Below, piece by piece: positions 1 through 64,000 of a stretch of DNA of 64,000 nt. The DNA comes from a virus. The translations under genes and the position numbers were made by a program. The DNA lies in the IMG/VR virus record IMGVR_UViG_3300021961_000073, positions 1 to 64,000 of that record. One strand, 5' to 3'. Numbering within the stretch: the stretch's first letter is position 1; the number at the start of each line of letters is the position of its first letter. The notes under the pieces were generated by a model, which was given only the letters and a program-made list of their open reading frames with translations, did no database searches and was not told the origin of the DNA.

Positions 1-200
1 AACGGGATTTGGTTCCATTTTTCATCGTACACTGATACCGCATAATAATCTACATCATTTCGTCTATTAAATATCTTAAATGTGGTCATGTATACTTTAT
101 CAACTGGTGCCGACTTTAATTCTAAATATGCCGGCACCATCTCGTGGGCTATAGCTGCTTTAGATAACATAATCGCAGCTAAAATTATAACGAACCTCAT
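1..200 (-). CDS. secreted protein, possible pilus-chaperone-like (partial)
   Basis: The gene runs off the left edge and only the first 66 codons are visible. It opens with a signal peptide (hydrophobic residues 3-17, likely cleavage after AIA). The mature start, MVPAYLEL and then FKIFNRRNDVDYYAV, recalls the first Ig-like domain of periplasmic pilus chaperones, where an N-terminal strand precedes a T-x-x-x-x-N element. That is pattern resemblance only. It is the last visible member of a leftward operon of exported proteins and starts 18 bases after the stop of the pilin-like gene. The start is clear: the upstream sequence carries a GGAGTGAT-like ribosome site. Confidence 0.6.
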   Translation of the reverse strand, partial: MRFVIILAAIMLSKAAIAHEMVPAYLELKSAPVDKVYMTTFKIFNRRNDVDYYAVSVYDEKWNQIP

Positions 201-218
201 GACCACTATAATCACTCC

Positions 219-731
219 TTACTTGGCAATGCACTCCGCTACTACCAAAGCTGTATAGTTACCAGCTGGTAAAGCCTTTGTATCGCCGTAGTCCATTTGG
301 GATGAAACCTTAAAACGAGTAGTACCTGCTACGGTTAGGTCATACTCATGGGTGTTTTCGTATTCAATCTTATCCGTATCATAGTTAGCCATACCAGTAT
401 CAGATACTGAAGAAACTTCTACGTCTCCACTGAAAGATTTGGTATCAGGCAAAGATGGTGAGGATGAGAAAGAAACTGGATATGAGATCTTACCCTTATA
501 AGCATCAGCCAAAGCAACATCAAAGCGGATAATGGGTTGTACGCCACCATCGGCTGGGGCAGTGCTAAGTCTGCTTGCAAGAGGTGTTCCATATACACCC
601 TGTACTTCTGTAAAAATTGAGCACTTGGACTCAACCGATCCTGTAATAGGGGCTTCTTCTGATGCCGCCATACTAAAAGGAACAACTGCCATAGACACCA
701 AAAAAGAACCTGCTAGAACTTTTTTAAGCAT
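219..731 (-). CDS. secreted pilin-like beta protein, 170 aa
   Basis: The first 22 residues form a classical signal peptide (KK, then a hydrophobic stretch ending FSMA|A), so the product is exported. The mature chain is strand-rich with no helix-forming stretch. It has one cysteine near the N-terminus (SKCSIF) and one four residues from the C-terminus (AECIAK), and a penultimate LPAGNYTA strand. This disulfide-bracketed layout with a terminal beta strand is typical of chaperone-assembled pilins and spore-coat-U-like proteins. I cannot assign a family. The chaperone-like partial gene immediately downstream strengthens the reading. Ten bases separate it from the upstream secreted gene. It could equally be an outer-surface decoration protein. 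Confidence 0.7.
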   Translation of the reverse strand: MLKKVLAGSFLVSMAVVPFSMAASEEAPITGSVESKCSIFTEVQGVYGTPLASRLSTAPADGGVQPIIRFDVALADAYKGKISYPVSFSSSPSLPDTKSFSGDVEVSSVSDTGMANYDTDKIEYENTHEYDLTVAGTTRFKVSSQMDYGDTKALPAGNYTALVVAECIAK

Positions 732-740
732 TCTTTTCTC

Positions 741-1607
741 CTATCGATCGTACTGTGATCGAATTATTTCGTTAAATTTTCGATCTTCGGCTAGGCTTTT
801 AAATCCTCTCCGATTATCGTTTAATGTGGCATCTTTAATTTCAATTGTTTCCTCATATACTTTACCATCCATAATTACAGCATAATAATTATCGAATTCA
901 GGTTTAAGAGCCATTTGATCAAAGAGAGCAGAGAGTTTAGCAGCATCAATCATTAATGGATTAATGTCGCTAGCTAGCTTTCTTCTTTTATCTTCTTCGT
1001 CTAGCTTCGACTCTTCCTCTTTGGCCTTTTTCTCTTCTTCATCTTCCTCATGCTGTTTCGCTAACGCATCTTTTACTTCATCCGATTCTAACGGATCTTC
1101 TTGGGGCGGTACTAAGTCTAATGGATTTTTTTCCTTAGGGGGCTGAGGGCATAAAGGGTTTGCAGTTGGATTAACACAATCATCGAAACGATAACTATAT
1201 CTAATATCTGCATCCGTGACTTCACCTTCTCCCGTTGTCTCTATACTTCCTTTACCCCATAACTCTTTTGGTACATTTGCTACAGGTAGTCCTTTATCGA
1301 TGGTTGTGCCAGACTTACCTGACCAATCATCTGTATTTGAAAATATCTTACCGGTTTCTACTGCATTATCATTAGAGATAGTTACAGTAAAATCATCCGC
1401 TTGTTCTTTTTCAACTGTGTAACGATAACGAATAAAATTGACAATTAATCCAGTCTCGGGTGGAAGAACAATCCCCATATCCCAAGATCTAGCACCATTG
1501 GCTGCAGCATTGCCTGATACTCCACTTTGTGTCTCAGATAACGCTGAGAATGGCAGTAACAAGAAGGACAAGGCTAAGGCCGATGCTCGTGACCAAACTG
1601 TCGTCAT
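741..1607 (-). CDS. secreted protein with charged coiled segment, 288 aa
   Basis: Unrecognised. Residues 1-24 are a signal peptide (long LALSFLLLPFSA core, cleavage after LSE or SA). Residues about 25-125 look beta-rich. Two cysteines near residues 143 and 152 flank a Pro/Asn-rich linker. Residues about 175-215 are almost entirely Glu, Lys and Asp and should form a coiled coil or extended charged helix. The last 70 residues look globular. The ATG at 1607 follows GAGGAG by 8 bases, and the gene overlaps the end of the preceding gene by 74 bases in another frame, suggesting translational coupling. Its place between secreted neighbours points to the periplasm or cell surface. Confidence 0.7.
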   Translation of the reverse strand: MTTVWSRASALALSFLLLPFSALSETQSGVSGNAAANGARSWDMGIVLPPETGLIVNFIRYRYTVEKEQADDFTVTISNDNAVETGKIFSNTDDWSGKSGTTIDKGLPVANVPKELWGKGSIETTGEGEVTDADIRYSYRFDDCVNPTANPLCPQPPKEKNPLDLVPPQEDPLESDEVKDALAKQHEEDEEEKKAKEEESKLDEEDKRRKLASDINPLMIDAAKLSALFDQMALKPEFDNYYAVIMDGKVYEETIEIKDATLNDNRRGFKSLAEDRKFNEIIRSQYDR

Positions 1608-2100
1608 CCATTACACTCCTCATTGTATCTTCAGGCTTAGGAGCTTTTTCTTCATCTGCTTGCCAAGCTGCTCTAGCCTCAGGACCAATTAAACCATCAT
1701 ATGGACAAGGAGTACCAGCATTCATCATGGCATCAAATACTCTCTTATCCTGACACATAACAGAAACTGCTGCAACTTTCATTCCCATATCATATAGCGT
1801 TTTAGCATTCTTTAACTTTTCACAGTTCATATCCCGAACTGTCTTACCAGCAGATAAACCTAAAATCTGGGTTTGAACTGCCCCAGCAACCCCGACTGTA
1901 CATAGATCCGAATTTGACGTATTAATAGTTGGTGAAATAGCCGATGGTGGCGGTGATTTCACCGTGGTTGTCGAATCTATCCTACTCGTGTTATCCGTAA
2001 TAATAGGTTCTACTTCTGGTGTATTTTGTTGTGCAAAAGCAGGCTGGCATGCACCAGCTATTGCTAATACTACTAAACCCATGAAAATCTTTCTCATCAC
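1534..2100 (-). CDS. secreted protein with C-terminal membrane helix, 188 aa
   Basis: Unrecognised. The N-terminus is a signal peptide (MMRKIFMGLVVLAIAGACQPAFAQ begins it; cleavage after AFA is likely). A lipoprotein site at the AGAC position is poor because residue -3 is Ala. A Ser/Pro/Thr-rich linker follows, then a compact domain at about residues 65-150 with four cysteines, and finally a hydrophobic C-terminal helix (residues 170-188). The layout suggests a periplasmic domain tethered by its C-terminus. It is the first gene of the leftmost operon, and a near-consensus late promoter box lies 27 bases upstream. Confidence 0.7.
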   Translation of the reverse strand: MMRKIFMGLVVLAIAGACQPAFAQQNTPEVEPIITDNTSRIDSTTTVKSPPPSAISPTINTSNSDLCTVGVAGAVQTQILGLSAGKTVRDMNCEKLKNAKTLYDMGMKVAAVSVMCQDKRVFDAMMNAGTPCPYDGLIGPEARAAWQADEEKAPKPEDTMRSVMDDDSLVTSIGLSLVLLVTAILSVI

Positions 2101-2126
2101 TCATAATCCTAAAACTTATATAATGC

Positions 2127-2134
2127 TATTTATG
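2127..2134 (-). promoter_or_regulatory. possible late promoter (CATAAATA)
   Basis: Read on the minus strand the box is CATAAATA, one mismatch from the T4-type late consensus TATAAATA, and it lies 27 bases upstream of the start of the leftmost secreted operon. It overlaps the last bases of the hairpin that closes the previous operon. The first-base mismatch keeps confidence moderate. Confidence 0.45.
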
Positions 2135-2165
2135 CGTGGCCTACCCTTTAAGTAAGCCACGCATA
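2131..2165 (-). terminator. inter-operon hairpin
   Basis: A perfect 10-bp inverted repeat, TATGCGTGGC at 2131-2140 and GCCACGCATA at 2156-2165, encloses a 15-base loop. It sits 8 bases beyond the stop of the EF-hand gene and before the next leftward gene. It is probably the terminator or 3' end stabiliser of the lipase-to-EF-hand operon, although no run of U follows it. Confidence 0.6.
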
Positions 2166-2172
2166 AGCTATT

Positions 2173-2520
2173 TTACTTCTTGTCCGATTTATCTTCGGAC
2201 TTTCTACTTTTAATAGCATCTGCGCCAAAGAACGCAGCTACTAGTGCCGATATAGCTACAAAGTATGTTGGAGCAATATCGCCGATAATTTCAGCAGCCT
2301 TATCCGCACCGATAAACGATGTGAATAAGATCGTTGCTGGATACAAAAGCATACCGAACAAAGCAAACCACGTCATCTTGCGCATTGCATCACGCTGCGC
2401 ATCAGCATCTTCCAGTTCTTTTCTTTTAAACTCAAGATGCATTGCCAGCTCTTCGTTAGAGACGTGACCATCACCATTAGCGTCAATAGCCTTGGCGGCT
2501 TCGTCGTCGATAGTGGCCAT
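2173..2520 (-). CDS. EF-hand membrane protein, 115 aa
   Basis: Residues 13-24 form a canonical calcium-binding EF-hand loop, DANGDGHVSNEE, with acidic or oxygen ligands at loop positions 1, 3, 5, 9 and 12. A charged helix (about residues 25-47) leads into two hydrophobic helices (about 50-70 and 80-100), and the tail is Lys/Asp-rich. A single EF-hand joined to a two-helix membrane hairpin would suit a calcium-responsive membrane protein. A holin-like role is a guess based on size and topology. It is the last gene of the lipase operon, with a hairpin just beyond it. Confidence 0.75.
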   Translation of the reverse strand: MATIDDEAAKAIDANGDGHVSNEELAMHLEFKRKELEDADAQRDAMRKMTWFALFGMLLYPATILFTSFIGADKAAEIIGDIAPTYFVAISALVAAFFGADAIKSRKSEDKSDKK

Positions 2521-2682
2521 TTATTTTTCCTTTTTCCAGATTTGATATGCGCCATAGGCAATAGCTGCATAAGCTGCGTATTTTGCAAGCCCACCAGCTA
2601 AGATGATAACGACACCAACCGCAATCAGAGCAGCGCCGTTTGATGAGGTTCTTTCTAGAACCCTAGCCTTTAACCAGCTCAT
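2521..2682 (-). CDS. small membrane protein, 53 aa
   Basis: An uninterrupted 53-codon frame starts at an ATG that overlaps the stop of the upstream Ala/Pro gene (ATGA arrangement) and ends directly against the start of the EF-hand gene. Residues 17-48 are almost continuously hydrophobic and rich in Ala, Gly and Val, making one long or two short membrane helices. The ends are charged (KARVLER and WKKEK). The tight coupling on both sides is the main argument that it is a real gene. Function unknown. Confidence 0.65.
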   Translation of the reverse strand: MSWLKARVLERTSSNGAALIAVGVVIILAGGLAKYAAYAAIAYGAYQIWKKEK

Positions 2683-2894
2683 TGCTTAGCTGCCGGGGCA
2701 GGAGCATCTGCCGCTGGTGCAGGAGCTGCTACAGGTGCAGGAGCATCTGCCGCTGGTGCAGGAGCTGCTACAGGTGCAGGAGCTGCTACAGGTGCAGGCG
2801 CAGGAGAAATTTCTTCAATTACCTCCTTGTTGAAAATTGCTATAGCAGCTACAATAGCAGCTATAACGGCGATAGCTATTACGATCTTTTTCAT
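2679..2894 (-). CDS. membrane-anchored Ala/Pro-repeat protein, 71 aa
   Basis: Residues 4-22 are a membrane anchor (IVIAIAVIAAIVAAIAIF). After a short acidic stretch, the last 40 residues consist only of Ala, Pro, Val, Asp and a final Lys-Gln, in repeats of the type APVAAPAPAADAP. Such Ala/Pro arms are stiff extended linkers like those of TonB, which cross the periplasm. With one N-terminal anchor this would put the arm in the periplasm or cytoplasm. Function unknown. It is encoded in the same operon as two other small membrane proteins, and the DNA repeats behind the arm suggest that its length changes. Confidence 0.65.
   Translation of the reverse strand: MKKIVIAIAVIAAIVAAIAIFNKEVIEEISPAPAPVAAPAPVAAPAPAADAPAPVAAPAPAADAPAPAAKQ
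2698..2793. repeat. 39-nt tandem repeats inside the Ala/Pro gene
   Basis: Two exact 39-base copies lie head to tail at 2698-2736 and 2737-2775, followed by an 18-base copy of the unit's end at 2776-2793. They keep the reading frame and encode 13-residue Ala/Pro units, so slippage or recombination would lengthen or shorten the protein arm without breaking it. Confidence 0.9.
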
Positions 2895-3169
2895 TTGTTT
2901 TCTAACTCCTTTATTCGAGCCTCTAGCTCATCAATTTTCTTGGTAACATACGGATACTTTTTTCTCCAAGCATCCGTAGGTTGTTCTAGCCAAGTCCATC
3001 CGTATTTAGCCACGAGACTATCCAAGAATTTGTCTAATTTGGCATAACACCATAGACCCGCTCTTGTATCTTTGAAATAGGCGAGAAATGCCGCGCCTAC
3101 CAATGATCCAGCGATTGCTGTCCATATCCACAGCGTATCACCGAACATTCTTTCGATCATTTCGATCAT
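2891..3169 (-). CDS. small membrane protein with C-terminal coiled coil, 92 aa
   Basis: Unrecognised. One membrane helix lies at about residues 12-31 (LWIWTAIAGSLVGAAFLAYF). A Trp/Tyr-rich middle follows, and the C-terminal 18 residues (KKIDELEARIKELENK region) form a heptad coiled coil. It overlaps its neighbours by 4 bases on each side, so it is translationally coupled within the lipase operon. Together with the Ala/Pro and 53-residue proteins it makes a cluster of tiny membrane proteins, the usual composition of a phage lysis or envelope module. No individual family could be recognised. Confidence 0.65.
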   Translation of the reverse strand: MIEMIERMFGDTLWIWTAIAGSLVGAAFLAYFKDTRAGLWCYAKLDKFLDSLVAKYGWTWLEQPTDAWRKKYPYVTKKIDELEARIKELENK

Positions 3170-3459
3170 TTCATTAAACCTTGTATTGTTTTTAACGCTT
3201 TTTTAGCATGTGGGTGCCGAGGATTAACGGCAACTACTTCGCCATTAACAAAATCCGATATATTAGCAGATTTACCCAGGTCCGATATTACTTTGTGTAA
3301 TTGATCTTTCTTATCGAACTTTATTTCAAAGTTAGGTTTACCCCGTACTTCTACCCATTTCCGGTCACCCTTGTTCCACATCTTTAATACATCTTGATGT
3401 TTATCACGTATCAATTGTAATAATACGGTTTCGCTAATATATTGACCGAATCTTATCAT
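3166..3459 (-). CDS. conserved hypothetical, 97 aa
   Basis: Unrecognised soluble basic protein without a signal peptide or membrane helix. It has an N-terminal helix (QYISETVLLQLIRDK), a central stretch that looks like beta strands (KWVEVRGKPNFEIKF) and a Lys/His-rich end (NPRHPHAKKALK). It overlaps both neighbours by 4 bases (ATGA junctions), so it belongs to the nuclease-lipase operon. The lysine content would allow nucleic-acid binding, but nothing more can be said. Confidence 0.55.
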   Translation of the reverse strand: MIRFGQYISETVLLQLIRDKHQDVLKMWNKGDRKWVEVRGKPNFEIKFDKKDQLHKVISDLGKSANISDFVNGEVVAVNPRHPHAKKALKTIQGLMK

Positions 3460-3941
3460 TTTGCATCATCTATTTCTTGTTGAGATACTACACCTTCAGA
3501 TATAAGTCGTGCCCTGTTAATCATGTGTTGTGCTTGAACATCATCTTTATTTTGACCATGGTATGGAACAGCATGTCCTTCTTTTACAAGGATTTCAGAT
3601 ACCCTTGCTTCACGATCTTCTGGGGTATAATAAACTGCAAAGTCTCCTAGGATACGACCAAACTTGCCTTTAGCATCATCGCCATCTTTTTCTAAAGTTG
3701 TAACAAGATGTGCTCCATGCTTGAGCAAATATTTGAGTCTGTCTTTCGATGCAGTCCCGAATACTTTTTCGACCTTATCTGATGTTCTTGACTCAGGAGT
3801 GTCAATACCCATAATCCGAACACGCTCCCCAGTAAGGACAATATTAAAACCAAGATCAATGTTGACATCGACAGTATCTCCGTCTACTACTCTTACAATT
3901 TCGACAGGATAAGTTCTATTCGCTGGTGGAAGATTGGCCAT
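3456..3941 (-). CDS. thermonuclease-like (SNase fold) nuclease, 161 aa
   Basis: A staphylococcal-nuclease-type domain covers residues about 12-150. The hallmark active-site residues are present: VVDGDT (Asp20, Asp22), RVRIMGIDTPE (Arg42, Asp47, Thr48, Glu50) and the second catalytic arginine in KFGRILG (Arg96). The family cleaves DNA or RNA using calcium. There is no signal peptide, so it would act inside the host cell, perhaps on host nucleic acid, or be released at lysis. The size is close to the 149-residue mature staphylococcal enzyme. It overlaps the upstream lipase gene by 26 bases. Confidence 0.88.
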   Translation of the reverse strand: MANLPPANRTYPVEIVRVVDGDTVDVNIDLGFNIVLTGERVRIMGIDTPESRTSDKVEKVFGTASKDRLKYLLKHGAHLVTTLEKDGDDAKGKFGRILGDFAVYYTPEDREARVSEILVKEGHAVPYHGQNKDDVQAQHMINRARLISEGVVSQQEIDDAK

Positions 3942-4653
3942 AGGCTTTCTCCGTTGCTGCTACGTAATTAGGCATAGAATGATCTTTTAAACCATCTAGT
4001 AAGCCAGCTTTGTAGCCTCTTACCTTATCCTTAAATCTTTGCCATGGTGTCATCTTACGAATATTACCATAGTGATTAATATATACCAACGTGCCATGAT
4101 GGTGATAACCCATAATAGCAAATGGTACTTTTGGCACTACATCATTGTTGTTTACATATCTATAATGCTCAACTTTTACAAGCTTATGCCATCCAAATGC
4201 ACCTACACGTGGTGATCCGAATGTATATAAACATTCTACATTTGGCATTAGTCTGCTAGCTGCGATGGTAGCCATTGCGCCACCAAGTGAATGCCCACAG
4301 ATGAATACTTTATGTCCTTCTTTGAGATTCTTATCCATGCACTCTTGGATCTCGTCCCAAACGTTATCTACTTCAGTTTGGAATCCGTCGTGTACCCTTC
4401 TACCAATCATGGCTTTATCTGGGAATGCATTTAGATCTGCTTTTAGATCATTCCATGAGGTAGGCTCTGTACCTCTAAATGCAAGAACGAACTCGGTATC
4501 GTTCCAAACTATATGAACTTGTGCACCATCATCATCTATGAATTGGTGTTTTTTAAATCCTAGCTTTTTGGAGATCTTCTTACCTTCTGCCAGGTTTTGA
4601 TATGCCATAAGCGCTAGCTGCGCCATAACATAGGACTTCTCCTTGTTATCCAT
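3916..4653 (-). CDS. class 3 lipase, 245 aa
   Basis: An alpha/beta-hydrolase of the Lipase_3 family, complete in its motifs: the FRGTEP element before the oxyanion region (59-64), the nucleophile elbow GHSLGGA with Ser122, the YTFGSPRVG strand, Asp171 in NNNDVVP and His225 in KDHSMPNY. The family hydrolyses triacylglycerols and some phospholipids. No signal peptide is present, so export would need a holin or lysis. It heads the leftward operon, has an AGGAG ribosome site 7 bases before the ATG and an exact late promoter 63 bases upstream. Attack on host membrane lipids is an inference from context. Confidence 0.9.
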   Translation of the reverse strand: MDNKEKSYVMAQLALMAYQNLAEGKKISKKLGFKKHQFIDDDGAQVHIVWNDTEFVLAFRGTEPTSWNDLKADLNAFPDKAMIGRRVHDGFQTEVDNVWDEIQECMDKNLKEGHKVFICGHSLGGAMATIAASRLMPNVECLYTFGSPRVGAFGWHKLVKVEHYRYVNNNDVVPKVPFAIMGYHHHGTLVYINHYGNIRKMTPWQRFKDKVRGYKAGLLDGLKDHSMPNYVAATEKAYGQSSTSE

Positions 4654-4715
4654 ATTATTCTCCTGTTGAATTATGATTATAGCAAAAGAATAATATGGGG
4701 GTCAACGCACGTCAT

Positions 4716-4723
4716 TATTTATA
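4716..4723 (-). promoter_or_regulatory. late promoter TATAAATA for the lipase operon
   Basis: The minus strand reads an exact TATAAATA, the T4-type late promoter, 63 bases upstream of the lipase ATG. It lies in the 116-base divergent gap between the lipase operon and the rightward oxygenase gene. Late expression suits a lysis or envelope role. Confidence 0.75.
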
Positions 4724-4769
4724 GTATAATAGATACTAAAATATGATAGTTATCATCTGGAGTTACTTT

Positions 4770-5456
4770 ATGCAGGATTTGACCCTACTTCCGGTCTTTG
4801 CTAGTCCTCTTGCAGTGTATAATTTAGGTTCTACTGTAAAAGATCTGAATAAACAATTGGTAAAAGATATTGATGCTGAAGTTGCATATAAACCTAGAAA
4901 TCGATCCTTTTTCAGCGCTAAACAAACTAGATTAGGTATAGAAGACACCTATTTTAGTTTTAAAGAACTTCGAGAGATTTTAAAACCATTATATTTTTCA
5001 ATGATGGCTAGATATGGTGCTCCGAAAGATATACTTAAGGAAACCTCTTTACACGGTCTATGGGGAAATGTTATAAATGAAGTAGGAGGATTTTCTGAGC
5101 CTCATACACATGGTAGTGGTAATACATTTTTTACGGGAATATATTATCCAGCTGGAAATGAAGACGAAGATTTAGATCAATTTGATCATAATGATTATAT
5201 TATTTCGTGGCAAACCGCTAGAAAAGATATGAACCTCGAAGGTTGCTTGCAAATTCATAGCCCAGGATTTTATGAAAAGAAATTAATTAGACCTGATGTA
5301 CAATATGATCACACCACTCTTTTTGATGCTAGGCTGATAGTTAAGCCTAGACAATCTATGGTTATAATGTTTCCTGCTTACATGTCTCATATGGTTTTTC
5401 CAGTTAAGACCCAACTTCCCCGATACAGTATATCCTTTGCTGTAGACAGAATATAA
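4770..5456 (+). CDS. 2-oxoglutarate/Fe(II) oxygenase, 228 aa
   Basis: The core GGFSEPHTHGSG followed by FFTGIYYP matches the metal-binding strand of the 2OG-FeII_Oxy_5 group found in marine phages; His112 and His114 are candidate ligands. The second half ends in MFPAYMSHMVFP with His207 and a basic residue (Arg218) that would bind 2-oxoglutarate. I place the start at 4770 because GGAG lies 7 bases before it; an ATG at 4743 in the same frame has no ribosome site. The substrate is unknown. It is the first rightward gene after the divergent region. Confidence 0.8.
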   Translation: MQDLTLLPVFASPLAVYNLGSTVKDLNKQLVKDIDAEVAYKPRNRSFFSAKQTRLGIEDTYFSFKELREILKPLYFSMMARYGAPKDILKETSLHGLWGNVINEVGGFSEPHTHGSGNTFFTGIYYPAGNEDEDLDQFDHNDYIISWQTARKDMNLEGCLQIHSPGFYEKKLIRPDVQYDHTTLFDARLIVKPRQSMVIMFPAYMSHMVFPVKTQLPRYSISFAVDRI

Positions 5457-5479
5457 AAATTTCAAAAAAAATGAATTTA

Positions 5480-5513
5480 GGGGGTTTACAAATGGGCTGT
5501 AAAGTGTTATATT
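5480..5513 (+). promoter_or_regulatory. early-type sigma70 promoter A (G-tract class)
   Basis: GGGGG at 5480-5484 is joined directly to the -35 box TTTACA (5485-5490). A 17-base spacer leads to the -10 box TATATT (5508-5513). A/T-rich sequence precedes it. It drives a group of two tiny genes and the rubrerythrin gene. The -35 fits the GTTTAC form known from T4 early promoters. Confidence 0.8.
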
Positions 5514-5537
5514 ACTAGTATGAAAAAGGAAAAGAAA

Positions 5538-5657
5538 ATGAACGATTCAATAGAATTTCAGCTCCGTCAGATAAAAAAGAAGATCGAAGAACTTCAAGAC
5601 GAATTAGATACTCTTTTCGAAGAGGAAGCTCAATTTCTAATGGAAAAGGATAGCTAA
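5538..5657 (+). CDS. tiny coiled-coil protein, 39 aa
   Basis: A 39-codon frame starts 25 bases after promoter A with AAAGGAAAAG upstream of the ATG. The peptide is almost one charged helix (QLRQIKKKIEELQDELDTLF) with hydrophobic residues in heptad register. Its stop codon overlaps the start of the next gene by one base. Phage early regions commonly hold such host-takeover peptides, but its function is unknown. Confidence 0.6.
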   Translation: MNDSIEFQLRQIKKKIEELQDELDTLFEEEAQFLMEKDS

Positions 5658-5836
5658 TGAAACTATACCTTATCGAATCTACTAACCTTAAATGGGGGAA
5701 TACCTTTACCCTTAGTGAAAGGTTTACTACAAGGGCAAAGGCAAAGGCCTATATAAAGAAGCTAGAAGATAATGAGTATTATACCGAACTCCCATGGGAT
5801 TTCGAACATAAAATAATCTCAGAGGAGATTTCATAA
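5657..5836 (+). CDS. small hypothetical protein, 59 aa
   Basis: Unrecognised 59-residue protein squeezed between two coupled neighbours: its ATG shares a base with the previous stop and its stop abuts the next ATG. It begins with a strand (KLYLIEST), has a basic helix (TTRAKAKAYIKKLEDN) and an acidic end. The layout resembles small single-domain early phage proteins, with no family match that I can see. Confidence 0.6.
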   Translation: MKLYLIESTNLKWGNTFTLSERFTTRAKAKAYIKKLEDNEYYTELPWDFEHKIISEEIS

Positions 5837-6223
5837 ATGGGATTAGCTGGTAGCAAGACAGAAGATAACCTAAGGGAGGCTTTTGCTAATGAAAGCCAAG
5901 ACCACCGGTTGTTTTTGTATTATGCACAAATAGCTGAATTTGAAGGCTATCATGATGCAGCAGCAGCTTTGAGGGCAACTGCTGAAGCAGAATCGGGTCA
6001 TGCCCACGGACATCTCGAATACCTTGAGAGTGATCAAACCTCAGAGAATTTAAAAATTGCTATTGACAGAGAAACCAATAGCTATGCTAATGTGTATCCT
6101 GCTATGGCTCGCACTGCTCGTGAAGAAGGATTTGATGATATAGCTGAATGGTTTGAGATGCTAACAAAGGCCGAAAACTATCATCTGAGCCGTTTAAAGA
6201 AGGCTTTAGAAAGGATTATCTAA
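5837..6223 (+). CDS. rubrerythrin-like diiron ferritin-fold protein, 128 aa
   Basis: A four-helix ferritin-like domain with the metal-ligand pattern of rubrerythrins: Glu19 in FANES, Glu36 in EFEGY, a first ExxH (Glu52-His55 in AESGH), Glu79 in the third helix and a second ExxH (Glu113-His116 in AENYH). The C-terminal rubredoxin domain of classical rubrerythrins is missing, as in the short erythrin-type forms. The family reduces hydrogen peroxide or handles iron. In a phage it might protect the infected cell from peroxide, which is an inference. It is the last gene under promoter A, with AGAGGAG before the start. Confidence 0.85.
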   Translation: MGLAGSKTEDNLREAFANESQDHRLFLYYAQIAEFEGYHDAAAALRATAEAESGHAHGHLEYLESDQTSENLKIAIDRETNSYANVYPAMARTAREEGFDDIAEWFEMLTKAENYHLSRLKKALERII

Positions 6224-6268
6224 TTTTTTTCAAAAAAAATGAAAAAAAAATGAACTTTTTTCCATTTA

Positions 6269-6302
6269 GGGGGTTTACATTTTAATAGAAAACCATTATA
6301 TT
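6269..6302 (+). promoter_or_regulatory. early-type sigma70 promoter B (G-tract class)
   Basis: GGGGG (6269-6273), -35 TTTACA (6274-6279), 17-base spacer, -10 TATATT (6297-6302). The preceding 45 bases are almost only A and T and would act as an UP element. It heads the operon for the 86-residue protein, the nucleotidase and the CoA-transferase. The 113-base gap before 6337 holds only this promoter region. Confidence 0.85.
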
Positions 6303-6336
6303 AATAATGTAAACAAAGGAAAAGGAATACACACAG

Positions 6337-6597
6337 ATGACAAGCTTTACTTCAATCCTCGATATGAACGAAGTTGATGAACTCCCTCCAGCTGATTCGA
6401 AGATCGTATATCAGTATTACGATGATGAATTAGGACATTGCGAAGTTTCCAGCTTCCTTGGAGATGGTTCTGAAAAAGACGTCATCCGCACAGTTGATAC
6501 GTTACGCACTCTTGCAAATGATGATCATCACATCTTCATAGAAGGGTTTAGGCAGCGTGACGAAGACCGCGCATACTGTGTAATCTTAGGTTCTTAA
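6337..6597 (+). CDS. hypothetical acidic protein, 86 aa
   Basis: Unrecognised, soluble and acidic, with no signal or membrane segment. Its predicted layout alternates strands and one helix: IVYQYYDDELGHCEVSSF is a likely beta hairpin, and DVIRTVDTLRTLA a helix, ending in a strand (AYCVILGS). It starts 35 bases after promoter B with AAAGGAAAAGG before the ATG and is followed 9 bases later by the nucleotidase gene. Confidence 0.65.
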   Translation: MTSFTSILDMNEVDELPPADSKIVYQYYDDELGHCEVSSFLGDGSEKDVIRTVDTLRTLANDDHHIFIEGFRQRDEDRAYCVILGS

Positions 6598-6606
6598 GGA
6601 TATAAT

Positions 6607-7161
6607 ATGAATACAAAAATCTATCTCGATATGGATGGAGTCATAGCAGACTTCTTCGGTGGTCTTGAGAAACGCTTCGAGGTTCTTCATTGGAAAGAGA
6701 TCTCCAACATAGAGAGAGCTCTTGATACCATTAAAGGTACAAACTTTTTCTATAAGCTGGATCAATTCATAGATTATGATGCTGATAGTAGTATCAAGAT
6801 ATACAAATCCACTGAGTTAGTAAGATTTGTAAAATCACTAGCTGGAGACGATTGGGGCATTTGCTCTTCTCCGCTCAGAGGAGATAGTTACAATTCTGCA
6901 TACTGGAAACGTAGATGGTTAGAAGATAATCGGATGATGCCGGTTGTTCAGAATTGCATATTCACTTCAAATAAAGAAAAATATGCTATGGACAAAGTTA
7001 CTGGTACTCCGAATATCTTAATCGACGATAAGAAGTCGAATATCATGAAATGGAAAGCAGCAGGAGGTGTTGGTATTCAGTATCAAGCAAATGAAAACGA
7101 TCTCTTCGACTATCTGTTACCGGAGATTGAATTTCAATATAATGAACTCCAGAAGGGATAA
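6607..7161 (+). CDS. 5'(3')-deoxyribonucleotidase-like HAD phosphatase, 184 aa
   Basis: HAD-superfamily phosphatase of the NT5C type. Motif I is LDMDGVIADF with nucleophile Asp8 and acid/base Asp10. Motif II is CSSP (87-90), the lysine of motif III is in SNKEKY, and motif IV is LIDDKKSN with Asp140 and Asp141. The family removes 5' phosphate from nucleoside monophosphates. T4-like phages can use such enzymes to adjust nucleotide pools. Length is typical. It lies between the 86-residue gene and the CoA-transferase gene, two bases from the latter. Confidence 0.85.
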   Translation: MNTKIYLDMDGVIADFFGGLEKRFEVLHWKEISNIERALDTIKGTNFFYKLDQFIDYDADSSIKIYKSTELVRFVKSLAGDDWGICSSPLRGDSYNSAYWKRRWLEDNRMMPVVQNCIFTSNKEKYAMDKVTGTPNILIDDKKSNIMKWKAAGGVGIQYQANENDLFDYLLPEIEFQYNELQKG

Positions 7162-7163
7162 AA

Positions 7164-8375
7164 ATGAAATCTCCTTTAGAAGGTATAGTGGTTCTTGATT
7201 TTAGCCAAGTACTGGCTGGCCCTTGGGCAGGGTTAATGCTTGCAGATCTCGGTGCAAGGGTTATCAAGATAGAAGATCCAAATGGTGGTGAATATGCTCG
7301 TCGCCACAACTTGCTGACGGATGGTTCGGGAGAATCAGCTTATTATTTAGCTTATAACCGAAACAAAGAGAGCTTGGCTCTTGATATTAGAACTAAAGCT
7401 GGACAAGAGGCAGCACGACGCCTTGCAGCCAAAGCTGACATTGTGCTTGAAAATTTTAGAGCTGATGTGATGACTAGGCATGGCCTTGGTTATGAAGATC
7501 TTAAAAAAGTCAATGAAGGCATAATTTACTGTTCTATGACTGGATACGGTCACGCTAGTCCAAATAAAATGGTTGCTGGTTACGATCCAATTGCTCAAGC
7601 TGAAAGCGGCATGATGTGGATGCAGGGCGAACCAGACAGACCACCGCTTCGAACTGGTGTCTCCTATGGAGATATGTTTACTGGTATGTTTGCCTGTCAA
7701 GCAATTTTAGGAGCATTAATTGCCCGAACACGAGACGGTGGGCAAGGTCAACATGTTGATATAGCTCTCTTAGATAGTACTGTTGCGGTTGGTGGTAACT
7801 ACGCCCAGCACGCTTTGCTTACAGGTATAAGTCCGATGCGTTACGGGAATGAACATCCATTCTCAGAACCACTTGGAACCTATGAATGCAAAGACGGTTT
7901 ACTTACTTTGATTGCTTCGGCTGAAAACCAGTGGGAGCGGTTCTGTAGAGACGGTCTAGAGAGACCTGACTTACTAGATGATCCGAAGCTAAAGGGTGTT
8001 GAAAATCGTGTTGCCAACAGAGAGCATACACGTAAAATGATTACAGACGTCTTAAAACAAAAAACAAGGGCGGAATGGGTCACCAAATTACGCTCAGCTG
8101 GATTGGCTGTTGGTGTCATACGTGATTTTGTCGAAGCCCTTTCAGCACCAGAACTTAGAGCTAGGGGCATGGTTCAAACCACGACCCACAAACGGCTAGG
8201 AAACATAGAACATGTTGCTAGTCCGATGCGGCTGTCTCGTACGCCTACGGTGCCAGTGACCTCAGGTGCTTTGTTAGGAGAGCATAGTCGAGAATGTCTA
8301 GTCTGGGCTGGTTATTCGGAAGACGAGATCGAAACACTAATCCAAGAAGGCATAACAATAGAAACTAAGGAATAA
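7164..8375 (+). CDS. class III CoA-transferase (CaiB/BaiF), 403 aa
   Basis: Full-length family III CoA-transferase. The N-terminal signature VLDFSQVLAGPWAG and ADLGARVIKIEDP binds CoA, and LENFRADVMTRHGLGY and IIYCSMTGYG follow. The catalytic aspartate is Asp170 in SYGDMFTG, and the later GLGTYE-like segment reads EPLGTYECKDG. The family moves CoA between carboxylic acids (formate/oxalate, carnitine, succinate and others); substrate cannot be predicted. It is intact, begins 2 bases after the nucleotidase, and is closed by a terminator. Bacterial metabolic genes of this family are rare in phage genomes, so recent acquisition is likely. Confidence 0.93.
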   Translation: MKSPLEGIVVLDFSQVLAGPWAGLMLADLGARVIKIEDPNGGEYARRHNLLTDGSGESAYYLAYNRNKESLALDIRTKAGQEAARRLAAKADIVLENFRADVMTRHGLGYEDLKKVNEGIIYCSMTGYGHASPNKMVAGYDPIAQAESGMMWMQGEPDRPPLRTGVSYGDMFTGMFACQAILGALIARTRDGGQGQHVDIALLDSTVAVGGNYAQHALLTGISPMRYGNEHPFSEPLGTYECKDGLLTLIASAENQWERFCRDGLERPDLLDDPKLKGVENRVANREHTRKMITDVLKQKTRAEWVTKLRSAGLAVGVIRDFVEALSAPELRARGMVQTTTHKRLGNIEHVASPMRLSRTPTVPVTSGALLGEHSRECLVWAGYSEDEIETLIQEGITIETKE

Positions 8376-8382
8376 TTTTATG

Positions 8383-8411
8383 AAAAAAATGCAATTTATC
8401 TGCATTTTTTT
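8383..8411 (+). terminator. intrinsic terminator after the CoA-transferase
   Basis: AAAAAAATGCA (8383-8393) pairs with TGCATTTTTTT (8401-8411) around a 7-base loop, ending in a T run. It closes the promoter B operon immediately before promoter C. Confidence 0.8.
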
Positions 8412-8417
8412 TCTCTA

Positions 8418-8452
8418 GGGGGGTTTAAATCCTGCTCTAGAACCATTATATC
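8418..8452 (+). promoter_or_regulatory. early-type sigma70 promoter C (G-tract class)
   Basis: Six G (8418-8423), -35 TTTAAA (8424-8429), 17-base spacer, -10 TATATC (8447-8452). The spacer ends in AGAACCAT, close to the AAACCAT ending of promoter B. It drives the four small genes from 8481 to 9462. Confidence 0.8.
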
Positions 8453-8480
8453 TATATTATCAACAAGAAAGATATCGGAT

Positions 8481-8660
8481 ATGACAAAGGCAAACCCACT
8501 TAAAAATAAGTACGATGTAACTTCCGAAGTAGCTCGTATCGGGTTTCTTCGTCAGTATCTAATCTCAGAGGGCCTAGACGCTGAAGGGGTCTACGGACTT
8601 ACTTTGGAAGAAATGGACATGGCTTATCGATTGCTCAATACAAAAAACGTTGCAGCTTAA
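8481..8660 (+). CDS. small hypothetical protein, 59 aa
   Basis: A 59-codon frame begins 28 bases after promoter C and ends just before the next ribosome site. The peptide is helical and mixed in charge (EVARIGFLRQYLISEGLDAEG, then LTLEEMDMAYRLL), resembling a small helix-turn-helix-sized domain, but no DNA-binding motif is clear. The shared operon and tight packing support it as a gene. No function can be assigned. Confidence 0.6.
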   Translation: MTKANPLKNKYDVTSEVARIGFLRQYLISEGLDAEGVYGLTLEEMDMAYRLLNTKNVAA

Positions 8661-8670
8661 GGAGAAGCTT

Positions 8671-8940
8671 ATGGTTATGTTAACAACCTATGAAGAGCGT
8701 ATCGCCTATATCAAAAGCATTGCTGAGCGTCAAGCTCGTATGCGGCGTCTGAAAGAAAAGGGGCGTATTGCTATGAGGTGGACGGATGAGGAAGAGCCTC
8801 GTTCACGTCGGAAGAATCTTACTGCTCAGTATGATAGTGGAGAATCTGAAATCCATTACACTGATGCTAGTAAGTACGCTAAGCAATATTATGGTGATGT
8901 TGCTTACCACACAACCAAATTTGACAACGATTGGGATTAG
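8671..8940 (+). CDS. hypothetical basic protein, 89 aa
   Basis: Unrecognised. I chose the ATG at 8671 because AAGGAG lies 6 bases upstream; a TTG at 8650 in the same frame would overlap the previous gene without a ribosome site. The N-terminal half is a strongly basic helix (ERQARMRRLKEKGRIAMR), followed by an Arg/Lys-rich turn and an acidic, Tyr-rich tail. The basic helix could contact nucleic acid or an acidic partner. It is the second gene under promoter C. Confidence 0.65.
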   Translation: MVMLTTYEERIAYIKSIAERQARMRRLKEKGRIAMRWTDEEEPRSRRKNLTAQYDSGESEIHYTDASKYAKQYYGDVAYHTTKFDNDWD

Positions 8941-8949
8941 GTGATTATT

Positions 8950-9237
8950 ATGATGGAAACTATTGGACAGGAGATCATGCTAATGGATATTGAAGAAATG
9001 CGCGAAAAGCTCCGCTCTGGTTCACACCAAGTGGTATTCACAAAAGTTGATGGTACAGAACGTAAGATGACCTGCACCTTGGATGAATCGTTTATCCCTC
9101 AAGCCTTCTGGCCTAAATCCGAAGGTGAGAAACGTAGGAAAACGGCTGCAACGCCAGCTAATCTTCTACAGGTATTCGATATTGAAAATCAAGGTTGGAG
9201 GTCCTTCCGTTTCGAGAACGTAATATCCTTTGCATAA
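8950..9237 (+). CDS. WYL_2/DUF2693-like Sm-fold protein, 95 aa
   Basis: The pattern FTKVDGTERKMTCTL, then IPQAFWP, and finally LQVFDIENQGWRSFRFENV matches the small phage family once called DUF2693 and now WYL_2, thought to adopt an SH3/Sm-like barrel. Members are common in early regions of T4-like marine phages; a role in binding nucleic acid or modulating transcription is proposed for the fold but unproven here. The start at 8950 is favoured by AGGTGA 6 bases upstream; GTG at 8941 is the alternative. Confidence 0.75.
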   Translation: MMETIGQEIMLMDIEEMREKLRSGSHQVVFTKVDGTERKMTCTLDESFIPQAFWPKSEGEKRRKTAATPANLLQVFDIENQGWRSFRFENVISFA

Positions 9238-9258
9238 ATAAAGACAAAAGGAGTGCCT

Positions 9259-9462
9259 ATGTACATCGAACCATGGATAGTAAATCTGCTCTGGGCGTTC
9301 TGTTTTACAGGTACCGGTATCCTTATCGGCTTCTATAAAAATAGAAATGACCACGAACAGATAGTAGAGACAACTCTAGACTACCTGGTTGATCATGGCT
9401 ACGTTCTCACTAGGTCGGGTCCAGACGGATTAGAGCTGGTTAAGTTAGTCGAGAAAAAGTGA
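9259..9462 (+). CDS. small single-pass membrane protein, 67 aa
   Basis: One membrane helix lies at about residues 6-25 (WIVNLLWAFCFTGTGILIGF), with the rest a short cytoplasmic domain ending in Lys/Glu. The ATG at 9259 is preceded by AAAAGGAG at 5 bases spacing, which decides against the in-frame GTG at 9253. It is the last gene of the promoter C operon. Function unknown. Confidence 0.65.
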   Translation: MYIEPWIVNLLWAFCFTGTGILIGFYKNRNDHEQIVETTLDYLVDHGYVLTRSGPDGLELVKLVEKK

Positions 9463-9491
9463 TTTACATCTGCAACCAACTATGGTAGAAT
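9463..9491 (+). promoter_or_regulatory. sigma70-type promoter upstream of the 375-aa gene
   Basis: -35 TTTACA (9463-9468), 17-base spacer, -10 TAGAAT (9486-9491). It lacks the G tract of promoters A to C, and its TATGGTAGAAT end is shared with the promoter before gp32. Confidence 0.75.
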
Positions 9492-9517
9492 GATATCCAT
9501 AAACATGGAGATATATG

Positions 9518-10645
9518 ATGGCAGGTAGAAAAATCAGTCTTAAGCCTCGAGCTAAGAAAGCCCCAACTGTACGTCGATTTAAAACTGGTGTAGAAGCAGC
9601 ACCTGTCGACTACGGCTTTCGCTGGTTCAAAGAATACTTCCGTCTGGACCTAGACCGTAAGGATGTCTCTAGGATCCTTAAAGATTATATTAAAGACAAT
9701 TATAAAGGCGAAGAAAGATCCTTGCTGCTTTCTGCTCCCGATCATTGGTACACTGGTCGAGGTGAAGTTGCTGCGAGTATCATGTGGCGCAAGAAGGGTA
9801 TGGACTTCCCAGACAATTGGGATCCACAACGGCACGTAAATTATTATATCGATCAGGTCCGTCACGCAGCTTTAACTAAAGCCCAAAAAGATGAAGATCC
9901 TGATAAAGAGATGATAGTACCTACTGTTAGTCCTATGGAAAGAGTCCAGAGAAAGACTGATAGCTTCATTAGTAAAATTGACGAATATCTCGATACGTGG
10001 GAAGAGCGTGAAGGCTTTAGTATGTTTAATGAGATGACTAAAGAAGGTCTAAGCAGCTTTAGTGCCTCTGCAGTTCTTGCATACTACAAGCGGATCTTTG
10101 TCGAGCTTAGAGAGTTGATTGATAAAAAGACTCCTGAACTCGTCGAAGCTTATTCACATTGGTCTGTACCTCAGCGTAAGAAATACTTTGCATTCGTTTC
10201 ATCTATAGTTTCTGACGCTGACAAATATGTTCTATCCAAAAAGGCTCAACGTAGACCTAGTAAACCACGTGTCAAGTCTGCAGATAAACAAGTAGCTAAA
10301 TTGAATTTTGCAAAAGACTCTGCAGAGTTTAAGCTTACATCTATCGATCCTACAAAAATCATCGGAGCACAAAGACTATATACTTTTCATGTAAAGGAAA
10401 GAATAGTAACAGAGTTTGTAACCAATAGTGGTAACGGCTTCGAGATCAGTGGTTCGACACTTAAGAATTTCGCTACTGAAAGATCTAGATCCATTCGATT
10501 GCGTAAGCCCGAGGATACTCTAGTTATCTTCCTTAGAAAGACGACTGCTCAGATTGATAAAGAGTGGTCAGAACTTACAACTAAGACGACTACTCCAAAT
10601 GGTCGTATCAATAAGGACATGATCCTTCTGAGGGTAATCGAATGA
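9518..10645 (+). CDS. conserved hypothetical basic protein, 375 aa
   Basis: Unrecognised large soluble protein. The N-terminus is very basic (GRKISLKPRAKKAPTVRRFK), followed by an aromatic segment (YGFRWFKEYFRLD). The middle is helical, and a lysine/arginine-rich hinge at about residue 245 (KKAQRRPSKPRVKSADK) leads to a C-terminal domain of strands. The two-domain basic layout suggests nucleic-acid binding. GGAG lies 7 bases from the ATG at 9518 and 4 from an ATG at 9515, so 9518 is preferred. It precedes gp33 with a 4-base overlap, where T4 keeps transcription and replication genes (59, 33). Confidence 0.7.
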   Translation: MAGRKISLKPRAKKAPTVRRFKTGVEAAPVDYGFRWFKEYFRLDLDRKDVSRILKDYIKDNYKGEERSLLLSAPDHWYTGRGEVAASIMWRKKGMDFPDNWDPQRHVNYYIDQVRHAALTKAQKDEDPDKEMIVPTVSPMERVQRKTDSFISKIDEYLDTWEEREGFSMFNEMTKEGLSSFSASAVLAYYKRIFVELRELIDKKTPELVEAYSHWSVPQRKKYFAFVSSIVSDADKYVLSKKAQRRPSKPRVKSADKQVAKLNFAKDSAEFKLTSIDPTKIIGAQRLYTFHVKERIVTEFVTNSGNGFEISGSTLKNFATERSRSIRLRKPEDTLVIFLRKTTAQIDKEWSELTTKTTTPNGRINKDMILLRVIE

Positions 10646-10866
10646 CAGACTTCTTAACTAAATCCGAGTTTACTAAACTCGTTGAACGCAACGTGCTAGA
10701 TAAACACATGAGTTATCTAGAGGCTATATTGTATATCTGTGATGAAAATGGAATCGACCCAGAAGATTCTAAGAAATTCATCTCAGCTCCAATCCAAGAG
10801 AAGCTCGAAGGTGAAGCTATGAAACTAAATCTCATACCTAAAGGTGGGACATTAGACTTTGACTGA
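10642..10866 (+). CDS. 33: gp33-like late transcription coactivator, 74 aa
   Basis: Short acidic protein resembling the cyanophage form of T4 gp33. The segment SYLEAILYICDENGID, then EDSKKFISAPIQEKLEGEA, has the helical pattern of the part that binds RNA polymerase. In T4, gp33 links the polymerase flap to the sliding clamp so that gp55 holoenzyme fires at TATAAATA promoters. The many exact TATAAATA boxes in this window fit that role. It is shorter than T4 gp33 (112 residues) and lies two genes before gp32, near the T4 position. Homology is recognised by eye, not by alignment. Confidence 0.7.
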   Translation: MTDFLTKSEFTKLVERNVLDKHMSYLEAILYICDENGIDPEDSKKFISAPIQEKLEGEAMKLNLIPKGGTLDFD

Positions 10867-11383
10867 GGATCCTTTCGTAGAGGAAATATTCACTTTAGAT
10901 GAATTGGAAGAATTTAAATTCCTGGCAGAATCCGAAAACTGGAAACCTGCTGAGGGTTATAGTGGTCAAGATGAATCATTCAGGAAATCAGATATAAAAA
11001 AACTTAATCATCTCTGGTTTCCTGATTTCAGCCGTAGGTTGATAGAAGCTTCCAGACTAAAAGATCGTAATTTAATAGTACGTGAATTTCATTTTCTAAG
11101 ATATCAAAAGGGTGATTACATCAACGGTCATGTTGACAGACCATCAGCAATTTTTGATACTAATAGGATAGTTTCAACTGTTACTTTAATCCATGAAAGT
11201 GAAGATATAAAAGGGGGAATCTTCGAGATACAAGATAAAGGCAGTGGCAGATGGAACCCAGTCCTACTCAAAAAGGGCCAGACACTATTCTTTGATTCGG
11301 CAAAAACCATACACCGGGTCACAGAACTTCTAAGCGGTGAACGATTCAGTCTTATCGCTTGGATCCATAAACCGTATAAATAG
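10859..11383 (+). CDS. 2OG-Fe(II) oxygenase, prolyl-4-hydroxylase type, 174 aa
   Basis: The double-stranded beta-helix triad is visible: His91-Val-Asp93 in YINGHVDRPS, His152 in TIHRVTE, and Arg162 in GERFSLIAW for 2-oxoglutarate. A glycine-rich strand (KGGIFEI) completes the P4H-like layout. The start is TTG at 10859, overlapping the gp33 stop by 8 bases. No better ATG exists upstream of the domain, and AAAGGTGGG precedes it. The substrate is unknown; such enzymes in marine T4-like phages are often near replication or virion genes. It ends 68 bases before gp32. Confidence 0.82.
   Translation: MTEDPFVEEIFTLDELEEFKFLAESENWKPAEGYSGQDESFRKSDIKKLNHLWFPDFSRRLIEASRLKDRNLIVREFHFLRYQKGDYINGHVDRPSAIFDTNRIVSTVTLIHESEDIKGGIFEIQDKGSGRWNPVLLKKGQTLFFDSAKTIHRVTELLSGERFSLIAWIHKPYK
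11375..11382 (+). promoter_or_regulatory. late promoter TATAAATA before gp32
   Basis: An exact TATAAATA overlaps the last codons of the oxygenase gene, 69 bases before the gp32 ATG. Together with the sigma70-like box downstream it would give gp32 both early or middle and late transcription, as in T4. Confidence 0.65.
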
Positions 11384-11384
11384 G

Positions 11385-11413
11385 TGTACTATACATTGTT
11401 TATATGGTAGAAT
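11385..11413 (+). promoter_or_regulatory. possible sigma70-type promoter before gp32
   Basis: -10 box TAGAAT (11408-11413), preceded by TATATGG, with a weak -35 TGTACT 17 bases upstream (11385-11390). The -10 surroundings repeat those of the promoter at 9463-9491. Confidence 0.5.
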
Positions 11414-11451
11414 ACTTCAGTTAACATTTCAGCAATATAAGGAAACATACA

Positions 11452-12345
11452 ATGTCTTTTGCAAATCTAAAACGTAACCGCGGACAAATCGAAAAGCTCG
11501 TATCTGCTGCCGAAGGAATCTCAGGCAGCACTAGCAACAACTCCTACAAAGATGATCGGATGTGGAAGCCTACCCAAGATAAAATGGGTAATGGATACGC
11601 TGTTGTTCGATTCTTGCCTGCAGGTGAAGGTCAAGATCTTCCATGGGTACGCTACTGGGATCACGGGTTTAAAGGCCCAACTGGTAAGTGGTACATCGAA
11701 CGTTCCCTGACCTCAATTGGTAAAGAGGATCCGGTCGGTGAGATGAACTCTCGCCTATGGAATACAGGTAATGATGTAGACAAAGAACAAGCACGTGATC
11801 AAAAACGTCGTCTACATTATGTGTCGAACGTGCTGGTTATTTCGGATCCAGCTAATCCTGACAACGAAGGTCGTGTCTTCATGTATCAGTACGGTAAGAA
11901 GATCTTCGATAAGATCATGGATATGATGCAACCTCAGTTCCAGGACGAAGCACCAGTTAATCCATTTGATTTCTGGGAAGGTGCTAACTTTAAGATCAAG
12001 ATCCGCAAAGTCGACGGTTGGGTAAACTACGACAAATCAGAGTTTGATTCACAGAGTGAGTTATACGATGGTGATGATGCAAAGCTTGAATCAGTATACA
12101 ATGCTATGCATGATCTTGGTGAGTTTACTGATGCTAAGAACTATAAGCCATACGCTGAACTGAAAGCGAAGTTGGATTCGGTACTTGGTACTGCTCCTTC
12201 TATTCGTGAAGAGATCTCATTGGGTGAAGAAGCACCAGCTCCTCAACTTCGTGAGATGCCAGCTCAGAGTATCGAAGAAGCCTCGAATGATGATGAGGAT
12301 GAAGACGATACGATGAAGTATTTCGCTCAGTTAGCTAATAGTTAA
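11452..12345 (+). CDS. 32: gp32 single-stranded DNA-binding protein, 297 aa
   Basis: Homologue of T4 gp32 (301 residues). The basic N-terminal B domain (FANLKRNRGQIEKL) mediates cooperative binding, the core follows (YAVVRFLPAGEG, LPWVRYWDHGF) and the acidic tail (SNDDEDEDD, ending KYFAQLANS) binds partners. In place of the T4 zinc-ribbon cysteines the segment reads ERSLTSIGKEDPVGE with no cysteine, the form usual in marine T4-like phages. It coats and protects single-stranded DNA in replication and recombination. The ATG follows AAGGAAACATACA. It converges on the tape measure gene, overlapping it by 4 bases. Confidence 0.95.
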   Translation: MSFANLKRNRGQIEKLVSAAEGISGSTSNNSYKDDRMWKPTQDKMGNGYAVVRFLPAGEGQDLPWVRYWDHGFKGPTGKWYIERSLTSIGKEDPVGEMNSRLWNTGNDVDKEQARDQKRRLHYVSNVLVISDPANPDNEGRVFMYQYGKKIFDKIMDMMQPQFQDEAPVNPFDFWEGANFKIKIRKVDGWVNYDKSEFDSQSELYDGDDAKLESVYNAMHDLGEFTDAKNYKPYAELKAKLDSVLGTAPSIREEISLGEEAPAPQLREMPAQSIEEASNDDEDEDDTMKYFAQLANS

Positions 12346-14243
12346 AGATAAGATAGCCCAGGAGTCCCAAGACCATATTGATCTATGGTACTGGGACTCC
12401 CTTGGGATACATTTATACTTTGATTCGTTGTATTACCAGAAATTTTTCTATTATCAACAGAAACTGGAGCGATATTAACACTTCCAGCGGCTCTTCTTGC
12501 ATTTTGTTGTTCAGTTAGCAATTCACCCATGTCTATATTATTTAAGCCTTGTTGTCTTAATAAGTAGGATCTATTAACAGCACCTTGTATATCCTCTCCC
12601 TTATTAACACCAACGGTTTCCCCTAAATCGAACCCGTTAGGACTAATAGACGTTTTCTTTTCAGGTGTACGAAGCGCCGGTCTAGGTTTCTTAAGAAATT
12701 CTTCGATAATAGCTTTATTTTTTGGATCATTTAACATCTTTGAAAAAGCTGCTTGATTATCCATTAAAAGCCTTCTATCAACTTGTCCTACTAAATTTTG
12801 TATCTCAAGCTGTTTGCTAAGAATATCGTCCACGGTTTTTAAATCTGGATATTTTGCCATTACAGCATCAATATAATCTTGGATTTTAAGTGATTGAAAT
12901 GCTTTAACTGCCCGTGGACCTATATCTTGAGGCGTACCTGTTTTACGTAAAAGTTCTGTTAATTGATCAATCTTAGCTTGAACACTGTCTAGATCTTTAG
13001 GATTCATTTTACCAGAATCTCTGTACTCTTTTAATGCTTGAACTGCATTATCAACTTGAATTCTCTCGCGGTCAGTTAGTTTATTTGGATCCCCACCCGA
13101 TTTAAATAATATATCTTCTGCTATTTCAAGCGCTTTAGCTCTATTTTCAATCTCACTTTTCCTCAAATAATCTAAAACTATATTACCTAGTCCTATCATC
13201 ATTCCTGCAATGGCGCCAACGATTAATCCCTTTGGCCCGAACATGCTTCCAATTGCCATACCACCAGTGGTCCATTGAGCCCATTCAGATACATTATCTT
13301 TAGTTGCTTGATCGCCTCCTACAGCTTCACCGAGATAAGCACCTACGGCTGTACCCATAGCAAGTAATGCTGCAGCATTTAAAAATCTACTACCAAATCC
13401 CGTCAGGAAACTGTCTCGAAGAGGTTTCTTTAGCTTTTTAAATCGACCTTTCTCATCTCTTCCTACCTTAGCATCTTTAAAAGCTAATTCTTGACCACCC
13501 AATCCTTTAGTCAGAGCACCATAGATTAAAGCTGGACCGAAGAAGGCTGCTACAGTTGTACCTAATGTAATTAAGTCTTCGTTGGTAATATCATACTTAA
13601 TATCATCAGTGAGATTAATTGTGCCTAGTTTTTTCTCTAATGACTCTTTAGACAAAGTAGAACTAATGGCTTTGGATATTAAATCTCCTAGGAAGACCGC
13701 AATACCAAATTTCTTACCAAATATACTTGCTACAATACCTTTTACTAAAGCCCCATTGATATCCGAAGCTAGACCCTTCATCTCAGTATCATTTAGATTA
13801 AAGATATCATCGACACTTAAACCTTTTAACGCTGATTCGATAATCTGTTCACCGAAAAGACCTACGATTCCTGCTAATGCACCACGACCTAGAGCTTTGC
13901 CCATCCCTCTCGCGAGCGCTCTCGAAAGGGCCGCTCCACCGATGCCTAATCCAAGCCCAGCAAGCAGTTTATTAACATCTTCTAATCCTGTGCCTTCAAA
14001 AAGGCCTTTTTTAAGTGATGAACCGATACTACCTTTACCTTCACCTCCGTATCTCATTATTTGAGATTTAAGGCTTTGGTTCTGCTTTCTTTTGGCCTCT
14101 AGATCATCGAGCTTTTCTTGTTTTTTAGATCTGGCATCTCTTAACAATTGGGCCTTTACAGCAGCAAAATTCTGCGTCTGAGCTTTTAGCTGAGAGTTAG
14201 TATCTTGTAGTTCTTTGACTACGTCTTCTAATGTTACTGCCAT
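12342..14243 (-). CDS. 29: tail tape measure protein (gp29-like), 633 aa
   Basis: Long protein with an N-terminal coiled coil (residues 5-60, Gln/Lys-rich), then repeated Gly/Ala-rich hydrophobic helices (LLAGLGLGIGGAAL, VGAIAGMMIGLG and others) and a mostly helical charged C-terminal half. This is the composition of tape measure proteins, which set tail length and exit ahead of DNA. At about 0.15 nm per residue, 633 residues give about 95 nm, close to a T4-like tail (T4 gp29 has 590). It directly follows gp26 and its frameshift extension, the canonical position after tail chaperones. The last codons coincide with a strong hairpin. Confidence 0.8.
   Translation of the reverse strand: MAVTLEDVVKELQDTNSQLKAQTQNFAAVKAQLLRDARSKKQEKLDDLEAKRKQNQSLKSQIMRYGGEGKGSIGSSLKKGLFEGTGLEDVNKLLAGLGLGIGGAALSRALARGMGKALGRGALAGIVGLFGEQIIESALKGLSVDDIFNLNDTEMKGLASDINGALVKGIVASIFGKKFGIAVFLGDLISKAISSTLSKESLEKKLGTINLTDDIKYDITNEDLITLGTTVAAFFGPALIYGALTKGLGGQELAFKDAKVGRDEKGRFKKLKKPLRDSFLTGFGSRFLNAAALLAMGTAVGAYLGEAVGGDQATKDNVSEWAQWTTGGMAIGSMFGPKGLIVGAIAGMMIGLGNIVLDYLRKSEIENRAKALEIAEDILFKSGGDPNKLTDRERIQVDNAVQALKEYRDSGKMNPKDLDSVQAKIDQLTELLRKTGTPQDIGPRAVKAFQSLKIQDYIDAVMAKYPDLKTVDDILSKQLEIQNLVGQVDRRLLMDNQAAFSKMLNDPKNKAIIEEFLKKPRPALRTPEKKTSISPNGFDLGETVGVNKGEDIQGAVNRSYLLRQQGLNNIDMGELLTEQQNARRAAGSVNIAPVSVDNRKISGNTTNQSINVSQGSPSTIDQYGLGTPGLSYL
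12361..12400. terminator. hairpin at the gp32 / tape measure convergence
   Basis: GGAGTCCCA (12361-12369) pairs with TGGGACTCC (12392-12400), and an inner ACCATA/TATGGT stem extends it after two mismatches. It lies 16 bases beyond gp32 on the plus strand and inside the last codons of the tape measure gene on the minus strand. It probably ends or stabilises the gp32 mRNA; no U run follows. Confidence 0.6.
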
Positions 14244-14254
14244 AAGAATAGCCC

Positions 14255-15141
14255 TTATTGATTTCGTTCTTGTGCTTCTCTTTGTTCTTTTAACTGATTA
14301 AGTAACATATCCAAATAAACTTCCCTCTCCCAGGGAATCATGCCATCTATGTCTTGTAGCGAATAATGAAAGTTTTGAATCAATTGGTAGTTCACCTTAT
14401 AGAAGTTAACTAAGCTGTCGTGGGAGAGGGTAATTGAAAAAAATCTTGTAACCCCTCCAACACAAAGTTTTGTTCTTTACTGCACGCTTCACAATTAAAA
14501 TGAACCTCGTGACTAAGCCTTGGCAGTTTCTGTGTAAATGCCACGATCTTGTCAAATTGGCTTGTAGTCAATTCATTTAAAAACGTCTCTACGCTTTCTC
14601 GTGTCTCGTCCTTGAAAGAGATCCTTTCCTCTTCAGTCTCTAAATGATCTAAGCATTCATATATCAATCCGTATAAAGCATCGACTTCGGATTGATCGGT
14701 GTTCTTTGCTTCCTCAAGTAGTGCATTATATCTGGGATATCTAAGTTTCAGATTCACTGTATCAGTGAGCTGGACTGAAGGCACTTTCTCGGGGAGATCA
14801 ATTTTAACATCTTCTAGTGGTATACTAATCTCTGTGTACTCTTGACACTCATTGCAGGGCATACGAATTATAGACGTTTCACCTGCTGACTTCATTCGGA
14901 TACGAATAAACATATATTCGATATCGAAGGTTGCTAAAGTGTTTACATCGATAGGTTCTTGTACACATGCTGCAATTGAATCCATAATTGCTCTTAGGAT
15001 ATGATCAATCTCGCCAGTTTCCAAAGCAATCAATAGAACTTTTTGTTCTTTTACTAGGAAAGGTCTATAGGATACTTTCTGTCCAGTAGACGGGATAGTC
15101 ATATAATAAATGGGTACATCATTAATCTTGGGTAAAGCCAT
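14255..15141 (-). CDS. gp26 -1 frameshift product (tail assembly chaperone fusion), 295 aa
   Basis: A shift of -1 at the seven-T run near the end of the gp26 frame reads straight into a second open frame. It gives 235 shared residues and then 60 new ones, beginning SITLSHDSLVNFYKVNYQ and containing MIPWEREVYLDMLLNQLKEQ before a stop at 14255-14257. There is no stop between the slip site and that end. A stand-alone start for the extension (GTG at 14395) has a poor ribosome site. The gene just downstream is the tape measure. This is the arrangement of lambda G/GT tail chaperones. The frames and heptamer are seen; the shift itself is inferred. Confidence 0.7.
14410..15141 (-). CDS. 26: gp26-like baseplate hub / tail chaperone protein, 243 aa
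   Basis: Member of the T4_baseplate family (T4 gp26 and gp51). The N-terminus ALPKINDVPIYYMTIPSTG and RPFLVKEQKVLLIALE is characteristic, followed by FDIEYMFIRIRMKSAGE. Two CxxC pairs (CNEC at about 157 and CEAC near 220) could bind a metal. The frame ends in EGLQDFFQLPSPTTA, and the FF codons are the slip site for the fusion product. T4 gp26 has 208 residues. The gene lies between gp54 and the tape measure, and the product probably acts as assembly chaperone of the tape measure in the hub. Confidence 0.8.
   Translation of the reverse strand: MALPKINDVPIYYMTIPSTGQKVSYRPFLVKEQKVLLIALETGEIDHILRAIMDSIAACVQEPIDVNTLATFDIEYMFIRIRMKSAGETSIIRMPCNECQEYTEISIPLEDVKIDLPEKVPSVQLTDTVNLKLRYPRYNALLEEAKNTDQSEVDALYGLIYECLDHLETEEERISFKDETRESVETFLNELTTSQFDKIVAFTQKLPRLSHEVHFNCEACSKEQNFVLEGLQDFFQLPSPTTA
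14437..14443 (-). promoter_or_regulatory. -1 frameshift slippery heptamer T TTT TTT
   Basis: On the minus strand the zero-frame codons are GAT TTT TTT CAA, so the seven T form a perfect X XXY YYZ slippery heptamer. Re-reading one T puts the ribosome into the frame of the conserved-looking 60-residue extension. The gp26 stop lies eight codons further on. Confidence 0.75.
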
Positions 15142-15155
15142 CTCAAATCATTCCT

Positions 15156-15953
15156 TTATTCACCAATATTATTGCCAAAAATGTTTGTAATCTGATTACC
15201 ACTAACTCCGCCGATCGATACTCCACCTGGATTATCTAAGACCTTAGCAGCAATCTTACCAGGTGCACCAAATTTACTAAGTACACCACTTAACGGTCCA
15301 CCGCCAGCACCTACACCACCGGATGTCCAATACTTATATGACAATTGAACATTTAATCTTAAGATGTCATCAGGAGCATCATTACCAAGTTCAACGAGGG
15401 TCATAGTAGTAGGAAATGCTTGTACTAGAGTACACGAATAAACTACTTTGTCTGCTGTTGCAAAACTTAAATCTAGCTCACCTTGTGCAAAATCGAAGGG
15501 ACCGATTTTAGGTAGATTATTTTGTATATCTGCAGGTAATCTAGGTATACCTAATGGGGTCTTATAAATTGGTAATCCTACGCCTTTTGCCATTTGTTGT
15601 ATCTGAACATCCTTAGCATAGCTATTCAGATATCCGACCTCACCACGTTCTTGGTTAACACAAAGGCTTTGCCATACGTCAAAGTATTGCCTAACGCCAT
15701 AGTCGTTTAACAGTAAAAAGGTGAGGTTCACATCATCGTATAAATTGTCTGTAGCAACCTTTTGTTTGATAATTCCATGTCTTCTTTCCTGGGTCATTAT
15801 TTGCCGACCAGGAATATTTACGTTTGTGCAAAGGAGGTTTATCTCTGAAGACGTAGCACCAGGCATCGAAGGTAATCTAACACTAAATACGTTGCCTCTA
15901 GCTATACCGTCTTTCTGAGAAATTATGGACTTTAACTGTTCAATGCTAGCCAT
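15156..15953 (-). CDS. 54: gp54-like baseplate tail-tube initiator, 265 aa
   Basis: Begins like tube-fold proteins, with GNVFSVRLPSMPGA and ICTNVNIPGRQIMT-type strands, and has YFDVWQSLC and YLNSYAKDVQI, which match the gp19/gp54/gp48 tube domain. Opposite gp48 and shorter than it, this is most likely gp54, which sits on gp48 and starts tube polymerisation. T4 gp54 has 320 residues. The Gly-rich C-terminus (SGGVGAGGGPLSG and on) is unusual and may be flexible. It overlaps the upstream gene by one base and is followed 14 bases later by gp26. Confidence 0.75.
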   Translation of the reverse strand: MASIEQLKSIISQKDGIARGNVFSVRLPSMPGATSSEINLLCTNVNIPGRQIMTQERRHGIIKQKVATDNLYDDVNLTFLLLNDYGVRQYFDVWQSLCVNQERGEVGYLNSYAKDVQIQQMAKGVGLPIYKTPLGIPRLPADIQNNLPKIGPFDFAQGELDLSFATADKVVYSCTLVQAFPTTMTLVELGNDAPDDILRLNVQLSYKYWTSGGVGAGGGPLSGVLSKFGAPGKIAAKVLDNPGGVSIGGVSGNQITNIFGNNIGE

Positions 15954-16549
15954 TAAAACTTCCTTCTTGAATCTGCATATATTTTACTCTTACTTGCCTT
16001 TTCAAACTGTGCGGTCGGTAAGAATGTTGCAATTTCCCACTCTGGTGCTTCGACCTTAGCAAATCGTGATTGCACGTGTTCAGTTAAATAGTGCTTAAAA
16101 CACGGTTTGAAATACTTCATCTTACCAGCACTTTTAAGTATTTGGTAGGATAAGCGGAATCGAGTGGTATCATCATATAGTCTATTGTTAATTACTTCAA
16201 GCAAGGCATCTAGAAACTTAGCTCTGAGAAGCGGAGGGAGATAATGCAGATTCAATCCGTAAAATCCTCCTTCAGCTTTTTCTACCATAATAACAAGAGG
16301 GAATCTATCATAATAAGGAAGCGTATCTTTATGCTTAGGATCGTAGTAGAACATGTACATATCACCAGGCATCGGCTGAGATACTTTTTTTATAGGATCT
16401 TCATTCATAAGCTCATTTCGATTAATCCTACTAACGCTTTTTCCTAATTGCGCAGATTTCTTTCTGAACCATTCACGAGATTCGCGGGTTCTTAACGTTA
16501 ATCCCTTTCGGAATGCTTCAATCTCTAGTTTGTAGAATAAATTGCTCAT
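15953..16549 (-). CDS. conserved T4-like protein next to gp4 (possibly DNA end protector), 198 aa
   Basis: Soluble protein with a basic N-terminus and a striking conserved core: GDMYMFYYDPKHKDTLPYYD, followed by RFPLVIMVEKAEGGFYGLNL and HYLPPLLRAKFLDAL. The end is also distinctive (APEWEIATFLPTAQFEKASK). I remember this core from T4-like marine phages, where it is sometimes annotated as gp2 DNA end protector, but I cannot confirm that from the sequence. In T4 genes 2 and 4 are adjacent, and here it follows gp4, which fits. A late promoter sits 6 bases upstream of its ATG. Confidence 0.65.
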   Translation of the reverse strand: MSNLFYKLEIEAFRKGLTLRTRESREWFRKKSAQLGKSVSRINRNELMNEDPIKKVSQPMPGDMYMFYYDPKHKDTLPYYDRFPLVIMVEKAEGGFYGLNLHYLPPLLRAKFLDALLEVINNRLYDDTTRFRLSYQILKSAGKMKYFKPCFKHYLTEHVQSRFAKVEAPEWEIATFLPTAQFEKASKSKIYADSRRKF

Positions 16550-16554
16550 GATGC

Positions 16555-16562
16555 TATTTATA
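16555..16562 (-). promoter_or_regulatory. late promoter TATAAATA, minus strand
   Basis: Exact TATAAATA on the minus strand, ending 5 bases before the ATG of the 198-residue gene. The expected start site falls on or next to that ATG, so the transcript would be almost leaderless for this gene but would serve gp54, gp26 and the tape measure. Confidence 0.7.
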
Positions 16563-17046
16563 CTGTTTTTCTAGATTTCTTGGAATAAGCCTTTAATGGT
16601 TTCGTAGATTTGGGCTTGATCCCCATCTTTTCTAAATGATGTTCTGTCCAGATCTGGAATCCCCAACCTCGATCAGCTGCAAAGTTTTGTGCCGCTGACC
16701 ATTTATTCATATTCTTTATATAGGTCATACCTTCTTGTAGATATCGTCTTGTCTTTCTACCTTTGAACTCTGGCGGCTTGGTTTCTTTTTCTGGTTTTAT
16801 TTCAATTAAAAAGGTTTTACCGTCCTCGAAAGTAATCTTTAAGTCCATAAAATATCGATGATATTTCTTATCGACTTCATAGTAATAAGGTATTATAACC
16901 TCTTCACTCGACCAGCTTTTAACAGAGGAGTTTAAATCACACCATTTGAAGCAGTACTTTTCCCATTGGGATCTATAAACTACGTTAGTGAAGTCCCCTT
17001 TGTACTTCTCTGGGTTTTTTACTTTATATTTGCCAGAATATGTCAT
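16558..17046 (-). CDS. 4: gp4-like head completion protein, 162 aa
   Basis: Resembles T4 gp4 (150 residues), which completes the packaged head. The opening KYKVKNPEKYKGD, then VVYRSQWEKYCFKWCDLN, EEVIIPYY, FMDLKITFEDG and FLIEIKPEKET show a restriction-endonuclease-like core: Glu in the first helix, Asp before the strand and E-x-K in IEIKP. That is the TnsA-like fold proposed for this family. It overlaps a late promoter at its 3' end, and its own promoter lies in the 52-base gap shared with gp48. Confidence 0.82.
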   Translation of the reverse strand: MTYSGKYKVKNPEKYKGDFTNVVYRSQWEKYCFKWCDLNSSVKSWSSEEVIIPYYYEVDKKYHRYFMDLKITFEDGKTFLIEIKPEKETKPPEFKGRKTRRYLQEGMTYIKNMNKWSAAQNFAADRGWGFQIWTEHHLEKMGIKPKSTKPLKAYSKKSRKTV

Positions 17047-17055
17047 GAGTTTCCA

Positions 17056-17063
17056 TATAAATA
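17056..17063 (+). promoter_or_regulatory. late promoter TATAAATA for gp48
   Basis: Exact TATAAATA 35 bases before the gp48 ATG, in the gap between the divergent gp4 and gp48 genes. It faces the opposing late promoter at 17080-17087, so the two start sites are predicted within a few bases of each other. Confidence 0.8.
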
Positions 17064-17079
17064 ATGCATGTAACCTGGA

Positions 17080-17087
17080 TATTTATA
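17080..17087 (-). promoter_or_regulatory. late promoter TATAAATA for gp4
   Basis: Exact TATAAATA on the minus strand, 33 bases before the gp4 ATG at 17046. With the plus-strand box it forms an imperfect inverted repeat (TTCC next to each box). Confidence 0.8.
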
Positions 17088-17098
17088 GGAACGATTTT

Positions 17099-18172
17099 AT
17101 GTCAATTGAATCATTCGCTGAACTTGGCCCCGGCGGAAGCTTAGTAGGAAGTTTAGCTTCTAAAAAGGCAAAGAGCGTAGCTTTGAGCTATCCTCTCTCC
17201 GGGGGAAATGAATATGCCGGTAAATTAGTATTTCATATCGTCGATGAAGAAGCAGAAAAACCTGCAGCAATAACATTTCTCGACGCCAATCCAAGTTCAT
17301 CGACAAAACAAGCACAAATTGATGATTTTGCAGCGCTTGGGACAGCGACGGCCGTTGATGATTTTGCAGCGCTAAACACTAATGCAGCAGTAACTGCTAA
17401 GGCAAAATTAGCAAGTACTGAAACCTCACCTGCTTTAGTTAAAGCAACAGACGTTTCGAAAGAGCCTAAGTTAATAGCTGGTAGAAAAGTTTCATTATAT
17501 TTGCCACAAGCCTTACAAATACAGGATGCGGCTGCTTACGATACTAACTTCGAATTAGGAAGATTAGGCGGGGTGGCAGAAGCTGCTATGGGTGCACAAA
17601 ACGCTAGTGTAGAAAATATATTCCGTGAGTTTGGCGGCAGCATAAGTGATATGGCGAAAGCTGTTATGAATGGTAATGTAACTAGAGATCAAGCTAGATT
17701 AGCTGCTCAACAAATGAGTAGATTCATACCAGGTACAGGTATTCCGACTCTTGCATCTGGTGTTTTGGGATTCGCTAGTAATCCGAACGTAAGAGCATTA
17801 TTTCGGACAGTACCATTAAGAAATTTCGCATTTACATTTTCTATGCTTCCTACGAGCCCTGAAGAAGCTGAAGAGATTAACGCTATTATTAAATTCTTTA
17901 GGACAGAACTATATCCAGAATCACTTTCGACTGGCAACGTAGCAATAGGCTATAAATTCCCAAGTAGATTTGTTATCAGGGCTCAATATAAAGATGCAAA
18001 CATCCAAGGTATAAAATTTCTTCCTATGTATCTTCAAGCAATTAATACAGTTTATAACCCAAGTGGGATGGGCATGCATTCTGATGGTAATTTTTCAGAA
18101 TATACTCTTACTCTGTCCTTTACTGAAGCAAAGGCTCTTTCAAGACAAGATGTAGAGCTAGGAGGCTACTAA
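17099..18172 (+). CDS. 48: gp48 baseplate tail-tube cap, 357 aa
   Basis: The C-terminal half is diagnostic: VPLRNFAFTFSMLPTSPEEA, FFRTELYPE, then FLPMYLQAINTVYNPSGMG and DGNFSEYTLTLSFTEAKAL match T4 gp48 (364 residues), which caps the hub and starts the tail tube. I place the start at 17099, where AGGA is 8 bases upstream; the same frame extends to 16988, but that part lies over the opposite-strand gp4 gene and its promoter. It contains a repeated QIDDFAALGTA/VDDFAALNTNA stretch at residues about 77-100, perhaps an internal duplication. Gene 53 follows with one base overlap. Confidence 0.9.
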   Translation: MSIESFAELGPGGSLVGSLASKKAKSVALSYPLSGGNEYAGKLVFHIVDEEAEKPAAITFLDANPSSSTKQAQIDDFAALGTATAVDDFAALNTNAAVTAKAKLASTETSPALVKATDVSKEPKLIAGRKVSLYLPQALQIQDAAAYDTNFELGRLGGVAEAAMGAQNASVENIFREFGGSISDMAKAVMNGNVTRDQARLAAQQMSRFIPGTGIPTLASGVLGFASNPNVRALFRTVPLRNFAFTFSMLPTSPEEAEEINAIIKFFRTELYPESLSTGNVAIGYKFPSRFVIRAQYKDANIQGIKFLPMYLQAINTVYNPSGMGMHSDGNFSEYTLTLSFTEAKALSRQDVELGGY

Positions 18173-18900
18173 TGGCTGGTTTCTTTTCATCATATCCAAT
18201 TATAAATTATAGATTTGGCAATGAAATAACACCAACCTTATTTCAGAATCTATCCGTCTATCTAACTTTGGTCGATGAGCTTAAAGATGTAGTAGAATCA
18301 TATACTACAGTGTTCATCGAAGAAGGCGATAGACCAGACTCACTCTCATATAAGCTTTACGGGAACATTCGATACTATTGGACCTTTTACTTTTTAAATG
18401 ATGATATAAGAGAATCTGGCTGGCCGATCGGTATACAAGATCTATATGCTAGAGCTAAAATAGATTATCCACATTGGGTTGTAACCACACAAGATGATAT
18501 TACAGATAAATTCGTAGAAGGCGATACGGTAACAGGTCTAACTTCTGGATCGGTTGGAACCGTAGTAAAAAGATATTTAGATTTAGGTCAAATTATAATC
18601 GATGGACCAGATAATTATAATGTTGGCGAAACAATCAGAGCCAATACTGAAATTGAAAATATAGCTACCGTTAGTAGTAACGTTAAACAATATAATGCGG
18701 TTCACCATTATGAGGACACATCGGGTAATTGGATCGATATAAATCCATATGACCCAGACACAAATGGATTAATACCTATTACATATCAGGATCGAATGAT
18801 AGCTCGAAACGAAGAATTGAAAGAAATTAGAACTTTTAAACCAGCCGTAGTTTCTCAGATCCAAGCTGAATATGAAAAGGTTCTCAGAAGAGGCTTTTAA
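18172..18900 (+). CDS. 53: gp53 baseplate wedge protein, 242 aa
   Basis: Homologue of T4 gp53 (196 residues): FSSYPIINYRFGN, then ERPDSLSYKLYGN-like EGDRPDSLSYKLYGN and YYWTFYFLNDDIRESGWPI are the LysM-like core that joins neighbouring wedges. It is longer than T4 gp53 because residues about 113-166 hold a beta module (FVEGDTVTGLTSGSVGTV, then VGETI) that also occurs inside gp8 and gp14. The C-terminus (YQDRMIARNEELKEIRTFKP) matches the family end. It overlaps its neighbours by one base on both sides. Confidence 0.88.
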   Translation: MAGFFSSYPIINYRFGNEITPTLFQNLSVYLTLVDELKDVVESYTTVFIEEGDRPDSLSYKLYGNIRYYWTFYFLNDDIRESGWPIGIQDLYARAKIDYPHWVVTTQDDITDKFVEGDTVTGLTSGSVGTVVKRYLDLGQIIIDGPDNYNVGETIRANTEIENIATVSSNVKQYNAVHHYEDTSGNWIDINPYDPDTNGLIPITYQDRMIARNEELKEIRTFKPAVVSQIQAEYEKVLRRGF

Positions 18901-20246
18901 TGAGCACAGATTCGAAAACATATCAATCGGGTAACGATTATATATTAACTGCCGTGGTAGTTACCAATGAATATGGTGAAGCAATAAATGTAAGGAATAA
19001 TGTACACAGTATCAGTATATACGAGAATCTTGAACGACCTTATCTAACGGGTGACATTATAATTAAAGACGACTTTGGATTTTATGACAAATTTAAAATC
19101 AACGGGACCGAAACAGTAGTTATAACCCTTACCAATCCTACACTAGAATTTACAGTTATTAAAACTTTTATATTATCCGAGATACCTAGCTATGCTAAGA
19201 CTGGCGACTATGCCGAAATACTTCATATAAAATTAATTGAGAAAATAGGGTTTGACAACCAACTGACTAAATTTAGCAGGTCCTATCAAGGTAATCCAGC
19301 AAAGATAATACAAAAGATTGTTCAAGATAATTTAGGCGGTGCTGCTGTTATTGTAGGAGGAATACCTCCAGTTCAAAGTAATTCAACTAAATTTGTTGTT
19401 CCATATTCTACGGCATTTGAAGCATGTGAGATGATAAAAAATAGAGCATGTACACAATACGGTCTTCCTTTCTTTTTTTATAGAACTTTAGTTGATGATG
19501 ATTTTCAATTTAAATCCGTTGAAGAGATGATATTAACTCCGCCCTGGAATCAAGGTCTACCATTTAGATATTCTGAAGCTTTTACTAATTCAGATATACA
19601 TCACCATTCCCAACTTAATGCATTCATTGTCCAAGGCTTTAGTGCTTTACATAAAGAAAATGCTCTTAAATTGGTTGAAGCAGCTGCAGTAGGATCTAGC
19701 TATCAAATTATAGACGTAACTTCTGGAAGAAGAGAAACTTTCCAATATAATGTAGAAACAGTATTTAATGATTTATATGAAGGTAAAATTTTATCACTTG
19801 AAGAAAATCCTGTTATGACTACTGACTATCATAGAGGCGATCTACAATTTATAGGTCAACTTCCTTCGAAAGTGGTTTCGAGGGTAGTAATGAATAATAC
19901 ACACGGGACAGACTTTAAAAATTGGGTAGAAGAGGATCAAATATCTGCCTACCGATTAGATGCTGCTAGGCTTTCTCTTAGTGCTATGCTTAAGAAAAAT
20001 TCTATTAATATATCTGTTCCAGGATCAATGTTTTTATATGAAAAGAATAGATCTATAGGTGCACAGATTGATTTCTTCTATCATACTACTGATACACAAC
20101 TCCTCGATGCAGGTGAAGTAAGTGAAGATGATATAAGAGATAAGAAAAGGTCTGGTAAATATGTCGTGTATGCAGCCCGGCATTCTTTCACTTTAACCTC
20201 ACATGATGTTGAATTATCTGCAGTAAAATTAGGAAACTTGACATGA
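18900..20246 (+). CDS. 27: gp27-like baseplate hub protein, 448 aa
   Basis: Hub protein of the gp27/gpD class. Residues 35-110 (VHSISIYENLERPYLTGDII, TETVVITL, SYAKTGDYAEILHIKL) form the first tube-like barrel, and residues about 140-260 (GNPAKIIQKIVQDN, PYSTAFEACEMIKNRA, GLPFFFYRTL) match the pattern of hub proteins. T4 gp27 has 391 residues and binds gp5. The gene overlaps the gp5-like gene by 4 bases, so the products are probably made together. I assigned it from motif order and context. Confidence 0.78.
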   Translation: MSTDSKTYQSGNDYILTAVVVTNEYGEAINVRNNVHSISIYENLERPYLTGDIIIKDDFGFYDKFKINGTETVVITLTNPTLEFTVIKTFILSEIPSYAKTGDYAEILHIKLIEKIGFDNQLTKFSRSYQGNPAKIIQKIVQDNLGGAAVIVGGIPPVQSNSTKFVVPYSTAFEACEMIKNRACTQYGLPFFFYRTLVDDDFQFKSVEEMILTPPWNQGLPFRYSEAFTNSDIHHHSQLNAFIVQGFSALHKENALKLVEAAAVGSSYQIIDVTSGRRETFQYNVETVFNDLYEGKILSLEENPVMTTDYHRGDLQFIGQLPSKVVSRVVMNNTHGTDFKNWVEEDQISAYRLDAARLSLSAMLKKNSINISVPGSMFLYEKNRSIGAQIDFFYHTTDTQLLDAGEVSEDDIRDKKRSGKYVVYAARHSFTLTSHDVELSAVKLGNLT

Positions 20247-21214
20247 AGCCTATAAAAAAAGAATTCTATGGTGATAGCTTTAGATGGTTTATTGGGGTAG
20301 TTGAGGAACGCTCATCCGATCAACCCCGATTAGGTAGGGTCAAAGTTAGGATATATGGTGTACACGGTAATAGAGAAGAGATCCCAGTAGCTGATCTACC
20401 TTATGCTCAAGTATTAGTACCAACTACTGAACCAGGGGTTTCAGGACTAGGTAGAAATCCTATGCTCACTGAAGGTGCTACAGTGTTCGGTATATTCTTA
20501 GACGGAGAGACTTCTCAGCTTCCGTTAGTTTTAGGATCTCTCCCTGTTATCGAAGTACCTTCTATAGATCAATTGAATATGGAATCAAATGATGAAGCAT
20601 TAAACAATACCCTAAAGAAGATACACGGAACTATTATCGGCGGAACTGTTGGTGCTGGCACAGGTGGTACTGCAGGGATGAGGAGCGCATTAGCCAATGG
20701 GTTAGATGGCTTTGAATATGACGTAGATGCAAATGCCGGAAACAATATACAAGTTGCATGGGAATGGTTAACACTCAGTGGTAAGTTCTCATTCCCAGTT
20801 ATAGCTGGTCTTTTAGGAAACTTCTTAGTAGAAAATGGATCAGGTAATCCAATTGATTTGAATCCATTTTTCGGAAGTTCTAAATCAGGTATCGCAGGTT
20901 GGGACTCTAAAGGTGTTCGAAAACAGCTACTAGAAAGTTATGCTGCAGAAAGAAAACAAGATCCACGGAGTCTTTATGTTCAATTAGAATTTGTCTTATG
21001 GGAACTAGCTACATCACCTGAATATAAGAGCGCTGAGTTAAAAACTATGAAGACCCCAGCTGAAGCAGCTTTACATGTCCAAAGAAATTATTTGAACGTT
21101 CCCTTCGGCGGTGGTATATCATCAGTAGACGGCCAAAAATCCAGACAACAAGAAGGTGAAAGAGTAGCTTATGCTAGAATGATTTATGATCAATTTACTA
21201 GGAAAACAGGCTAA
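20243..21214 (+). CDS. 5: gp5-like spike protein with OB fold and tail lysozyme, 323 aa
   Basis: Residues 14-105 are the gp5 OB domain (FRWFIGVVEERS, PRLGRVKVRIYGVH, GATVFGIFLDG, LPLVLGSLP). Residues about 168-290 match the phage tail lysozyme family (AWEWLTLSGKFSFP, VIAGLLGNFLVENG with Glu197 as candidate catalytic acid, SGIAGWD, LYVQLEFVLWEL). T4 gp5 has a different, T4L-type lysozyme here and continues into a beta-helix. In this phage the protein stops and the beta-helix is encoded two genes on. It acts on peptidoglycan while the tail crosses the envelope. Confidence 0.85.
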   Translation: MKPIKKEFYGDSFRWFIGVVEERSSDQPRLGRVKVRIYGVHGNREEIPVADLPYAQVLVPTTEPGVSGLGRNPMLTEGATVFGIFLDGETSQLPLVLGSLPVIEVPSIDQLNMESNDEALNNTLKKIHGTIIGGTVGAGTGGTAGMRSALANGLDGFEYDVDANAGNNIQVAWEWLTLSGKFSFPVIAGLLGNFLVENGSGNPIDLNPFFGSSKSGIAGWDSKGVRKQLLESYAAERKQDPRSLYVQLEFVLWELATSPEYKSAELKTMKTPAEAALHVQRNYLNVPFGGGISSVDGQKSRQQEGERVAYARMIYDQFTRKTG

Positions 21215-23007
21215 TGGCAATAAGTATAGGGGATCTAAATAAAGCACTAGGCCAATTAAGAAGCCAAGTAAACACCTTTGAAGCTACTGCTAAATTTCAA
21301 GATGCCTCTGAAGGTATTGAAAAAGCTTATAATAACCCATTCAGTAAATTATCACAAGACCATGGAACAGTAGTTGACGGTGTAAAAGCTTTAGGACAAA
21401 ATACTGATAATCTTGCTGATGAAGAAGAAGCTAAACTTAAACCAATGGTCACTAAACTTGATCCAACTATCTCGGAAAAATTTCCTGAATTAAAAGGAAG
21501 TATCGGAGATGCTAGTGCTATGGACAAAATGTTTAAAAGTTATTTGGTTAATGCACAAGCTCTATACACAGCAGCAAAGCCAGCAGTAACAACTGAAGCC
21601 AGGATGTTAGATGAAATAGTACAAGATGGTTCTTTACAATCTACTGTAGTGACTATATCAGATCGAACTGGCAAAAGCTTAGAAGATACTACAAAAGAAT
21701 TAGATAAATTTAAACCTGAAAATTTAACTAGTGATTATAATACATTAGTCAAGAAGGTTAAATCCGAAGAATTTCAGAAAGAGTTCTCCGCGGCCAATAA
21801 TAAGTTATCTGGTCTTATGGATAGATTTACTGGTGGATTTGGTTCTGGTGGTGGTCTTATGAAAAACTTAACTGAGAAACTTACTAGTAATATAAGCAGC
21901 GCTACTAAAAGCTTAGATCTACCAAATGTAAACAGCAGAGGGATAACGAGTCAGGTTCTATCGGGAGACGCAGCAGGAGCTAGAAATATTCTATCTTCTA
22001 AGGTGACAATCCCATCTAGCCTTTCATCTTTTGCTAGTTCTTTCCCAGGGGCAACCGCAGGATTAGACGGTACAACTACTTTTGGAAATAGTAAGCAGTT
22101 ATCTAGCTTTTTAACTGGAACTAAAAATAAAATAAGTGATCCAGGTTTACAAACCCAACTTGGACAAGCTACTTCTAAAGCTGATAGTATTTTTACTAAA
22201 ATTACCGATCGTCTAGGATCTGTAGGTGGGGCAGTTACTCCAGCACCAGAAACGCCAACTAATAATAATCCCGTAGTTAATTATACTACTAAAAAAGTCA
22301 AGCCTTATCAATTAATGAATTCTACTGAAGAAATAGTTAAATATCTTCAAGCCGCAAACCGAGAGCTTAGTACACTCACGGTTGGTTGGACTCAATTACC
22401 ATTAGATAACTCAAATTGGACTGCTTGGAATTATGCAAATGCTGTGACCCAGGCGGTTGGAGCAAATGCTACACCTGATGATCCTAACTATAGACCATTT
22501 CAGGGAGATGTGCTATATGGCACAAGTCATTTCTTTATAAGAAAAGACGGAACCTTAGAAACTGCACGACCAATAGATCTGCTAAGAGGATATAGCACAT
22601 ATAGACCTGACGGCGTAGACGTTTTCGGTCCATATAACGTGTTTGTAATCTTTAATGCTGGTTATAATTGTTATAGAAAGAAATTTAAAGGCGGTAAAAT
22701 TCCTCAATCGGAGTTAACTGCTCAAAGTATTACTGCAGAGCAATGGAAAACATTTAATATGCTATTAGATGCTTGGTATACTTTCTTCCCAGCTGGTGAT
22801 GCTTTCGGACAATTAGATTTATATAAAGAATTCAAATCACCATCACCTGGGTTTGACGTACCTTCTTATGTTGGTAAAGCCCCGTGGAATAAAGCTAATA
22901 CTGGAGAGCCTAAGGTTCTAAACAGGCTTTTAAGCCCAGACGAAATTGCAATACAGAATAAAGAACAGATGCTAGTAAAACTTAGAGAAATTAGGGACTA
23001 TATGTAA
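21214..23007 (+). CDS. baseplate hub-associated protein with amidase-like domain, 597 aa
   Basis: The N-terminal 350 residues are helical and Ser/Gly-rich (hinge GGFGSGGGLMK), like virion linker proteins. Residues about 380-535 resemble an N-acetylmuramoyl-alanine amidase of the Amidase_2 type: SHFFIRKDGTLETARP corresponds to the H-F-x-I-x-x-D-G strand (His439), YNVFVIFNAGYN to the next strand, and AEQWKTFNMLLDAWYTFFP to the helix. The first metal histidine is replaced (GWTQLP near 392) and the last one reads GQLD near 533. It may therefore bind but not cut peptidoglycan. It lies between the two spike genes, coupled by one-base overlaps. Confidence 0.7.
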   Translation: MAISIGDLNKALGQLRSQVNTFEATAKFQDASEGIEKAYNNPFSKLSQDHGTVVDGVKALGQNTDNLADEEEAKLKPMVTKLDPTISEKFPELKGSIGDASAMDKMFKSYLVNAQALYTAAKPAVTTEARMLDEIVQDGSLQSTVVTISDRTGKSLEDTTKELDKFKPENLTSDYNTLVKKVKSEEFQKEFSAANNKLSGLMDRFTGGFGSGGGLMKNLTEKLTSNISSATKSLDLPNVNSRGITSQVLSGDAAGARNILSSKVTIPSSLSSFASSFPGATAGLDGTTTFGNSKQLSSFLTGTKNKISDPGLQTQLGQATSKADSIFTKITDRLGSVGGAVTPAPETPTNNNPVVNYTTKKVKPYQLMNSTEEIVKYLQAANRELSTLTVGWTQLPLDNSNWTAWNYANAVTQAVGANATPDDPNYRPFQGDVLYGTSHFFIRKDGTLETARPIDLLRGYSTYRPDGVDVFGPYNVFVIFNAGYNCYRKKFKGGKIPQSELTAQSITAEQWKTFNMLLDAWYTFFPAGDAFGQLDLYKEFKSPSPGFDVPSYVGKAPWNKANTGEPKVLNRLLSPDEIAIQNKEQMLVKLREIRDYM

Positions 23008-25511
23008 TGGCAGATGAAGACATCAATCTAGACGAAGCAAGTATTACTAATTCTGGTGGCGGATTCTCTGATCCTAGAGGCGAATATCCTAGAGTAAATT
23101 ATTATTATAAACCATCTTTAAACCAAGAAATTTATGGTCAAGCAAAAACTATAGTAGGACTTGGTGGTGGGGATCCTGCTGTTAATTTGATTGGATTTAC
23201 AGCTGGTGATACGGTACCACCTCAATATGGTAAAATACAAATCCAAGAAACTGCTTCTGGGCATAAATTTATTATGGATGATACGCCCGGCGGCGAGCGA
23301 GTGGTTGTGTATCATAAGACTGGGGCTGGCGTAGAGCTTAAGCCAGACGGAACTGTAAACATACGTTCTAAAAATAATATGGCAATTATGATCGATGCAA
23401 ATGGTGTAATATACACCGAAGGCGATCTACGAATCTCTGCTAAGAATCTATCTTTAGACGTCCGCGGCGATTTGGATATGACAGTTCATAATGACTGGAA
23501 GATTAATGTAAAGGGCGATGTGAAGGAAAAGATTGAAGGGGCTTATAGACAAGAGATTCTTAAGAACTTCGGGCAAGAGGTCCACAAGAACGTTAATAAA
23601 ACAGTATTGGGATCTGAAACACAAACAGTATTGGGAAATTACTATAACATAGTAAAGCTCAATGCTGAATATACTGTCGGACAAGAATTTAAGAATGCGG
23701 TAGGCGCTGGCTATAAAACTACAGCACAGGGTGAAATGGTACAATCGGCACCAAGCGTTAGTATCTCAGCAGGTGATTTAAGTGTCGTAGGAGCTGGTGG
23801 TACGATTGGCGGCGATAAGATGATCTACTATGGAAACACCGCTCATATAGATCGTGTAAACTCTACAGCCATGTATGCTACCACATTCCATGGCTCATTA
23901 CACGGCAAAGCAGAGTTCGCTTCAAAGGCAGATCAGGCGGGCGTTGCTCCTCCTGGACCTGGTTCTGGCGGCGGTACCTATACCTATGATTCAGCAGATA
24001 ACAACATGACCACCGAACCAACTGAAGATATGATGGAGAAGGTTCTTACGTATTCTTCAAGAGGCGTGGTAAAAGTACAGGTTGATAAAGACGATTTCAT
24101 TAAGAATAAGATCGATCGTACTGTGGATATGGGTAACGTAATTAATAGAAAACTGGATGCTAATGAAGTCCGGGTCAGAATGAAAGAAGAAAAGCATCAA
24201 AACAATTCCAAATTTATCGGTCAGGTAATTGCAGACAAGGTGCTTTCAGAGGCATATATCAATAAGACTCCACCAAATGTCGGAAGAACTTACAGCGGTC
24301 CTGGATCCGTATCGTTTGTCCCACAGGGGGCGAACGTTACAGCAGCTGGTACAGGAACAGGCAAATTCATTACTGGCAGTAGAGAAAGTTTCAAAGGATT
24401 TAAGCCTGATTCTAAATACGATCCAATGGCTATCCCGCCAATTGATGGTGTTACATCCATAAACTCAAAAACTGAAGTCGGGGCTGGAATACCTATCTCT
24501 ACGTTCTTAACTGGTAGGGGATTCGCTACTAACCTAGGTCACTTGGGTACTTTCGAAGATAGACAAGCATTAGCCCGACAGCTCTTGTTACAATCTGAGG
24601 TTATTAAATTAGCCAGAAACAATAAGGATGCTTATAAAGATTTCAGATGTGTAGTTACTGAAGGCATATACAAACCGTATGATACCGAGGAACTTACAGA
24701 GGGGGAAATACTAGATCTTTCTTCTAAGGGAAGAGCTATAACGTATGAATTGTTCGACGAAAGAAATAAACAATATACTGAAATTACCTATCAATTCGCC
24801 GAATATCTTGCAGAATATCTAGTAGGATATGATAAGATTGCTTTATATTACGATCAATATGATCCCAAGGTTGATGCTATTCACAGTCAAATAACTGTTA
24901 TTATGCCAGAAGTAGATGATGAATATAAATGTGCACCTCCTACATATAAATTAGAAACATACTTCAACGGTAAGCTGTTAAGCAATAGTGATTTACAAGA
25001 AGTTATTAACTATTCTTCACCAGCAGTTGGTAAAATAGGTAACGCTATACCGGGGGAACAGATCTTACAATATGAGGTAAGTGGCATTCGTGATCTTCCT
25101 TGCAATAGATCATTTGAAAGGATATTGGTAGATTCAGCTAAAGCTGTTAAACTCGATAAGGTAGTTATTACCTCAGCTAAACAGCCTGGTACGAGTGGCA
25201 GAAGGCTTGGATCTATGAGACATGATACAGGTAATGCTGCCGATGTTTATTTAGTGTACAAAGGCAGAATCTTAAATTCTTCTAAATTGACTGATAGAAC
25301 TGTTATGATGAAATTTATTTCAGAGTGTGTTGGTCGTGGTGTTAGAGGCGCTGGTCATGGTGAAAAATATATGGGCCCAACAATTCTCCATTTAGATACG
25401 CTAGGACAGAGTCTCGGCTCCGGTCAATTTAATCCACAAATAACAACTACGTGGGGAGATTCTGAATGGCTTTTTGCTGCAGTAACTGATGCTAGAAACT
25501 CAATAGTTTAA
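23007..25511 (+). CDS. spike beta-helix protein with M15-type peptidase domain, 834 aa
   Basis: Residues about 80-330 repeat short strands (GVELKPDGTVNIRSKNN, YTEGDLRISAKNLSLDVRG, DLDMTVHNDWKINVKGD), the beta-helix of the T4 gp5 needle, beginning with GHKFIMDDTPGGERVV, which matches the gp5 post-lysozyme region. A Pro/Gly-rich linker is at 325-340. The last 120 residues have an M15 zinc peptidase signature: RHDTGNAADV (His739, Asp746; H-x-x-G-x-A-x-D) and TILHLD (His795). It would add a DD-peptidase activity to the puncturing device. No OB or lysozyme domain is present; these are on the gene at 20243. Confidence 0.8.
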   Translation: MADEDINLDEASITNSGGGFSDPRGEYPRVNYYYKPSLNQEIYGQAKTIVGLGGGDPAVNLIGFTAGDTVPPQYGKIQIQETASGHKFIMDDTPGGERVVVYHKTGAGVELKPDGTVNIRSKNNMAIMIDANGVIYTEGDLRISAKNLSLDVRGDLDMTVHNDWKINVKGDVKEKIEGAYRQEILKNFGQEVHKNVNKTVLGSETQTVLGNYYNIVKLNAEYTVGQEFKNAVGAGYKTTAQGEMVQSAPSVSISAGDLSVVGAGGTIGGDKMIYYGNTAHIDRVNSTAMYATTFHGSLHGKAEFASKADQAGVAPPGPGSGGGTYTYDSADNNMTTEPTEDMMEKVLTYSSRGVVKVQVDKDDFIKNKIDRTVDMGNVINRKLDANEVRVRMKEEKHQNNSKFIGQVIADKVLSEAYINKTPPNVGRTYSGPGSVSFVPQGANVTAAGTGTGKFITGSRESFKGFKPDSKYDPMAIPPIDGVTSINSKTEVGAGIPISTFLTGRGFATNLGHLGTFEDRQALARQLLLQSEVIKLARNNKDAYKDFRCVVTEGIYKPYDTEELTEGEILDLSSKGRAITYELFDERNKQYTEITYQFAEYLAEYLVGYDKIALYYDQYDPKVDAIHSQITVIMPEVDDEYKCAPPTYKLETYFNGKLLSNSDLQEVINYSSPAVGKIGNAIPGEQILQYEVSGIRDLPCNRSFERILVDSAKAVKLDKVVITSAKQPGTSGRRLGSMRHDTGNAADVYLVYKGRILNSSKLTDRTVMMKFISECVGRGVRGAGHGEKYMGPTILHLDTLGQSLGSGQFNPQITTTWGDSEWLFAAVTDARNSIV

Positions 25512-25534
25512 ACTCATAATTCGGATAAAACAGT

Positions 25535-25542
25535 TATAAATA
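25535..25542 (+). promoter_or_regulatory. late promoter TATAAATA for gp25
   Basis: Exact TATAAATA 21 bases before the gp25 ATG, followed by AGAAGAAACCCTGAGGAAA, which includes the ribosome site. Confidence 0.8.
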
Positions 25543-25563
25543 AGAAGAAACCCTGAGGAAAAT

Positions 25564-26004
25564 ATGGCTAGAGCTTTAGCATTAGAGGATAAAAATCTTT
25601 CAGTCTCGTCTGTAAACATGGTGAGACGACGGGTTTATAGTGATATAGATCTAACCTTTGCATCCAAACAAAACGGTGACATTTATAAGAAGACTGAAGC
25701 TGCTGCTGTTAAGCAAGCAGTAAAAAATTTAATTTTAACTAATTATCATGAAAAACCGTTTAATCCTACTTTTGGATGTAGCATCAGATCTTTATTATTC
25801 GAACTTGCAGACGATGACACAGCATTTGAAATAGAAAATAATGTTAAAAACGCTATTGAAAGATGGGAACCGAGAGCAAGACTTTTATCGGTTATTGCCA
25901 ACGTTGCTTTAGATAATAATTCCGTAGATGTAACAGTAATTTTTAAGGTAATTAATACTGAAGAAGAAGTTACCTTTACTACAACTCTGATAAGGTTGAG
26001 ATAA
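25564..26004 (+). CDS. 25: gp25 baseplate wedge protein, 146 aa
   Basis: Homologue of T4 gp25 (132 residues), the lysozyme-like wedge and sheath-initiator protein. The family core is visible: YSDIDLTFASKQNGDIYKK, AVKQAVKNLILTNYHEKPF, NPTFGCSIRSLLFELADDD, FEIENNVKNAIERWEPR and LDNNSVDVTVIFKV. Gp25 forms the first platform on which the sheath is built. It starts after a late promoter with CTGAGGAAAAT upstream, and gp6 begins at the next base after its stop. Confidence 0.95.
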   Translation: MARALALEDKNLSVSSVNMVRRRVYSDIDLTFASKQNGDIYKKTEAAAVKQAVKNLILTNYHEKPFNPTFGCSIRSLLFELADDDTAFEIENNVKNAIERWEPRARLLSVIANVALDNNSVDVTVIFKVINTEEEVTFTTTLIRLR

Positions 26005-27831
26005 ATGGCTACTACTATTAGATCCAGCGCACTAGATTTCGAAAACATAAAAGCGAATCTTAGGACTTATATTAAAGCTAAGCCCGAATTTGCAGATTAC
26101 GACTTTGAGGCTGCTGGTCTTAGCAATATAATGGATCTACTTGCCTACAATACACACGTAAACGGATTAGTAGCCAACTTTACCTTAAACGAATCCTTCC
26201 TGGGTACAGCACAGCTCAGAGCTTCCGTGGTTTCACTAGCCACTGGTATTGGTTATATTCCTGATACTAAAACCGCTTCTAGAGGTAGCGTTAGGGTTAG
26301 TGTAAATCTATCCGGTTTAGCTGGACGCCCTTCTACTATTACTCTACCAGCTTATACTAGATTTACTTCATCTTTAGACGATCTTCAATATACGTTCCAA
26401 ACAATTGATCAATTTTCAGCTGTTGATGATGGATCAGGAGTTTATGTATTTCAAACGAATGATGGTTCCACATCTTTACCAATATATGAAGGCCAACGGA
26501 AAACCAAGACATTTATAGTAGGCGAGTATAGCGAAAAAGACGTCTATATTATTCCAGATGTAAATTTAGATGCTGATACCGTTTCAGTCGAAGTATATGA
26601 AAGTTTCAGCAGTGATCAGAAAACCAATTATACTAATATCATAGATGCAACTTCTGTTAATGAAAATTCTACAATCTATATTTTGAAAGAAGCTCCTAAT
26701 GAATTTTTCCAATTAAGCTTTGGTGCAAATGATATCTTAGGTAAAGCACCGGTCGCCGGAAATACTATTAGAGTAAATTATATTTCTACCAATGGTAAAG
26801 ATGCAAATGCGGCTTCAGGATTTACTGCAGTTGATGACGTAACAGTCTTAGGCGTAGATTATAACTTAAGCGTTACTACCGTATCCAAATCAATAGGTGG
26901 TGATGATAAAGAATCCATCGAATCAATTCGTAGAAATGCACCGTTCCAATATGCTACACAAAATAGAATGGTTACACCCGAAGACTATACATCAATTATT
27001 CTCCGTAACTATTCAACCCTAATTAAAGATATAAAATCTTGGGGTGGAGAGGATAATCCATCTCCAAAATTCGGGACGGTATTCTCATCTATTCTTTTCG
27101 AAGATGATGTTACTGAAGCACAAGTAAATGAAACGAAAAGAGCTATAGAAGATCTCGTAAAGCAATTAGCTATCATTTCTTTCAGGGTGGAATTTGCAGA
27201 TCCAGTTGAGACATTTGTAGAAACTGACGTATACTTCCAAATTAACCCTAAACTTACTCCTCTTTCATTGAACGCAGTAAATATAGAAGTTAAAGCTGAA
27301 ATCGCTAATTATTTCTCTACAACTATAGGTGGATTTAGTCAATCTTTTAGACGTTCTAATCTTTTAACTTTAATAGATGACATCAGCCCTGCTATTCTTT
27401 CCTCGAGAGCAGACGTTCGAATGCAACAAAGAATAACCCCAACTATTGGCGCATTGAACAGTTTTAATTTAACTTTCCCAGTTAATCTAAGAGTGCCAGA
27501 CGACGAAGCACCAGTTATCACTAGCACAAGCTTTGTAGTTCAGAATACGACTGTTAGGATTGAAAATAAACTAGGTTCTAATCAGCTTCGGATCGTAGAT
27601 GTTGGGTCTGGAGATATTATAGTAGATAACGTAGGAAACTATGAGCCTACTTTGAGAAGAGTGAATTTGGTAGCTTTCAAGCCTACGAGTTTACTTGGTG
27701 GTAACGATTTTATAAAGATATCTGCAATACCAGCTAACCAATCAGCAATCAGTCCTATATTAAATGACATATTAAAATATGATGAAGATGCGTCAACTAT
27801 CCAACCAGTACTGACATCGGCCCAGAACTAA
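26005..27831 (+). CDS. 6: gp6 baseplate wedge protein, 608 aa
   Basis: Baseplate_J-type protein equivalent to T4 gp6 (660 residues). FENIKANLRTYIKAKPEF and NIMDLLAYNTHVNGLVANF open the family. The conserved central motif is GGDDKESIESIRRNAPFQYA, then RMVTPEDYTSIILRNYSTL and IKSWGGEDNPSPKFG. Gp6 is the ring that irises open at contraction. The gene abuts gp25 and overlaps gp7 by one base, the same gene order as in T4. Confidence 0.95.
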   Translation: MATTIRSSALDFENIKANLRTYIKAKPEFADYDFEAAGLSNIMDLLAYNTHVNGLVANFTLNESFLGTAQLRASVVSLATGIGYIPDTKTASRGSVRVSVNLSGLAGRPSTITLPAYTRFTSSLDDLQYTFQTIDQFSAVDDGSGVYVFQTNDGSTSLPIYEGQRKTKTFIVGEYSEKDVYIIPDVNLDADTVSVEVYESFSSDQKTNYTNIIDATSVNENSTIYILKEAPNEFFQLSFGANDILGKAPVAGNTIRVNYISTNGKDANAASGFTAVDDVTVLGVDYNLSVTTVSKSIGGDDKESIESIRRNAPFQYATQNRMVTPEDYTSIILRNYSTLIKDIKSWGGEDNPSPKFGTVFSSILFEDDVTEAQVNETKRAIEDLVKQLAIISFRVEFADPVETFVETDVYFQINPKLTPLSLNAVNIEVKAEIANYFSTTIGGFSQSFRRSNLLTLIDDISPAILSSRADVRMQQRITPTIGALNSFNLTFPVNLRVPDDEAPVITSTSFVVQNTTVRIENKLGSNQLRIVDVGSGDIIVDNVGNYEPTLRRVNLVAFKPTSLLGGNDFIKISAIPANQSAISPILNDILKYDEDASTIQPVLTSAQN

Positions 27832-29228
27832 TGTCTGATCAAACTCTAAGAGACCTAAACAGAAGACCGATCTCTCTGGAGAATAACCAGATTCGTGAGG
27901 CTTTGCCTTCGTACTTTCAAGAAGAGTTTCCGACTTTAGTTAAACTCTTTGAATACTATTTTCAATATATGGATTCTGATGGTGTTAATAATGATCATGC
28001 TTTCGGTAGAAAAATTAAAGATTTACATCTTAGTAGAGATATAGGTCAAACACCACAACAAAATCTTACGTATATTGAAGACGAATTACTCTTAGGTCAG
28101 AACTACCTCGAAGGTATTTTAGACAATAGAACAGGTGCTGAGCTTTCTAATAACTTCTATAGAACAAAGGGCACAAAATATTCTATAGAAAGATTCTTTC
28201 GTTCATTCTTTGCAACTGATCCAGATGTTGTATATGGCAAGGATCTAATCTTTGAAATTAGTGCTCCTTCAACTGCACATGTTCAAAGATTTACTATTAC
28301 AACTGGTGCAACATTAACTGAAACTACAAGCACTGTTGGTAGAACAAGATACTACGCTTACTCAGGAAGTTTAACAGTAACTTTAGGTGGAAATGAATTT
28401 ACTGTTCCAATTAGTATTGCAGCCTCAGAAGCTCAAAGACTTAGTACAACACTAACACCAAATGAAACAAGATATTATCTCACCCAAGGAAGTTACGTTA
28501 AAGACGGAAGAACATTATGGAAAACTAGGGTAAGACCTGCAACTGGTGAATTATGGTTCGAATCACAATATGATGGATCACAAGTTAATCTATTTAGTAT
28601 AGAAGGTGGGGCAATAGGTTATAATACCTATGCACAAGTTGTCGGTAAAAGCGGGGTAGGAACACCCATAGGACCAGCTTCAGGTAAGTACATCTTAAAC
28701 GATAAGATTTACCAATATTGGGGAATATTACTTAAGACTGATATTGCCCAATCCGAATGGTTAGAACTTTACAAATTATTTGTACATCCTGGTGGTATGT
28801 ACGTAGGATCTGAGGTTCAGATCGTTTCTGTAAATGCTGATATTAGCTTTGATAATATGCCTATCAGCGTACCTCCTCCATCTATCGATCCAGTCTTCCT
28901 CTCGGTTGCTACTATAACAACTACGCCTCTTACTGAAGCATCTGGTATTATTCCACATTCTACCACGGGAGATGGCAAGGTGCGGACGAATCTTACCCAG
29001 TACAGAATTCAAGATTACACTGACAGCAGTTACGTTTCTGGTGATTCCGATCTCTTCGGATCTATCGGATATCAGACTGCTTACTATCAGTCGATCAAGG
29101 ATCTTATCCAAGAAACCTCACCGACTGTCGACGAAGATTCTGACGGCGTAACAGAAACAGCTATGAAGATGTCTAACATCCAAGAGACTATGGACCAAGA
29201 CGAATTCTTCTATTATGATTCAGCATAA
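27831..29228 (+). CDS. 7: gp7-like baseplate wedge protein, short form, 465 aa
   Basis: Corresponds to the C-terminal part of T4 gp7 (1032 residues). Residues about 24-130 (LPSYFQEEFPTLVKLFEYYF, GAELSNNFYRTKGTKYSIER, RFFRSFFATDPDVVYGKDLI) follow the same order as the gp7 helical core, including the TKG element before a strand-rich insert. Later, LELYKLFVHPGGMYVGS aligns with the gp7 segment around RFVHPVGFGF. The large N-terminal beta domains of T4 gp7 are absent. It follows gp6 with one base overlap, as in T4. Confidence 0.8.
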   Translation: MSDQTLRDLNRRPISLENNQIREALPSYFQEEFPTLVKLFEYYFQYMDSDGVNNDHAFGRKIKDLHLSRDIGQTPQQNLTYIEDELLLGQNYLEGILDNRTGAELSNNFYRTKGTKYSIERFFRSFFATDPDVVYGKDLIFEISAPSTAHVQRFTITTGATLTETTSTVGRTRYYAYSGSLTVTLGGNEFTVPISIAASEAQRLSTTLTPNETRYYLTQGSYVKDGRTLWKTRVRPATGELWFESQYDGSQVNLFSIEGGAIGYNTYAQVVGKSGVGTPIGPASGKYILNDKIYQYWGILLKTDIAQSEWLELYKLFVHPGGMYVGSEVQIVSVNADISFDNMPISVPPPSIDPVFLSVATITTTPLTEASGIIPHSTTGDGKVRTNLTQYRIQDYTDSSYVSGDSDLFGSIGYQTAYYQSIKDLIQETSPTVDEDSDGVTETAMKMSNIQETMDQDEFFYYDSA

Positions 29229-29232
29229 CTTG

Positions 29233-29240
29233 TATAAATA
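29233..29240 (+). promoter_or_regulatory. late promoter TATAAATA for gp10-like gene
   Basis: Exact TATAAATA 25 bases before the ATG of the gp10-like gene, in the 37-base gap after gp7. Confidence 0.8.
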
Positions 29241-29265
29241 CAGATATTACCAAGCAGGATAAACC

Positions 29266-30360
29266 ATGGCACGTCAAAATATTAATATCGGCTCGGCCGC
29301 AAATGATGGGACTGGCGATACGCTAAGAACGACTGGTCGCAAGATCAATGAGAATTTTGTAGAAATCTATCAAATCCTCGGTGGCGACAGTAATATTGCT
29401 TATAGTAACGTCAGACTCGGTAATAATACCCTTACATTTGAAGGTGTAGCGGAAGACGCTTACGAAACAACGATAACAGCTATCGAGCCGGTTGCCGATG
29501 CTCAAATTACTATACCGAACACTTCCGGTCAATTTATACTTGACAGTGCTACCCAAACGCTTACAAACAAGACATTAGTAGATCCTCTTTTAAAGCATCC
29601 CGACATTGGCGATTCGGCTGGCGGTACTTCTTACACATACGCTTTTAGACCTAATAAAGGTTTAGCTGCCAATAGAAATTTAACACTGCCGCTAATTACA
29701 GTTGACGATCACTTAATTTCTAGAACATCGACTGATACCCTTACAAATAAAAGATTGTTTAATGCCAGACTATCTGGTAAAGATGTTCGAATTGATTCGG
29801 ATATAAACGATGCAACAGGTAACCCAGTTATCCGTATTGCTACTAGTGCTAGCTCGGTTAATTACATACAGTTTGAAGGTGCTGCAACAAGTAACGACCC
29901 AATCATCCAGACTACTGGTACAGACACAAACATAGATCTGAGATTAGCTGGTAAAGGAACCGGTAGCGTTAGATTACTGAGTGCTACACAACATGCTTCC
30001 ACTAACCATTCTTCTACCGGATCAGAGATTGATCTGAATGACGATGTTAGTTATTTTACAGCTTCATCGGGAACTCAAAAACACGTGCTCCCTAGAGGAA
30101 CAGATAGAAGCGGTCACATCCACACCTTCGCAAACGTAGGTGGAGCCATAGCAATAGTTATTGTGGATTCTGATGGAAGTGGAAATAGCTATTTGGGTTC
30201 AAGCGGTGGTACATATGGAAGATTTAGGATTCAACCTTACCAATCTATTCAAGCCGTTTACTCTTCTGCCGGTGATGAAGGTTGGTATTTAATCGGACTA
30301 GATTCAGATGGCGGTCTAGGATCAAATATTGTCCTAGGTACAAAGGCCACGATGCCATGA
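29266..30360 (+). CDS. 10: gp10/gp9-like baseplate pin or fibre-connector protein, 364 aa
   Basis: The N-terminus (QNINIGSAANDGTGDTLR, then KINENF) is nearly that of T4 gp10, the module that docks fibre and pin proteins to the wedge; T4 gp9 has a related start. The body alternates fibre-like repeats (TQTLTNKTLVDP, TDTLTNKRLFNA) and ends in a beta domain (KHVLPRGTDRSGHIHTFANV). T4 gp10 has 602 residues, so this is a shorter relative. It begins after a late promoter and precedes gp8 by 17 bases. Whether it acts as gp10 or gp9 cannot be decided. Confidence 0.7.
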   Translation: MARQNINIGSAANDGTGDTLRTTGRKINENFVEIYQILGGDSNIAYSNVRLGNNTLTFEGVAEDAYETTITAIEPVADAQITIPNTSGQFILDSATQTLTNKTLVDPLLKHPDIGDSAGGTSYTYAFRPNKGLAANRNLTLPLITVDDHLISRTSTDTLTNKRLFNARLSGKDVRIDSDINDATGNPVIRIATSASSVNYIQFEGAATSNDPIIQTTGTDTNIDLRLAGKGTGSVRLLSATQHASTNHSSTGSEIDLNDDVSYFTASSGTQKHVLPRGTDRSGHIHTFANVGGAIAIVIVDSDGSGNSYLGSSGGTYGRFRIQPYQSIQAVYSSAGDEGWYLIGLDSDGGLGSNIVLGTKATMP

Positions 30361-30377
30361 TGATAAGGAAAAACTAA

Positions 30378-31784
30378 ATGGCTGCTATAATTACAGATCA
30401 ACTTAAAAGACAGATAATCCAAGATCTCTTTGATGATATCACGGATTCTGCTGGTGCAAAATATTATATTGGGATTGGAAGATCTCAGACCTGGAACGAT
30501 TCTGATGTAGCTCCTACCCCGATCAACTCAGAGCGGGAAGCTAGAAACTTCCGATTGAATATGCAATCTATGAAAAGAGTTGCTGATTATTCTTTCGTGG
30601 TTCCAAGACATAACTGGTCTTCTGGTACTGTATATTCTCAGTATAACGATAATATTAGCGGTTATCCACTTAACCCTTACTACGTAATTACTGAAGCCAA
30701 CTCAGTTTATATCTGCATTCGTCAAGCACGAAATAATGCAGGTGTAGCACAAGTTTCAACGGTAGAGCCAACAGGGGTATTAACTACACCATTTACAACC
30801 TCTGACGATTATACCTGGAAGTTCTTATATAATATTAACACGTTGGACGCTTCTAAGTTCTTATCAGCAAACTATATGCCAGTTCAATACATAGCCAAAT
30901 TAGACTCTGATGGCGCTGGATCAATAACCTCACCAGCTTCTTATATAGAGCAAAAGGGGGTTCAAAACGCAGCAGTTGTTGGTGGATTGGCAAACATTAC
31001 TGTAACTTCTGGTGGAGCAGGATACGATGCATCAAACCCACCAAACATTGTAATTAGAGGCGATGGCAAACATGCCTCAGCTGTTGCAACTATAACAAGT
31101 GGGGTTATAACAAATATAGAATTTGAAGACTCTACTAATGGTGTACCTCTTTTAGGTAACGATTATAACTTTGCACAAGTAGTATTCTCTGGTGGTGGTG
31201 CACCAACTACAGAGGCAACTGCTAGAGTCGGATTAGCCCCCATCGGCGGATTTGGCGCAGATCCTAGAAATGATTTACGATCCACTGCAATTATGTTTAA
31301 CGTCAAGCCTGATGGTGAAGAAGGCGGCGAATTTGTAGTTGGTGGTGCATTTAGACAAATCGGTATTATACGTAATCCTGAACTACCAGATTCAGATGCC
31401 GCATTTACTGCTATCGCAGGTAATGCTCTCCGTAGACTGCAGCTTGCCGGATCAGGTGGCCCAGGTCTAAATATTGTGGTAGGTACTACTATCACGGGGC
31501 AAACAACTGGCGCTAAAGCTATAGTAGATAAGGTTGATTCTGATGAAGTTTGGTATCATCAAAATGAAACAACTGGATTTTTACAATTCCAAGAAGCTGA
31601 AACTATCTCAGATGGTGCTAACACTGCATCAATACAAGCTGTAATAACAGATGCTGATTCTGATGCTTATGTAGAAGGTACGGTAGATCCGTTCAGTGGA
31701 AAGATCCTATATATTGAGAACAGAGCAAAAGTAGATAGATCTACAACCCAAACTGAAGACATTAAACTGATCATCCAGATATAA
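30378..31784 (+). CDS. 8: gp8 baseplate wedge protein, 468 aa
   Basis: Homologue of T4 gp8 (334 residues). Diagnostic segments are the start (IITDQLKRQIIQDLFDDI, YYIGIGRSQTWND), NFRLNMQSMKRVADYSFVVP, the strand PYYVITEANSVYICI and DDYTWKFLYNI, with YMPVQYIA. It is about 130 residues longer because of strand-rich insertions, among them a module near residues 365-425 (VVGTTITGQTTGAKAIV) shared with gp53 and gp14. AAGGAAAAACTAA precedes the ATG. Confidence 0.9.
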   Translation: MAAIITDQLKRQIIQDLFDDITDSAGAKYYIGIGRSQTWNDSDVAPTPINSEREARNFRLNMQSMKRVADYSFVVPRHNWSSGTVYSQYNDNISGYPLNPYYVITEANSVYICIRQARNNAGVAQVSTVEPTGVLTTPFTTSDDYTWKFLYNINTLDASKFLSANYMPVQYIAKLDSDGAGSITSPASYIEQKGVQNAAVVGGLANITVTSGGAGYDASNPPNIVIRGDGKHASAVATITSGVITNIEFEDSTNGVPLLGNDYNFAQVVFSGGGAPTTEATARVGLAPIGGFGADPRNDLRSTAIMFNVKPDGEEGGEFVVGGAFRQIGIIRNPELPDSDAAFTAIAGNALRRLQLAGSGGPGLNIVVGTTITGQTTGAKAIVDKVDSDEVWYHQNETTGFLQFQEAETISDGANTASIQAVITDADSDAYVEGTVDPFSGKILYIENRAKVDRSTTQTEDIKLIIQI

Positions 31785-31793
31785 GGATAGACC

Positions 31794-34700
31794 ATGGTAA
31801 GCCAAGTAATTAAAGAGACTTTCAGAAGAAATTACGCAGACGATTACAGGGATAGTGACAACTACTATAAAATCCTGTTCAATTCTGGTAGGGCTTTGCA
31901 GCAAAGAGAATTAAATCAGCTGCAAACTATTATTAATAAAGATATTGAAGAATTTGGCAATAATGAATTTCATGCTGGTTCAGCTGTTTCAGGCGGAGCT
32001 CCTGCGCCTGAAACCTCTGTCCCTTTTATTAAATTAACGGGTCTTGGGGATTTAACAGCAGCTCAGTTAAGAAATACCGAATGGTTACAATCAGGATCAG
32101 AAGGTCTTGAATTAAGAATTGAATTTGCTACTGCTGCAACAGACACTGATCCTGCTACCATATTCGTAACATATACAAGTAGTAATTCTCAAAGTACTAC
32201 TGAACAGCTTGTAGCATCAGCAGGAAGAACCTTAACCTACAACGGATCAGCTGCTGCTTTAGTAGGGAAAACATTAACTATCCAATCCACAGATACTTCT
32301 TCTAATCCTGCTACGGGATTTGGAACTTTATATACGATCTCTGCTGGAAGATTCTTTGTTAATGGCCACTTTGTCTATTCAGATACACAAACTGTCGTTA
32401 TTTCTAAATACACTAGAACACCTACTGCTGTAATTGGATGGTTAGTTACAGAATCGATCGTTAAGGTAGAAGATGATGAAAATCTATACGATAATTCTGG
32501 TGCTAATTTAAATATTTCTGCCCCTGGGGCAGATCGATATAAAATAACCTTAACTTTAACTACAAAAGATTTGGTAGATTCTGATCAGTATTTTATACCG
32601 TTAGCAAATATGGAGAATGGATCAGTATATTCAGATCGAAATACTGCAGAATTAAACTTTGGGGATAAAGCTAACGAAGACTTTTTTGCTATCCGGCACT
32701 ATAAAACTCATGGAAATTTTAAGGTTGAAGGTGGAAGAGTAGACATACAATCTTCACCGACGGATGCTACTCAATGGCAAGTGGATATACAACCCCTTTT
32801 GGCATTCTTAGAAGGTACCTTTATTAGAACAACTGGTAATATTCCTCTAACAACGCCTAAGCCTAGAACTACTACTACTTTACAAAATGAGGCAACTACC
32901 GTTAGCTTTGGTAATTATATTATCTCAGATAATTTAAATGGTATTTTCAATTTTGAAGCCTTTGAAGAGATTAATCTATATTCTGCTGTTACTGCAGGCG
33001 GTTCAGTATTAGGTACAGCAAAAGTTAGGGCTATTGATAAATTTGGAACAGACTATAGGATCTACCTCTTTGAAGTTGACCTAGGATCTAATAATTTCTC
33101 TCAAATCAGAAGTATAGGTAATAGTTCTACAGATTATGCTGATATTAAACTTCAAGGCGGCATAGCCAAGCTATATGATCAACAAGAAAACAACCTTCTC
33201 ATGCCGTTGCCTAGAACTAGGCCTTCTGCAGTTAGTGACGTAGTTATTACAGTTCAGAGAGTAGATGAAGTTACCGATGGCGATAACGACGGCACAATTT
33301 CTTTTAATACTGCCTCAGGTTACGTTGTTGACGATACTAGCTCTTGGATCGTAATCCGAACTGATACGGGCGCAGTAGTTACTGGATATAATACGAGTGG
33401 TTCCAGTGGTACCTCTGTAGTAATATCAGGTCTTCCGACTGGTACATTAACTTTCCGTGTAGTTACATATCAGCAATCAACTGGATCAGTAGGAAGATCT
33501 AAAACTAAAACTTTAGTTAGTGGGGCTACTAAAACAGCAAGTCTATCATCTGGATCATTGGATCTAGATCACGTAGACATATATGCTCTTAATTCTGTTA
33601 CGGTAGGTGGTGTAGACGTAACCGATGAATTTATATTCGATGATGGTCAAAGAGATAACTTCTATGATGTAGGTAATATTACTTTAAAAGGTGGATCATC
33701 AGTAAGCTCTAGTGCTTCAGTTACGGTAAATTATGATTACTTTAGTCATAGTGGTACTGGTAATTTCTTCTCCGTAAGTAGTTACGGTGGGCAGGTTACT
33801 TATGAAAATATCCCAAGCCACCAACAAAAGAACGGTGAAAGAGTTAGTCTAAGAGATGTTTTAGACTTTAGACCATCTAGAACACCAGGTGCTACTACCT
33901 TCGGAGAAAGATTTAAGTTACCGCAAAATGGCGATAACGTAACTGCTGATATTACCTATTACTTAGGAACTAGGGCAAGGGTATTTCTTACTAAAGATAT
34001 GAGAGGAAATATCATACAAGGCCCTCCTGCATTAAATCCAGTACACGTAGACACTGGTGCAGAAACAATGACCATTGCAGAGATTGATTTCGCACCATAT
34101 GGATTGGATGATAAAGATTTTAAAATAAAGTATGTTGGTAATAGACGATATACTATGGCAGATATCGCTCAAATCGATCGCAGATTAGAGGATCTTGAAG
34201 AATTAACTTCTCTTACGATGTTAGAGCTTAATACTCGAAATAAATCTATTTTGGATTCTGATGGGCTAGATCGACTTAAGTCCGGTATAACTGCAGATAA
34301 CTTTACAGACCATTACCAATCAGATAAATGGCTTGAGAATATTCCGGGCAAAGCAGAGCGAGCTAATCCAGAATATAGAGCTTCTATTGATTTTGTCAGA
34401 GGTGAATTAACTCCTAGAACCTTAGAAAATTCTATTGATCTAGTTTTTGATTCTGCTGACGGGGATAACAGTAATGTAGTCTTAAAAGGCGATAATATTA
34501 TGTTATCCTATACCCAAGAGGAATATAAATTCCAAAATAGTTTTTCTAGAGCAATTGAAGTAGCCCCTCAAGCCCTTCCAAAATTCGTTGGTCGGATTAC
34601 ACTATCTCCCGCATCTGATGTTTGGATCGATATAGAAAGATTACCTAAAAAGGTTATTACAGGAGATCCTAGAATATCTCAAGATCCAAATGATACTACA

Positions 34701-35558
34701 AACTGGGCTGGTACATCTTGGACTGGTATGAAAATATCAGATCTTTCAAAAGCACAATTTGGTGATATAGTATATTCGGGCGCTGGAACCACGAGCAGTT
34801 ACACCGAAACCAGACAAGATCAAAGCGGAGAAGATACTTATGACGTAACATATAAAGTTACAACGACGTCTACTCCTAAGTTTAAACTAACTGGTTCGAC
34901 TACTGAAACTGAAACAATAGGCAAGGATGTCGTTAGAGCTAATATTAATATACCTATTTGTAGATCTAGGTTCATTTCTTTTAAAGTTACAGGATTGAAA
35001 CCTAATACTAGACACTATTTCTTCCTTAACATGGTTGCAGTAAATGATTGGATTTATTCTGCACCTGGTGATGGTGAATTTGTTAGAATGTCTAATCTAG
35101 GAAGAAATTCACCATATCTTGATGTAGGTAATACTTTTAAGGATCTTACAGAATTCCCATCTACCGGGGTTTATCCAGGTAAAACCTCTGCACACTTTAC
35201 TAACGCTGCTGGTGAAATATCGGGTTATTTCTTGCTTCCCTCAACTGACGCAATAAATTTCCCTACCGGTACTCTTGGATTTGAAATTGCTGACGTAGAT
35301 ACGCATATGGCAATTCGTGATAATGCCTTCTCCAAAGGCTTTGCTGAATATACGGCTAGTGGAACATTAAGGCAAATACAAGATGAAGAATTAACTACTA
35401 AGATATATCTAGTGGATTTAGATATAGAAACAGTTGAAACTGGTAGAAATAGGGTATACCCAAGATATGGTGGTGGTGACGGTGACGGAACCAGTACTGG
35501 TACTGGTTCTGGTGGCGTGTGCGGTTCTGTTGATGCTACAAATGGTGATGGATGGTAA
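31794..35558 (+). CDS. giant baseplate/structural protein, DUF4815-type, 1254 aa
   Basis: The N-terminus YYKILFNSGRALQQRELNQL followed by QTIINKDIEEFG is the signature of the DUF4815 structural proteins of marine T4-like phages. The body is strand-rich with Ser/Thr/Gly linkers, has a fibronectin-like stretch (about 510-590) and an unbroken helical block near 785-830 (IAQIDRRLEDLEELTSL). The end is a Gly/Asp/Thr tail (GGGDGDGTSTGTGSGG). In related phages the part encoded by the next gene is fused to it. AAGGATAGACC precedes the ATG, 9 bases after gp8. Probably a peripheral baseplate or fibre network protein. Confidence 0.75.
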   Translation: MVSQVIKETFRRNYADDYRDSDNYYKILFNSGRALQQRELNQLQTIINKDIEEFGNNEFHAGSAVSGGAPAPETSVPFIKLTGLGDLTAAQLRNTEWLQSGSEGLELRIEFATAATDTDPATIFVTYTSSNSQSTTEQLVASAGRTLTYNGSAAALVGKTLTIQSTDTSSNPATGFGTLYTISAGRFFVNGHFVYSDTQTVVISKYTRTPTAVIGWLVTESIVKVEDDENLYDNSGANLNISAPGADRYKITLTLTTKDLVDSDQYFIPLANMENGSVYSDRNTAELNFGDKANEDFFAIRHYKTHGNFKVEGGRVDIQSSPTDATQWQVDIQPLLAFLEGTFIRTTGNIPLTTPKPRTTTTLQNEATTVSFGNYIISDNLNGIFNFEAFEEINLYSAVTAGGSVLGTAKVRAIDKFGTDYRIYLFEVDLGSNNFSQIRSIGNSSTDYADIKLQGGIAKLYDQQENNLLMPLPRTRPSAVSDVVITVQRVDEVTDGDNDGTISFNTASGYVVDDTSSWIVIRTDTGAVVTGYNTSGSSGTSVVISGLPTGTLTFRVVTYQQSTGSVGRSKTKTLVSGATKTASLSSGSLDLDHVDIYALNSVTVGGVDVTDEFIFDDGQRDNFYDVGNITLKGGSSVSSSASVTVNYDYFSHSGTGNFFSVSSYGGQVTYENIPSHQQKNGERVSLRDVLDFRPSRTPGATTFGERFKLPQNGDNVTADITYYLGTRARVFLTKDMRGNIIQGPPALNPVHVDTGAETMTIAEIDFAPYGLDDKDFKIKYVGNRRYTMADIAQIDRRLEDLEELTSLTMLELNTRNKSILDSDGLDRLKSGITADNFTDHYQSDKWLENIPGKAERANPEYRASIDFVRGELTPRTLENSIDLVFDSADGDNSNVVLKGDNIMLSYTQEEYKFQNSFSRAIEVAPQALPKFVGRITLSPASDVWIDIERLPKKVITGDPRISQDPNDTTNWAGTSWTGMKISDLSKAQFGDIVYSGAGTTSSYTETRQDQSGEDTYDVTYKVTTTSTPKFKLTGSTTETETIGKDVVRANINIPICRSRFISFKVTGLKPNTRHYFFLNMVAVNDWIYSAPGDGEFVRMSNLGRNSPYLDVGNTFKDLTEFPSTGVYPGKTSAHFTNAAGEISGYFLLPSTDAINFPTGTLGFEIADVDTHMAIRDNAFSKGFAEYTASGTLRQIQDEELTTKIYLVDLDIETVETGRNRVYPRYGGGDGDGTSTGTGSGGVCGSVDATNGDGW

Positions 35559-35608
35559 TTATTAATGATAAATCAAATTAAAAAAGATATGACCAAAGGA
35601 ATAAAAAA

Positions 35609-37258
35609 ATGCCAGCAGTAATTCCAGTCCTTGATAGAGTATTATTTAATCCGATGGCACAATCTTTCTTTGTGCCAGATATGCCTGGAATATTTTTAAC
35701 TAAGATTGATCTTTGGTTTCAAGCTAAAGGAACTCTACCTATTTCTATCGAGCTTAGAAAAGCTAGTGCAAAGGGTAATCCTAGTAGAAACGCTATTATA
35801 CCATCGTCTGTTGTGACATTAGCTGCTGCCGATGTCGTGATAGCAGACGGAACAACAGCGGCAAATAGGCCTACTGATGGATCTGGCAGTTTTGCTAGCA
35901 ATGCAACTACTTTTGAATTCGAAGAACCAGTTTTCTTAAAAGGTAATGACTTTTATGCTATAATTATTCGAACGAATGCGGGTAAAGACTATAAAATCTG
36001 GTCTTCTTTCGAAGGTGACTTTGTTTTAGGTAGTGCAAGTGTTCGAGTAGGTACTACCATCGAACCTGGTATCTTATATAGGGCTGGCAACGGTATAGAA
36101 TACGTTCCTGAAAGAAATGCTGACCTTATGTTTAAGTTATATAGAGCAAAATTCACTGCTACATCGGGCGTGGCAGTACTTCATTCAAATGCACCTCCAA
36201 AAAAGAAATTACCAAATAATCCGTTTGTTACAACTAGTGGTGCAACCGGCGTTATTGTTAATCATCCCAATCATGGTTTCCAAGTAAATGATAGGGTTAA
36301 TATTAGTGGTGTTACAGCAGCAGTAAATGGTATTGCAGCTGCTAATATAAATGGAACAAGGTTAATTACACGAGTAGATCCTTATGGATATAAATTTGTG
36401 GCAGGGAGTTCAGATACGGCTTCGTCCTCTGGTAGAGGTGGTGGATCAACAGTTTATGTTACTCAACAACTACAATTCGATGCTATCAATCTTCAAATTG
36501 ATACTTTAAACCCATTACAAAAGTCAGAATATTCATTTAATGTAGATACGACCTCAGGAAAATCTTATGCCTCTTTAACTGAAGCCCAATATGAGCAATT
36601 TACTGATCAGAGATTGCCTAATAAATCGAAATATAATTTCTCAGTGCCAAATGTAATCCTGAGTGATTCTAATGAAACTGGTGTTTGGGGCAATAATGGT
36701 ACAGAATCTATGGAAGTTAGAGTGACTATGAGAAATGCAACAACAGATGATAAAATTAGTCCACTTATTGATATACAAAGAGCCCATGCAATCTTATATA
36801 GCAACATAATTGATTATAACGATGCATCAGATAGTGATGAGGGTAATATTCTTTTAAATTACGTAGCCGAGACAGATAAACGTGATGGCTCATCTATATC
36901 TAAACACGTTGCTAAAGAAGTAAAATTGGAAAGACCTTCTAATGGTTTAAAAATTATGTTTGGTGCTCACGTACCATTAGAGGGGAGAATTGATACTTAT
37001 TATAGAACTGTTGCTCCTGGTTCTGATGCAAACATCAGAAGTCTTCCTTGGATCGCTGCTAGTTACGATGTTGAACCGCCGAAAGATCAGAATCCTAACA
37101 AGCTTAGGAGTTATGAAATTACTTTAGGCGGGGAATTTGCAAACACATTAGATGAATTTGATCGATATCAAGTAAAATTAGTATTGAATTCTAAATCTTC
37201 TTCAAAGGTTCCACGTGTAAGAGATCTCAGGACGATTGCTTTAGCAGTTGAGTCTTGA
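35609..37258 (+). CDS. structural protein, C-terminal partner of the DUF4815 protein, 549 aa
   Basis: Starts with DRVLFNPMAQSFFVPDMPGI followed by FLTKIDLWFQAKGTLPI, a DPLAQSF-type domain that in related phages sits in the C-terminal half of the same giant protein. Residues about 20-180 are a jelly-roll-like beta domain. An insert (MTTSGATGVIVNHPNHGFQV type, about 205-275) resembles an Ig-like domain, and the end (YQVKLVLNSKSSSKVPRVRD) is conserved-looking. Its own ribosome site (AAAGGAAT) lies 10 bases before the ATG, 50 bases after the previous stop, so it is expressed separately. Virion role inferred from context. Confidence 0.7.
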   Translation: MPAVIPVLDRVLFNPMAQSFFVPDMPGIFLTKIDLWFQAKGTLPISIELRKASAKGNPSRNAIIPSSVVTLAAADVVIADGTTAANRPTDGSGSFASNATTFEFEEPVFLKGNDFYAIIIRTNAGKDYKIWSSFEGDFVLGSASVRVGTTIEPGILYRAGNGIEYVPERNADLMFKLYRAKFTATSGVAVLHSNAPPKKKLPNNPFVTTSGATGVIVNHPNHGFQVNDRVNISGVTAAVNGIAAANINGTRLITRVDPYGYKFVAGSSDTASSSGRGGGSTVYVTQQLQFDAINLQIDTLNPLQKSEYSFNVDTTSGKSYASLTEAQYEQFTDQRLPNKSKYNFSVPNVILSDSNETGVWGNNGTESMEVRVTMRNATTDDKISPLIDIQRAHAILYSNIIDYNDASDSDEGNILLNYVAETDKRDGSSISKHVAKEVKLERPSNGLKIMFGAHVPLEGRIDTYYRTVAPGSDANIRSLPWIAASYDVEPPKDQNPNKLRSYEITLGGEFANTLDEFDRYQVKLVLNSKSSSKVPRVRDLRTIALAVES

Positions 37259-37259
37259 T

Positions 37260-37472
37260 ATGAGTAGGCCGTTAATTCCCGTAGAAGGTGAACAAGGTAT
37301 CTATAGAGATCCTAAAACGGACGCGATAGTTATTATAAATAGCGGGGAACAGGAAAGAAAGAAACGGGCGTTGAAGGCAATAAAACGAAGAGAACGGGCT
37401 GAGATCCAAAATCTAAAAAATGAAATAGGTGAGATAAAGGATTTGCTCAAACAGCTATTAGAGAAGAGTTAA
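37260..37472 (+). CDS. small basic coiled-coil protein, 70 aa
   Basis: Unrecognised but of a type common beside fibre genes of T4-like marine phages. It begins SRPLIPVEGEQGIYRDPKTD and AIVIINSGE, then becomes one long charged helix (KKRALKAIKRRERAEIQNLKN region, ending in a Leu-rich heptad LLKQLLEKS). I place the start at the ATG at 37260; a TTG at 37248 in frame would overlap the previous gene by 11 bases and lacks a clear ribosome site. The next gene begins one base after its stop. Confidence 0.6.
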   Translation: MSRPLIPVEGEQGIYRDPKTDAIVIINSGEQERKKRALKAIKRRERAEIQNLKNEIGEIKDLLKQLLEKS

Positions 37473-37473
37473 A

Positions 37474-38634
37474 ATGGCAAAGCAATTTATATCACTTACT
37501 ACTAGGATCGACCTCTGGAAAGATTATTTTAATAATCTAACCAATGATGTAGGCGATATAGCTCTACTGACTACCGGAGCATCTGCTGGTGGGGACTCTG
37601 ATCTAGTTACAGCTATCAATGAACATGATGCTGAACTCGGTACGATTACAGCAGTTGCTATGGGAACAACGGCATCGACCGTATCTACTGCAATTGCAGA
37701 ACTCGATGGAAGACTAGATTCCATTAACGATACTCAGATTAACTCGCCACATTTATTCATTACTGATTCTTCTCAAACAAGTATTATCAAAGGTAATTTA
37801 AACCTTCATGGCAACATGGACATCGACGGTACACTTACAGTCGATGGCGTAGTTAATTTTAAGGCTGGATCGAGTGGGTCTGTTACACTTGGTGATGCGA
37901 ACACAGATAATGTTGTATTCAATGCTGATATTAATTCTAGCATTATACCAAATACAGATGATACCTATGATCTTGGTTCTTCCAGCCAAGAATGGAGAGA
38001 TTTATTTGTAGATAGATTTGCTTATATCGATAGATTAAGAGCAGATTCTGCCACGTTCACTGGATTAGTTACTGGTACTGGCGCATCATTCGATAGCGCA
38101 AATATTACAACTGCTGGTATAGTTACTTTAGATGTAACAGGTATAACTACTCTCGATTCTGCTACTGTAGATGGTTGGTTAACTTCTAGTAAAATAAGAT
38201 CATCGGGAGCAGCGCTTAGGCTCGAAGACGGCGGAAATAATATTAATCTTACAGCAAACGGTACGCTGTTTGGCTCGTTTTCAACACCAGATAATTCACA
38301 GTTAGTTATTACTAATGGTTCAAGTGATACTATAACGCTACAAGCAGACGGAGATCTTGCTCTTAGTGGTACCGGAGATTTTATACCAGGTATTACTCTA
38401 ATCACTACAGCTACTGGTTTAGGTGGGGCAATTAATGAATTAAAAAGTAGTATATCTACTCTTGAAGGTGTCGACTCTAATATCGATTCAAGCTTAGCAT
38501 CGATTTTTGCTCAAATCGGTGATTTATCAAGTTTAAACGGGGATTCTAAAGATAATCTAGTAAACGCCATTAACGAAACATGGGACAGAATACCGAATAT
38601 ATACGATGAGAACGATACGCTCCTGAACGGATAA
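37474..38634 (+). CDS. tail fibre-like structural protein, 386 aa
   Basis: Fibre architecture: N-terminal helical docking region (SLTTRIDLWKDYFNNLTNDV, with SDLVTAINEHDAELG), then beta repeats of the GNLNLHGNMDIDGTLTVDG type, the widespread fibre element NTDDTYDLGSSSQEWRDLF, and a C-terminal helical region repeating the LVNAINE motif seen at the start. Such repeats make trimeric beta-helical shafts. No receptor-binding tip or chaperone domain is recognisable. It abuts the coiled-coil gene and is followed 10 bases later by the first tetrapeptide-repeat gene. Confidence 0.7.
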   Translation: MAKQFISLTTRIDLWKDYFNNLTNDVGDIALLTTGASAGGDSDLVTAINEHDAELGTITAVAMGTTASTVSTAIAELDGRLDSINDTQINSPHLFITDSSQTSIIKGNLNLHGNMDIDGTLTVDGVVNFKAGSSGSVTLGDANTDNVVFNADINSSIIPNTDDTYDLGSSSQEWRDLFVDRFAYIDRLRADSATFTGLVTGTGASFDSANITTAGIVTLDVTGITTLDSATVDGWLTSSKIRSSGAALRLEDGGNNINLTANGTLFGSFSTPDNSQLVITNGSSDTITLQADGDLALSGTGDFIPGITLITTATGLGGAINELKSSISTLEGVDSNIDSSLASIFAQIGDLSSLNGDSKDNLVNAINETWDRIPNIYDENDTLLNG

Positions 38635-38644
38635 GGAATTCGTA

Positions 38645-40651
38645 ATGGCCGAAGTGCTACTTAAACTAGCAGATGCCAATGGTAACCTAAAAGGCATCAC
38701 AACATCAGAGCAAGATTATCTTGCCTATCAAGCTGGATTACAGCTTGCTGATGCTGATAGCGCTGAGGTTGGATCGTTGACTAGATCAGCAACTGGATCG
38801 ACCAGTATCGGTTCTTTTAGTGATACCGCATTCGATCAAGCTATCGGTACACATCCCGGAACTTCAATCACGACCAGTACTACAACTACTACAGTTTATC
38901 AGAAAACTGGTACTGCATCTGAGGCTGGTTCAGATTTTCATCGTCCAGTAGCCTTAATGGATGATACTGATACTACTCCGCCACAAGATATTAAAGTGAT
39001 GAATGATACAAGATTAAATACTCTTGTAAACAGCTTAATCAGCACCATTTTCACTAATGATTATCCTGGAACTTATCGCTTAGGTACAAGTGCTCCAAGT
39101 GGCGATTATGCTACATATATTTCTGGTATCTTCACAGATACGCGTACAGATGGCACAAGTGTAACTTATAATCTTTATAAAAGAAATACGTATACACCTC
39201 CAACCGCAGTAAATCCTTTAAGAATTGCTAACACATTCGATTTAAAAGAAATGTCTGATGCTGAGATTAAGTACACTCTCGGTCAGCGTGCTAAGACACA
39301 GATCATGTCAACTGGGGTTGGTAAGTATCAGTTAAGAAGCTCTGTACAAGGTGTACCATCAGATCCTGGTACATGGGTGGCAAAAGGTACTGCAACAGAT
39401 ACGAAAACCACTACTGCTGATGTAAATTATACTAGGACTTCACAAACAGATTATCAATCAAATTATGATGCGGCGTATATTCGCAACTACGAAGGAAACT
39501 ATATTAATACCTATAGCAGAACCAGAACCTCTGCATATACTACAGATTATGTCGGATATTCTGGTGCATATGTAGCCACTTATATCAGTAACTATGAAGG
39601 CGACTATATCTCTAATTACGAAGGCGATTATACGGGAGCCAATTACGAAGCAGCATATGATGGCACTTTCTATGAGTCAGCATATGAAGGTGCTTTCTAT
39701 GAGTCAGCATATGATGGCACTTTTTACGACGGTGCTGATTATCAAGCAGCATATGAAGGCGCTGATTTCCAAAGAACTTCGTTCCTAACGTATCAAACAA
39801 ATTATCAAGGAAACTATATAGGGGATTATCTTGGTAATTTCCAGGGAACATATGTAGGTGACCAAGGGTATACTCCATCGGTAAATTATCAGAGAACTAG
39901 GGTTACTACATTTATTAACTTCTTCAGTAATCCTATTTTTTACGGCGGAAGACTTCATGGATATTTTGGATCATATGGAGGATATTTCGAAGGCAACTTC
40001 CTCGGGGATTACGTTGGTGTTCAAAATTTCCAAAGAACTAGTACAAGATCTAGATCTTCAACATATACAAATGTTCAAAACTACAATGGTCGTATTCTTT
40101 ACTTTGGTGGAGTCACGGTTTTCTTTGCAGGTAATTATTTAGGAGACTTTGGTGCAAATACATATGATGGTGATGGGCCATCATTCGTAGGATCTGTTAC
40201 TTCCATTTTCACTAGAACTTCAATAACGCCTTATACCGGAGATTATCAAGCTGGATATCTAGGTAACTATATAGGAAATTTTTTAACAGATTACCAAGGG
40301 ACTTACCAAGGGACATATATCTCAAATTACGTAGGTGATTACATTTCTAATTACGTTGGGACATATCTCACGGATTATGAGGGTACGTACATAACTGCCT
40401 ATGAATCAGCCTACCAATCCGCCTACGAGTCTGCTTATGATGGGGATTATGTGGGCGATTACACTGGGGATTATATAGCTGATTACGAAGGCAACTATGA
40501 TAGAGACTTCGTGGGGGACTACGAAGCTGATTATATAGCCACATATATATCTAACTACACGGGAGATTATACCGGAGACTTTTCTGGAGAAACCATTCAA
40601 GCGCCCACTACAACTGTAGAAACGTATACTTTATACGTGAGGACTTCTTAG
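38645..40651 (+). CDS. aromatic tetrapeptide-repeat fibre protein A, 668 aa
   Basis: The N-terminal 220 residues are a docking and linker region (LADANGNLKGITTSEQDYLA, FTNDYPGTYRLG, FTDTRTDGTSVTYNLYKR). From about residue 260 to 650 the chain is dominated by Tyr/Phe spaced four residues apart (ISNYEGDYISNYEGDY, ESAYEGAFYESAYDGTF), interrupted by a block with FFSNPIFYGGRLHGYFG at about residue 425. It ends YTLYVRTS. The downstream gene is a paralogue sharing all these landmarks. No known family; adhesion or fibre function is inferred from position after fibre genes. Confidence 0.7.
   Translation: MAEVLLKLADANGNLKGITTSEQDYLAYQAGLQLADADSAEVGSLTRSATGSTSIGSFSDTAFDQAIGTHPGTSITTSTTTTTVYQKTGTASEAGSDFHRPVALMDDTDTTPPQDIKVMNDTRLNTLVNSLISTIFTNDYPGTYRLGTSAPSGDYATYISGIFTDTRTDGTSVTYNLYKRNTYTPPTAVNPLRIANTFDLKEMSDAEIKYTLGQRAKTQIMSTGVGKYQLRSSVQGVPSDPGTWVAKGTATDTKTTTADVNYTRTSQTDYQSNYDAAYIRNYEGNYINTYSRTRTSAYTTDYVGYSGAYVATYISNYEGDYISNYEGDYTGANYEAAYDGTFYESAYEGAFYESAYDGTFYDGADYQAAYEGADFQRTSFLTYQTNYQGNYIGDYLGNFQGTYVGDQGYTPSVNYQRTRVTTFINFFSNPIFYGGRLHGYFGSYGGYFEGNFLGDYVGVQNFQRTSTRSRSSTYTNVQNYNGRILYFGGVTVFFAGNYLGDFGANTYDGDGPSFVGSVTSIFTRTSITPYTGDYQAGYLGNYIGNFLTDYQGTYQGTYISNYVGDYISNYVGTYLTDYEGTYITAYESAYQSAYESAYDGDYVGDYTGDYIADYEGNYDRDFVGDYEADYIATYISNYTGDYTGDFSGETIQAPTTTVETYTLYVRTS
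39425..40590 (+). repeat. degenerate 12-nt (tetrapeptide) repeats in protein A
   Basis: Coding repeats in which an aromatic residue recurs every four codons with frequent one-residue phase shifts (for example YEGDYTGANYEAAY). Local 9-residue units (YESAYEGAF) give near-identical DNA such as TTCTATGAGTCAGCATATGA, present twice. Confidence 0.8.
39919..39956 (+). repeat. 38-nt identity block, copy 1
   Basis: The 38 bases are identical to 42193-42230 in the paralogous gene and lie in the same reading frame, encoding the SNPIFYGGRL core. Flanking sequence is similar but not identical, so the block is conserved more strongly than its surroundings. Confidence 0.9.
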
Positions 40652-40653
40652 GA

Positions 40654-40661
40654 TATAAATA
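40654..40661 (+). promoter_or_regulatory. late promoter TATAAATA just before repeat protein B
   Basis: Exact TATAAATA ending 5 bases before the ATG at 40667. The expected start site would fall on the ATG, giving a leaderless mRNA for protein B unless translation begins further in. Confidence 0.6.
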
Positions 40662-40666
40662 GCATC

Positions 40667-43051
40667 ATGCCTATAACTCATATACCACTTCAACTGAAAG
40701 ACGCATCCGGCAATCTGGAGATCATGAATGATTCTTCGGATCTGAATTATCTTGCGTACAGAGCTGGCATTTGGCTTTCTAATACTGCTGATTCTTCAGA
40801 CGTTAGTCGTATAGGTTCTTCCGGTTCAGTTGCTGATGAGATCGGTTTACATAGTGATACAGTATATGATCAAGCTGTTGGTGCTCACAGTGCGCTATCG
40901 ATTACGACTACGACTACTAAGATATATCAAAAAGATGGCAGCGCATCAGTATCAGATGCAGCTGGTTGGAGACGACCAACTTATTGGAATAGTGGTATAG
41001 TAGAAATGGCTGATAGTGATTTATCAGTTTTAGGAGATAATCTAGCTGGTCGTATTTTTACCAATGATTATCCTGGAAGTTATAAACTTCAGTCTTCAAG
41101 CCCTGGTGCAGATTATACTGCAGTATTAACGAATATTTTTACTGATACTAGAACAGATGGTACTACCGTTAACTACACATTATGGCAGAGAACTGCCATT
41201 TCTTCTGGTACGCCAACGGGTAAGACATACTTAAGAATTAAAGGAACTCAATCAGACGAAGGAAGTTCTTACTCTGGTACACAAGAAGCTACAGATGCTC
41301 AAGTCCAATATACTTTAGGTAAGACTGTAGGAAACAGGATTATGTCATCTGGGGTTGGGAAATACCAATTGCGCTCTTCTGCTCAAGGTGTCCCAACAGA
41401 TCCTGGCACATGGGCATCTAAAGGTTCAGCTAGCGATACTCGTCAGGATGTAGGGCAAGTTAATTATACAAGGGACGCTATAGAAAACTACACCCGTACA
41501 AGCCAGACAATTTATGTAGGTAACTACACTACAAATAGTACTGCTTTCTATACTAGAATTAGAACAAGTCTTTTCTTAAATAACTATACTCGTGCTTCTG
41601 CGATTACTTTCCAACAAAATTATACAAGAGCAGTTAACGTTGATTACACTCGAGACAGTACTCGTATAACAAACGTTGATTACACTCGCGACAGTACTCG
41701 TGACGCTCAGGAGAATTATACAACTAATTTTCAGCGTACCAGCACTCGTATAACAAACGTAAACTATACTCGTAATAGTACTCGTGACGCTCAAGAGAAT
41801 TATACCACAGCTTATACGCGTGATAGTACTAGGGTGTCAAACGTAAACTACACCAGAGATAGTACTCGTGACGCTCAGGAGAATTATACCACAGCTTATA
41901 CTCGCGACAGTACTCGTATAACAAACGTTGATTATACTAGAAATAGTACTCGTGACGCTCAGGAGAATTATACTACAGCTTATACTCGCGACAGTACTCG
42001 TATAACAAACGTTGATTATACTAGAAATAGTACTCGGCTTTCTCAACGGACAACATTTGTAAACTACACAAGACAAAGACAAACTAACTATACTCGTGAA
42101 TCGAACGTAAACTATCAAAGAACTAGAGCTACAAATTATACGAGAAATAGTGCTGTAAATTTCCAAAGAATTAGCACTCGCCAGCGCATCAGCTTCTTCA
42201 GTAATCCTATTTTTTACGGCGGAAGACTTCTTGGATATTTCGGAGGATATGGAGGTTATTTCCAGGGCAACTTCCTTGGCGACTTTGTAGGCGACTTTAT
42301 AGGCGACTTCGTGGGCAACTTCCTTGGCGACTATGTAAGAGGATTTATAGGCGACTTCGTGGGCAACTTTGACGGTGATTATATTAGAGGATTTTTAGGG
42401 GATTACACAGGCGATTTTACGGGAAACTACATCAGAGGGTTTGATGGTAACTACGTTGGTAACTACGACAGGGATTTCCTAGGCAATTATACAGGCGATT
42501 TTGCGGGAAACTACATCAGAGCGTTTGATGGTAACTACGTTGGTAACTACGACAGGGACTTTTTGGGAAATTATACAGGTAACTTTATTGGAGACTACGT
42601 CAGAGGGTTTACTGGTAACTACGTTGGTAACTACGACAGGGACTTTTTGGGGAATTACACTGGGGATTACGTAGGCGACTATATAAGAGCGTTTGATGGT
42701 AACTACGTTGGTGATTTCATAGGAGATTACCTAGGTAATTATACTGGTAACTATACAGGTAACTATATAAGAGCGTTTACAGGAAATTACATAGGTAACT
42801 ATATAGCAACGTATGAGGGAAATTATACGGCAGATTACCAGTCTAATTACATTGGTGATTACACTGGGGACTATGAAGCTGCATTTGAGGGTAATTACCA
42901 AAATGATTACTTAGGAGACTTTATCGGTAATTACACCGGGGATTATTTAGGAAACTTCGACGGCAACTATATTGGCGATTATTCTGCATCGACCATTTTA
43001 GGGACGTCGTCTGGAATAGAGGTATATACACTATACGTCAGAATATCATGA
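40667..43051 (+). CDS. aromatic tetrapeptide-repeat fibre protein B, 794 aa
   Basis: Paralogue of the upstream protein A: same N-terminal landmarks (LKDASGNLEIMNDSSDLNYL, FTNDYPGSYKLQ, FTDTRTDGTTVNYTLWQR, KYQLRSSAQGVP), the same SNPIFYGGRL block and the same YTLYVRIS end. Residues about 260-505 are an Arg/Thr-rich zone of 12-residue units such as YTRDSTRITNVD. Residues about 532-773 are 59 consecutive tetrads, each with Tyr or Phe in position 4, usually x-G-N/D-Y. Super-repeats of 28 residues carry IRAF or DRDF. No known family. Probably an extended virion fibre or adhesin. Confidence 0.7.
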   Translation: MPITHIPLQLKDASGNLEIMNDSSDLNYLAYRAGIWLSNTADSSDVSRIGSSGSVADEIGLHSDTVYDQAVGAHSALSITTTTTKIYQKDGSASVSDAAGWRRPTYWNSGIVEMADSDLSVLGDNLAGRIFTNDYPGSYKLQSSSPGADYTAVLTNIFTDTRTDGTTVNYTLWQRTAISSGTPTGKTYLRIKGTQSDEGSSYSGTQEATDAQVQYTLGKTVGNRIMSSGVGKYQLRSSAQGVPTDPGTWASKGSASDTRQDVGQVNYTRDAIENYTRTSQTIYVGNYTTNSTAFYTRIRTSLFLNNYTRASAITFQQNYTRAVNVDYTRDSTRITNVDYTRDSTRDAQENYTTNFQRTSTRITNVNYTRNSTRDAQENYTTAYTRDSTRVSNVNYTRDSTRDAQENYTTAYTRDSTRITNVDYTRNSTRDAQENYTTAYTRDSTRITNVDYTRNSTRLSQRTTFVNYTRQRQTNYTRESNVNYQRTRATNYTRNSAVNFQRISTRQRISFFSNPIFYGGRLLGYFGGYGGYFQGNFLGDFVGDFIGDFVGNFLGDYVRGFIGDFVGNFDGDYIRGFLGDYTGDFTGNYIRGFDGNYVGNYDRDFLGNYTGDFAGNYIRAFDGNYVGNYDRDFLGNYTGNFIGDYVRGFTGNYVGNYDRDFLGNYTGDYVGDYIRAFDGNYVGDFIGDYLGNYTGNYTGNYIRAFTGNYIGNYIATYEGNYTADYQSNYIGDYTGDYEAAFEGNYQNDYLGDFIGNYTGDYLGNFDGNYIGDYSASTILGTSSGIEVYTLYVRIS
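41629..42040 (+). repeat. 36-nt tandem coding repeats (Arg/Thr-rich) in protein B
   Basis: Units of 12 codons alternate between YTRDSTRITNVD-like and YTRNSTRDAQEN-like forms, with YTTA inserts. The DNA of adjacent units is close to identical (for example the shared GACGCTCAGGAGAATTATAC), which suggests recent tandem expansion. Confidence 0.85.
42193..42230 (+). repeat. 38-nt identity block, copy 2
   Basis: Identical over 38 bases to 39919-39956 in the upstream paralogue, in the same frame. It marks the border between the Arg/Thr-rich zone and the tetrad array. Confidence 0.9.
42261..42986 (+). repeat. array of 59 coding tetrads (12-nt units) with 84-nt super-repeat
   Basis: Reading the frame gives 59 consecutive four-residue units ending in Tyr or Phe without exception, mostly x-G-N-Y or x-G-D-Y/F. 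IRGF, IRAF or VRGF units fall at tetrads 14, 21, 28, 35 and 42, and DRDF at 17, 24 and 31, so a 7-tetrad (28-residue, 84-nt) super-repeat overlies the basic period. Confidence 0.9.
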
Positions 43052-43060
43052 GGATGACTA

Positions 43061-43522
43061 ATGGAAAAATCATGGAAGTACCCGTTTTGGGAAAATTATC
43101 AAAAAGATCGAATTACTGCAAGACTTTTAATTAAACATAACGACGGTAAAGAGACCTGGTCTACTGCTACTATCAGTAAATATGATGCAAAGGGTAATCT
43201 TAACCCAGATTTTCAAGCGTGTGTGGACCAAAATACAATCGAAGCTATAGACAAGCACACTGCTGAACGGCAAGAGCGCCATAAGCAAAGAAGAGAAGAC
43301 GATAAAAAAGCAGATAAGGAAAGAAAACAAGCTAAAAAGCTTGAAGAGCTTTTTAATGATAAATTAGAGATCTTTGAAATTGATATAGTTAAAAATTCTA
43401 AGAATAGACTACTTAAGTCTAAAATCAGGAAAGCCAAAAACCGTTATGAAATGATTGGCTTTTTATCAATATTAATGAAAGAAGAATATGATGCCGAAAC
43501 AGCAGCAGCAGCAGCCGAGTAG
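43061..43522 (+). CDS. charged coiled-coil protein after the fibre genes, 153 aa
   Basis: Unrecognised. The first 60 residues look globular (KYPFWENYQKDRITARLLIK, then ATISKYDAKGNLNPDF). Residues 65-98 are a highly charged coiled coil (TAERQERHKQRREDDKKADK), followed by a basic helical end and a run of five Ala. It starts 9 bases after protein B with AGGATGACTA upstream. Its position suggests a fibre chaperone or accessory, but no motif proves that. The 3' end overlaps the glycosyltransferase gene by 35 bases. Confidence 0.6.
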   Translation: MEKSWKYPFWENYQKDRITARLLIKHNDGKETWSTATISKYDAKGNLNPDFQACVDQNTIEAIDKHTAERQERHKQRREDDKKADKERKQAKKLEELFNDKLEIFEIDIVKNSKNRLLKSKIRKAKNRYEMIGFLSILMKEEYDAETAAAAAE

Positions 43523-44285
43523 AGGATTTGTAGTAGTAGCTTCTAAAAAAATTGCTTTCTACTACTCTGCTATAAATTTAATAGAATCCATATTAGATTA
43601 TATGCCTGATGCACAGTTTGCCTTTTTCTGCGAACCGTGGATGAGAGATCATAGGTGCGAAGATCCCAACATTCAATTATTTGACTGTGGCGATCATATC
43701 AGGGAAAAGCTTTACGGCATGGCTAACTCACCGTTTGACTATACCTTCTACATTGACGCGGACTGTGAATGTTGTCATGAAGATATTGTTACTATTTGGG
43801 ATCAATTTGAAGGTGATGATATTAAATTTGTAGAACTTACTAAGGATGAAGTAGCACAAAGATCTTTTGTAGAAGTAAATGCTAGAATACCTAGTATTGA
43901 TGCAGATATTGATTTAAGACTTTGTGGTGGTGTTTGTTTATATGATAATAGTAATCCCCTGGTAAAAGAATTTATAAGAGACTGGTATGAAAAATATCTT
44001 ATTCAAGAGGCAATAGGTGAGGCGAAAGAATATGGGCTGCCTAATGTATGGTTTCCTCCTGACACTCCAAGATCTATGTTAAGATGGGATCAATTTACTT
44101 TATGGTGGATGGTTAATATGGAAGATAAATATAAAGATCTTAAAATAGGAATATTTAAGGAAAATTATAGATGGAACTGGTTTACTAGTTTCAGAATAGG
44201 GTCTGACGGTAAACATAGATTAGTAGATAAACCACCTGTGATTGTCCACAATTCTGCAAATATGAATAAGGATGCTGCATACTAA
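43488..44285 (+). CDS. glycosyltransferase, GT-A fold with DxD, 265 aa
   Basis: A GT8-like sugar transferase. After a Gln-rich start, FVVVASKKIAFYYSAINLIE begins the nucleotide-binding fold, the metal-binding DxD is Asp90-Ala-Asp92 in FYIDADCEC, and LCGGVCLYDNSNPLVKEFI followed by RWDQFTLWWMV matches the acceptor half. The conserved final histidine may be in VIVHNSA. It would use a UDP-sugar on an unknown acceptor. The gene overlaps both neighbours and sits in a three-gene cluster directly after the Tyr/Asn-rich repeat proteins, which makes virion glycosylation the simplest guess. Confidence 0.75.
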   Translation: MMPKQQQQQPSRGFVVVASKKIAFYYSAINLIESILDYMPDAQFAFFCEPWMRDHRCEDPNIQLFDCGDHIREKLYGMANSPFDYTFYIDADCECCHEDIVTIWDQFEGDDIKFVELTKDEVAQRSFVEVNARIPSIDADIDLRLCGGVCLYDNSNPLVKEFIRDWYEKYLIQEAIGEAKEYGLPNVWFPPDTPRSMLRWDQFTLWWMVNMEDKYKDLKIGIFKENYRWNWFTSFRIGSDGKHRLVDKPPVIVHNSANMNKDAAY

Positions 44286-44968
44286 TGACGATAATGAGGA
44301 AGATACAACTGAATAATAAAGAAGTGTTAGAATCTTTAAACAAATATTCTTCACTTATTCAGGAATCTTATCACAATGGTAATATGGATAAAGCATTTAT
44401 GTTGAATTCTGATAGACATACCCGTGACAGATGGATAGCTGACGATTACCGGGATCGAATCATACAAAGATTCGATCAACATGAGGGCTACCCAGAAAGT
44501 ATGAGGTGTTATCACGGTACTGCTCCCTCTAATGGTAGCGATAAAATGGATCGTTTTAAAGATTCGAAAGTAGCATATCCTATTAGAGAAGCTGCAGTAG
44601 AATTAAATTCAGAAATGATGACTTCTCTTTCAGCTAAAAGAAACGCGCTTTGTGCAACCTACCCGCCGGGTGGATGGATTAGCTGGCACAATAATGCAAA
44701 TGCTTCTGGTTATAATATTCTTTTTACATGGTCTGAAAATGGAAATGGATGGTTTAGATATTATGATTTAGAAAAAAAAGAAAATGTAACGATCTATGAT
44801 AAGCCAGGTTGGCAGTGTAAAATGGGATACTTTGGGCCTTATGATAACCCAGATAGTCTTTGCTATCACTGTGCATCAACTGAGGATCTTAGGATTACTG
44901 TAGCTTACATGTTTATCGAAGCAGATAACTTCTGGGAAGAAGTAGTCTATGACATTGAAAACGGTTAA
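44285..44968 (+). CDS. 2OG-Fe(II) oxygenase, asparaginyl-hydroxylase-like, 227 aa
   Basis: The segment YPPGGWISWHNNANASGYNI followed by LFTWSENGNGWFRYYD belongs to the oxygenases found near fibre genes in marine T4-like phages. Candidate ligands are His135 and Asn137 (an HxN where most enzymes have HxD) and His195 in CYHCA, with Arg203 in DLRITVAY for 2-oxoglutarate. The missing carboxylate ligand could reduce or alter activity. It lies between two glycosyltransferases and overlaps the second by 20 bases, suggesting a joint modification pathway. Confidence 0.72.
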   Translation: MTIMRKIQLNNKEVLESLNKYSSLIQESYHNGNMDKAFMLNSDRHTRDRWIADDYRDRIIQRFDQHEGYPESMRCYHGTAPSNGSDKMDRFKDSKVAYPIREAAVELNSEMMTSLSAKRNALCATYPPGGWISWHNNANASGYNILFTWSENGNGWFRYYDLEKKENVTIYDKPGWQCKMGYFGPYDNPDSLCYHCASTEDLRITVAYMFIEADNFWEEVVYDIENG

Positions 44969-45704
44969 TGTCGTATGCGTTAAATGGGGTAAAACCTATA
45001 CCTACGAACATGTAAATAGACTTTTTAAAATGGTTAAGAGGAATCTTTCGATCCCTTTTACATTCTATTGTTTAACCGAAGATCCTGAAAATTTAAACAA
45101 CGAAATAGTACCAATTCTCCTAAACGAAGAATTATGTTTAGAAGGATTTTGGTGGAAGATGTGTATGTTCCAAAGATCCTTATATAAGGAAGATTTACCC
45201 ACATTATATTTTGACATTGACACAATTATACAAAAAGATATTACTTCATTCTTCGATAATTTTCAAGAAGATAAAATTAGAATACCTTATCTTGGTGCAT
45301 ATCCAGAAGGAGATGCTTATAAAAATCCTGCAGTAGTAAATTCTTCAATTATGCTATTTAGACCTAGCAAATCAGAAAAAATATTTAATTCATTTATACA
45401 GGATGCTGATTACAATATAATTGAATATCAGGGCGTTTGTCGATATTTATGGGGCAAACATAGTGACAATTTAATATATTATAATTATATGAATCATTTT
45501 TATTCTGCGATATCAGTTCCCTATGTAGCGAAGCTATATAGAGATGGTATGGAAAAATATAAAGGAAAAGTAAAATCTAAAATTCGTCGAGGCTCTGTAG
45601 CATATTTTTATATAGAAGATGTTCCAGTCTGTCTCCTAAACGGAGCTACCAGAGATGGTGTCCTAGATCAACTTTATGAGAAATTTTCTTCGTATTACGA
45701 TTAA
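44949..45704 (+). CDS. second glycosyltransferase, GT-A fold with DxD, 251 aa
   Basis: Starts with the nucleotide-sugar fold (TVNVVCVKWGKTYTYEHVNR, then FTFYCLTEDPENL). The DxD is Asp89-Ile-Asp91 in TLYFDIDTII, and FWWKMCMF and VVNSSIMLFRPSKS are further family features. It differs from the neighbour at 43488, so the two are not recent duplicates and may add different sugars. It is codon-overlapped with the oxygenase, ends 18 bases before a late promoter, and shares its A/T-rich composition with the surrounding genes. Confidence 0.75.
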   Translation: MTLKTVNVVCVKWGKTYTYEHVNRLFKMVKRNLSIPFTFYCLTEDPENLNNEIVPILLNEELCLEGFWWKMCMFQRSLYKEDLPTLYFDIDTIIQKDITSFFDNFQEDKIRIPYLGAYPEGDAYKNPAVVNSSIMLFRPSKSEKIFNSFIQDADYNIIEYQGVCRYLWGKHSDNLIYYNYMNHFYSAISVPYVAKLYRDGMEKYKGKVKSKIRRGSVAYFYIEDVPVCLLNGATRDGVLDQLYEKFSSYYD

Positions 45705-45722
45705 TTTTAAAAGTGCTTCTGT

Positions 45723-45730
45723 TATAAATA
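45723..45730 (+). promoter_or_regulatory. late promoter TATAAATA for the next structural cluster
   Basis: Exact TATAAATA 34 bases before the ATG at 45765. Confidence 0.8.
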
Positions 45731-45764
45731 AAGCAGAATATTTAACTTAAGCTAAGAGTATGTA

Positions 45765-46115
45765 ATGGCACAATACGAAGATCTCATGATTGATCAAGGA
45801 ACTGATGTTGCTATTGAGCTAGATCTCCTTGACAAAGACGGTGATAGAAAAAACCTTGCCGGTTATTCTGTTGCTGCGAAAATGAAGAGAACGTATAATA
45901 GTGATAGTGATAATACTACAACTTTTTCAGGTCTTATTACAGATGCCAGCAAAGGTCAAATTACACTTAGCTTAACCAATACACAAACTGATGCTTTAAA
46001 AGCTGGTCGTTATGTATATGATGTAGAGATTTCGTATGTTGATAGTGATTCAAATACTATCATCGAAAGAATCCTTGAGGGAAATATACACGTTTCACCA
46101 TCTGTTACAAGGTAA
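45765..46115 (+). CDS. structural protein, BppU-like domain, 116 aa
   Basis: A single beta-sandwich domain. MIDQGTDVAIELDLLDKDGD, NLAGYSVAAKMKRTYNSDSD, KGQITLSLTNTQTDALKAGR and YVYDVEISYVDSD follow the order of baseplate upper-protein (BppU) N-terminal domains, and RILEGNIHVSPSVT is the usual end in marine T4-like phages. It should bind a baseplate or fibre partner. It starts after a late promoter and is followed 4 bases later by a 78-residue gene. Confidence 0.72.
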   Translation: MAQYEDLMIDQGTDVAIELDLLDKDGDRKNLAGYSVAAKMKRTYNSDSDNTTTFSGLITDASKGQITLSLTNTQTDALKAGRYVYDVEISYVDSDSNTIIERILEGNIHVSPSVTR

Positions 46116-46119
46116 ATGA

Positions 46120-46356
46120 ATGACCATTAAGGCGAATGTCCGAGAACAACAGACAGTAGTTAAAACTATTGTGGTAGGGACCCCTATTCGTAGGGTGTCT
46201 AATTCTACATCAGTTAGTGTTGATAATATATCTGGAATTTCTACCTCAGGCAGAGCAGATGGCGCAGTGCTAATTTGGAATGGTACTACTGAACAATATG
46301 AACCTAAAACAGAAATTTCTAACGCAAACACATCCTTTAACGGGGGCAACTTCTAA
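46120..46356 (+). CDS. small structural protein, 78 aa
   Basis: Unrecognised short protein common in the fibre region of related phages. The central segment SVSVDNISGISTSGRADGAV followed by LIWNGTTEQYEPKTEI looks like a fibre or head-fibre repeat (the element ADGAVLIWN occurs in many marine phage structural proteins). It is coupled to both neighbours: 4 bases after the BppU-like gene and one base overlap with the next fibre gene. Virion role is inferred. Confidence 0.6.
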   Translation: MTIKANVREQQTVVKTIVVGTPIRRVSNSTSVSVDNISGISTSGRADGAVLIWNGTTEQYEPKTEISNANTSFNGGNF

Positions 46357-47966
46357 TGGCAATTATTCGTATTAAACGTTCAACCCTGGCATTAGCGCCC
46401 TCCAGTCTATCGACTGCAGAACTAGCTTACACCATGGGTACAGGCACTGCCAGTAATGGTGGTGACAGATTATACTTCGGTAAAGGTGACGACGGATCAG
46501 GTAACGCTACTTCAATCGTAGTTATTGGCGGTGAATATTTCGTCAATATGCTAGATCATACACCGGGCACTTTAACCGCCTCGAGTGCTATTATTACAGA
46601 TTCTGCTAATAAGATCGATCAGTTAAATATTGATAATCTAACAATCAATGGAAATACTATTTCCGCACAAAATACGGATGGAAGTATTTTTATCCACCCT
46701 GATGGTGCTGGCACAGTAGATGTTGATAACCATAGAATTACTAATGTAACTGATCCAACTGGTGCACAAGATGCGGCAACAAAAAATTATGTTGATGGCT
46801 TAATTGGGGGTGGCGCTGCAGCCTTTAGAATAACTGCTGATGTAGGATTAGATTCAGATGAGATTGCAACTGGAGGATTAGTCCGAATCGTAGGTGATTC
46901 AGATATATTAACTACACTTGCTAATAACGAAATCACTATATCCCACAGATCTTCAGACGTTAGCCCAGGCACTTATGGATCTGCCACAGAAATTCCAGTT
47001 ATCACAGTTAATTCTAACGGCCACGTAGATGCCATTAGCACAGCAAGCGTTGCTACTGTTTTAAATGTTAGTACTGATAGTGGTTCCGGCGTCAGTATAG
47101 ATCTATTAGATTCCAATCTCACGCTATCGAGTGGCGAAGGTATTAACGTATATCAAAGTAATGGTACAACGATCGTAATCCAAGCTGAAGAAGCTTCGGA
47201 TATTAATAAGGGCGTAGCATCGTTTGATAATACGGACTTTACCGTTACAGACGGAAATGTGGTAGTCAATGCTATCACACTTGGTACTACTTCTCTTAAC
47301 CCCGGTGAGACCGATTCTAGTCTTGATGGACTATCCGCAATTGGCGTAGGCGATATCTTAATTGGTGGTGCACCTGGTAACAATGTAATTAGCTCCAAGT
47401 CAGGCGGTTTCCTTTACATTGATCCTAATCCAACAGGCGACTCAGCTGGAGGATATGGTGGTTCATTAGTTATTCGCGGTAACCTAACTGTCCAAGGCAC
47501 TACTACAACCGTTAACTCTACAACAGTTTCTATTAATGATGTAAACCTTGTACTTGCTGATTCAGCAGCTGATGCAGCTGCAGCAGATGGCGCTGGTATT
47601 ACGATCGGCGGTGCATCTTATTCAGGTACAAAGGCTACTATAACCTATGACGGTGCTAATGACCGTTGGGACTTTAATAAGCCTCTTGATATATCATATA
47701 ATACACTTGATAGTGCGGTCTTCTTAGGCGGCGTTGGATTAGGTGAAAGAATTGAAGATCATTTATCAAACTTCTTCTTAGAAGGTGAAGGTATTGATAT
47801 TACGTACAATGATGGAGCTGGTTCGATGACCTTCTCAGCTGAAGTTGCTACGGCAGCTTATACAGCTGGTGGAGCAAATCTTGGCGTTGCATCGTTTAAC
47901 GACAGTGACTTTACCGTTACCTCTGGTTATGTAAGAATTGATACGGTAGACGGGGGAACATTTTAA
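46356..47966 (+). CDS. tail fibre-like protein with Mtd-type N-terminus, 536 aa
   Basis: The start IRIKRSTLALAPSSLSTAEL, AYTMGTG and GGDRLYFGKGDD matches the N-terminal docking domain of Mtd-like fibre proteins. Then come fibre repeats (HRITNVTDPTGAQDAATKNY, GSLVIRGNLTVQGTTTTVNS, NDVNLVLADSAAD). The end is compact without a known receptor domain. The related genes at 48031 and 48538 share the docking fold, so three fibres could use the same baseplate attachment. A hairpin and a late promoter follow. Confidence 0.72.
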   Translation: MAIIRIKRSTLALAPSSLSTAELAYTMGTGTASNGGDRLYFGKGDDGSGNATSIVVIGGEYFVNMLDHTPGTLTASSAIITDSANKIDQLNIDNLTINGNTISAQNTDGSIFIHPDGAGTVDVDNHRITNVTDPTGAQDAATKNYVDGLIGGGAAAFRITADVGLDSDEIATGGLVRIVGDSDILTTLANNEITISHRSSDVSPGTYGSATEIPVITVNSNGHVDAISTASVATVLNVSTDSGSGVSIDLLDSNLTLSSGEGINVYQSNGTTIVIQAEEASDINKGVASFDNTDFTVTDGNVVVNAITLGTTSLNPGETDSSLDGLSAIGVGDILIGGAPGNNVISSKSGGFLYIDPNPTGDSAGGYGGSLVIRGNLTVQGTTTTVNSTTVSINDVNLVLADSAADAAAADGAGITIGGASYSGTKATITYDGANDRWDFNKPLDISYNTLDSAVFLGGVGLGERIEDHLSNFFLEGEGIDITYNDGAGSMTFSAEVATAAYTAGGANLGVASFNDSDFTVTSGYVRIDTVDGGTF

Positions 47967-47967
47967 T

Positions 47968-47975
47968 TATAAATA
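47968..47975 (+). promoter_or_regulatory. late promoter TATAAATA before the next fibre gene
   Basis: Exact TATAAATA one base after the stop of the 536-residue fibre gene. The predicted start site (about 47981) falls inside the following hairpin. Confidence 0.75.
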
Positions 47976-47977
47976 CT

Positions 47978-48003
47978 AAGTCCGGTATTTTTATACCGGA
48001 CTT
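47978..48003 (+). terminator. 11-bp perfect hairpin with T4 loop
   Basis: AAGTCCGGTAT (47978-47988) and ATACCGGACTT (47993-48003) pair perfectly around TTTT. Read-through RNA from the upstream gene would form the full stem; RNA started at the adjacent late promoter would begin within the left arm and keep about 8 bp at its 5' end. It could act as terminator, 5' stabiliser or both. Confidence 0.75.
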
Positions 48004-48030
48004 TAAACAAGGACCTTTTTAGGGATTGAT

Positions 48031-48525
48031 ATGGCTACTATTCGATTAAAGAAGTCCTCAGTGGCTTCAAATGCACCAGGTATTGGCGATCTTGCCTACG
48101 GCGAGATTGCTATTAACTATGCTGACGGTCGTTTATACTATAAAAATTCCTCGAATGTCATTAAAAACTTTGTAGACTCCGATTTGATGCAATCAAGCAT
48201 TAACGCCGCCATTAGCGGTGCCGGCAACATAATGCTTTCAGACGGTTCTGTTACTATGACAGGCGTCTTAGATATGGGTGCATTCAGGATCACTGATCTT
48301 GGTGCACCGTCGACAGCAAGTGATGCTACTAATAAGGCCTATGTCGATTCTTCAGTTCAAGAGGCTTTATCAGCTATCGGAGCTTCAATTTTTCCAGCAG
48401 GGGTTTATGGACGTGTAGATTCCGCTGGTGGTCTTGACGCCTTTGGAATAGCGGTCGATGTTAACTACGATTGCCGGACTCAACCAGCAGGAAACTTAAT
48501 TACAAAAGACCTAGGCGGTCTGTAG
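48031..48525 (+). CDS. short fibre-like structural protein, 164 aa
   Basis: N-terminal docking sequence (ATIRLKKSSVASNAPGIGDL, then AYGEIAINYADGRLYYKNSS) of the Mtd-type class, one fibre repeat (FRITDLGAPSTASDATNKAY), and a C-terminal part ending in KDLGGL with no known domain. It is much shorter than its neighbours and may be a collar or adapter fibre. TTTTTAGGGATTGAT precedes the ATG, and the next fibre gene starts 12 bases after its stop. Confidence 0.65.
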   Translation: MATIRLKKSSVASNAPGIGDLAYGEIAINYADGRLYYKNSSNVIKNFVDSDLMQSSINAAISGAGNIMLSDGSVTMTGVLDMGAFRITDLGAPSTASDATNKAYVDSSVQEALSAIGASIFPAGVYGRVDSAGGLDAFGIAVDVNYDCRTQPAGNLITKDLGGL

Positions 48526-48537
48526 AGGGAAATTTAG

Positions 48538-51177
48538 ATGCCTACAGTTGTTCAATTTAGAAGAGGTACTACGGCACAGAACGATGCCTTTACTGGTGCG
48601 GCCGGTGAGATTAGTGTAGATACGGACCTACTAGTTCTTAGGGTCCACGACGGCTCGACCCAAGGTGGTCATGCCCTGATGGATGCTAGCTCATCACAAA
48701 TTATTACTAATAAAAGATACGGAAGTCACTTACTCCCTTCTGCAGATAGTACCTATGATCTTGGTGATTCAGCAATAAAATGGAGATCATTATACCTTTC
48801 CGGTAATACAATATACCTTGGTAACATTCGATTATCTGCTGTCGATGGATCCTTACAGATCTTAGATAGTAATGGTGTAACAGGTACTACTAGTTTTGAT
48901 CTTGGACAGAATTCCACTTCAGACCTATCTGAAGGAACTAACTTATATTATACGACTGCAAGAGCAGATTCGGCTTTTGATGTACGGTTAGCAACTAAAA
49001 CAACGACAAACGTAGCTGAAGGGTCTAACTTATATTATACATCTGCAAGAGCAGATTCGGATGCTAAAAATGCTATTAGTGTATCTGGTGATCTTAGCTA
49101 TAATCCAGCAACAGGCGTCATTAGTTTAAATGTAGAGGCACAATATACTCAAGCTAATTTTGAATCAGATTTAGGTGCAGCTATTGCCGGTGGTACTGGT
49201 ATTACCTACGATTCTTCTACAGATACAATTAGCATTACAAACACAGGCGTTTCTGCAGGAACATACGGTTCTACTACAGCAATTCCGGTATTCACAGTTA
49301 ATGCTCAAGGTCAGATAGATTCAGCTGGTACAGTTGCAGTAGCAGGTGTAGATTCTGCACATTATAATACATCAACTGGTGCATTTACAATTTATACTGC
49401 AGATGGTGGTAGTTTAAGTGACACCATTACTTTAGCACCATTTACTACAACAGACGTTACATTTGCTAAAATCACAGGTGATTCAGCTTCAGTCGGTCAA
49501 GTTAACTTCCGAACAAACTGGGTTGATAGCCATATCCCAGTAACCGAAGGCGCTGTTTGGTACGATCCGTATCATAAGAACCTAAACTACTACGCTGATG
49601 TCGATCATCCAATCGAAATCGGTATGCAGATGGTTGAAAGGGTTTACAATAATACTGGATCAACAATTGCTAAAGGTGCACCACTCTACTATTCAGGCAA
49701 CTATACAAACGATGCTGGACAAGAATCTCCAACGGTAGCTCTAGCAGATGCTACATCAGCAAGTGCATATAACGTTCAAGGTCTTGCTGGCGAGGCTATA
49801 GCAAATGGCTCATACGGTCTTATCGTAGTTGCAGGTGTTATTGATGGATTCGATACTTCTGGACTAACAGCAGGTCAAAACTTCTTCGTTGGTCTTACAC
49901 CAGGTGCAGTACAAAATGCTCCTCCGGCTTATCCTAACTATCCAATGTGTCTTGGTTGGGTTATTAAATCAGATGCTACTTCTGGTAAGGTAATTATCAA
50001 TCAACAGAATCACTCAGTCAACACATTCCGTGTTCAAGGTAATACGCACATCGGTGCGGATCTTAGAATCGACGGAGACTTAACTGTTGTTGGTTCACAG
50101 ATTATTACCTCTACTCAAAACATTTCAATTGGTGGTAATATTCAATATCTGAATGCTGGTAATAGTATCGGCGAAGCTGGTACAACATTCGTTGGCAGCG
50201 GTTTAGATGATGCGTTTTTCTCAGGTCATTATTCTGGAGATTCTGCATCTAAGAGCTTCTTCGTAAAGATCGACGCAACTGGAACCCCAGATACGTTTGA
50301 ATGGGGATATGATTCATCAATAGGTACACAGGCAACTGGCATAGCTATTACTGGCTCAGCTCAAATCCTAGACAGTGCATATGGTATTAGCATCGACTTC
50401 GGTGCAACAACTGGTCACACCACTGGTGATAAATGGACTGGTACAGCTACTGCAATAGATATTGATACTGGTATATTCTCTAACAGACATACTGGTACAG
50501 ATTACACTCACGTCGGTTTATTCTTCGACGTATCAGAGAATAAATGGACGTTCTTAAACGATTACGAGCCAGAGCCGGAAACAACCATTAACCTTGGTGC
50601 AGCAGGTACAGTACTTGGTGCTGTTAAAGCAGCATCCTTTGAAGGTGCATTAACTGGTAACGTAACTGGTAATGCAAGCACTGCAACGATCTTGGCAACC
50701 GGTAGAACAATCGGTATGACAGGTGACGTTACTTGGACATCCGCTTCATTTAACGGCAGTGGTAACGTTACCGGAACATCCACACTGGCAACAGTTAACT
50801 CAAACGTTGGATCGTTTGGATCATCTTCAGCTGTTCCAGCAATTACTGTTAACGCTAAAGGTTTAATAACAGCTGTTACTGCTACTAGCGTCGATCACGA
50901 TGCTCTTACAAACTTCGTAGCTAACGAACATATCGACCACAGTGGAGTTACTCTTACAGCAGGTAAAGGATTAAGTGGCGGTGGTACGATCGCAGCTTCA
51001 AGAACATTTAATATTGATTCAGCTGAGCTTACTTCTACATTTGGTGCTACTATCTTTACTGATATTAAAACAAGAGATGGCGCAGGGTCTGGATTAGATG
51101 CTGATACACTCGACGGTCAACAAGGCACTTACTATCGAATAGACGTATACGATGCATCAGGCACATTGCTGAACTGA
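48538..51177 (+). CDS. large tail fibre-like protein, 879 aa
   Basis: The N-terminus [20 protein letters not shown] followed by [16 protein letters not shown] is the docking domain found in many phage fibres. The shaft has fibre repeats ([37 protein letters not shown]), a domain with [15 protein letters not shown] seen in marine phage structural proteins, and near the end [12 protein letters not shown] and SGNVTGTS repeats. It ends YDASGTLLN. This is the largest of three Mtd-type fibres here and a candidate host-range determinant. GGAAATTTAG precedes the ATG. Confidence 0.72.
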
Positions 51178-51202
51178 TAAATAAAAGGAAAAAGGTTAGA
51201 AT

Positions 51203-51958
51203 ATGGCTAATCCTAGTACTAGACAAGGCCTGATCGATTACTGCCTAAGAAGACTAGGCGATCCAGTAATTGAAATTAACCTTGATCCAGATCAAATCGA
51301 AGATCGTATAGACGAAGCTATCCAGTATTGGAGAGAGTATCACTCTGATGCTACGTACAGAACGTATGTAACCCATCTGGTAACTGATAGTGACGTAAGC
51401 AACGAATACGTTGACGTTTCGAGTGATGTGTTACAAGTCACAAGATTATTCCGTATTTCTTCATCTTTCAATACATCTTTTAATTTCTTTGATATCAAAT
51501 ATCAAATGATGCTAAATGACATTGCCGATATGCAAAACTTTGCTGGCGATCTAGCATACTACGAACAATTGAATCAGTATCTTTCCCTTCTCGATATGAA
51601 GCTTAATGGACATCCGCAGACTACTTGGTCTAGACATCAGAATAGATTATATCTACATGGTGACTTTGCAGATAAAGATGTCAAAGCAGATGAATACATT
51701 GTGTATGAAGCTTATAAAACAGTAGATCCCTCCACACATACTGCAGTATATAACGATATGTGGTTAAAAGAGTATAGCACTGCATTGCTTAAGCAACAGT
51801 GGGGATCAAATTTAAGTAAATTCGAAGGCATGCAATTACCAGGTGGTGTTACCCTAAACGGTAGACAGATATATGATGACGCTACAACGGATATAGATAA
51901 ACTTAGGGAGAAAATTAGACTCGACTTTGAAATGCCACCAGACTTCTTCGTAGGGTAA
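51203..51958 (+). CDS. 13: gp13 neck protein, 251 aa
   Basis: Homologue of T4 gp13 (309 residues), which seals the head at the neck. Diagnostic are STRQGLIDYCLRRLGDPVIE, NLDPDQIEDRIDEAIQYWRE, VTRLFRISSSFNTSFNFFDI, MQNFAGDLAYYEQLNQYLSL and the end FDFEMPPDFFVG type. AAAGGAAAAAGG precedes the ATG; a degenerate late box (GATAAATA, 51176-51183) is 19 bases upstream. The order gp13, gp14, gp15 is that of T4. Confidence 0.92.
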   Translation: MANPSTRQGLIDYCLRRLGDPVIEINLDPDQIEDRIDEAIQYWREYHSDATYRTYVTHLVTDSDVSNEYVDVSSDVLQVTRLFRISSSFNTSFNFFDIKYQMMLNDIADMQNFAGDLAYYEQLNQYLSLLDMKLNGHPQTTWSRHQNRLYLHGDFADKDVKADEYIVYEAYKTVDPSTHTAVYNDMWLKEYSTALLKQQWGSNLSKFEGMQLPGGVTLNGRQIYDDATTDIDKLREKIRLDFEMPPDFFVG

Positions 51959-51961
51959 ATC

Positions 51962-52882
51962 ATGGCCAGAAACGTTTATTTCAGTCAAGCCGTAAAATCT
52001 GAGCAGAATCTTTACGAAGACATTATCATTGAGTCTATGAAAATCTATGGTCAGGACGTTTATTACCTACCAAGAGATACAGTAAAAGAAGATAGGGTAT
52101 TAGGCGACGAGATCCCGTCACGCTTTAACTCATCATATAAAGTTGAAATGTACATTGAGAATGTTGAAGGGTTTGATGGCGAAGGTGATCTGTTTACAAG
52201 ATTCGGCGTAGAGATACGAGACGAAGCTACATTCATTGTAGCTAGAAAACGTTGGGCTAATACTGTTTCCCGATACGATAACGAAATTACATCAGTAAGA
52301 CCTTTAGAAGGTGATCTGATATATCTGCCTATGAGTAATTCATTATTCCAAATCATGCATGTTGAGCACGAACAACCGTTCTATCAATTACAGAATCTAC
52401 CTACCTACAAAATGCGTTGTCAACTATTCGAGTACAACGACGAAGATTTTGACACTGGCGTAGATGCTGTCGATAAGATCGAAAAAGACTACGCTTACAG
52501 ATATTCGGTTACCCTTGATAGCGCATCTTATGGATATGCAATTGGTGACATTGTTACTTCCACACTGACAGACGGAACCGTACTTAGTGGTGAAGTTGCA
52601 AGATGGTCTGATTCAGATCTTACCCTACATCTTATACATGTTGGTGCGGATGATGGAAATTATCATACTTTCACCGCAACTAATACTATTGTAAATTCTA
52701 CGCTTGGTGGCGGAAGTGGTACCATCGGTGATCCTTATTACTATGCAAACGGTACTATCGTCTCAGCTTCTGAAATTAATACTATATCGTCAAATGAACA
52801 AAATGACGATTTTGATACTACATCATCGGATCTGGATTTCTTAGACTTCAGTGAAGATAATCCGTTCGGAGATCCGCAATAA
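51962..52882 (+). CDS. 14: gp14 neck protein, 306 aa
   Basis: Homologue of T4 gp14 (256 residues). It begins ARNVYFSQAVKSEQNLYEDI, IIESMKIYGQDVYYLPRDTV and contains MYIENVEGFDGEGDLFTRFG, the conserved neck core. It exceeds T4 gp14 by 50 residues, mostly in a beta module near residues 190-255 (YGYAIGDIVTSTLTDGTVLS) that resembles inserts in gp53 and gp8. The acidic C-terminus ends in FLDFSEDNPFGDP, the usual ending. Three bases separate it from gp13, and it overlaps gp15 by one base. Confidence 0.92.
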   Translation: MARNVYFSQAVKSEQNLYEDIIIESMKIYGQDVYYLPRDTVKEDRVLGDEIPSRFNSSYKVEMYIENVEGFDGEGDLFTRFGVEIRDEATFIVARKRWANTVSRYDNEITSVRPLEGDLIYLPMSNSLFQIMHVEHEQPFYQLQNLPTYKMRCQLFEYNDEDFDTGVDAVDKIEKDYAYRYSVTLDSASYGYAIGDIVTSTLTDGTVLSGEVARWSDSDLTLHLIHVGADDGNYHTFTATNTIVNSTLGGGSGTIGDPYYYANGTIVSASEINTISSNEQNDDFDTTSSDLDFLDFSEDNPFGDPQ

Positions 52883-53688
52883 TGCTTGGCACATATTTCT
52901 ATCATGAACGTATAAGAAAAAGCGTAGCCATGTTTGGCTCCTTGTTTAATAACATATATGTGCTTCGAAAAAATGCAAGCGGTGAGGTATTAAGCCAGGT
53001 AAAGGTTCCCTTGGCATATGCACCAAGAAGAGATTATATAGAGCGTATAAGAGAAAATCCTGATTTAGATACAGATACCAAGGTTGCACTTAAACTACCA
53101 CGTATGTCTTTTGAGGTTCTTGGTTATTCTTATGCACCAGAAAGACAGCTAACCAAAATAGGAAAAAGAACTCCTACTGCTACTTCTGGAAGTACAAGTC
53201 AAAAGGCAAAACTTTTCAATTTTGTTCCCTACAATATTGATATGCAACTTAACGTCTATACTAAGACGCAAGATGATGCTTTGCAGATTGTAGAACAAAT
53301 ATTACCATACTTTAGTCCGCAATATAGTTTAACGATTAAACCATTTTCAAACTACGCAGATATAAAAGAAGACGTTCCTATTATTCTTAACAGTGTATCA
53401 TATTCTGATGATTTCGAAGGGACATTAGGTGATCGTAGATCTATAATGTACCAATTAGATTTCATAATGCACGCTAACTTCTATCAAGGTATCGAAGATA
53501 CAGGTATTATCCGTAAGGTTACTAACAATTTCTATGTTGGTGGTAATTTAAAAGATTCTGATGGATTTGGCGGCGAGCTTACCCCTTCACCAATATTAAC
53601 AGTAGAGCCAAATCCTCTTAACGTAAGTCCAGACAGCGATTATGGATTTACTGTAACTCTTAGCAATATACCCGGAGATTCTGCATAA
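52882..53688 (+). CDS. 15: gp15 proximal tail sheath stabiliser, 268 aa
   Basis: Homologue of T4 gp15 (272 residues), which caps the tail for head joining. Family landmarks: YHERIRKSVAMFGSLFNNIY, KVPLAYAPRRDYIERIRE, VALKLPRMSFEVLGYSY and PYNIDMQLNVYTKTQDDALQ followed by IVEQILPYFSPQYSL. The last 25 residues (SPILTVEPNPLNVSPDSDYG and on) are beyond the family core. It overlaps both neighbours by one base. Confidence 0.93.
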   Translation: MLGTYFYHERIRKSVAMFGSLFNNIYVLRKNASGEVLSQVKVPLAYAPRRDYIERIRENPDLDTDTKVALKLPRMSFEVLGYSYAPERQLTKIGKRTPTATSGSTSQKAKLFNFVPYNIDMQLNVYTKTQDDALQIVEQILPYFSPQYSLTIKPFSNYADIKEDVPIILNSVSYSDDFEGTLGDRRSIMYQLDFIMHANFYQGIEDTGIIRKVTNNFYVGGNLKDSDGFGGELTPSPILTVEPNPLNVSPDSDYGFTVTLSNIPGDSA

Positions 53689-54218
53689 TGAAATATTTTG
53701 ACTATATAGCATGGAACGGGAATGTGTTATCAACAAAGGTATGTGAAGATATTATAGAATGGTTTGAAGATAAAAAAGATCATATAATAGAAGAAAGAAA
53801 AGAAGGCGTTCACCAAGATATTATATCTAATCCCAGTAAATTCGATTCTTTCGGTTTTTTACATAAAGAGATTATAAACGGGCTTAAGATTCAGTTTGAT
53901 ACATATAGAAAAGAGTTTAGATGGTGTCCAAGTAATTTTGACTCGATGTCTTATAAGATACAAAAGTCATATCCGGGAAAAGGATTTACCGCTTGGCATG
54001 CTGAAGATGGAAATAATACAAATAGATTTTTAGTGTGGATGATTTATTTGAATCATACTATAGGTGGTCAAACACAATTTTATGATCAGCATAAACATTT
54101 TAAACCGGAACCAGGCTTATGTCTTATTTGGCCTTCTGGCTGGAGTCATACTCATAGATCTATGCCGAATTTAAAAAGTAATAAATATATCATGACAGGA
54201 TGGTGGCATTATGCGTGA
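53688..54218 (+). CDS. 2OG-Fe(II) oxygenase between gp15 and gp16, 176 aa
   Basis: P4H-like core: FTAWHAEDGNNTNRFLVWMI and YLNHTIGGQTQFYDQ, then KPEPGLCLIWPSGWSHTHRS and a basic end NKYIMTGWWH. Candidate ligands are His104-Ala-Glu106 (HxE in place of HxD) and His154, with Lys166 for 2-oxoglutarate. This type is recurrent in the neck/terminase cluster of marine T4-like phages, where its substrate is unknown. It overlaps gp15 by one base and gp16 by 8 bases, so it is made with virion assembly proteins. Confidence 0.8.
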   Translation: MKYFDYIAWNGNVLSTKVCEDIIEWFEDKKDHIIEERKEGVHQDIISNPSKFDSFGFLHKEIINGLKIQFDTYRKEFRWCPSNFDSMSYKIQKSYPGKGFTAWHAEDGNNTNRFLVWMIYLNHTIGGQTQFYDQHKHFKPEPGLCLIWPSGWSHTHRSMPNLKSNKYIMTGWWHYA

Positions 54219-54549
54219 TTCAGATCAATTCAAAAACGACTACGAATATTCTAGAGAAACCTTATTCGATTTAATTAATAAGGGAAGAGATGCACTAGAA
54301 GAAATGATCGCGGTCGCCCGCGAGAGCGAGCACCCGAGAGCGTTCGAAGTATTATCGGGGCTAATTAAAAACGTTGCTGATGTAAACGATAAGCTTATGG
54401 ATCTGAATAAGAAACATAAAGATATGAACAAAAAAGAAGAACAAAAACAGATTGGTAATACAACCAATAATTTATTCGTAGGATCTACCTCGGATCTACA
54501 GAGAATGCTGCAAAGGCAAACAGTGGATATTACACCTGATGATTCATGA
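54211..54549 (+). CDS. 16: gp16 terminase small subunit, 112 aa
   Basis: Shorter relative of T4 gp16 (164 residues), the DNA-recognition subunit of the packaging motor. The helical hairpin (AFEVLSGLIKNVADVNDKLM, DLNKKHKDMN) builds the ring, and the C-terminal QIGNTTNNLFVGSTSDLQRM is characteristic. It overlaps gp17 by 11 bases. The segment for AVARESEHPRAFEV lies in an unusually GC-rich patch (54309-54346). In T4 the pac-like site for the enzyme lies within gene 16. Confidence 0.9.
   Translation: MRDSDQFKNDYEYSRETLFDLINKGRDALEEMIAVARESEHPRAFEVLSGLIKNVADVNDKLMDLNKKHKDMNKKEEQKQIGNTTNNLFVGSTSDLQRMLQRQTVDITPDDS
54309..54346 (+). other. GC-rich patch inside gp16 (possible pac-like site)
   Basis: In 38 bases 29 are G or C, far above the A/T-rich surroundings, and CGAGAGCG occurs twice. 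The gene 16 location recalls the T4 pac site, but function is unproven; the Arg/Ala/Glu codons alone may explain part of the bias. Confidence 0.35.
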
Positions 54550-56128
54550 AAGTTATCTGGGCAACCCTAACGTTAAACGTGACGGTGTTGTTCAGAATTG
54601 GGATATAGAAACAGTACAAGAATATGCCAAATGTATGCAAGATCCAGTATACTTTGCAAAAAACTATTGTAAGGTTATATCACTTGATAGGGGTTTAGTT
54701 CCATTTGACCTATATCCTTATCAAGAGAAAATGTTTAAACAATTTAATGACCATCGCTTTAATATAGTTCTTGCTTGCCGGCAATCTGGTAAATCTATTT
54801 CAGCTTGTGCATATCTCCTTTGGTTTGCTTTATTTCATACAGAAAAAACAATTGCTATATTGGCTAACAAAGGTGCCACTGCTAGGGAGATGCTATCACG
54901 TGTTACGCTTATGCTTGAAAATATACCATTCTTCTTACAACCTGGTTGCAAAGCCCTCAACAAGGGATCTATTGAGTTTAGTAATAACAGTCGTATTCTG
55001 GCTGCAGCTACTAGCGGTTCTAGTATTCGTGGTTTATCTGTTAGCTTACTCTACCTCGACGAGTTTGCGTTCGTCGAAAGAGCATCTGAGTTCTATACAT
55101 CAACATATCCTGTTGTATCTTCCGGTAAAGACACAAAGGTTATTGTTACCTCAACAGCCAACGGTATTGGTAATATGTTCTACAATCTGTGGCAAGGTTC
55201 AACACAGGGCGTAAATGAATATAAAGCATTTAGGGTAGATTGGTGGGACGTACCCGGTAGAGATGAAACTTGGAAACTTCAAACTATATCAAATACCAGT
55301 CAGTTACAATTCGATCAGGAATTTGGTAACACATTCTTTGGTACAGGTGATACACTAATAAATGCCGAGACCCTTATGAAATTAAGGGCTAAACAACCTA
55401 TAGAAATCTTAGAGGATGGCAATTTTTTAGTATATGAAAAAGTACAGAAAGACCATCAATATGTCTGTTGTGTAGATGTGTCGAGGGGAAGAGGTCAGGA
55501 TTATTCTACTTTTAATTTGATCGATACCAGTGTTTCACCTTTTAGACAGGTGGCTGCGTATCGCTGTAACACTATCTCTCCAATACTCTTCCCTAACATT
55601 ATATATAAATATTCTAAGCTTTACAACGATGCTTATACGATCGTAGAATCAAATGACCAGGGAATGATGGTTGCTCGAGGTCTATATTACGACTTTGAAT
55701 ATGAAAATCTTCATGTAGAATCTGCTGTTAAAGCTAATGCACTAGGCATTGAAATGACTCGTAGGACCAAAAGACTTGGATGTTCCGGATTTAAAGATAT
55801 CTTAGAGAATGGTAAATTAGAGATTGTAGATGAACAGACCATATTAGAAATATCTACATTTGAAGGCAGGGGTCAATCATATGAGGCTTCAGATGGTAAT
55901 CATGACGATTTAGTAATGAACTTTGTAATGTTTGGTTACTTTGCAACTACCCAGATGTTCCAAGATATGACTAATATCAATTTAAAAGAAATGTTATTTA
56001 AAGAACGAATGGAAGCAATTGAGGAAGATCTTCCGCCGTTTGGGTTCATTGATGATGGGAGAACAGAGCTATTGCAACCAGACCCAGAATCGCCATGGGC
56101 TATCGATTATGAGCACAAACACTTCTAA
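54539..56128 (+). CDS. 17: gp17 large terminase subunit, 529 aa
   Basis: Packaging motor and headful nuclease. Walker A is ACRQSGKS (79-86), Walker B LLYLDEFAF with Asp174-Glu175, and the coupling motif is STANGIGNMFYNLW. In the C-terminal RNase H-like nuclease CVDVSRGRGQDYSTFNL carries the first aspartate, VESNDQGM the next acidic pair and GNHDDLVMNF the last. T4 gp17 has 610 residues. The ATG at 54539 overlaps the gp16 end. A late promoter for gp18 follows 12 bases after the stop. Confidence 0.97.
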   Translation: MIHESYLGNPNVKRDGVVQNWDIETVQEYAKCMQDPVYFAKNYCKVISLDRGLVPFDLYPYQEKMFKQFNDHRFNIVLACRQSGKSISACAYLLWFALFHTEKTIAILANKGATAREMLSRVTLMLENIPFFLQPGCKALNKGSIEFSNNSRILAAATSGSSIRGLSVSLLYLDEFAFVERASEFYTSTYPVVSSGKDTKVIVTSTANGIGNMFYNLWQGSTQGVNEYKAFRVDWWDVPGRDETWKLQTISNTSQLQFDQEFGNTFFGTGDTLINAETLMKLRAKQPIEILEDGNFLVYEKVQKDHQYVCCVDVSRGRGQDYSTFNLIDTSVSPFRQVAAYRCNTISPILFPNIIYKYSKLYNDAYTIVESNDQGMMVARGLYYDFEYENLHVESAVKANALGIEMTRRTKRLGCSGFKDILENGKLEIVDEQTILEISTFEGRGQSYEASDGNHDDLVMNFVMFGYFATTQMFQDMTNINLKEMLFKERMEAIEEDLPPFGFIDDGRTELLQPDPESPWAIDYEHKHF

Positions 56129-56140
56129 AATCGGGATTCT

Positions 56141-56148
56141 TATAAATA
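56141..56148 (+). promoter_or_regulatory. late promoter TATAAATA for gp18
   Basis: Exact TATAAATA 60 bases before the gp18 ATG; ribosome site CGAAGGGAAAGAG precedes the ATG. A dedicated late promoter fits the high demand for sheath. Confidence 0.85.
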
Positions 56149-56208
56149 GAAATATGAAATTCCGTATTATGTTTATAAGCTTATAATTTAACTCGAAGGG
56201 AAAGAGTC

Positions 56209-58041
56209 ATGGCAATTTCAACTCCATTACAATCTCCTGGCATTTTCGTCAGGGAGATCGACTTAACTGGGGTTGTTCCAAACGTTCCTACAAGTACAGG
56301 TGCCTATGCAGGCAATTTCCGCTGGGGCCCAGTGGAAGAGCCAGTATTGGTTGCAAATGAAACTGGTCTTGTTACACGCTTTGGCGCTCCAGATAGTGCA
56401 AGTACTGTAGCTTTTCATGAAGCTGCTTACTTCTTAAGATATTCAAATTCACTCCAAGTAATACGTGCTGTTCCAGACACCGGGATCTACAATGCATACG
56501 ATTCAGATGCATATGGATCTGCAACTGATCCGATTCCATTAGCAGATGGTGGTAAGCCACTTGTCAAAAATAGAGATAATTTTGACATTCAGGCAGCTAC
56601 TTTGGCAAATTCCACTGTAGATAGTGCAAGCCTAAAGCACACCTTTATTGCTAAGTATCCTGGTGAGCTCGGTAACGCTCTGGAGGTTCACCTCGCATTC
56701 GGCGCTGACGCATCTGGCTCAGGCGCAACTGATGCAAGGGATTCAGATTTTAATGCTTGGACATATAAATCATACTTCGATAACGTACCAGAAACCTCTA
56801 CAAACGCAGCAGATTTCGGTTGTACAGGTGACGAAGTACACGTAGTAGTTGTAGATAGAACAGGCGCATTCGGTGTAAGAGGACAGGTTCTTGAGGTCTT
56901 CCCATACCTTTCACTCGCACCTAACGCAGTTAATGCCGATGGATCTACTAACTACGTTGTAAACGTTGTCAATAACGCATCAAACTATGTTTGGATGGCT
57001 GGCTTCGGCCATAAGGGTAATGCTTCCGTCTTTTCAACTAATTCAGGCACAAGCTTTAGTGTAGATGAGCCTGTAAATTACGATTCAGGAAGAAGCGGTA
57101 CTTACACCCAAAGCATTCGTCTCAGAAACGGTAACGATGGTGGAGCACTAGACGTTGGCGATTATCAGACAGCATTCGATCAAGTAGAAGACAAGGAAAA
57201 TATCCTCGTTGACTTCCTGATTGCTCCTGGTATGAACAGCAGAGTAGCTCAAACATCAATCGTTAATGATCTTGTTGCAATTGCACAATCAACAAGAAAA
57301 GACTGCGTGGTTGTTACATCTCCGGCACGTTCGGACATCATTAACAACAGCGATCCAGTTGGTTCAACAGTATTAACTGCTGCTAGCTTTACCCAGTCTT
57401 CATATCTGGTCATGGACAACAACTACCTAAAAATCTACGATAAGTACAACGATCAGTACATTAACCTAGCAGCAGCATCATCTGTTGCAGGTCTTATGGC
57501 TGGTACAGATCAGGTAGCTGCTCCTTGGTTCTCTCCAGCAGGTCCAAGACGTGGTCAACTTTTAGGTATTACAAATATTGCTTACTCTCCAAACCAAACC
57601 CAGAGAGACACCCTTTATAAGGTTGGTGTTAACCCAATTGCTAACATCCCTGGTCAAGGCGTCCTTCTGTTTGGTGATAAGACTAAGCTCGCACGTCCAA
57701 GTGCATTTGATCGTATCAACGTTCGGAGACTGTTCTTGGCAATCGAAAGAGCGATCGCAATCGCAGCTCGTAACGTTCTGTTCGAGTTCAACGATGAGTT
57801 CACTCGTGCAGAGTTTAAGAATATCGTAGAACCTTTCCTTCGGGAGATTCAAGGCAGACGTGGTATTACTGACTTCCGCGTAGTTTGTGACGAGACAAAC
57901 AACACGGCAGCGGTAATAGACAGAAACGAATTTGTTTGCAACATCTTCATCAAGCCTGCACGCTCTATTAACTTCGTCACACTGAACTTTGTGGCTGTTA
58001 GAACGGGCGTCGACTTTGAAGAAGTTGTAGGCACGGTATAA
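56209..58041 (+). CDS. 18: gp18 tail sheath protein, 610 aa
   Basis: Contractile sheath subunit (T4 gp18, 659 residues). The N-terminus LQSPGIFVREIDLTGVVPNV and TSTGAYAGNFRWGPVEEP is typical. The conserved C-terminal sheath domain contains WFSPAGPRRGQLLGITNIAY, LYKVGVNPIANIPGQGVLLF, RLFLAIERAIAIAARNVLFE and GITDFRVVCDETNN. Codon use is more GC-rich than in the fibre genes, with many C-ending codons, as is usual for highly expressed genes. It is preceded by a late promoter and followed by one for gp19. Confidence 0.97.
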   Translation: MAISTPLQSPGIFVREIDLTGVVPNVPTSTGAYAGNFRWGPVEEPVLVANETGLVTRFGAPDSASTVAFHEAAYFLRYSNSLQVIRAVPDTGIYNAYDSDAYGSATDPIPLADGGKPLVKNRDNFDIQAATLANSTVDSASLKHTFIAKYPGELGNALEVHLAFGADASGSGATDARDSDFNAWTYKSYFDNVPETSTNAADFGCTGDEVHVVVVDRTGAFGVRGQVLEVFPYLSLAPNAVNADGSTNYVVNVVNNASNYVWMAGFGHKGNASVFSTNSGTSFSVDEPVNYDSGRSGTYTQSIRLRNGNDGGALDVGDYQTAFDQVEDKENILVDFLIAPGMNSRVAQTSIVNDLVAIAQSTRKDCVVVTSPARSDIINNSDPVGSTVLTAASFTQSSYLVMDNNYLKIYDKYNDQYINLAAASSVAGLMAGTDQVAAPWFSPAGPRRGQLLGITNIAYSPNQTQRDTLYKVGVNPIANIPGQGVLLFGDKTKLARPSAFDRINVRRLFLAIERAIAIAARNVLFEFNDEFTRAEFKNIVEPFLREIQGRRGITDFRVVCDETNNTAAVIDRNEFVCNIFIKPARSINFVTLNFVAVRTGVDFEEVVGTV

Positions 58042-58044
58042 ATA
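58037..58044 (+). promoter_or_regulatory. late promoter TATAAATA for gp19
   Basis: Exact TATAAATA overlapping the gp18 stop codon, 19 bases before the gp19 ATG; AGGAG lies between. Confidence 0.85.
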
Positions 58045-58063
58045 GCGCTAATAGGAGAATAAA

Positions 58064-58588
58064 ATGAGCCTTTCAGTAGATGATTTCAAGGCCAAATTAA
58101 AAGGCGGTGGCGCTAGACCGAATCTGTTTAAAGCCACCATTAACTTTCCAACCTACGCAAATGGGGACGTAGAACTTACGTCCTTCATGTGCGAGGCTGC
58201 TCAATTGCCTGGCTCTATCATGGGAACGATTATTATCCCATTTAGAGGCAGACAGCTTAAAATCGCTGGGGATCGTACGTTTGACGTATGGACCCCACAG
58301 ATCATTAATGACACAGATTTTAAGATTCGTAACGCAATGGAACGTTGGATGAACGGTATTAATGCACACAGTGCAAATACTGGTCTTACAGCTCCTACCG
58401 ATTACGAAGCTGACCTACTCGTCGAGCAGCTTGATCGGGACGATTCAGTAGTAAAAACATACACATTCCGTGGATGTTTCCCGACTGCTATTTCTCCCAT
58501 TGATTTGAACTACGGATCAAACGATGAAATCGAAAGATTCACCGTTGAATTCCAAGTTCAGTACTGGGAATCAGCCACTACAAGTTAA
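58064..58588 (+). CDS. 19: gp19 tail tube protein, 174 aa
   Basis: Tube subunit equivalent to T4 gp19 (163 residues). SVDDFKAKLKGGGARPNLFK, CEAAQLPGSIMGTIIIPFRG, RQLKIAGDRTFDVWTPQIIN and RWMNGINAHSAN follow the family closely. The same tube fold recurs in gp54 and gp48, on which gp19 polymerises. AATAGGAGAATAAA supplies the ribosome site. A GNRA-type hairpin lies between it and gp20. Confidence 0.96.
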   Translation: MSLSVDDFKAKLKGGGARPNLFKATINFPTYANGDVELTSFMCEAAQLPGSIMGTIIIPFRGRQLKIAGDRTFDVWTPQIINDTDFKIRNAMERWMNGINAHSANTGLTAPTDYEADLLVEQLDRDDSVVKTYTFRGCFPTAISPIDLNYGSNDEIERFTVEFQVQYWESATTS

Positions 58589-58617
58589 GGTGGTATATAA
58601 AGAGTATAAAGATAGCT

Positions 58618-58646
58618 GGGTAGCTGGGCGGAAACGTCCAGCTCCC
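58618..58646 (+). terminator. GAAA-tetraloop hairpin between gp19 and gp20
   Basis: AGCTGGGCG (58622-58630) pairs with CGTCCAGCT (58635-58643, one G-U) around a GAAA tetraloop, and GGG/CCC extend it after a one-base bulge. TCTTAAAAT follows. It may reduce read-through from tube to portal or protect the 3' end of the gp19 mRNA. Confidence 0.65.
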
Positions 58647-58665
58647 TCTTAAAATAGGATTGACT

Positions 58666-60249
58666 ATGGCAGATAACGGTCTTACGCTTTTCGGATTTGA
58701 GATCCGTAGATCAAAAAAAGAAGAACAAGAGGATAAAAACCTTCGATCCATTGTCCCGAAAGTGGACGAGGATGGTGCTGGTTATGTTACTGCATCAGGT
58801 GCACACTATGGCCAATATGTAGATATTGATGGCGATAGATCTAAAGATAATGCTACTCTTATTCAAAAATATCGTGGTGTTGCTATGCATCCTGAAGTGG
58901 ATATGGCAATTGAAGATATTGTAAATGAAGCCATTGCAGGTGAAGATGAGATGTCTGTATCACTGCAGATGGATGATCTAGAATTATCTAAAGGTATTAA
59001 GAATAAGATACAAGAAGAATTCGATAACATTCTATACATGCTTAAGTTCAATGATCTTGCGCATGACATTTTCAGAAAATGGTATATCGATGGTAGATTA
59101 AACTATCATCTAGTTGTGAATGAGGATAGACCTAAAGAAGGTATCCAAGATATTCGTCCAATTGACTCGGCTAAAATTCGTAAAGTAAAAGAGGTCAAGA
59201 AGAAAAAAGATCCTATTACTGGTGCGAATATTATTGAGGGTCAGAATGAATACTACATCTATCAGGAAAAACCAGGACAACAAAATAGCGGTGTAAAGCT
59301 TACTAAAGATTCAGTTGTATACGTTACATCTGGTCTATTAGATGCTACACAAAGACATGTAGTTTCTTATCTACATAAAGCTCTAAAACCAATTAACCAA
59401 TTGCGTATGATGGAAGACTCGCTTGTCATCTATCGTCTCGCACGTGCGCCCGAGCGTCGTATATTCTATATTGATGTTGGTAACTTGCCTAAGGGTAAAG
59501 CTGAAGAGTATATGAAAGGTATCATGACTCGCTATAGGAATAAGCTAGTCTATGATGCTAATACGGGTGAGGTAAAAGATGATCGCAAGCATATGTCAAT
59601 GCTTGAGGATTTTTGGCTACCTAGACGCGAAGGTGGCAGAGGTACAGAAATTTCTACATTACCAGGTGGTGAAAATCTGGGCCAAATTGACGATATCGTC
59701 TACTTCCAAAAAAGATTATATCGTGCACTCAACGTACCTATTAATAGGCTAGAACAAGAAGCTCAATTCTCACTTGGTAGATCTACTGAGATCTCACGTG
59801 ACGAGCTAAAATTCCAGAAGTTTATCGATCGTATCCGTAAGCGTTTCTCTATACTGTTTAGGGAGATTCTGAGAAAGCAGCTTATCTTAAAAGGTATTAT
59901 TACCGAAGAAGATTGGGAAGATTTCTCTAATGATATTCAGTTTGATTTCTCCAGAGATAATCACTTTGCAGAATTAAAGAATGCTGAAATCCTAAGAGAA
60001 AGACTCCAGACTATGGATATGGCACAACAATATGTTGGCGAATATCTATCTAAAGAATGGGTGATGAAGAACGTTCTTTACTTCGATGATGAAGAGATCC
60101 AAAAGATCAAAGATCAAATCGAAGGAGAGACCCCAGCAGAAGATGAATTCCCTCAACAAGATCAACAGGACCAAGATCAACCTCCTGAACAAGAACAGGA
60201 CCAGGATGAAGGTCAAACCCATACGGTGAAACTAAAAATAGCTAAATAA
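58666..60249 (+). CDS. 20: gp20 portal protein, 527 aa
   Basis: Portal vertex protein (T4 gp20, 524 residues). NATLIQKYRGVAMHPEVDMA, then IEDIVNEAIAGEDE open the core. VYVTSGLLDATQRHVVSYLH, ERRIFYIDVGNLPKGKAEEY, MSMLEDFWLPRREGGRGTEI and STLPGGENLGQIDDIVYFQK are nearly universal in the family. The acidic/Gln-rich end (QQDQQDQDQPPEQEQDQDEG) is variable. The start at 58666 has AGGA about 7 bases upstream; a TTG at 58660 is the in-frame alternative. Confidence 0.97.
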   Translation: MADNGLTLFGFEIRRSKKEEQEDKNLRSIVPKVDEDGAGYVTASGAHYGQYVDIDGDRSKDNATLIQKYRGVAMHPEVDMAIEDIVNEAIAGEDEMSVSLQMDDLELSKGIKNKIQEEFDNILYMLKFNDLAHDIFRKWYIDGRLNYHLVVNEDRPKEGIQDIRPIDSAKIRKVKEVKKKKDPITGANIIEGQNEYYIYQEKPGQQNSGVKLTKDSVVYVTSGLLDATQRHVVSYLHKALKPINQLRMMEDSLVIYRLARAPERRIFYIDVGNLPKGKAEEYMKGIMTRYRNKLVYDANTGEVKDDRKHMSMLEDFWLPRREGGRGTEISTLPGGENLGQIDDIVYFQKRLYRALNVPINRLEQEAQFSLGRSTEISRDELKFQKFIDRIRKRFSILFREILRKQLILKGIITEEDWEDFSNDIQFDFSRDNHFAELKNAEILRERLQTMDMAQQYVGEYLSKEWVMKNVLYFDDEEIQKIKDQIEGETPAEDEFPQQDQQDQDQPPEQEQDQDEGQTHTVKLKIAK

Positions 60250-60962
60250 TGAAACCTGAAAATGTGAATACTTTCGTTATAGTGATTCGTGGGAACGAGG
60301 TCTCTGAATATTACTACGAACAAATAAAAGAATCTTGGGAATCAAATGGATTTAAATTAAATCGATTTGATGCATATCATCCTGGAAATTATGATAGTAG
60401 GGTTAAACTAAACTTTGGGGTAAGTAATTCTAACAAATATGTTAAGAAACAGATCGTAAAAGAATATACTCCATCCGAGAAGGCTGCCTTCGTTTCTCAT
60501 TATATGATATGGAAAAGGATATTCGAAAAGAATATAAAAGACGCTTTAATAATAGAGCATGATTCTAGGCTTAGAGATTATGAATTATTTGAAAAAGAAT
60601 GGGATTTAGATGAAAAAATAGATGTTAAATTATTTGGGCAAGGCGCATCTTGCTATAGAATAAGCCCCCGAGCAGCTGGATCTATCCGTAACTTTATACA
60701 TTTAAATCCAGTAATAGATGCTGGGCCTATGGGATATATTGCTGATATGAAAGGTAATACACATCCTTATAATGTCGAAAGAACATTTGAAAAGCTTGGT
60801 GGTGAGATACACTTACCAGTAGAACACATCTACAATAAAGACAAAAAGAACACCATAGATAAATATAGTAACATACCAAAAAAGTGGGCTAGACATTTTC
60901 AAAAACAACAAGACAATGTTAGTCAAGAACGATGGGTTTTTGTAGGAGAAGAAAATGAATGA
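60249..60962 (+). CDS. GT25-like glycosyltransferase after the portal gene, 237 aa
   Basis: Resembles family 25 glycosyltransferases: NTFVIVIRGNEVSEYYYEQI at the start, then EYTPSEKAAFVSHYMIWKRI with the S-H-x-x-x-W motif, and ALIIEHDSRLRDYELFE, where the family has an E-D-D sugar-binding triad and this protein has E-H-D. Such enzymes act on lipooligosaccharide or collagen-type hydroxylysine. It sits between gp20 and the prohead core gene and overlaps both, so modification of the head is one possible role. It is A/T-rich and less like its neighbours in codon choice, suggesting insertion. Confidence 0.7.
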   Translation: MKPENVNTFVIVIRGNEVSEYYYEQIKESWESNGFKLNRFDAYHPGNYDSRVKLNFGVSNSNKYVKKQIVKEYTPSEKAAFVSHYMIWKRIFEKNIKDALIIEHDSRLRDYELFEKEWDLDEKIDVKLFGQGASCYRISPRAAGSIRNFIHLNPVIDAGPMGYIADMKGNTHPYNVERTFEKLGGEIHLPVEHIYNKDKKNTIDKYSNIPKKWARHFQKQQDNVSQERWVFVGEENE

Positions 60963-61266
60963 TGAGGAAGATAATATGGAAGTAGAACAACCTAACCCCC
61001 TGAATAATATGATAGACTTTGTACAAAACGCAGAGTTCAATAAAGCTAGTAATATTTTCAGTGGTCTTATAGGACAAAAAGTAGCTGATGCTTTGGAGCA
61101 AGAAAAAATTGGTATAGCTTCTACTATGTGGGGACAACCAGAAGACGAAGATATTAGCGATGAGGATCTAGAAGCAGCAGCGGCTGAAATGGACGATGAA
61201 GATGGCGACGACATTGAATACGATGAAGACGGCGACTATGACGAAGACGAAGTCGGCCAATCCTGA
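60955..61266 (+). CDS. prohead core protein, gp67/gp68-like, 103 aa
   Basis: Located between gp20 and gp21, where T4 has genes 67 and 68. LNNMIDFVQNAEFNKASNIF, SGLIGQKVADALEQEKIGIA shows the helix pattern of the core proteins of marine T4-like phages. The C-terminal 45 residues are almost all Asp, Glu and Ala (DMDDEDGDDIEYDEDGDYD type). Such acidic core proteins are cleaved by gp21 and help set head length. It overlaps the glycosyltransferase gene by 8 bases, and the sulfotransferase gene begins inside its acidic tail. Confidence 0.72.
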   Translation: MNDEEDNMEVEQPNPLNNMIDFVQNAEFNKASNIFSGLIGQKVADALEQEKIGIASTMWGQPEDEDISDEDLEAAAAEMDDEDGDDIEYDEDGDYDEDEVGQS

Positions 61267-62038
61267 TAGTCCAGATTTTAAAGCATCTGAATGGGAAAGA
61301 CTGCAACGTTCTTATTGGCAGCCAGTACTTTATTTTCACCGTAATAGAGAAGTAAAAAGCACTCCTGTAGATTTTTGTATGTGTGCAAAAAATGCATGCT
61401 CTACTGTTAAAGTATTTTTTACTTGGACTATAGACAAAGACTTAGATAAATTATACAGTGAAGAATATTATGAGTTTTATAAAGATTGGGCTAATCAGAA
61501 GAATCTCCCACCAGAAAGTGCACCGGAACAAAAGGATTTTTTAAATTATGGATTTCAAAATCATTTTGATACCAGAAGATTTAGCAGGGTAAAACATGCC
61601 AGAAATCTAGATACAGATCTTGTAACTTTTTTCAGGAAAAAGTCTAGTACTTTTGCAATAAAAAGAGATCCGATCAAAAGATTTTTATCTTCATATACTC
61701 ATACGCATGTAAAGACTGGACCAGCTTGGCATGGAGACCATGAATATTCAATAGAAGATTTAATAGAACATTTGAAAGATGGGACATATTGGAATGAACA
61801 TTTAGAAACTCAGTCGTGGTGGATGGGTGAACCTGATTGGTATGACCACGTCTATCATATAAATGATACTAAAAAATGTCTTCGTCATATGGCTGGAATG
61901 CTTGGGGTTGTAGAAAAAGATGAAATACCAGATTTTCATTTTATGAAGAATCCTAATGAAAAACCAGAAATAACCAGGAAACAAATTTCAATGATTGAGC
62001 AATTTTATATTAAAGATTATGAAAATGGATGGTATTAA
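61238..62038 (+). CDS. sulfotransferase-like protein, 266 aa
   Basis: PAPS-dependent sulfotransferase pattern, carbohydrate type. The 5'-phosphosulfate loop is CMCAKNACSTVKVFF and the 3'-phosphate site is FAIKRDPIKRFLSSY, with the conserved Arg and Ser. A later WYDHVYHINDTKK fits the acceptor half. I prefer the ATG at 61238: the frame is open to 61196, but those codons lie in the acidic tail of the previous gene and give an unnatural Met/Thr/Lys start. It lies between prohead core and gp21. The acceptor is unknown. Base composition is A/T-rich, as for the nearby GT25-like gene. Confidence 0.72.
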   Translation: MTKTKSANPDSPDFKASEWERLQRSYWQPVLYFHRNREVKSTPVDFCMCAKNACSTVKVFFTWTIDKDLDKLYSEEYYEFYKDWANQKNLPPESAPEQKDFLNYGFQNHFDTRRFSRVKHARNLDTDLVTFFRKKSSTFAIKRDPIKRFLSSYTHTHVKTGPAWHGDHEYSIEDLIEHLKDGTYWNEHLETQSWWMGEPDWYDHVYHINDTKKCLRHMAGMLGVVEKDEIPDFHFMKNPNEKPEITRKQISMIEQFYIKDYENGWY

Positions 62039-62061
62039 TTCATTTTAAAAATATAAAAATA

Positions 62062-62069
62062 TATAAATA
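62062..62069 (+). promoter_or_regulatory. late promoter TATAAATA for gp21-gp22-gp23
   Basis: Exact TATAAATA 38 bases before the gp21 ATG. No other late box is seen before gp22 or gp23, so this one may serve all three. Confidence 0.85.
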
Positions 62070-62107
62070 AAATCGTAACGGAATACTACGTTCGGAGTGA
62101 ACAACAA

Positions 62108-62764
62108 ATGAAACTTATTACTGAATACACCGAAACGAATGTGCAGTGCTTAGTCGAGAAAAAAGAAGACGGGACTAAGAATTACACAATCGAAGGTATA
62201 TTTGCTCAATCCGAAGGTAAAAACCGCAACGGAAGAATTTACCCTAAAGCCGTAATGGAAGCAGCGGTAAACAAGTACGTTGATCAACAAGTTAAGACTA
62301 AGCGAGCAGTTGGAGAGCTAAATCATCCAGATGGCCCCACTGTTAACTTAGATAAAGTATCCCATCTAATTACTGACCTAAAAATGGAAGGTAATGATGT
62401 GATGGGTAAAGCACGCATCTTGGATACTCCTATGGGCCAAATTGTAAAAGGCCTGCTTGAAGGCGGAGTTCAACTGGGTGTGTCGACTCGTGGTATGGGA
62501 AGCCTCGAGAATAGAAATGGTGTTATGTATGTCAAAGACGATTTCATGTTGAATACCGTCGACATCGTCCAAGATCCATCTGCTCCTAACGCTTTTGTTA
62601 ATGGAATTATGGAAGGCGTAGACTGGGTTTGGAATAACGGCATTATCGAAGCTCGAGAAATTGAAAAAATGGAGACTGAAATTAAAAAGGCTCCACGTGC
62701 TGATCTCTATGAAGCTCAGGTGCGTGAGTTTAAGAATTTCCTCTCGTTGTTAAACCAAAAGTAA
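62108..62764 (+). CDS. 21: gp21 prohead core protease, 218 aa
   Basis: Maturation protease equivalent to T4 gp21 (212 residues), of the herpes-assemblin-like fold. GIFAQSEGKNRNGRIYPKAV opens the core, the catalytic histidine is His73 in GELNHPDGP and the nucleophile Ser126 in LGVSTRGMGS. It cuts scaffold and the N-terminal propeptide of the capsid protein. GTGAACAACAA precedes the ATG, and gp22 follows after 10 bases. Confidence 0.95.
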   Translation: MKLITEYTETNVQCLVEKKEDGTKNYTIEGIFAQSEGKNRNGRIYPKAVMEAAVNKYVDQQVKTKRAVGELNHPDGPTVNLDKVSHLITDLKMEGNDVMGKARILDTPMGQIVKGLLEGGVQLGVSTRGMGSLENRNGVMYVKDDFMLNTVDIVQDPSAPNAFVNGIMEGVDWVWNNGIIEAREIEKMETEIKKAPRADLYEAQVREFKNFLSLLNQK

Positions 62765-62774
62765 GGAGTCTAAC

Positions 62775-63716
62775 ATGACTGATCAAATTATTGACCAGGA
62801 TGTTGAGCTCGATGACGAGGAAGTCGTAGAAGCTCATGATCCGAAGAATGCTGAAGAGCAGTCTGTAGCTTCTGTTAAAGCCGCTGAAGGTGCTGGTAAA
62901 ACAGCAGGTAAGCGTAAAGGTGATAAGTCCAACTCACAGCCAATGGAAAAAGGCAAAGGTGGCGATCCTGAAAAGGCAACAGAAGGTTATGACTTCTCTG
63001 ATGATCTGGATGCTCTTATTTCTGAGGAGGCAACTCTCTCCGAAGGATTCAAGGGTAAAGCAGCAATCATCTTTGAAGCAGCAATCAAATCAAAACTCTC
63101 TGAAGAGGTAGATCGCCTCGAAGAGCAATATGCAACCCAGCTTCAGGAAGAAATCAGCTCTTTCAAGGAAGATCTCGTTGAAAAAGTTGACGGGTACCTG
63201 AACCTCGTAGTCGAACAATGGATGGAAGACAACAAGTTGGCAATTCAGAACGGACTCCGTACTGAAATCGCCGAAGGCTTCATGAACAGCCTTAAAGCTG
63301 TTTTTGAAGAGAACTATGTTGAAGTTCCTGATTCCAAAGTTGACCTCGTAGATGATCTTGCAAGCCAGGTCGAAGACCTCGGCGGTAAGCTCGATGAGCA
63401 AACCAGCAAGATGATCGAAATGAAAGAAGAGCTTGAGCAATTTAAGCGTTACGAAGTAATTCGTGAGGCTGCCCAAGGTCTTGCAGATACAGAAGTAGAA
63501 AAGCTCGTTAAGCTTTCTGAGGACGTAGATTTTGTTGACCAAGCTACCTTCGCTGACAAAGTTAAGACCATCAAAGAAGCTTATTTCAAGAAGAAAACTT
63601 CTGACACAATCGCTGAATCATTCGAAGAAGATACCGACGCATCTGACGATGTTGTAGAAGTAGCAGGTTCGATGGCAGCATATGTTAACGCCCTTAAAAA
63701 AACAAGTAATAAGTAA
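62775..63716 (+). CDS. 22: gp22 prohead scaffold protein, 313 aa
   Basis: Major scaffold core (T4 gp22, 269 residues). The first 90 residues are acidic and low in complexity (NAEEQSVASVKAAEGAGKTA and on). FKGKAAIIFEAAIKSKLSEE starts the helical core, followed by long helices (YATQLQEEISSFKEDLVEKV, SKMIEMKEELEQFKRYEVIR) and the conserved NLVVEQWMEDNKLAIQNGLR. AGGAGTCTAAC precedes the ATG. It assembles inside the prohead and is degraded by gp21. Confidence 0.95.
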   Translation: MTDQIIDQDVELDDEEVVEAHDPKNAEEQSVASVKAAEGAGKTAGKRKGDKSNSQPMEKGKGGDPEKATEGYDFSDDLDALISEEATLSEGFKGKAAIIFEAAIKSKLSEEVDRLEEQYATQLQEEISSFKEDLVEKVDGYLNLVVEQWMEDNKLAIQNGLRTEIAEGFMNSLKAVFEENYVEVPDSKVDLVDDLASQVEDLGGKLDEQTSKMIEMKEELEQFKRYEVIREAAQGLADTEVEKLVKLSEDVDFVDQATFADKVKTIKEAYFKKKTSDTIAESFEEDTDASDDVVEVAGSMAAYVNALKKTSNK

Positions 63717-63728
63717 GGAGATCCAAAA

Positions 63729-64000
63729 ATGGAATCTTATGATCGCTTGATCGAAAAATGGGCTCCAGTTCTCAATGAAGAATCTGCTGGCGCCATTAAA
63801 GATCACCACAGAAAGGCAGTTACTGCTGCTGTTCTAGAAAACCAAGAGCGCGCTCTCATGGAAGAGGGTGCACTCTACGAAGCTGCTCCAGGCAACGCTA
63901 CCGGTTCGGCTGCTAACTGGAATCCAGTTCTTATCTCTCTCGTTCGTCGCGCTATGCCAAACATGATGGCATATGACGTATGCGGTGTTCAGCCAATGAC
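63729..64000 (+). CDS. 23: gp23 major capsid protein (partial, N-terminus)
   Basis: The first 90 codons of the major head protein (T4 gp23, 521 residues) before the window ends. YDRLIEKWAPVLNEESAGAI is the propeptide type removed by gp21, and NWNPVLISLVRRAMPNMMAY followed by DVCGVQPMT is the universal start of the mature HK97-fold subunit in this family. AAGGAGATCCAAAA supplies the ribosome site, 12 bases after gp22. The internal DNA holds the palindrome GAGCGCGCTC at about 63848-63857. Confidence 0.95.
   Translation, partial: MESYDRLIEKWAPVLNEESAGAIKDHHRKAVTAAVLENQERALMEEGALYEAAPGNATGSAANWNPVLISLVRRAMPNMMAYDVCGVQPM

What the first reader, a model, noticed from the sequence alone, without database searches (positions are those of the whole stretch)
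14255..15141. Programmed -1 frameshift in gp26 makes a tail chaperone fusion upstream of the tape measure
The last codons of the gp26 frame include GAT TTT TTT CAA, a perfect X XXY YYZ slippery heptamer (14443 to 14437 on the minus strand). A -1 shift there leads without a stop into a 60-residue extension containing MIPWEREVYLDMLLNQ, which ends 11 bases before the tape measure ATG. The extension has no convincing start of its own. Many long-tailed phages make a G/GT-type chaperone pair by a -1 shift at this place, but T4 itself is not usually listed among them. If real, gp26 of this lineage is the missing G/GT equivalent.
Basis: partly seen in the sequence, partly recalled or inferred. Interest (0 to 1): 0.8.

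Follow-up and report, generated by a model that had tools for sequence, protein, structure and literature searches.

The report
Ribosome-slip tail chaperone pair (gp26/gp51)
This marine T4-like phage very probably makes two versions of one tail-building helper protein by letting some ribosomes slip back one base; the slip site and the extra tail are kept across its relatives, and this kind of arrangement has already been described for T4-like phages.

Summary
A T TTT TTT heptamer lies in frame at 14443-14437 (-) near the end of a 243-residue gp26 gene (PF12322, E 1e-55). The -1 frame runs 60 codons without a stop and ends 11 bases before the next ATG. The extension is gp51, the "baseplate hub assembly catalyst" (PHROG 634, E 5e-21). 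Among 56 distinct related loci, 52 keep T TTT TTN and all 56 keep an uninterrupted extension. In a second batch, 76 of 76 do both. Homology starts directly after the heptamer, no start codon is conserved there, and dN/dS is about 0.06. One phage has no possible start codon in the whole extension. The N-terminal domain resembles the HK97 tail assembly chaperone (Z 7.5, suggestive). T4-type phages instead carry two paralogous genes: gp26 (short form) and gp51 (long, fused form); all 8 examined lack the heptamer. So this is a G/GT-type tail assembly chaperone pair made by -1 frameshifting. It is not the missing case: Vladimirov et al. 2022 identified these genes in T4-like phages (title and later citations seen, paper not read). 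What this adds: most marine "gp51" entries are mis-started fragments, and gp51 is present, unannotated, in an Aeh1-type phage.

The parts
14410..15141 (-). gp26, zero-frame product (243 aa): short form, TAC-N / lambda G-like
   Evidence: ORF; PF12322 T4_baseplate E 1.1e-55; PHROG 150 E 1e-58; model pLDDT 86, residues 1-86 match HK97 tail assembly chaperone 2OB9 Z 7.5
14437..14443 (-). slippery heptamer T TTT TTT in the gp26 frame
   Evidence: sequence; conserved as T TTT TTN in 52 of 56 and 76 of 76 distinct relatives
14255..14437 (-). -1 frame extension (60 codons plus stop) = gp51; read after the slip it gives a 295-aa gp26-gp51 fusion, TAC-NC / lambda GT-like
   Evidence: PHROG 634 E 5e-21 and PHROG 150 C-terminus 235-281 of 282; dN/dS median 0.064
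14413..14437 (-). stretch read in both frames: zero-frame tail QLPSPTTA and -1 frame SITLSHDS
   Evidence: also in L004 and, diverged, in Pelagibacter phage Mosig (L067)
14452..14458 (-). GGAGGGG, anti-Shine-Dalgarno complement 8 nt upstream of the heptamer; candidate stimulator
   Evidence: -9.8 kcal/mol, matched by 17% of synonymous versions: inconclusive
12342..14243 (-). 633-aa downstream protein, presumed tape measure
   Evidence: position and size only; no PHROGs hit; relatives with complete ORFs have 463-853-aa proteins there
15156..15953 (-). upstream tail-tube-like protein (265 aa)
   Evidence: PHROG 45 tail tube E 9e-34

Best explanation
gp26 and its -1 extension are one gene with two products. 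Most ribosomes read through the T TTT TTT run in frame and stop eight codons later, giving the short 243-residue protein. A minority slip back one base with tRNA-Phe re-pairing in the P and A sites (TTT TTT to TTT TTT) and go on for 60 codons, giving a 295-residue fusion with a gp51 tail. By analogy with lambda G and GT (recalled), the abundant short form coats the tape measure protein, and the rarer long form recruits tail tube subunits through its extension. Shown here by sequence: the site, the frame, their joint conservation, purifying selection, homology to T4 gp26 and gp51. Inferred: that translation really slips here, at what rate, and the chaperone role.
For: Heptamer T TTT TTN in 52 of 56 distinct loci of the first set and 76 of 76 of the second; after reduction to under 90% identity in the extension, 29 of 33 of the first set. 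Extension uninterrupted in 56 of 56 and 76 of 76. Protein homology to the extension starts at residue 1 or 2, directly after the slip site, in nearly all loci where it was found (exception L056). No start codon upstream of the heptamer within the open -1 frame in 56 of 56 and 71 of 76. Desulfovibrio phage 7757 (L072) has no ATG, GTG or TTG anywhere in the extension, and Aeromonas phage AS-szw (L073) has its first at codon 31. dN/dS of the extension: median 0.064, maximum 0.19 over 65 of 128 pairs examined, overlap codons left out; window against its nearest relative 0.032. The fused protein exists as one continuous gene in T4-type phages: gp51 aligns to gp26 over 1-207 (E 2e-16) and to the extension over 199-257 (E 8e-12); T4-type gp26 aligns to the short form (E 3e-30); and 8 of 8 T4-type gp26 genes lack a slippery heptamer in their last 60 nt. 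The N-terminal fold resembles HK97 tail assembly chaperone 2OB9 (Z 7.5, 85 residues, 4.4 A; rows 3 and 4 have Z 4.4 and 3.1; Foldseek probability 0.82).
Against: No measurement of translation was available. No stable structure downstream of the site (z 0.43). The Shine-Dalgarno-like element is strong in the window but weak or absent in many relatives; the group mean is only slightly below synonymous controls (-5.08 against -4.30). Four of 56 first-set loci lack the heptamer although the extension is still in the -1 frame (L051, L070, L071, L074). The Z of 7.5 to HK97 TAC is in the range the tool warns may be a common arrangement, and Foldseek's E-value for it is 0.83.
Confidence: 0.93

Rival explanations
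1. gp51 is a separate small gene started inside the extension, by re-initiation after the gp26 stop or from an internal ATG, as most records annotate it.
For: Of 12 annotated heptamer-bearing records fetched, 8 annotate a separate CDS of 30-63 aa and none a joined CDS. In the window, codons 41 and 43 have good ribosome-site-like purine runs. In ValKK3 the annotated gp51 starts at an ATG that overlaps the gp26 stop.
Against: The first residues of the extension are conserved although start codons there are not; L072 has none at all. Starts at codons 41 and 43 of the window would leave 19 residues or fewer. The heptamer, perfect and in frame, has no role in this model.
Confidence: 0.04
2. The frame switch is made by RNA polymerase slipping on the T run, not by the ribosome.
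For: The window has seven T in a row, and the protein products would be the same.
Against: Where the seventh base varies it is C, A or G: 24+5+1 of 76, leaving runs of six T, short for transcriptional slippage (recalled); what is conserved is the tRNA-Phe re-pairing heptamer.
Confidence: 0.025
3. A homopolymer error in the assembly splits what is really one continuous gene, or the -1 opening is chance.
For: Metagenome contig; a T7 run is a typical place for indel errors, and long -1 openings are common (17 of 68 ORFs).
Against: The same arrangement occurs in over a hundred distinct sequences including isolates, with TTTTTTC as well as TTTTTTT, and the zero-frame stop usually follows within 7-16 nt.
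Confidence: 0.005

Closest known systems
[quoted passage not shown] not held, seen as title and through citing papers)
   Same: By its title and the citing papers, the same gene pair: they report poly-T slip sites in TAC-N genes of T4-like phages, and T4-like phages with a short and a long (fused) gene instead.
   Different: This is an uncultured marine lineage. I could not read which genes and lineages that paper covers.
Lambda G/GT and HK97 tail assembly chaperones (biology recalled; HK97 structure 2OB9)
   Same: Two products from one gene by a -1 slip near the 3' end, just upstream of the presumed tape measure; N-terminal fold similar (Z 7.5).
   Different: Sequence kinship not tested; the heptamer is poly-T, not G GGA AAG (recalled); gp26 is longer, with a second domain and two CXXC pairs.
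T4 genes 26 and 51
   Same: Homologous throughout: gp26 = short form, gp51 = short form plus extension.
   Different: Two paralogous genes on opposite strands, no heptamer (8 of 8 T4-type phages).
TAC locus of Vandenendeviridae and Andersonviridae (PMC12846349, section 24 read)
   Same: Conserved -1 extension and poly-T site (GTTTTT) upstream of the tape measure.
   Different: Different families, with G where this lineage has T. The L051 group here (TCG TTT TTT TAA) has the same GTTTTT.

Membership tests
[quoted passage not shown]
   T TTT TTT 14443-14437; 52 of 56 and 76 of 76 relatives
G/GT-type tail assembly chaperone pair made by -1 frameshift | Conserved -1 extension under selection with no start of its own | tested here: met
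G/GT-type tail assembly chaperone pair made by -1 frameshift | Located directly upstream of the tape measure gene | tested here: inconclusive
   A 633-aa gene follows by 11 bases, but no family hit names it tape measure
G/GT-type tail assembly chaperone pair made by -1 frameshift | Tail assembly chaperone fold of the short form | tested here: inconclusive
   2OB9 Z 7.5 over 85 residues, rmsd 4.4, rank 2; Foldseek E 0.83, probability 0.82
G/GT-type tail assembly chaperone pair made by -1 frameshift | Both products made, and needed for tail assembly | not testable with these tools
   needs infected cells or a reporter
T4 gp26 (PF12322 / PHROG 150) | Profile match over the whole protein | tested here: met
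   PF12322 189 bits against cut-off 24.5; PHROG 150 E 1e-58; hhalign to T4-type gp26 E 3e-30
T4 gp51 / PHROG 634 | Homology of the extension to gp51 | tested here: met
   PHROG 634 E 5e-21; hhalign to gp51 199-257 E 8e-12
Classical stimulated -1 frameshift signal | Downstream hairpin or pseudoknot, or upstream Shine-Dalgarno-like stimulator | tested here: inconclusive
   No downstream stem in the window (z 0.43; pseudoknots not modelled); upstream GGAGGGG present, weakly supported across the group

The most novel reading that the evidence does not exclude
The frameshifted gp26/gp51 gene is the older form in the whole T4-like group. Different lineages then replaced it with other ways to make a short and a long chaperone: a gene duplication in T4-type phages (gp26 and gp51), and possibly stop-start re-initiation in Limestonevirus-like and some Vibrio and Pseudomonas phages, while KVP40-type, Aeh1-type and marine phages kept the slip.
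Probability: 0.45. Interest if true: 0.45.

Novelty: new member of a known kind. Interest (0 to 1): 0.3.

Why it matters
Annotation of many marine phage records should be changed to a joined CDS. It also gives a natural set in which the same short/long chaperone ratio is set by slipping or by two genes, so the ratio's importance can be tested.

Tried and rejected
Downstream stimulatory structure: no stem better than shuffles in the window; a hairpin that encloses the slip site (z -1.44) uses the GGAGGGG/CCCTCTCC pairing, not kept in most relatives (seen by eye). Shine-Dalgarno-like stimulator: only a slight group effect, and the null ignores relatedness. Openness of the -1 frame alone was rejected as evidence, because 17 of 68 ORFs have 50 or more open -1 codons past their stop. 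Tape measure identity: PHROGs and Pfam gave nothing useful (the Pfam Saf_2TM hit is under its cut-off). Papers: seven answered full-text searches listed no paper that I recognised as describing the cyanophage gp26/gp51 frameshift; I opened only some of those listed. The 2022 Virology paper is not held. The fold lists name no tail assembly chaperone besides 2OB9.

Rows dropped: T4-type loci L066, L068 and L081 did not match the window's gp26 by tblastn at the limit used and are not in the 56 counts; they were used. Loci whose contig ends near the gp26 stop were left out of the first set (L045, L046, L060, L065) and of the second (L087). Identical sequences were counted once.

Full report
What is there. 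On the minus strand the window has a tail gene run: head closure (PHROG 218), DNA end protector (PHROG 429), a tail-tube-like protein (PHROG 45), gp26 (PF12322, PHROG 150) and a 633-aa protein with no PHROGs hit. The last codons of gp26 are GAG GGG TTA CAA GAT TTT TTT CAA TTA CCC TCT CCC ACG ACA GCT TAG. T TTT TTT is at 14443-14437. In the -1 frame the reading goes on from 14437 for 60 codons to a TAA at 14257-14255, 11 bases before the next ATG.

What the extension is. It matches PHROG 634, baseplate hub assembly catalyst (gp51), at E 5e-21, and also the C-terminal part (235-281 of 282) of PHROG 150, the gp26 family. So the profile of the gp26 family itself already contains members in which the two are fused.

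Conservation. I collected relatives from IMG/VR by gp26 alone and from annotated phages. In the first set (window included), 56 distinct loci had a readable extension region: 52 carry an in-frame T TTT TTN, 56 have an uninterrupted -1 frame, and 56 have no start codon in the open -1 frame upstream of the heptamer. Reduced to under 90% identity there are 33, of which 29 carry the heptamer. In the second set all 76 distinct extensions follow T TTT TTN (46 T, 24 C, 5 A, 1 G as last base); 5 of 76 have a start codon upstream in the -1 frame. The zero-frame stop usually comes 7-16 nt from the start of the heptamer; in the window, its close relatives and Mosig it is 31 nt. FF dipeptides elsewhere in first-batch loci are in this context in 10 of 153 cases.

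Selection and starts. dN/dS in the extension, overlap codons excluded, has a median of 0.064 and a maximum of 0.19 over 65 pairs with usable dS (of 128 compared; pairs are not independent), and is 0.032 for the window against L004. Conserved residues begin right after the slip site while start codons there come and go. Desulfovibrio phage 7757 has none in the whole extension and Aeromonas phage AS-szw none before codon 31: in these the extension, or most of it, can hardly be made except by a frameshift.

T4. Gene 26 and gene 51 of T4 belong to the same PHROG. Profile comparison shows gp26 equals the short form (E 3e-30), gp51 equals the short form (E 2e-16 over 1-207) plus the extension (E 8e-12 over 199-257), and gp26 and gp51 are paralogues (E 1e-21) (E-values are for a single comparison). 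T4 gp26 still ends ...GLKEFFELL, at the place of the slip site, but reads GAG TTC TTT; none of 8 T4-type phages has a heptamer in the last 60 nt of gp26. In a tree of 49 proteins the T4-type gp26, T4-type gp51 and single-gene gp26 form three separate groups, which fits one duplication in the T4-type line; the root is not fixed by the data, so the order of events is inference.

Fold. The predicted gp26 structure (pLDDT 86) gives HK97 tail assembly chaperone 2OB9 at Z 7.5 (85 residues, 4.4 A) and 3FGX at Z 7.8 for the first ~90 residues; the third row has Z 4.4 and the next 3.1. Foldseek's E-value is weak (0.83) but its probability for 2OB9, 0.82, is the highest of the 50 rows shown. I take this as support, not proof.

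What is known. Vladimirov et al. [quoted passage not shown] The PRFect paper (two passages seen) cites it for T4-like phages that carry one short and one fused gene instead of frameshifting; the Adele paper (section 24 read) cites it for poly-T slip signals in TAC-N genes of T4-like phages. So the kind is known; this lineage is a new member. Of 12 annotated heptamer-bearing records fetched, none has a joined CDS, 8 have a short separate gp51-like CDS (30-63 aa) and 4 have nothing there.

Limits. No translation data; the slip rate is unknown; stimulators are not established; the tape measure label is by position.

Noticed in passing
L070 3220-3245, L071 3232-3257, L074 3058-3083, L168 2963-2990: Kuttervirus, Limestonevirus, Vibrio phage D493 and Pseudomonas phage Cygsa01 keep the -1 extension but have ATT TTC or CTT TTC in place of the heptamer; in Limestonevirus, D493 and Cygsa01 the gp26 stop overlaps an ATG (TAATG) in the extension frame, so re-initiation may have replaced slipping; Kuttervirus has no such ATG.
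   Followed up: partly
L051-L055, L057 (gp26 3' end): One lineage has TCG TTT TTT TAA, i.e. G TTT TTT in place of T TTT TTT, the same GTTTTT reported for Vandenendeviridae.
   Followed up: partly
L073 3203-3375: Aeromonas phage AS-szw (Ceceduovirus; that Aeh1 belongs to the same genus is recalled) has the heptamer and an unannotated 56-codon gp51 extension; Sullivan 2010 lists gp51 as missing only in Aeh1.
   Followed up: partly
window 14413-15141 (residues 96/99 and 217/220): gp26 has two CXXC pairs far apart in sequence; the model matches a LysW-containing entry over 92-235 at Z 3.1, so a split zinc ribbon is possible.
   Followed up: no
window 12342-14243 and the gene after the extension in relatives: The gene after the extension is highly variable (463-853 aa among complete ones listed) with no PHROGs hit for the window's; in several relatives (L059, L062, L067, L075) the long ORF begins more than 300 nt further on.
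   Followed up: no

What the first reader, a model, noticed from the sequence alone, without database searches (positions are those of the whole stretch)
42261..42986. 59 consecutive aromatic tetrapeptides with a 28-residue super-repeat
Protein B carries an unbroken series of four-residue units in which the fourth is always Tyr or Phe, mostly x-G-N/D-Y/F. Arg-bearing units recur every seven tetrads (14, 21, 28, 35, 42) and DRDF units at 17, 24, 31. Period four does not match the usual phage-fibre repeats or beta-helix periods that I know. An aromatic ladder with a charged mark every 28 residues suggests a new solenoid or silk-like fibre fold.
Basis: partly seen in the sequence, partly recalled or inferred. 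Interest (0 to 1): 0.8.

Follow-up and report, generated by a model that had tools for sequence, protein, structure and literature searches.

The report
Giant aromatic-repeat loop on phage tails
A marine T4-like phage and many uncultured relatives encode a tail-locus protein whose last hairpin loop has been blown up into a huge, apparently unfolded chain with a tyrosine or phenylalanine at nearly every fourth residue, followed by a glycosyltransferase-like and an unusual oxygenase-like gene, a family found in no annotation library searched here.

Summary
In detail: protein B (40667-43051) has 63 unbroken tetrads ending in Tyr/Phe (aa 521-772, 42227-42982). Shuffled sequence never exceeded 9. 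The same 4-residue register runs through the TR-rich stretch before it, paralogue A, and 83 non-redundant members. The 28-residue super-repeat is an 84-bp tandem duplication, the dominant lag in only 8 of 83 members, so not a fold constant.

Shown: the array interrupts the last hairpin of a tandem-module base domain (loop about 8 aa in the sister module; 141-1526 aa in complete non-redundant members). AlphaFold2 folds base and C-terminal strand but nothing of the array. Arrays of A and B lack Lys, Cys and Trp. All 62 testable relatives of the downstream oxygenase-fold gene carry an array upstream, in the order array, 153 aa, glycosyltransferase-like, oxygenase-like. The oxygenase has HxN where HxD/E is canonical.

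Inferred: a disordered, multivalent sticker-spacer loop displayed on the tail and modified by these enzymes. A new solenoid or silk fold is not excluded but has no positive support. No credible family match in Pfam, PHROGs, PDB or BFVD; one annotated phage (C48C1, 'hypothetical protein') carries it.

The parts
40667..43051 (+). ORF B, 794 aa: base domain + TR array + xG[ND][YF] array + C-terminal strand
40667..41461 (+). Folded base domain of B (aa 1-265); at least two tandem helix + beta-hairpin modules
   Evidence: AlphaFold2 pLDDT mostly 75-95; module 1 vs module 2 hhalign prob 94.9, E 4e-8 against controls E about 0.05 or worse
41144..41191 (+). Module-1 hairpin DTRTDGTTVNYTLWQR (8-aa loop), the 'empty-site' counterpart of the array
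   Evidence: 34 of 44 members have an 8-aa loop here
41462..42226 (+). TR-rich array of B (aa 266-520), largely the same 4-residue register, no Lys/Cys/Trp
41644..42036 (+). 84-bp tandem repeat x4.7 inside the TR array
42227..42982 (+). 63 unbroken xxx[YF] tetrads, mostly x-G-[ND]-[YF] (the finding)
42402..42778 (+). 84-bp tandem repeat x4.5 = the 28-residue super-repeat
42995..43048 (+). C-terminal strand ...EVYTLYVRIS (aa 777-794), inferred to pair with strand 249-265
   Evidence: pLDDT 82-95; same motif as module 1 YTLWQR
38645..40651 (+). ORF A, 668-aa paralogue with the same base, interrupted tetrad arrays and C-terminal strand
40654..40661 (+). TATAAATA, T4-late-promoter-like, between A and B (weak: 15 sites in window vs 8.9 expected)
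43061..43522 (+). 153-aa charged protein, directly after the last array gene in nearly all loci; function unknown (dedicated chaperone or adaptor inferred)
43488..44285 (+). 265-aa glycosyltransferase-like protein with invariant DxD (GT-A type inferred)
44285..44968 (+). 227-aa protein with 2OG-Fe(II) dioxygenase (DSBH) fold, HxN...H...R motif
44949..45704 (+). 251-aa second glycosyltransferase-like protein (phrog_1962; PF03407 below cut-off), present in a subset of loci
45765..46115 (+). 116-aa protein of the L-shaped tail fibre assembly family

Best explanation
B (and A) are probably late virion proteins encoded in the tail-fibre part of a T4-like marine phage. A base of tandem helix-hairpin modules anchors the protein. 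The hairpin loop of the last module, about 8 residues in its sister module, has been replaced by a very long, Lys/Cys/Trp-free, mostly disordered chain in which Tyr/Phe (and Arg) 'stickers' sit on a 4-residue register separated by Gly/Asn/Asp/Thr/Ser spacers; the chain returns to the base and closes the hairpin with the conserved YTLYVR strand. Length and composition turn over by tandem duplication (84 bp here; other units elsewhere) while the register is kept. The array most likely works as a multivalent, low-affinity adhesive loop or brush at the tail for host envelope, exopolysaccharide or particles, and is probably modified by the glycosyltransferase-like and oxygenase-fold proteins of the same operon. 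SHOWN by computation: register, composition, loop insertion (by sequence and model), operon linkage, enzyme fold. INFERRED: display on the virion, disorder in vivo, adhesion, the array as enzyme substrate.
For: Array present in 40 IMG/VR loci found only by the base domain; independently, a DNA scan for five xG[ND][YF] tetrads retrieved mostly ORFs with that base and/or a YTLYxR-type end. Self-identity over 83 members 0.14-0.24 at lags divisible by 4, 0.07 otherwise. AlphaFold2: base and C-strand confident, aa 265-779 pLDDT <50 with no secondary structure up to aa 776. Module 1 versus module 2 + C-strand, hhalign E 4e-8; loop 8 aa versus 141-1526 aa. Lys 0 of 891 array residues of B and A versus 4.6% in 27 other genes; aromatic gap variance 0.3 versus 10.5 shuffled in the tetrad array, like published features of prion-like low-complexity domains (15-20% aromatic, evenly spaced; PMC9748015). 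Starting from the oxygenase alone, 60 of 62 loci score an array upstream by rule and the other two on reading. Divergent L250 keeps base, array, 153-aa homologue (hhalign prob 98.9) and oxygenase. Tail-locus context: gp25, gp6, gp9/10, gp8 upstream, fibre-assembly, neck, sheath, portal downstream.
Against: Low pLDDT with a 21-sequence alignment of low-complexity repeats cannot separate disorder from an unrecognised repeat fold or one that forms only in an oligomer. No virion proteomics. T4-like tail genes are syntenic anyway, so linkage may reflect shared descent. The oxygenase has HxN, not the canonical HxD/E, in every sequence checked and may be inactive. An oxygenase paralogue in L249 is not next to an array. 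Strand pairing of 249-265 with 777-792 is inferred from sequence and confidence; coordinates were not inspected.
Confidence: 0.5

Rival explanations
1. The array is an ordered, new period-4 beta structure (solenoid, stacked sheet or silk/amyloid-like) that forms only in the oligomeric or assembled virion, with a Tyr/Phe/Gly face and a polar/beta-branched face.
For: Strict conservation of a 4-residue register over hundreds of residues and many members; alternation of G/Y/R with T/I/V/N/D inside the tetrads; some close pairs differ by array indels that are all multiples of 4 (L085/L112), though overall only 39 of 97 gaps are.
Against: AlphaFold2 gives no strand at all; register breaks, inserted globular domains and very different tetrad compositions are tolerated; no credible PDB or BFVD match.
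Confidence: 0.25
2. The array acts inside the infected cell as a condensate-forming scaffold that concentrates tail parts during assembly, not as a displayed adhesin.
For: Sticker-spacer composition like prion-like domains; located among tail and fibre-assembly genes.
Against: Length turnover, inserted globular domains in C48C1 and adjacency to modification-type enzymes fit a displayed surface better; no direct test.
Confidence: 0.12
3. The glycosyltransferase-like and oxygenase-like genes modify something else (other fibres, cell-surface glycans, DNA) and are merely syntenic with the array gene. (Not exclusive of the best explanation's structural part.)
For: Tail modules of T4-like phages are syntenic as a whole; an oxygenase paralogue lies away from an array in L249; cyanophages carry other 2OG oxygenases, for which DNA repair or 2OG/nitrogen roles were proposed (PMC3037559).
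Against: Order and spacing are conserved even when searched from the enzyme side, and largely so in the divergent L250.
Confidence: 0.35
4. The array is unselected slippage or an assembly artefact.
For: 84-bp tandem repeats; metagenomic contig.
Against: Open frame kept throughout; same register with different codons and units in 83 non-redundant members; complete loss of Lys/Cys/Trp in the arrays of A and B.
Confidence: 0.02

Closest known systems
Phage C48C1 (OQ984149, Kyanoviridae) CDS0201, 'hypothetical protein', 3347 aa
   Same: Same base domain (38% id), period-4 aromatic arrays, C-terminal TYTLYVRVA, same downstream gene families (153-aa, GT-like, oxygenase-like, 116-aa)
   Different: Four times longer, several globular domains inserted in the array; largely 12-residue units; single copy
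x-G-[ND]-[VL] tetrapeptide arrays of cyanophage structural proteins (S-RIM2 SWTG_00067)
   Same: Period four, Gly + Asn/Asp + hydrophobic
   Different: No aromatics or Arg in the array, no shared base domain or C-strand; the tblastn match covers only the array and looks compositional
Prion-like low-complexity domains (FUS, hnRNPA1)
   Same: Evenly spaced aromatic stickers, Arg stickers, Gly/Asn/Ser/Thr spacers
   Different: Viral, rigid 4-residue register, anchored at both ends as a loop, no Lys at all; condensation untested
Mimivirus collagen with viral hydroxylase and glycosyltransferase (PMC9546862)
   Same: Viral repeat protein together with hydroxylase- and glycosyltransferase-type enzymes
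   Different: No Gly-X-Y triplets, almost no Pro or Lys, unrelated base domain, no activity shown
Fe(II)/2-oxoglutarate dioxygenases (PHD2, P. putida P4H)
   Same: Double-stranded beta-helix fold, His...His...Arg spacing
   Different: Metal-site Asp/Glu is Asn (HxN) in all sequences checked; no sequence-family match

Membership tests
Fe(II)/2OG dioxygenase (w44285) | double-stranded beta-helix fold | tested here: met
   AlphaFold2 pLDDT 87.4; Foldseek top hits PHD2/P4H, prob 1.00, best E 2e-5, 98 hits at E <= 0.001
Fe(II)/2OG dioxygenase (w44285) | HxD/E...H metal triad | tested here: not met
   HxN in 81 of 81 motif matches (the search pattern itself favours WHxN) and in the divergent L250 (WHTN); distal His found in 77 of 81 by the pattern used (motif definition PMC4295552)
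Fe(II)/2OG dioxygenase (w44285) | 2OG-binding Arg after distal His | tested here: met
   R203 invariant in 14 sequences, 8 residues after H195
Glycosyltransferase GT-A (w43488) | family profile match | tested here: inconclusive
   PF00535 hits 8 of 15 members, best E 5e-4; none for the window protein
Glycosyltransferase GT-A (w43488) | DxD motif | tested here: met
   YIDAD, D90 and D92 invariant
Collagen-like repeat | Gly at every third residue | tested here: not met
   period is 4 and Pro is 0 of 252
Beta-solenoid / silk-like fibre | predicted regular secondary structure | tested here: not met
   no strand between aa 265 and 777 in the monomer model; oligomer not testable
Prion-like low-complexity domain | 15-20% evenly spaced aromatics, polar spacers | tested here: met
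   13% (TR array) to 26% (tetrad array) aromatic, so bracketing rather than inside the range; gap variance 0.3 vs 10.5 shuffled in the tetrad array
Prion-like low-complexity domain | phase separation | not testable with these tools
   needs experiment
Cyanophage xGN[VL] structural repeat | shared flanking domains | tested here: not met
   base domain finds only C48C1 in 50,697 phage records
Known phage tail-fibre families (PHROGs, Pfam) | profile match of base domain | tested here: not met
   no credible hit among 16 base domains (PHROGs); none for B or A (Pfam)

The most novel reading that the evidence does not exclude
A previously undescribed phage surface system: a hypervariable, loop-anchored sticker-spacer polymer on the tail, enzymatically decorated (hydroxylated and/or glycosylated) by a dedicated glycosyltransferase and a non-canonical HxN oxygenase encoded in the same operon, giving marine T4-like phages a tunable multivalent adhesive.
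Probability: 0.35. Interest if true: 0.88.

Novelty: new variant of a known kind. Interest (0 to 1): 0.7.

Why it matters
If the inference holds, it would be a displayed low-complexity polymer on a virus with its own modifying enzymes, a natural variation series (array loops of 141 to about 3,000 residues) for testing sequence rules of sticker-spacer polymers, and a lead to how uncultured marine phages attach. The invariant HxN metal site would by itself test what the carboxylate ligand is needed for in this enzyme superfamily.

Tried and rejected
Rejected: fibre shaft or trimer stalk (both ends anchor on one base); 28 residues as a fold period; relation to the S-RIM2 'structural protein' (array composition only, no shared domain); PDB matches to STAC3/SH3, P230 and pyridoxal kinase (low-complexity, E >= 0.0019). 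Led nowhere: single-sequence search for relatives (none; an alignment was needed); Foldseek of B against PDB and BFVD (run on the full model with 500 unfolded residues, so weak as a negative); DNA pattern for the FFSNPIFYGGRL motif (none); Rfam (none); 153-aa protein in PDB, Pfam and PHROGs (no credible hit); literature searches for this repeat and for phage C48C1. Melnitz, a cultured relative by portal protein (55%), shows no array or oxygenase match. Indel sizes were noisy in divergent pairs (39 of 97 multiples of 4), so not used as proof.

Full report
OBSERVATION. Residue shuffles of the stretch gave a longest run of 9 in 10,000.

REGISTER AND SUPER-REPEAT. The register does not start at the finding: the TR-rich stretch aa 266-520 (units like TRDS-TRIT-NVDY) is largely in a 4-residue frame, and paralogue A (38645-40651) carries interrupted arrays. 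Both arrays of B contain 84-bp tandem repeats (41644-42036 and 42402-42778). Equal residues 28 apart share their codon in 57% of cases against about 41% at most other lags, so the 28-residue mark is DNA duplication. In 83 non-redundant members (A and B included), self-identity is 0.14-0.24 at lags divisible by four and 0.07 otherwise, but the dominant lag is 4 (20 members), 8 (23), 12 (10), 28 (8), 24 (7), 44 (6) and others. The tetrad register is family-wide; the 28-residue period is not.

FAMILY. An alignment of the three base domains (A, B and phage C48C1) found 40 loci in IMG/VR; nearly all encode base + aromatic array (L040 is cut off early and only weakly periodic), and complete ones end in a YTLYVR-like strand, in L043/L044 followed by about 30 further residues. 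So the repeat is largely private to this family. Among annotated phages the base domain is found only in C48C1. Lengths in the family run from 420 to more than 3,500 aa.

ANATOMY. AlphaFold2 on B with 20 relatives: aa 1-265 folded, aa 265-779 pLDDT below 50 without secondary structure before aa 777, aa 777-792 a strand (pLDDT 82-95 for the last blocks). Modules aa 99-180 and aa 190-268 + C-strand are homologous (hhalign prob 94.9, E 4e-8; unrelated controls E about 0.05 or worse); a third, N-terminal module is suggested (E 5.5e-4, prob 30). Module 1 reads DTRTDGTxxNYxIYxR with an 8-residue loop in 34 of 44 members; module 2 reads DTKxx..., then 141-1526 residues of array (median 584, complete non-redundant members), then ETYTLYVRxA. 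The minimal member L250 shows it most simply: TLWKRT closes the first hairpin and KLWLRTA closes the second after a pure YTGx array. The array is therefore best read as an insertion in a hairpin loop. That the strands pair is inferred; coordinates were not inspected.

COMPOSITION. Arrays of B and A contain no Lys, Cys or Trp in 891 residues; 27 other genes of the window have 4.6% Lys and R/(R+K) of 0.48. Across 32 members, arrays hold 10 Cys and 149 Lys in 22,674 residues. Aromatic spacing in the tetrad array is far more even than chance (gap variance 0.3 vs 10.5). These resemble the published description of prion-like low-complexity domains (PMC9748015). FoldIndex is slightly to clearly negative (-0.01 to -0.22). 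This favours disorder but does not prove it.

NEIGHBOURS. The order array - 153 aa - 265 aa - 227 aa recurs in nearly all loci with downstream sequence (26, 25 and 21 loci). The 265-aa protein has an invariant DxD and weak PF00535 matches. The 227-aa protein has no family match, but its model (pLDDT 87.4) matches PHD2, P4H and other Fe(II)/2OG dioxygenases (prob 1.00, E 2e-5). H135, N137, H195 and R203 correspond to the metal and 2OG site in spacing (comparison with PHD2 numbering is from own knowledge), but the acid ligand is Asn in all 81 motif matches (the search pattern favours this motif). Reverse test: starting from this enzyme, at least 567 stretches were found and the best 80 kept; 60 of 62 with enough upstream sequence score an array upstream by rule, usually about 1.6 kb away, and the two failures (L201, L203) carry one on reading, in L201 with two fibre-like genes in between. 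The sample is of closest relatives, so partly one lineage; however the distant L250 keeps array, 153-aa homologue and oxygenase in order, with GT-like genes nearby in other positions, whereas an enzyme paralogue in L249 is not array-linked.

CONTEXT. The window is part of a 69-kb virus record with tail tube cap, gp53, gp5, gp25, gp6, gp9/10 and gp8 upstream and fibre-assembly, neck, sheath stabiliser, terminase, sheath and portal downstream. The portal is nearest to C48C1 (66%) and the OM43 phage Melnitz (55%).

MECHANISM. Most likely a displayed, flexible, multivalent loop for weak adhesion, modified by the linked enzymes. Thr, Gly and Tyr/Phe are the residues no member is short of (minimum 6.6%, 5.7% and 9.2%), so Thr or Tyr is the best guess for the modified residue. 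Virion display, adhesion and modification are inference. Rivals and refuting results are listed in their sections.

VERDICT. Observation confirmed; the 'new solenoid or silk fold' is unsupported by prediction but not excluded; the real finding is a large unannotated family with a loop-inserted aromatic polymer and a conserved putative modification operon.

Noticed in passing
window 7164-8375 (+): A class III CoA-transferase gene (PF02515, E 2e-118) in a phage contig; unusual auxiliary metabolic gene.
   Followed up: no
window 3916-4653 (-): Class 3 lipase gene (PF01764, E 1e-22).
   Followed up: no
window 16558-17046 (-): TnsA-like endonuclease N-terminal domain (PF08722, E 1e-18) next to the baseplate genes.
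   Followed up: no
window 4743-5456 and 53688-54218 (+): Two further 2OG-Fe(II) oxygenase genes (PF13759, PF13640), recognised by Pfam unlike the HxN family at 44285.
   Followed up: no
L001:12001-22044 (phage C48C1): Several globular, non-repetitive domains are inserted inside the aromatic array, as if the array were a display backbone.
   Followed up: partly
L249:7995-8636: A second WHNNANA oxygenase paralogue, not next to an array, in the same 142-kb phage-like contig as L248 (filed under a Sphingobacteriales MAG).
   Followed up: partly
window 42182-42343 and 39896-40054: Motif FFSNPIFYGGRLxGYFGxYGGYFxGNFLGD is strongly conserved between B and A (73% over the stretch) although the surrounding repeats differ; may be a small ordered or functional element.
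   Followed up: partly
window 20243-25511 (+): gp5-like hub/lysozyme matches fall on two separate ORFs (20243 and 23007) with another ORF between them.
   Followed up: no
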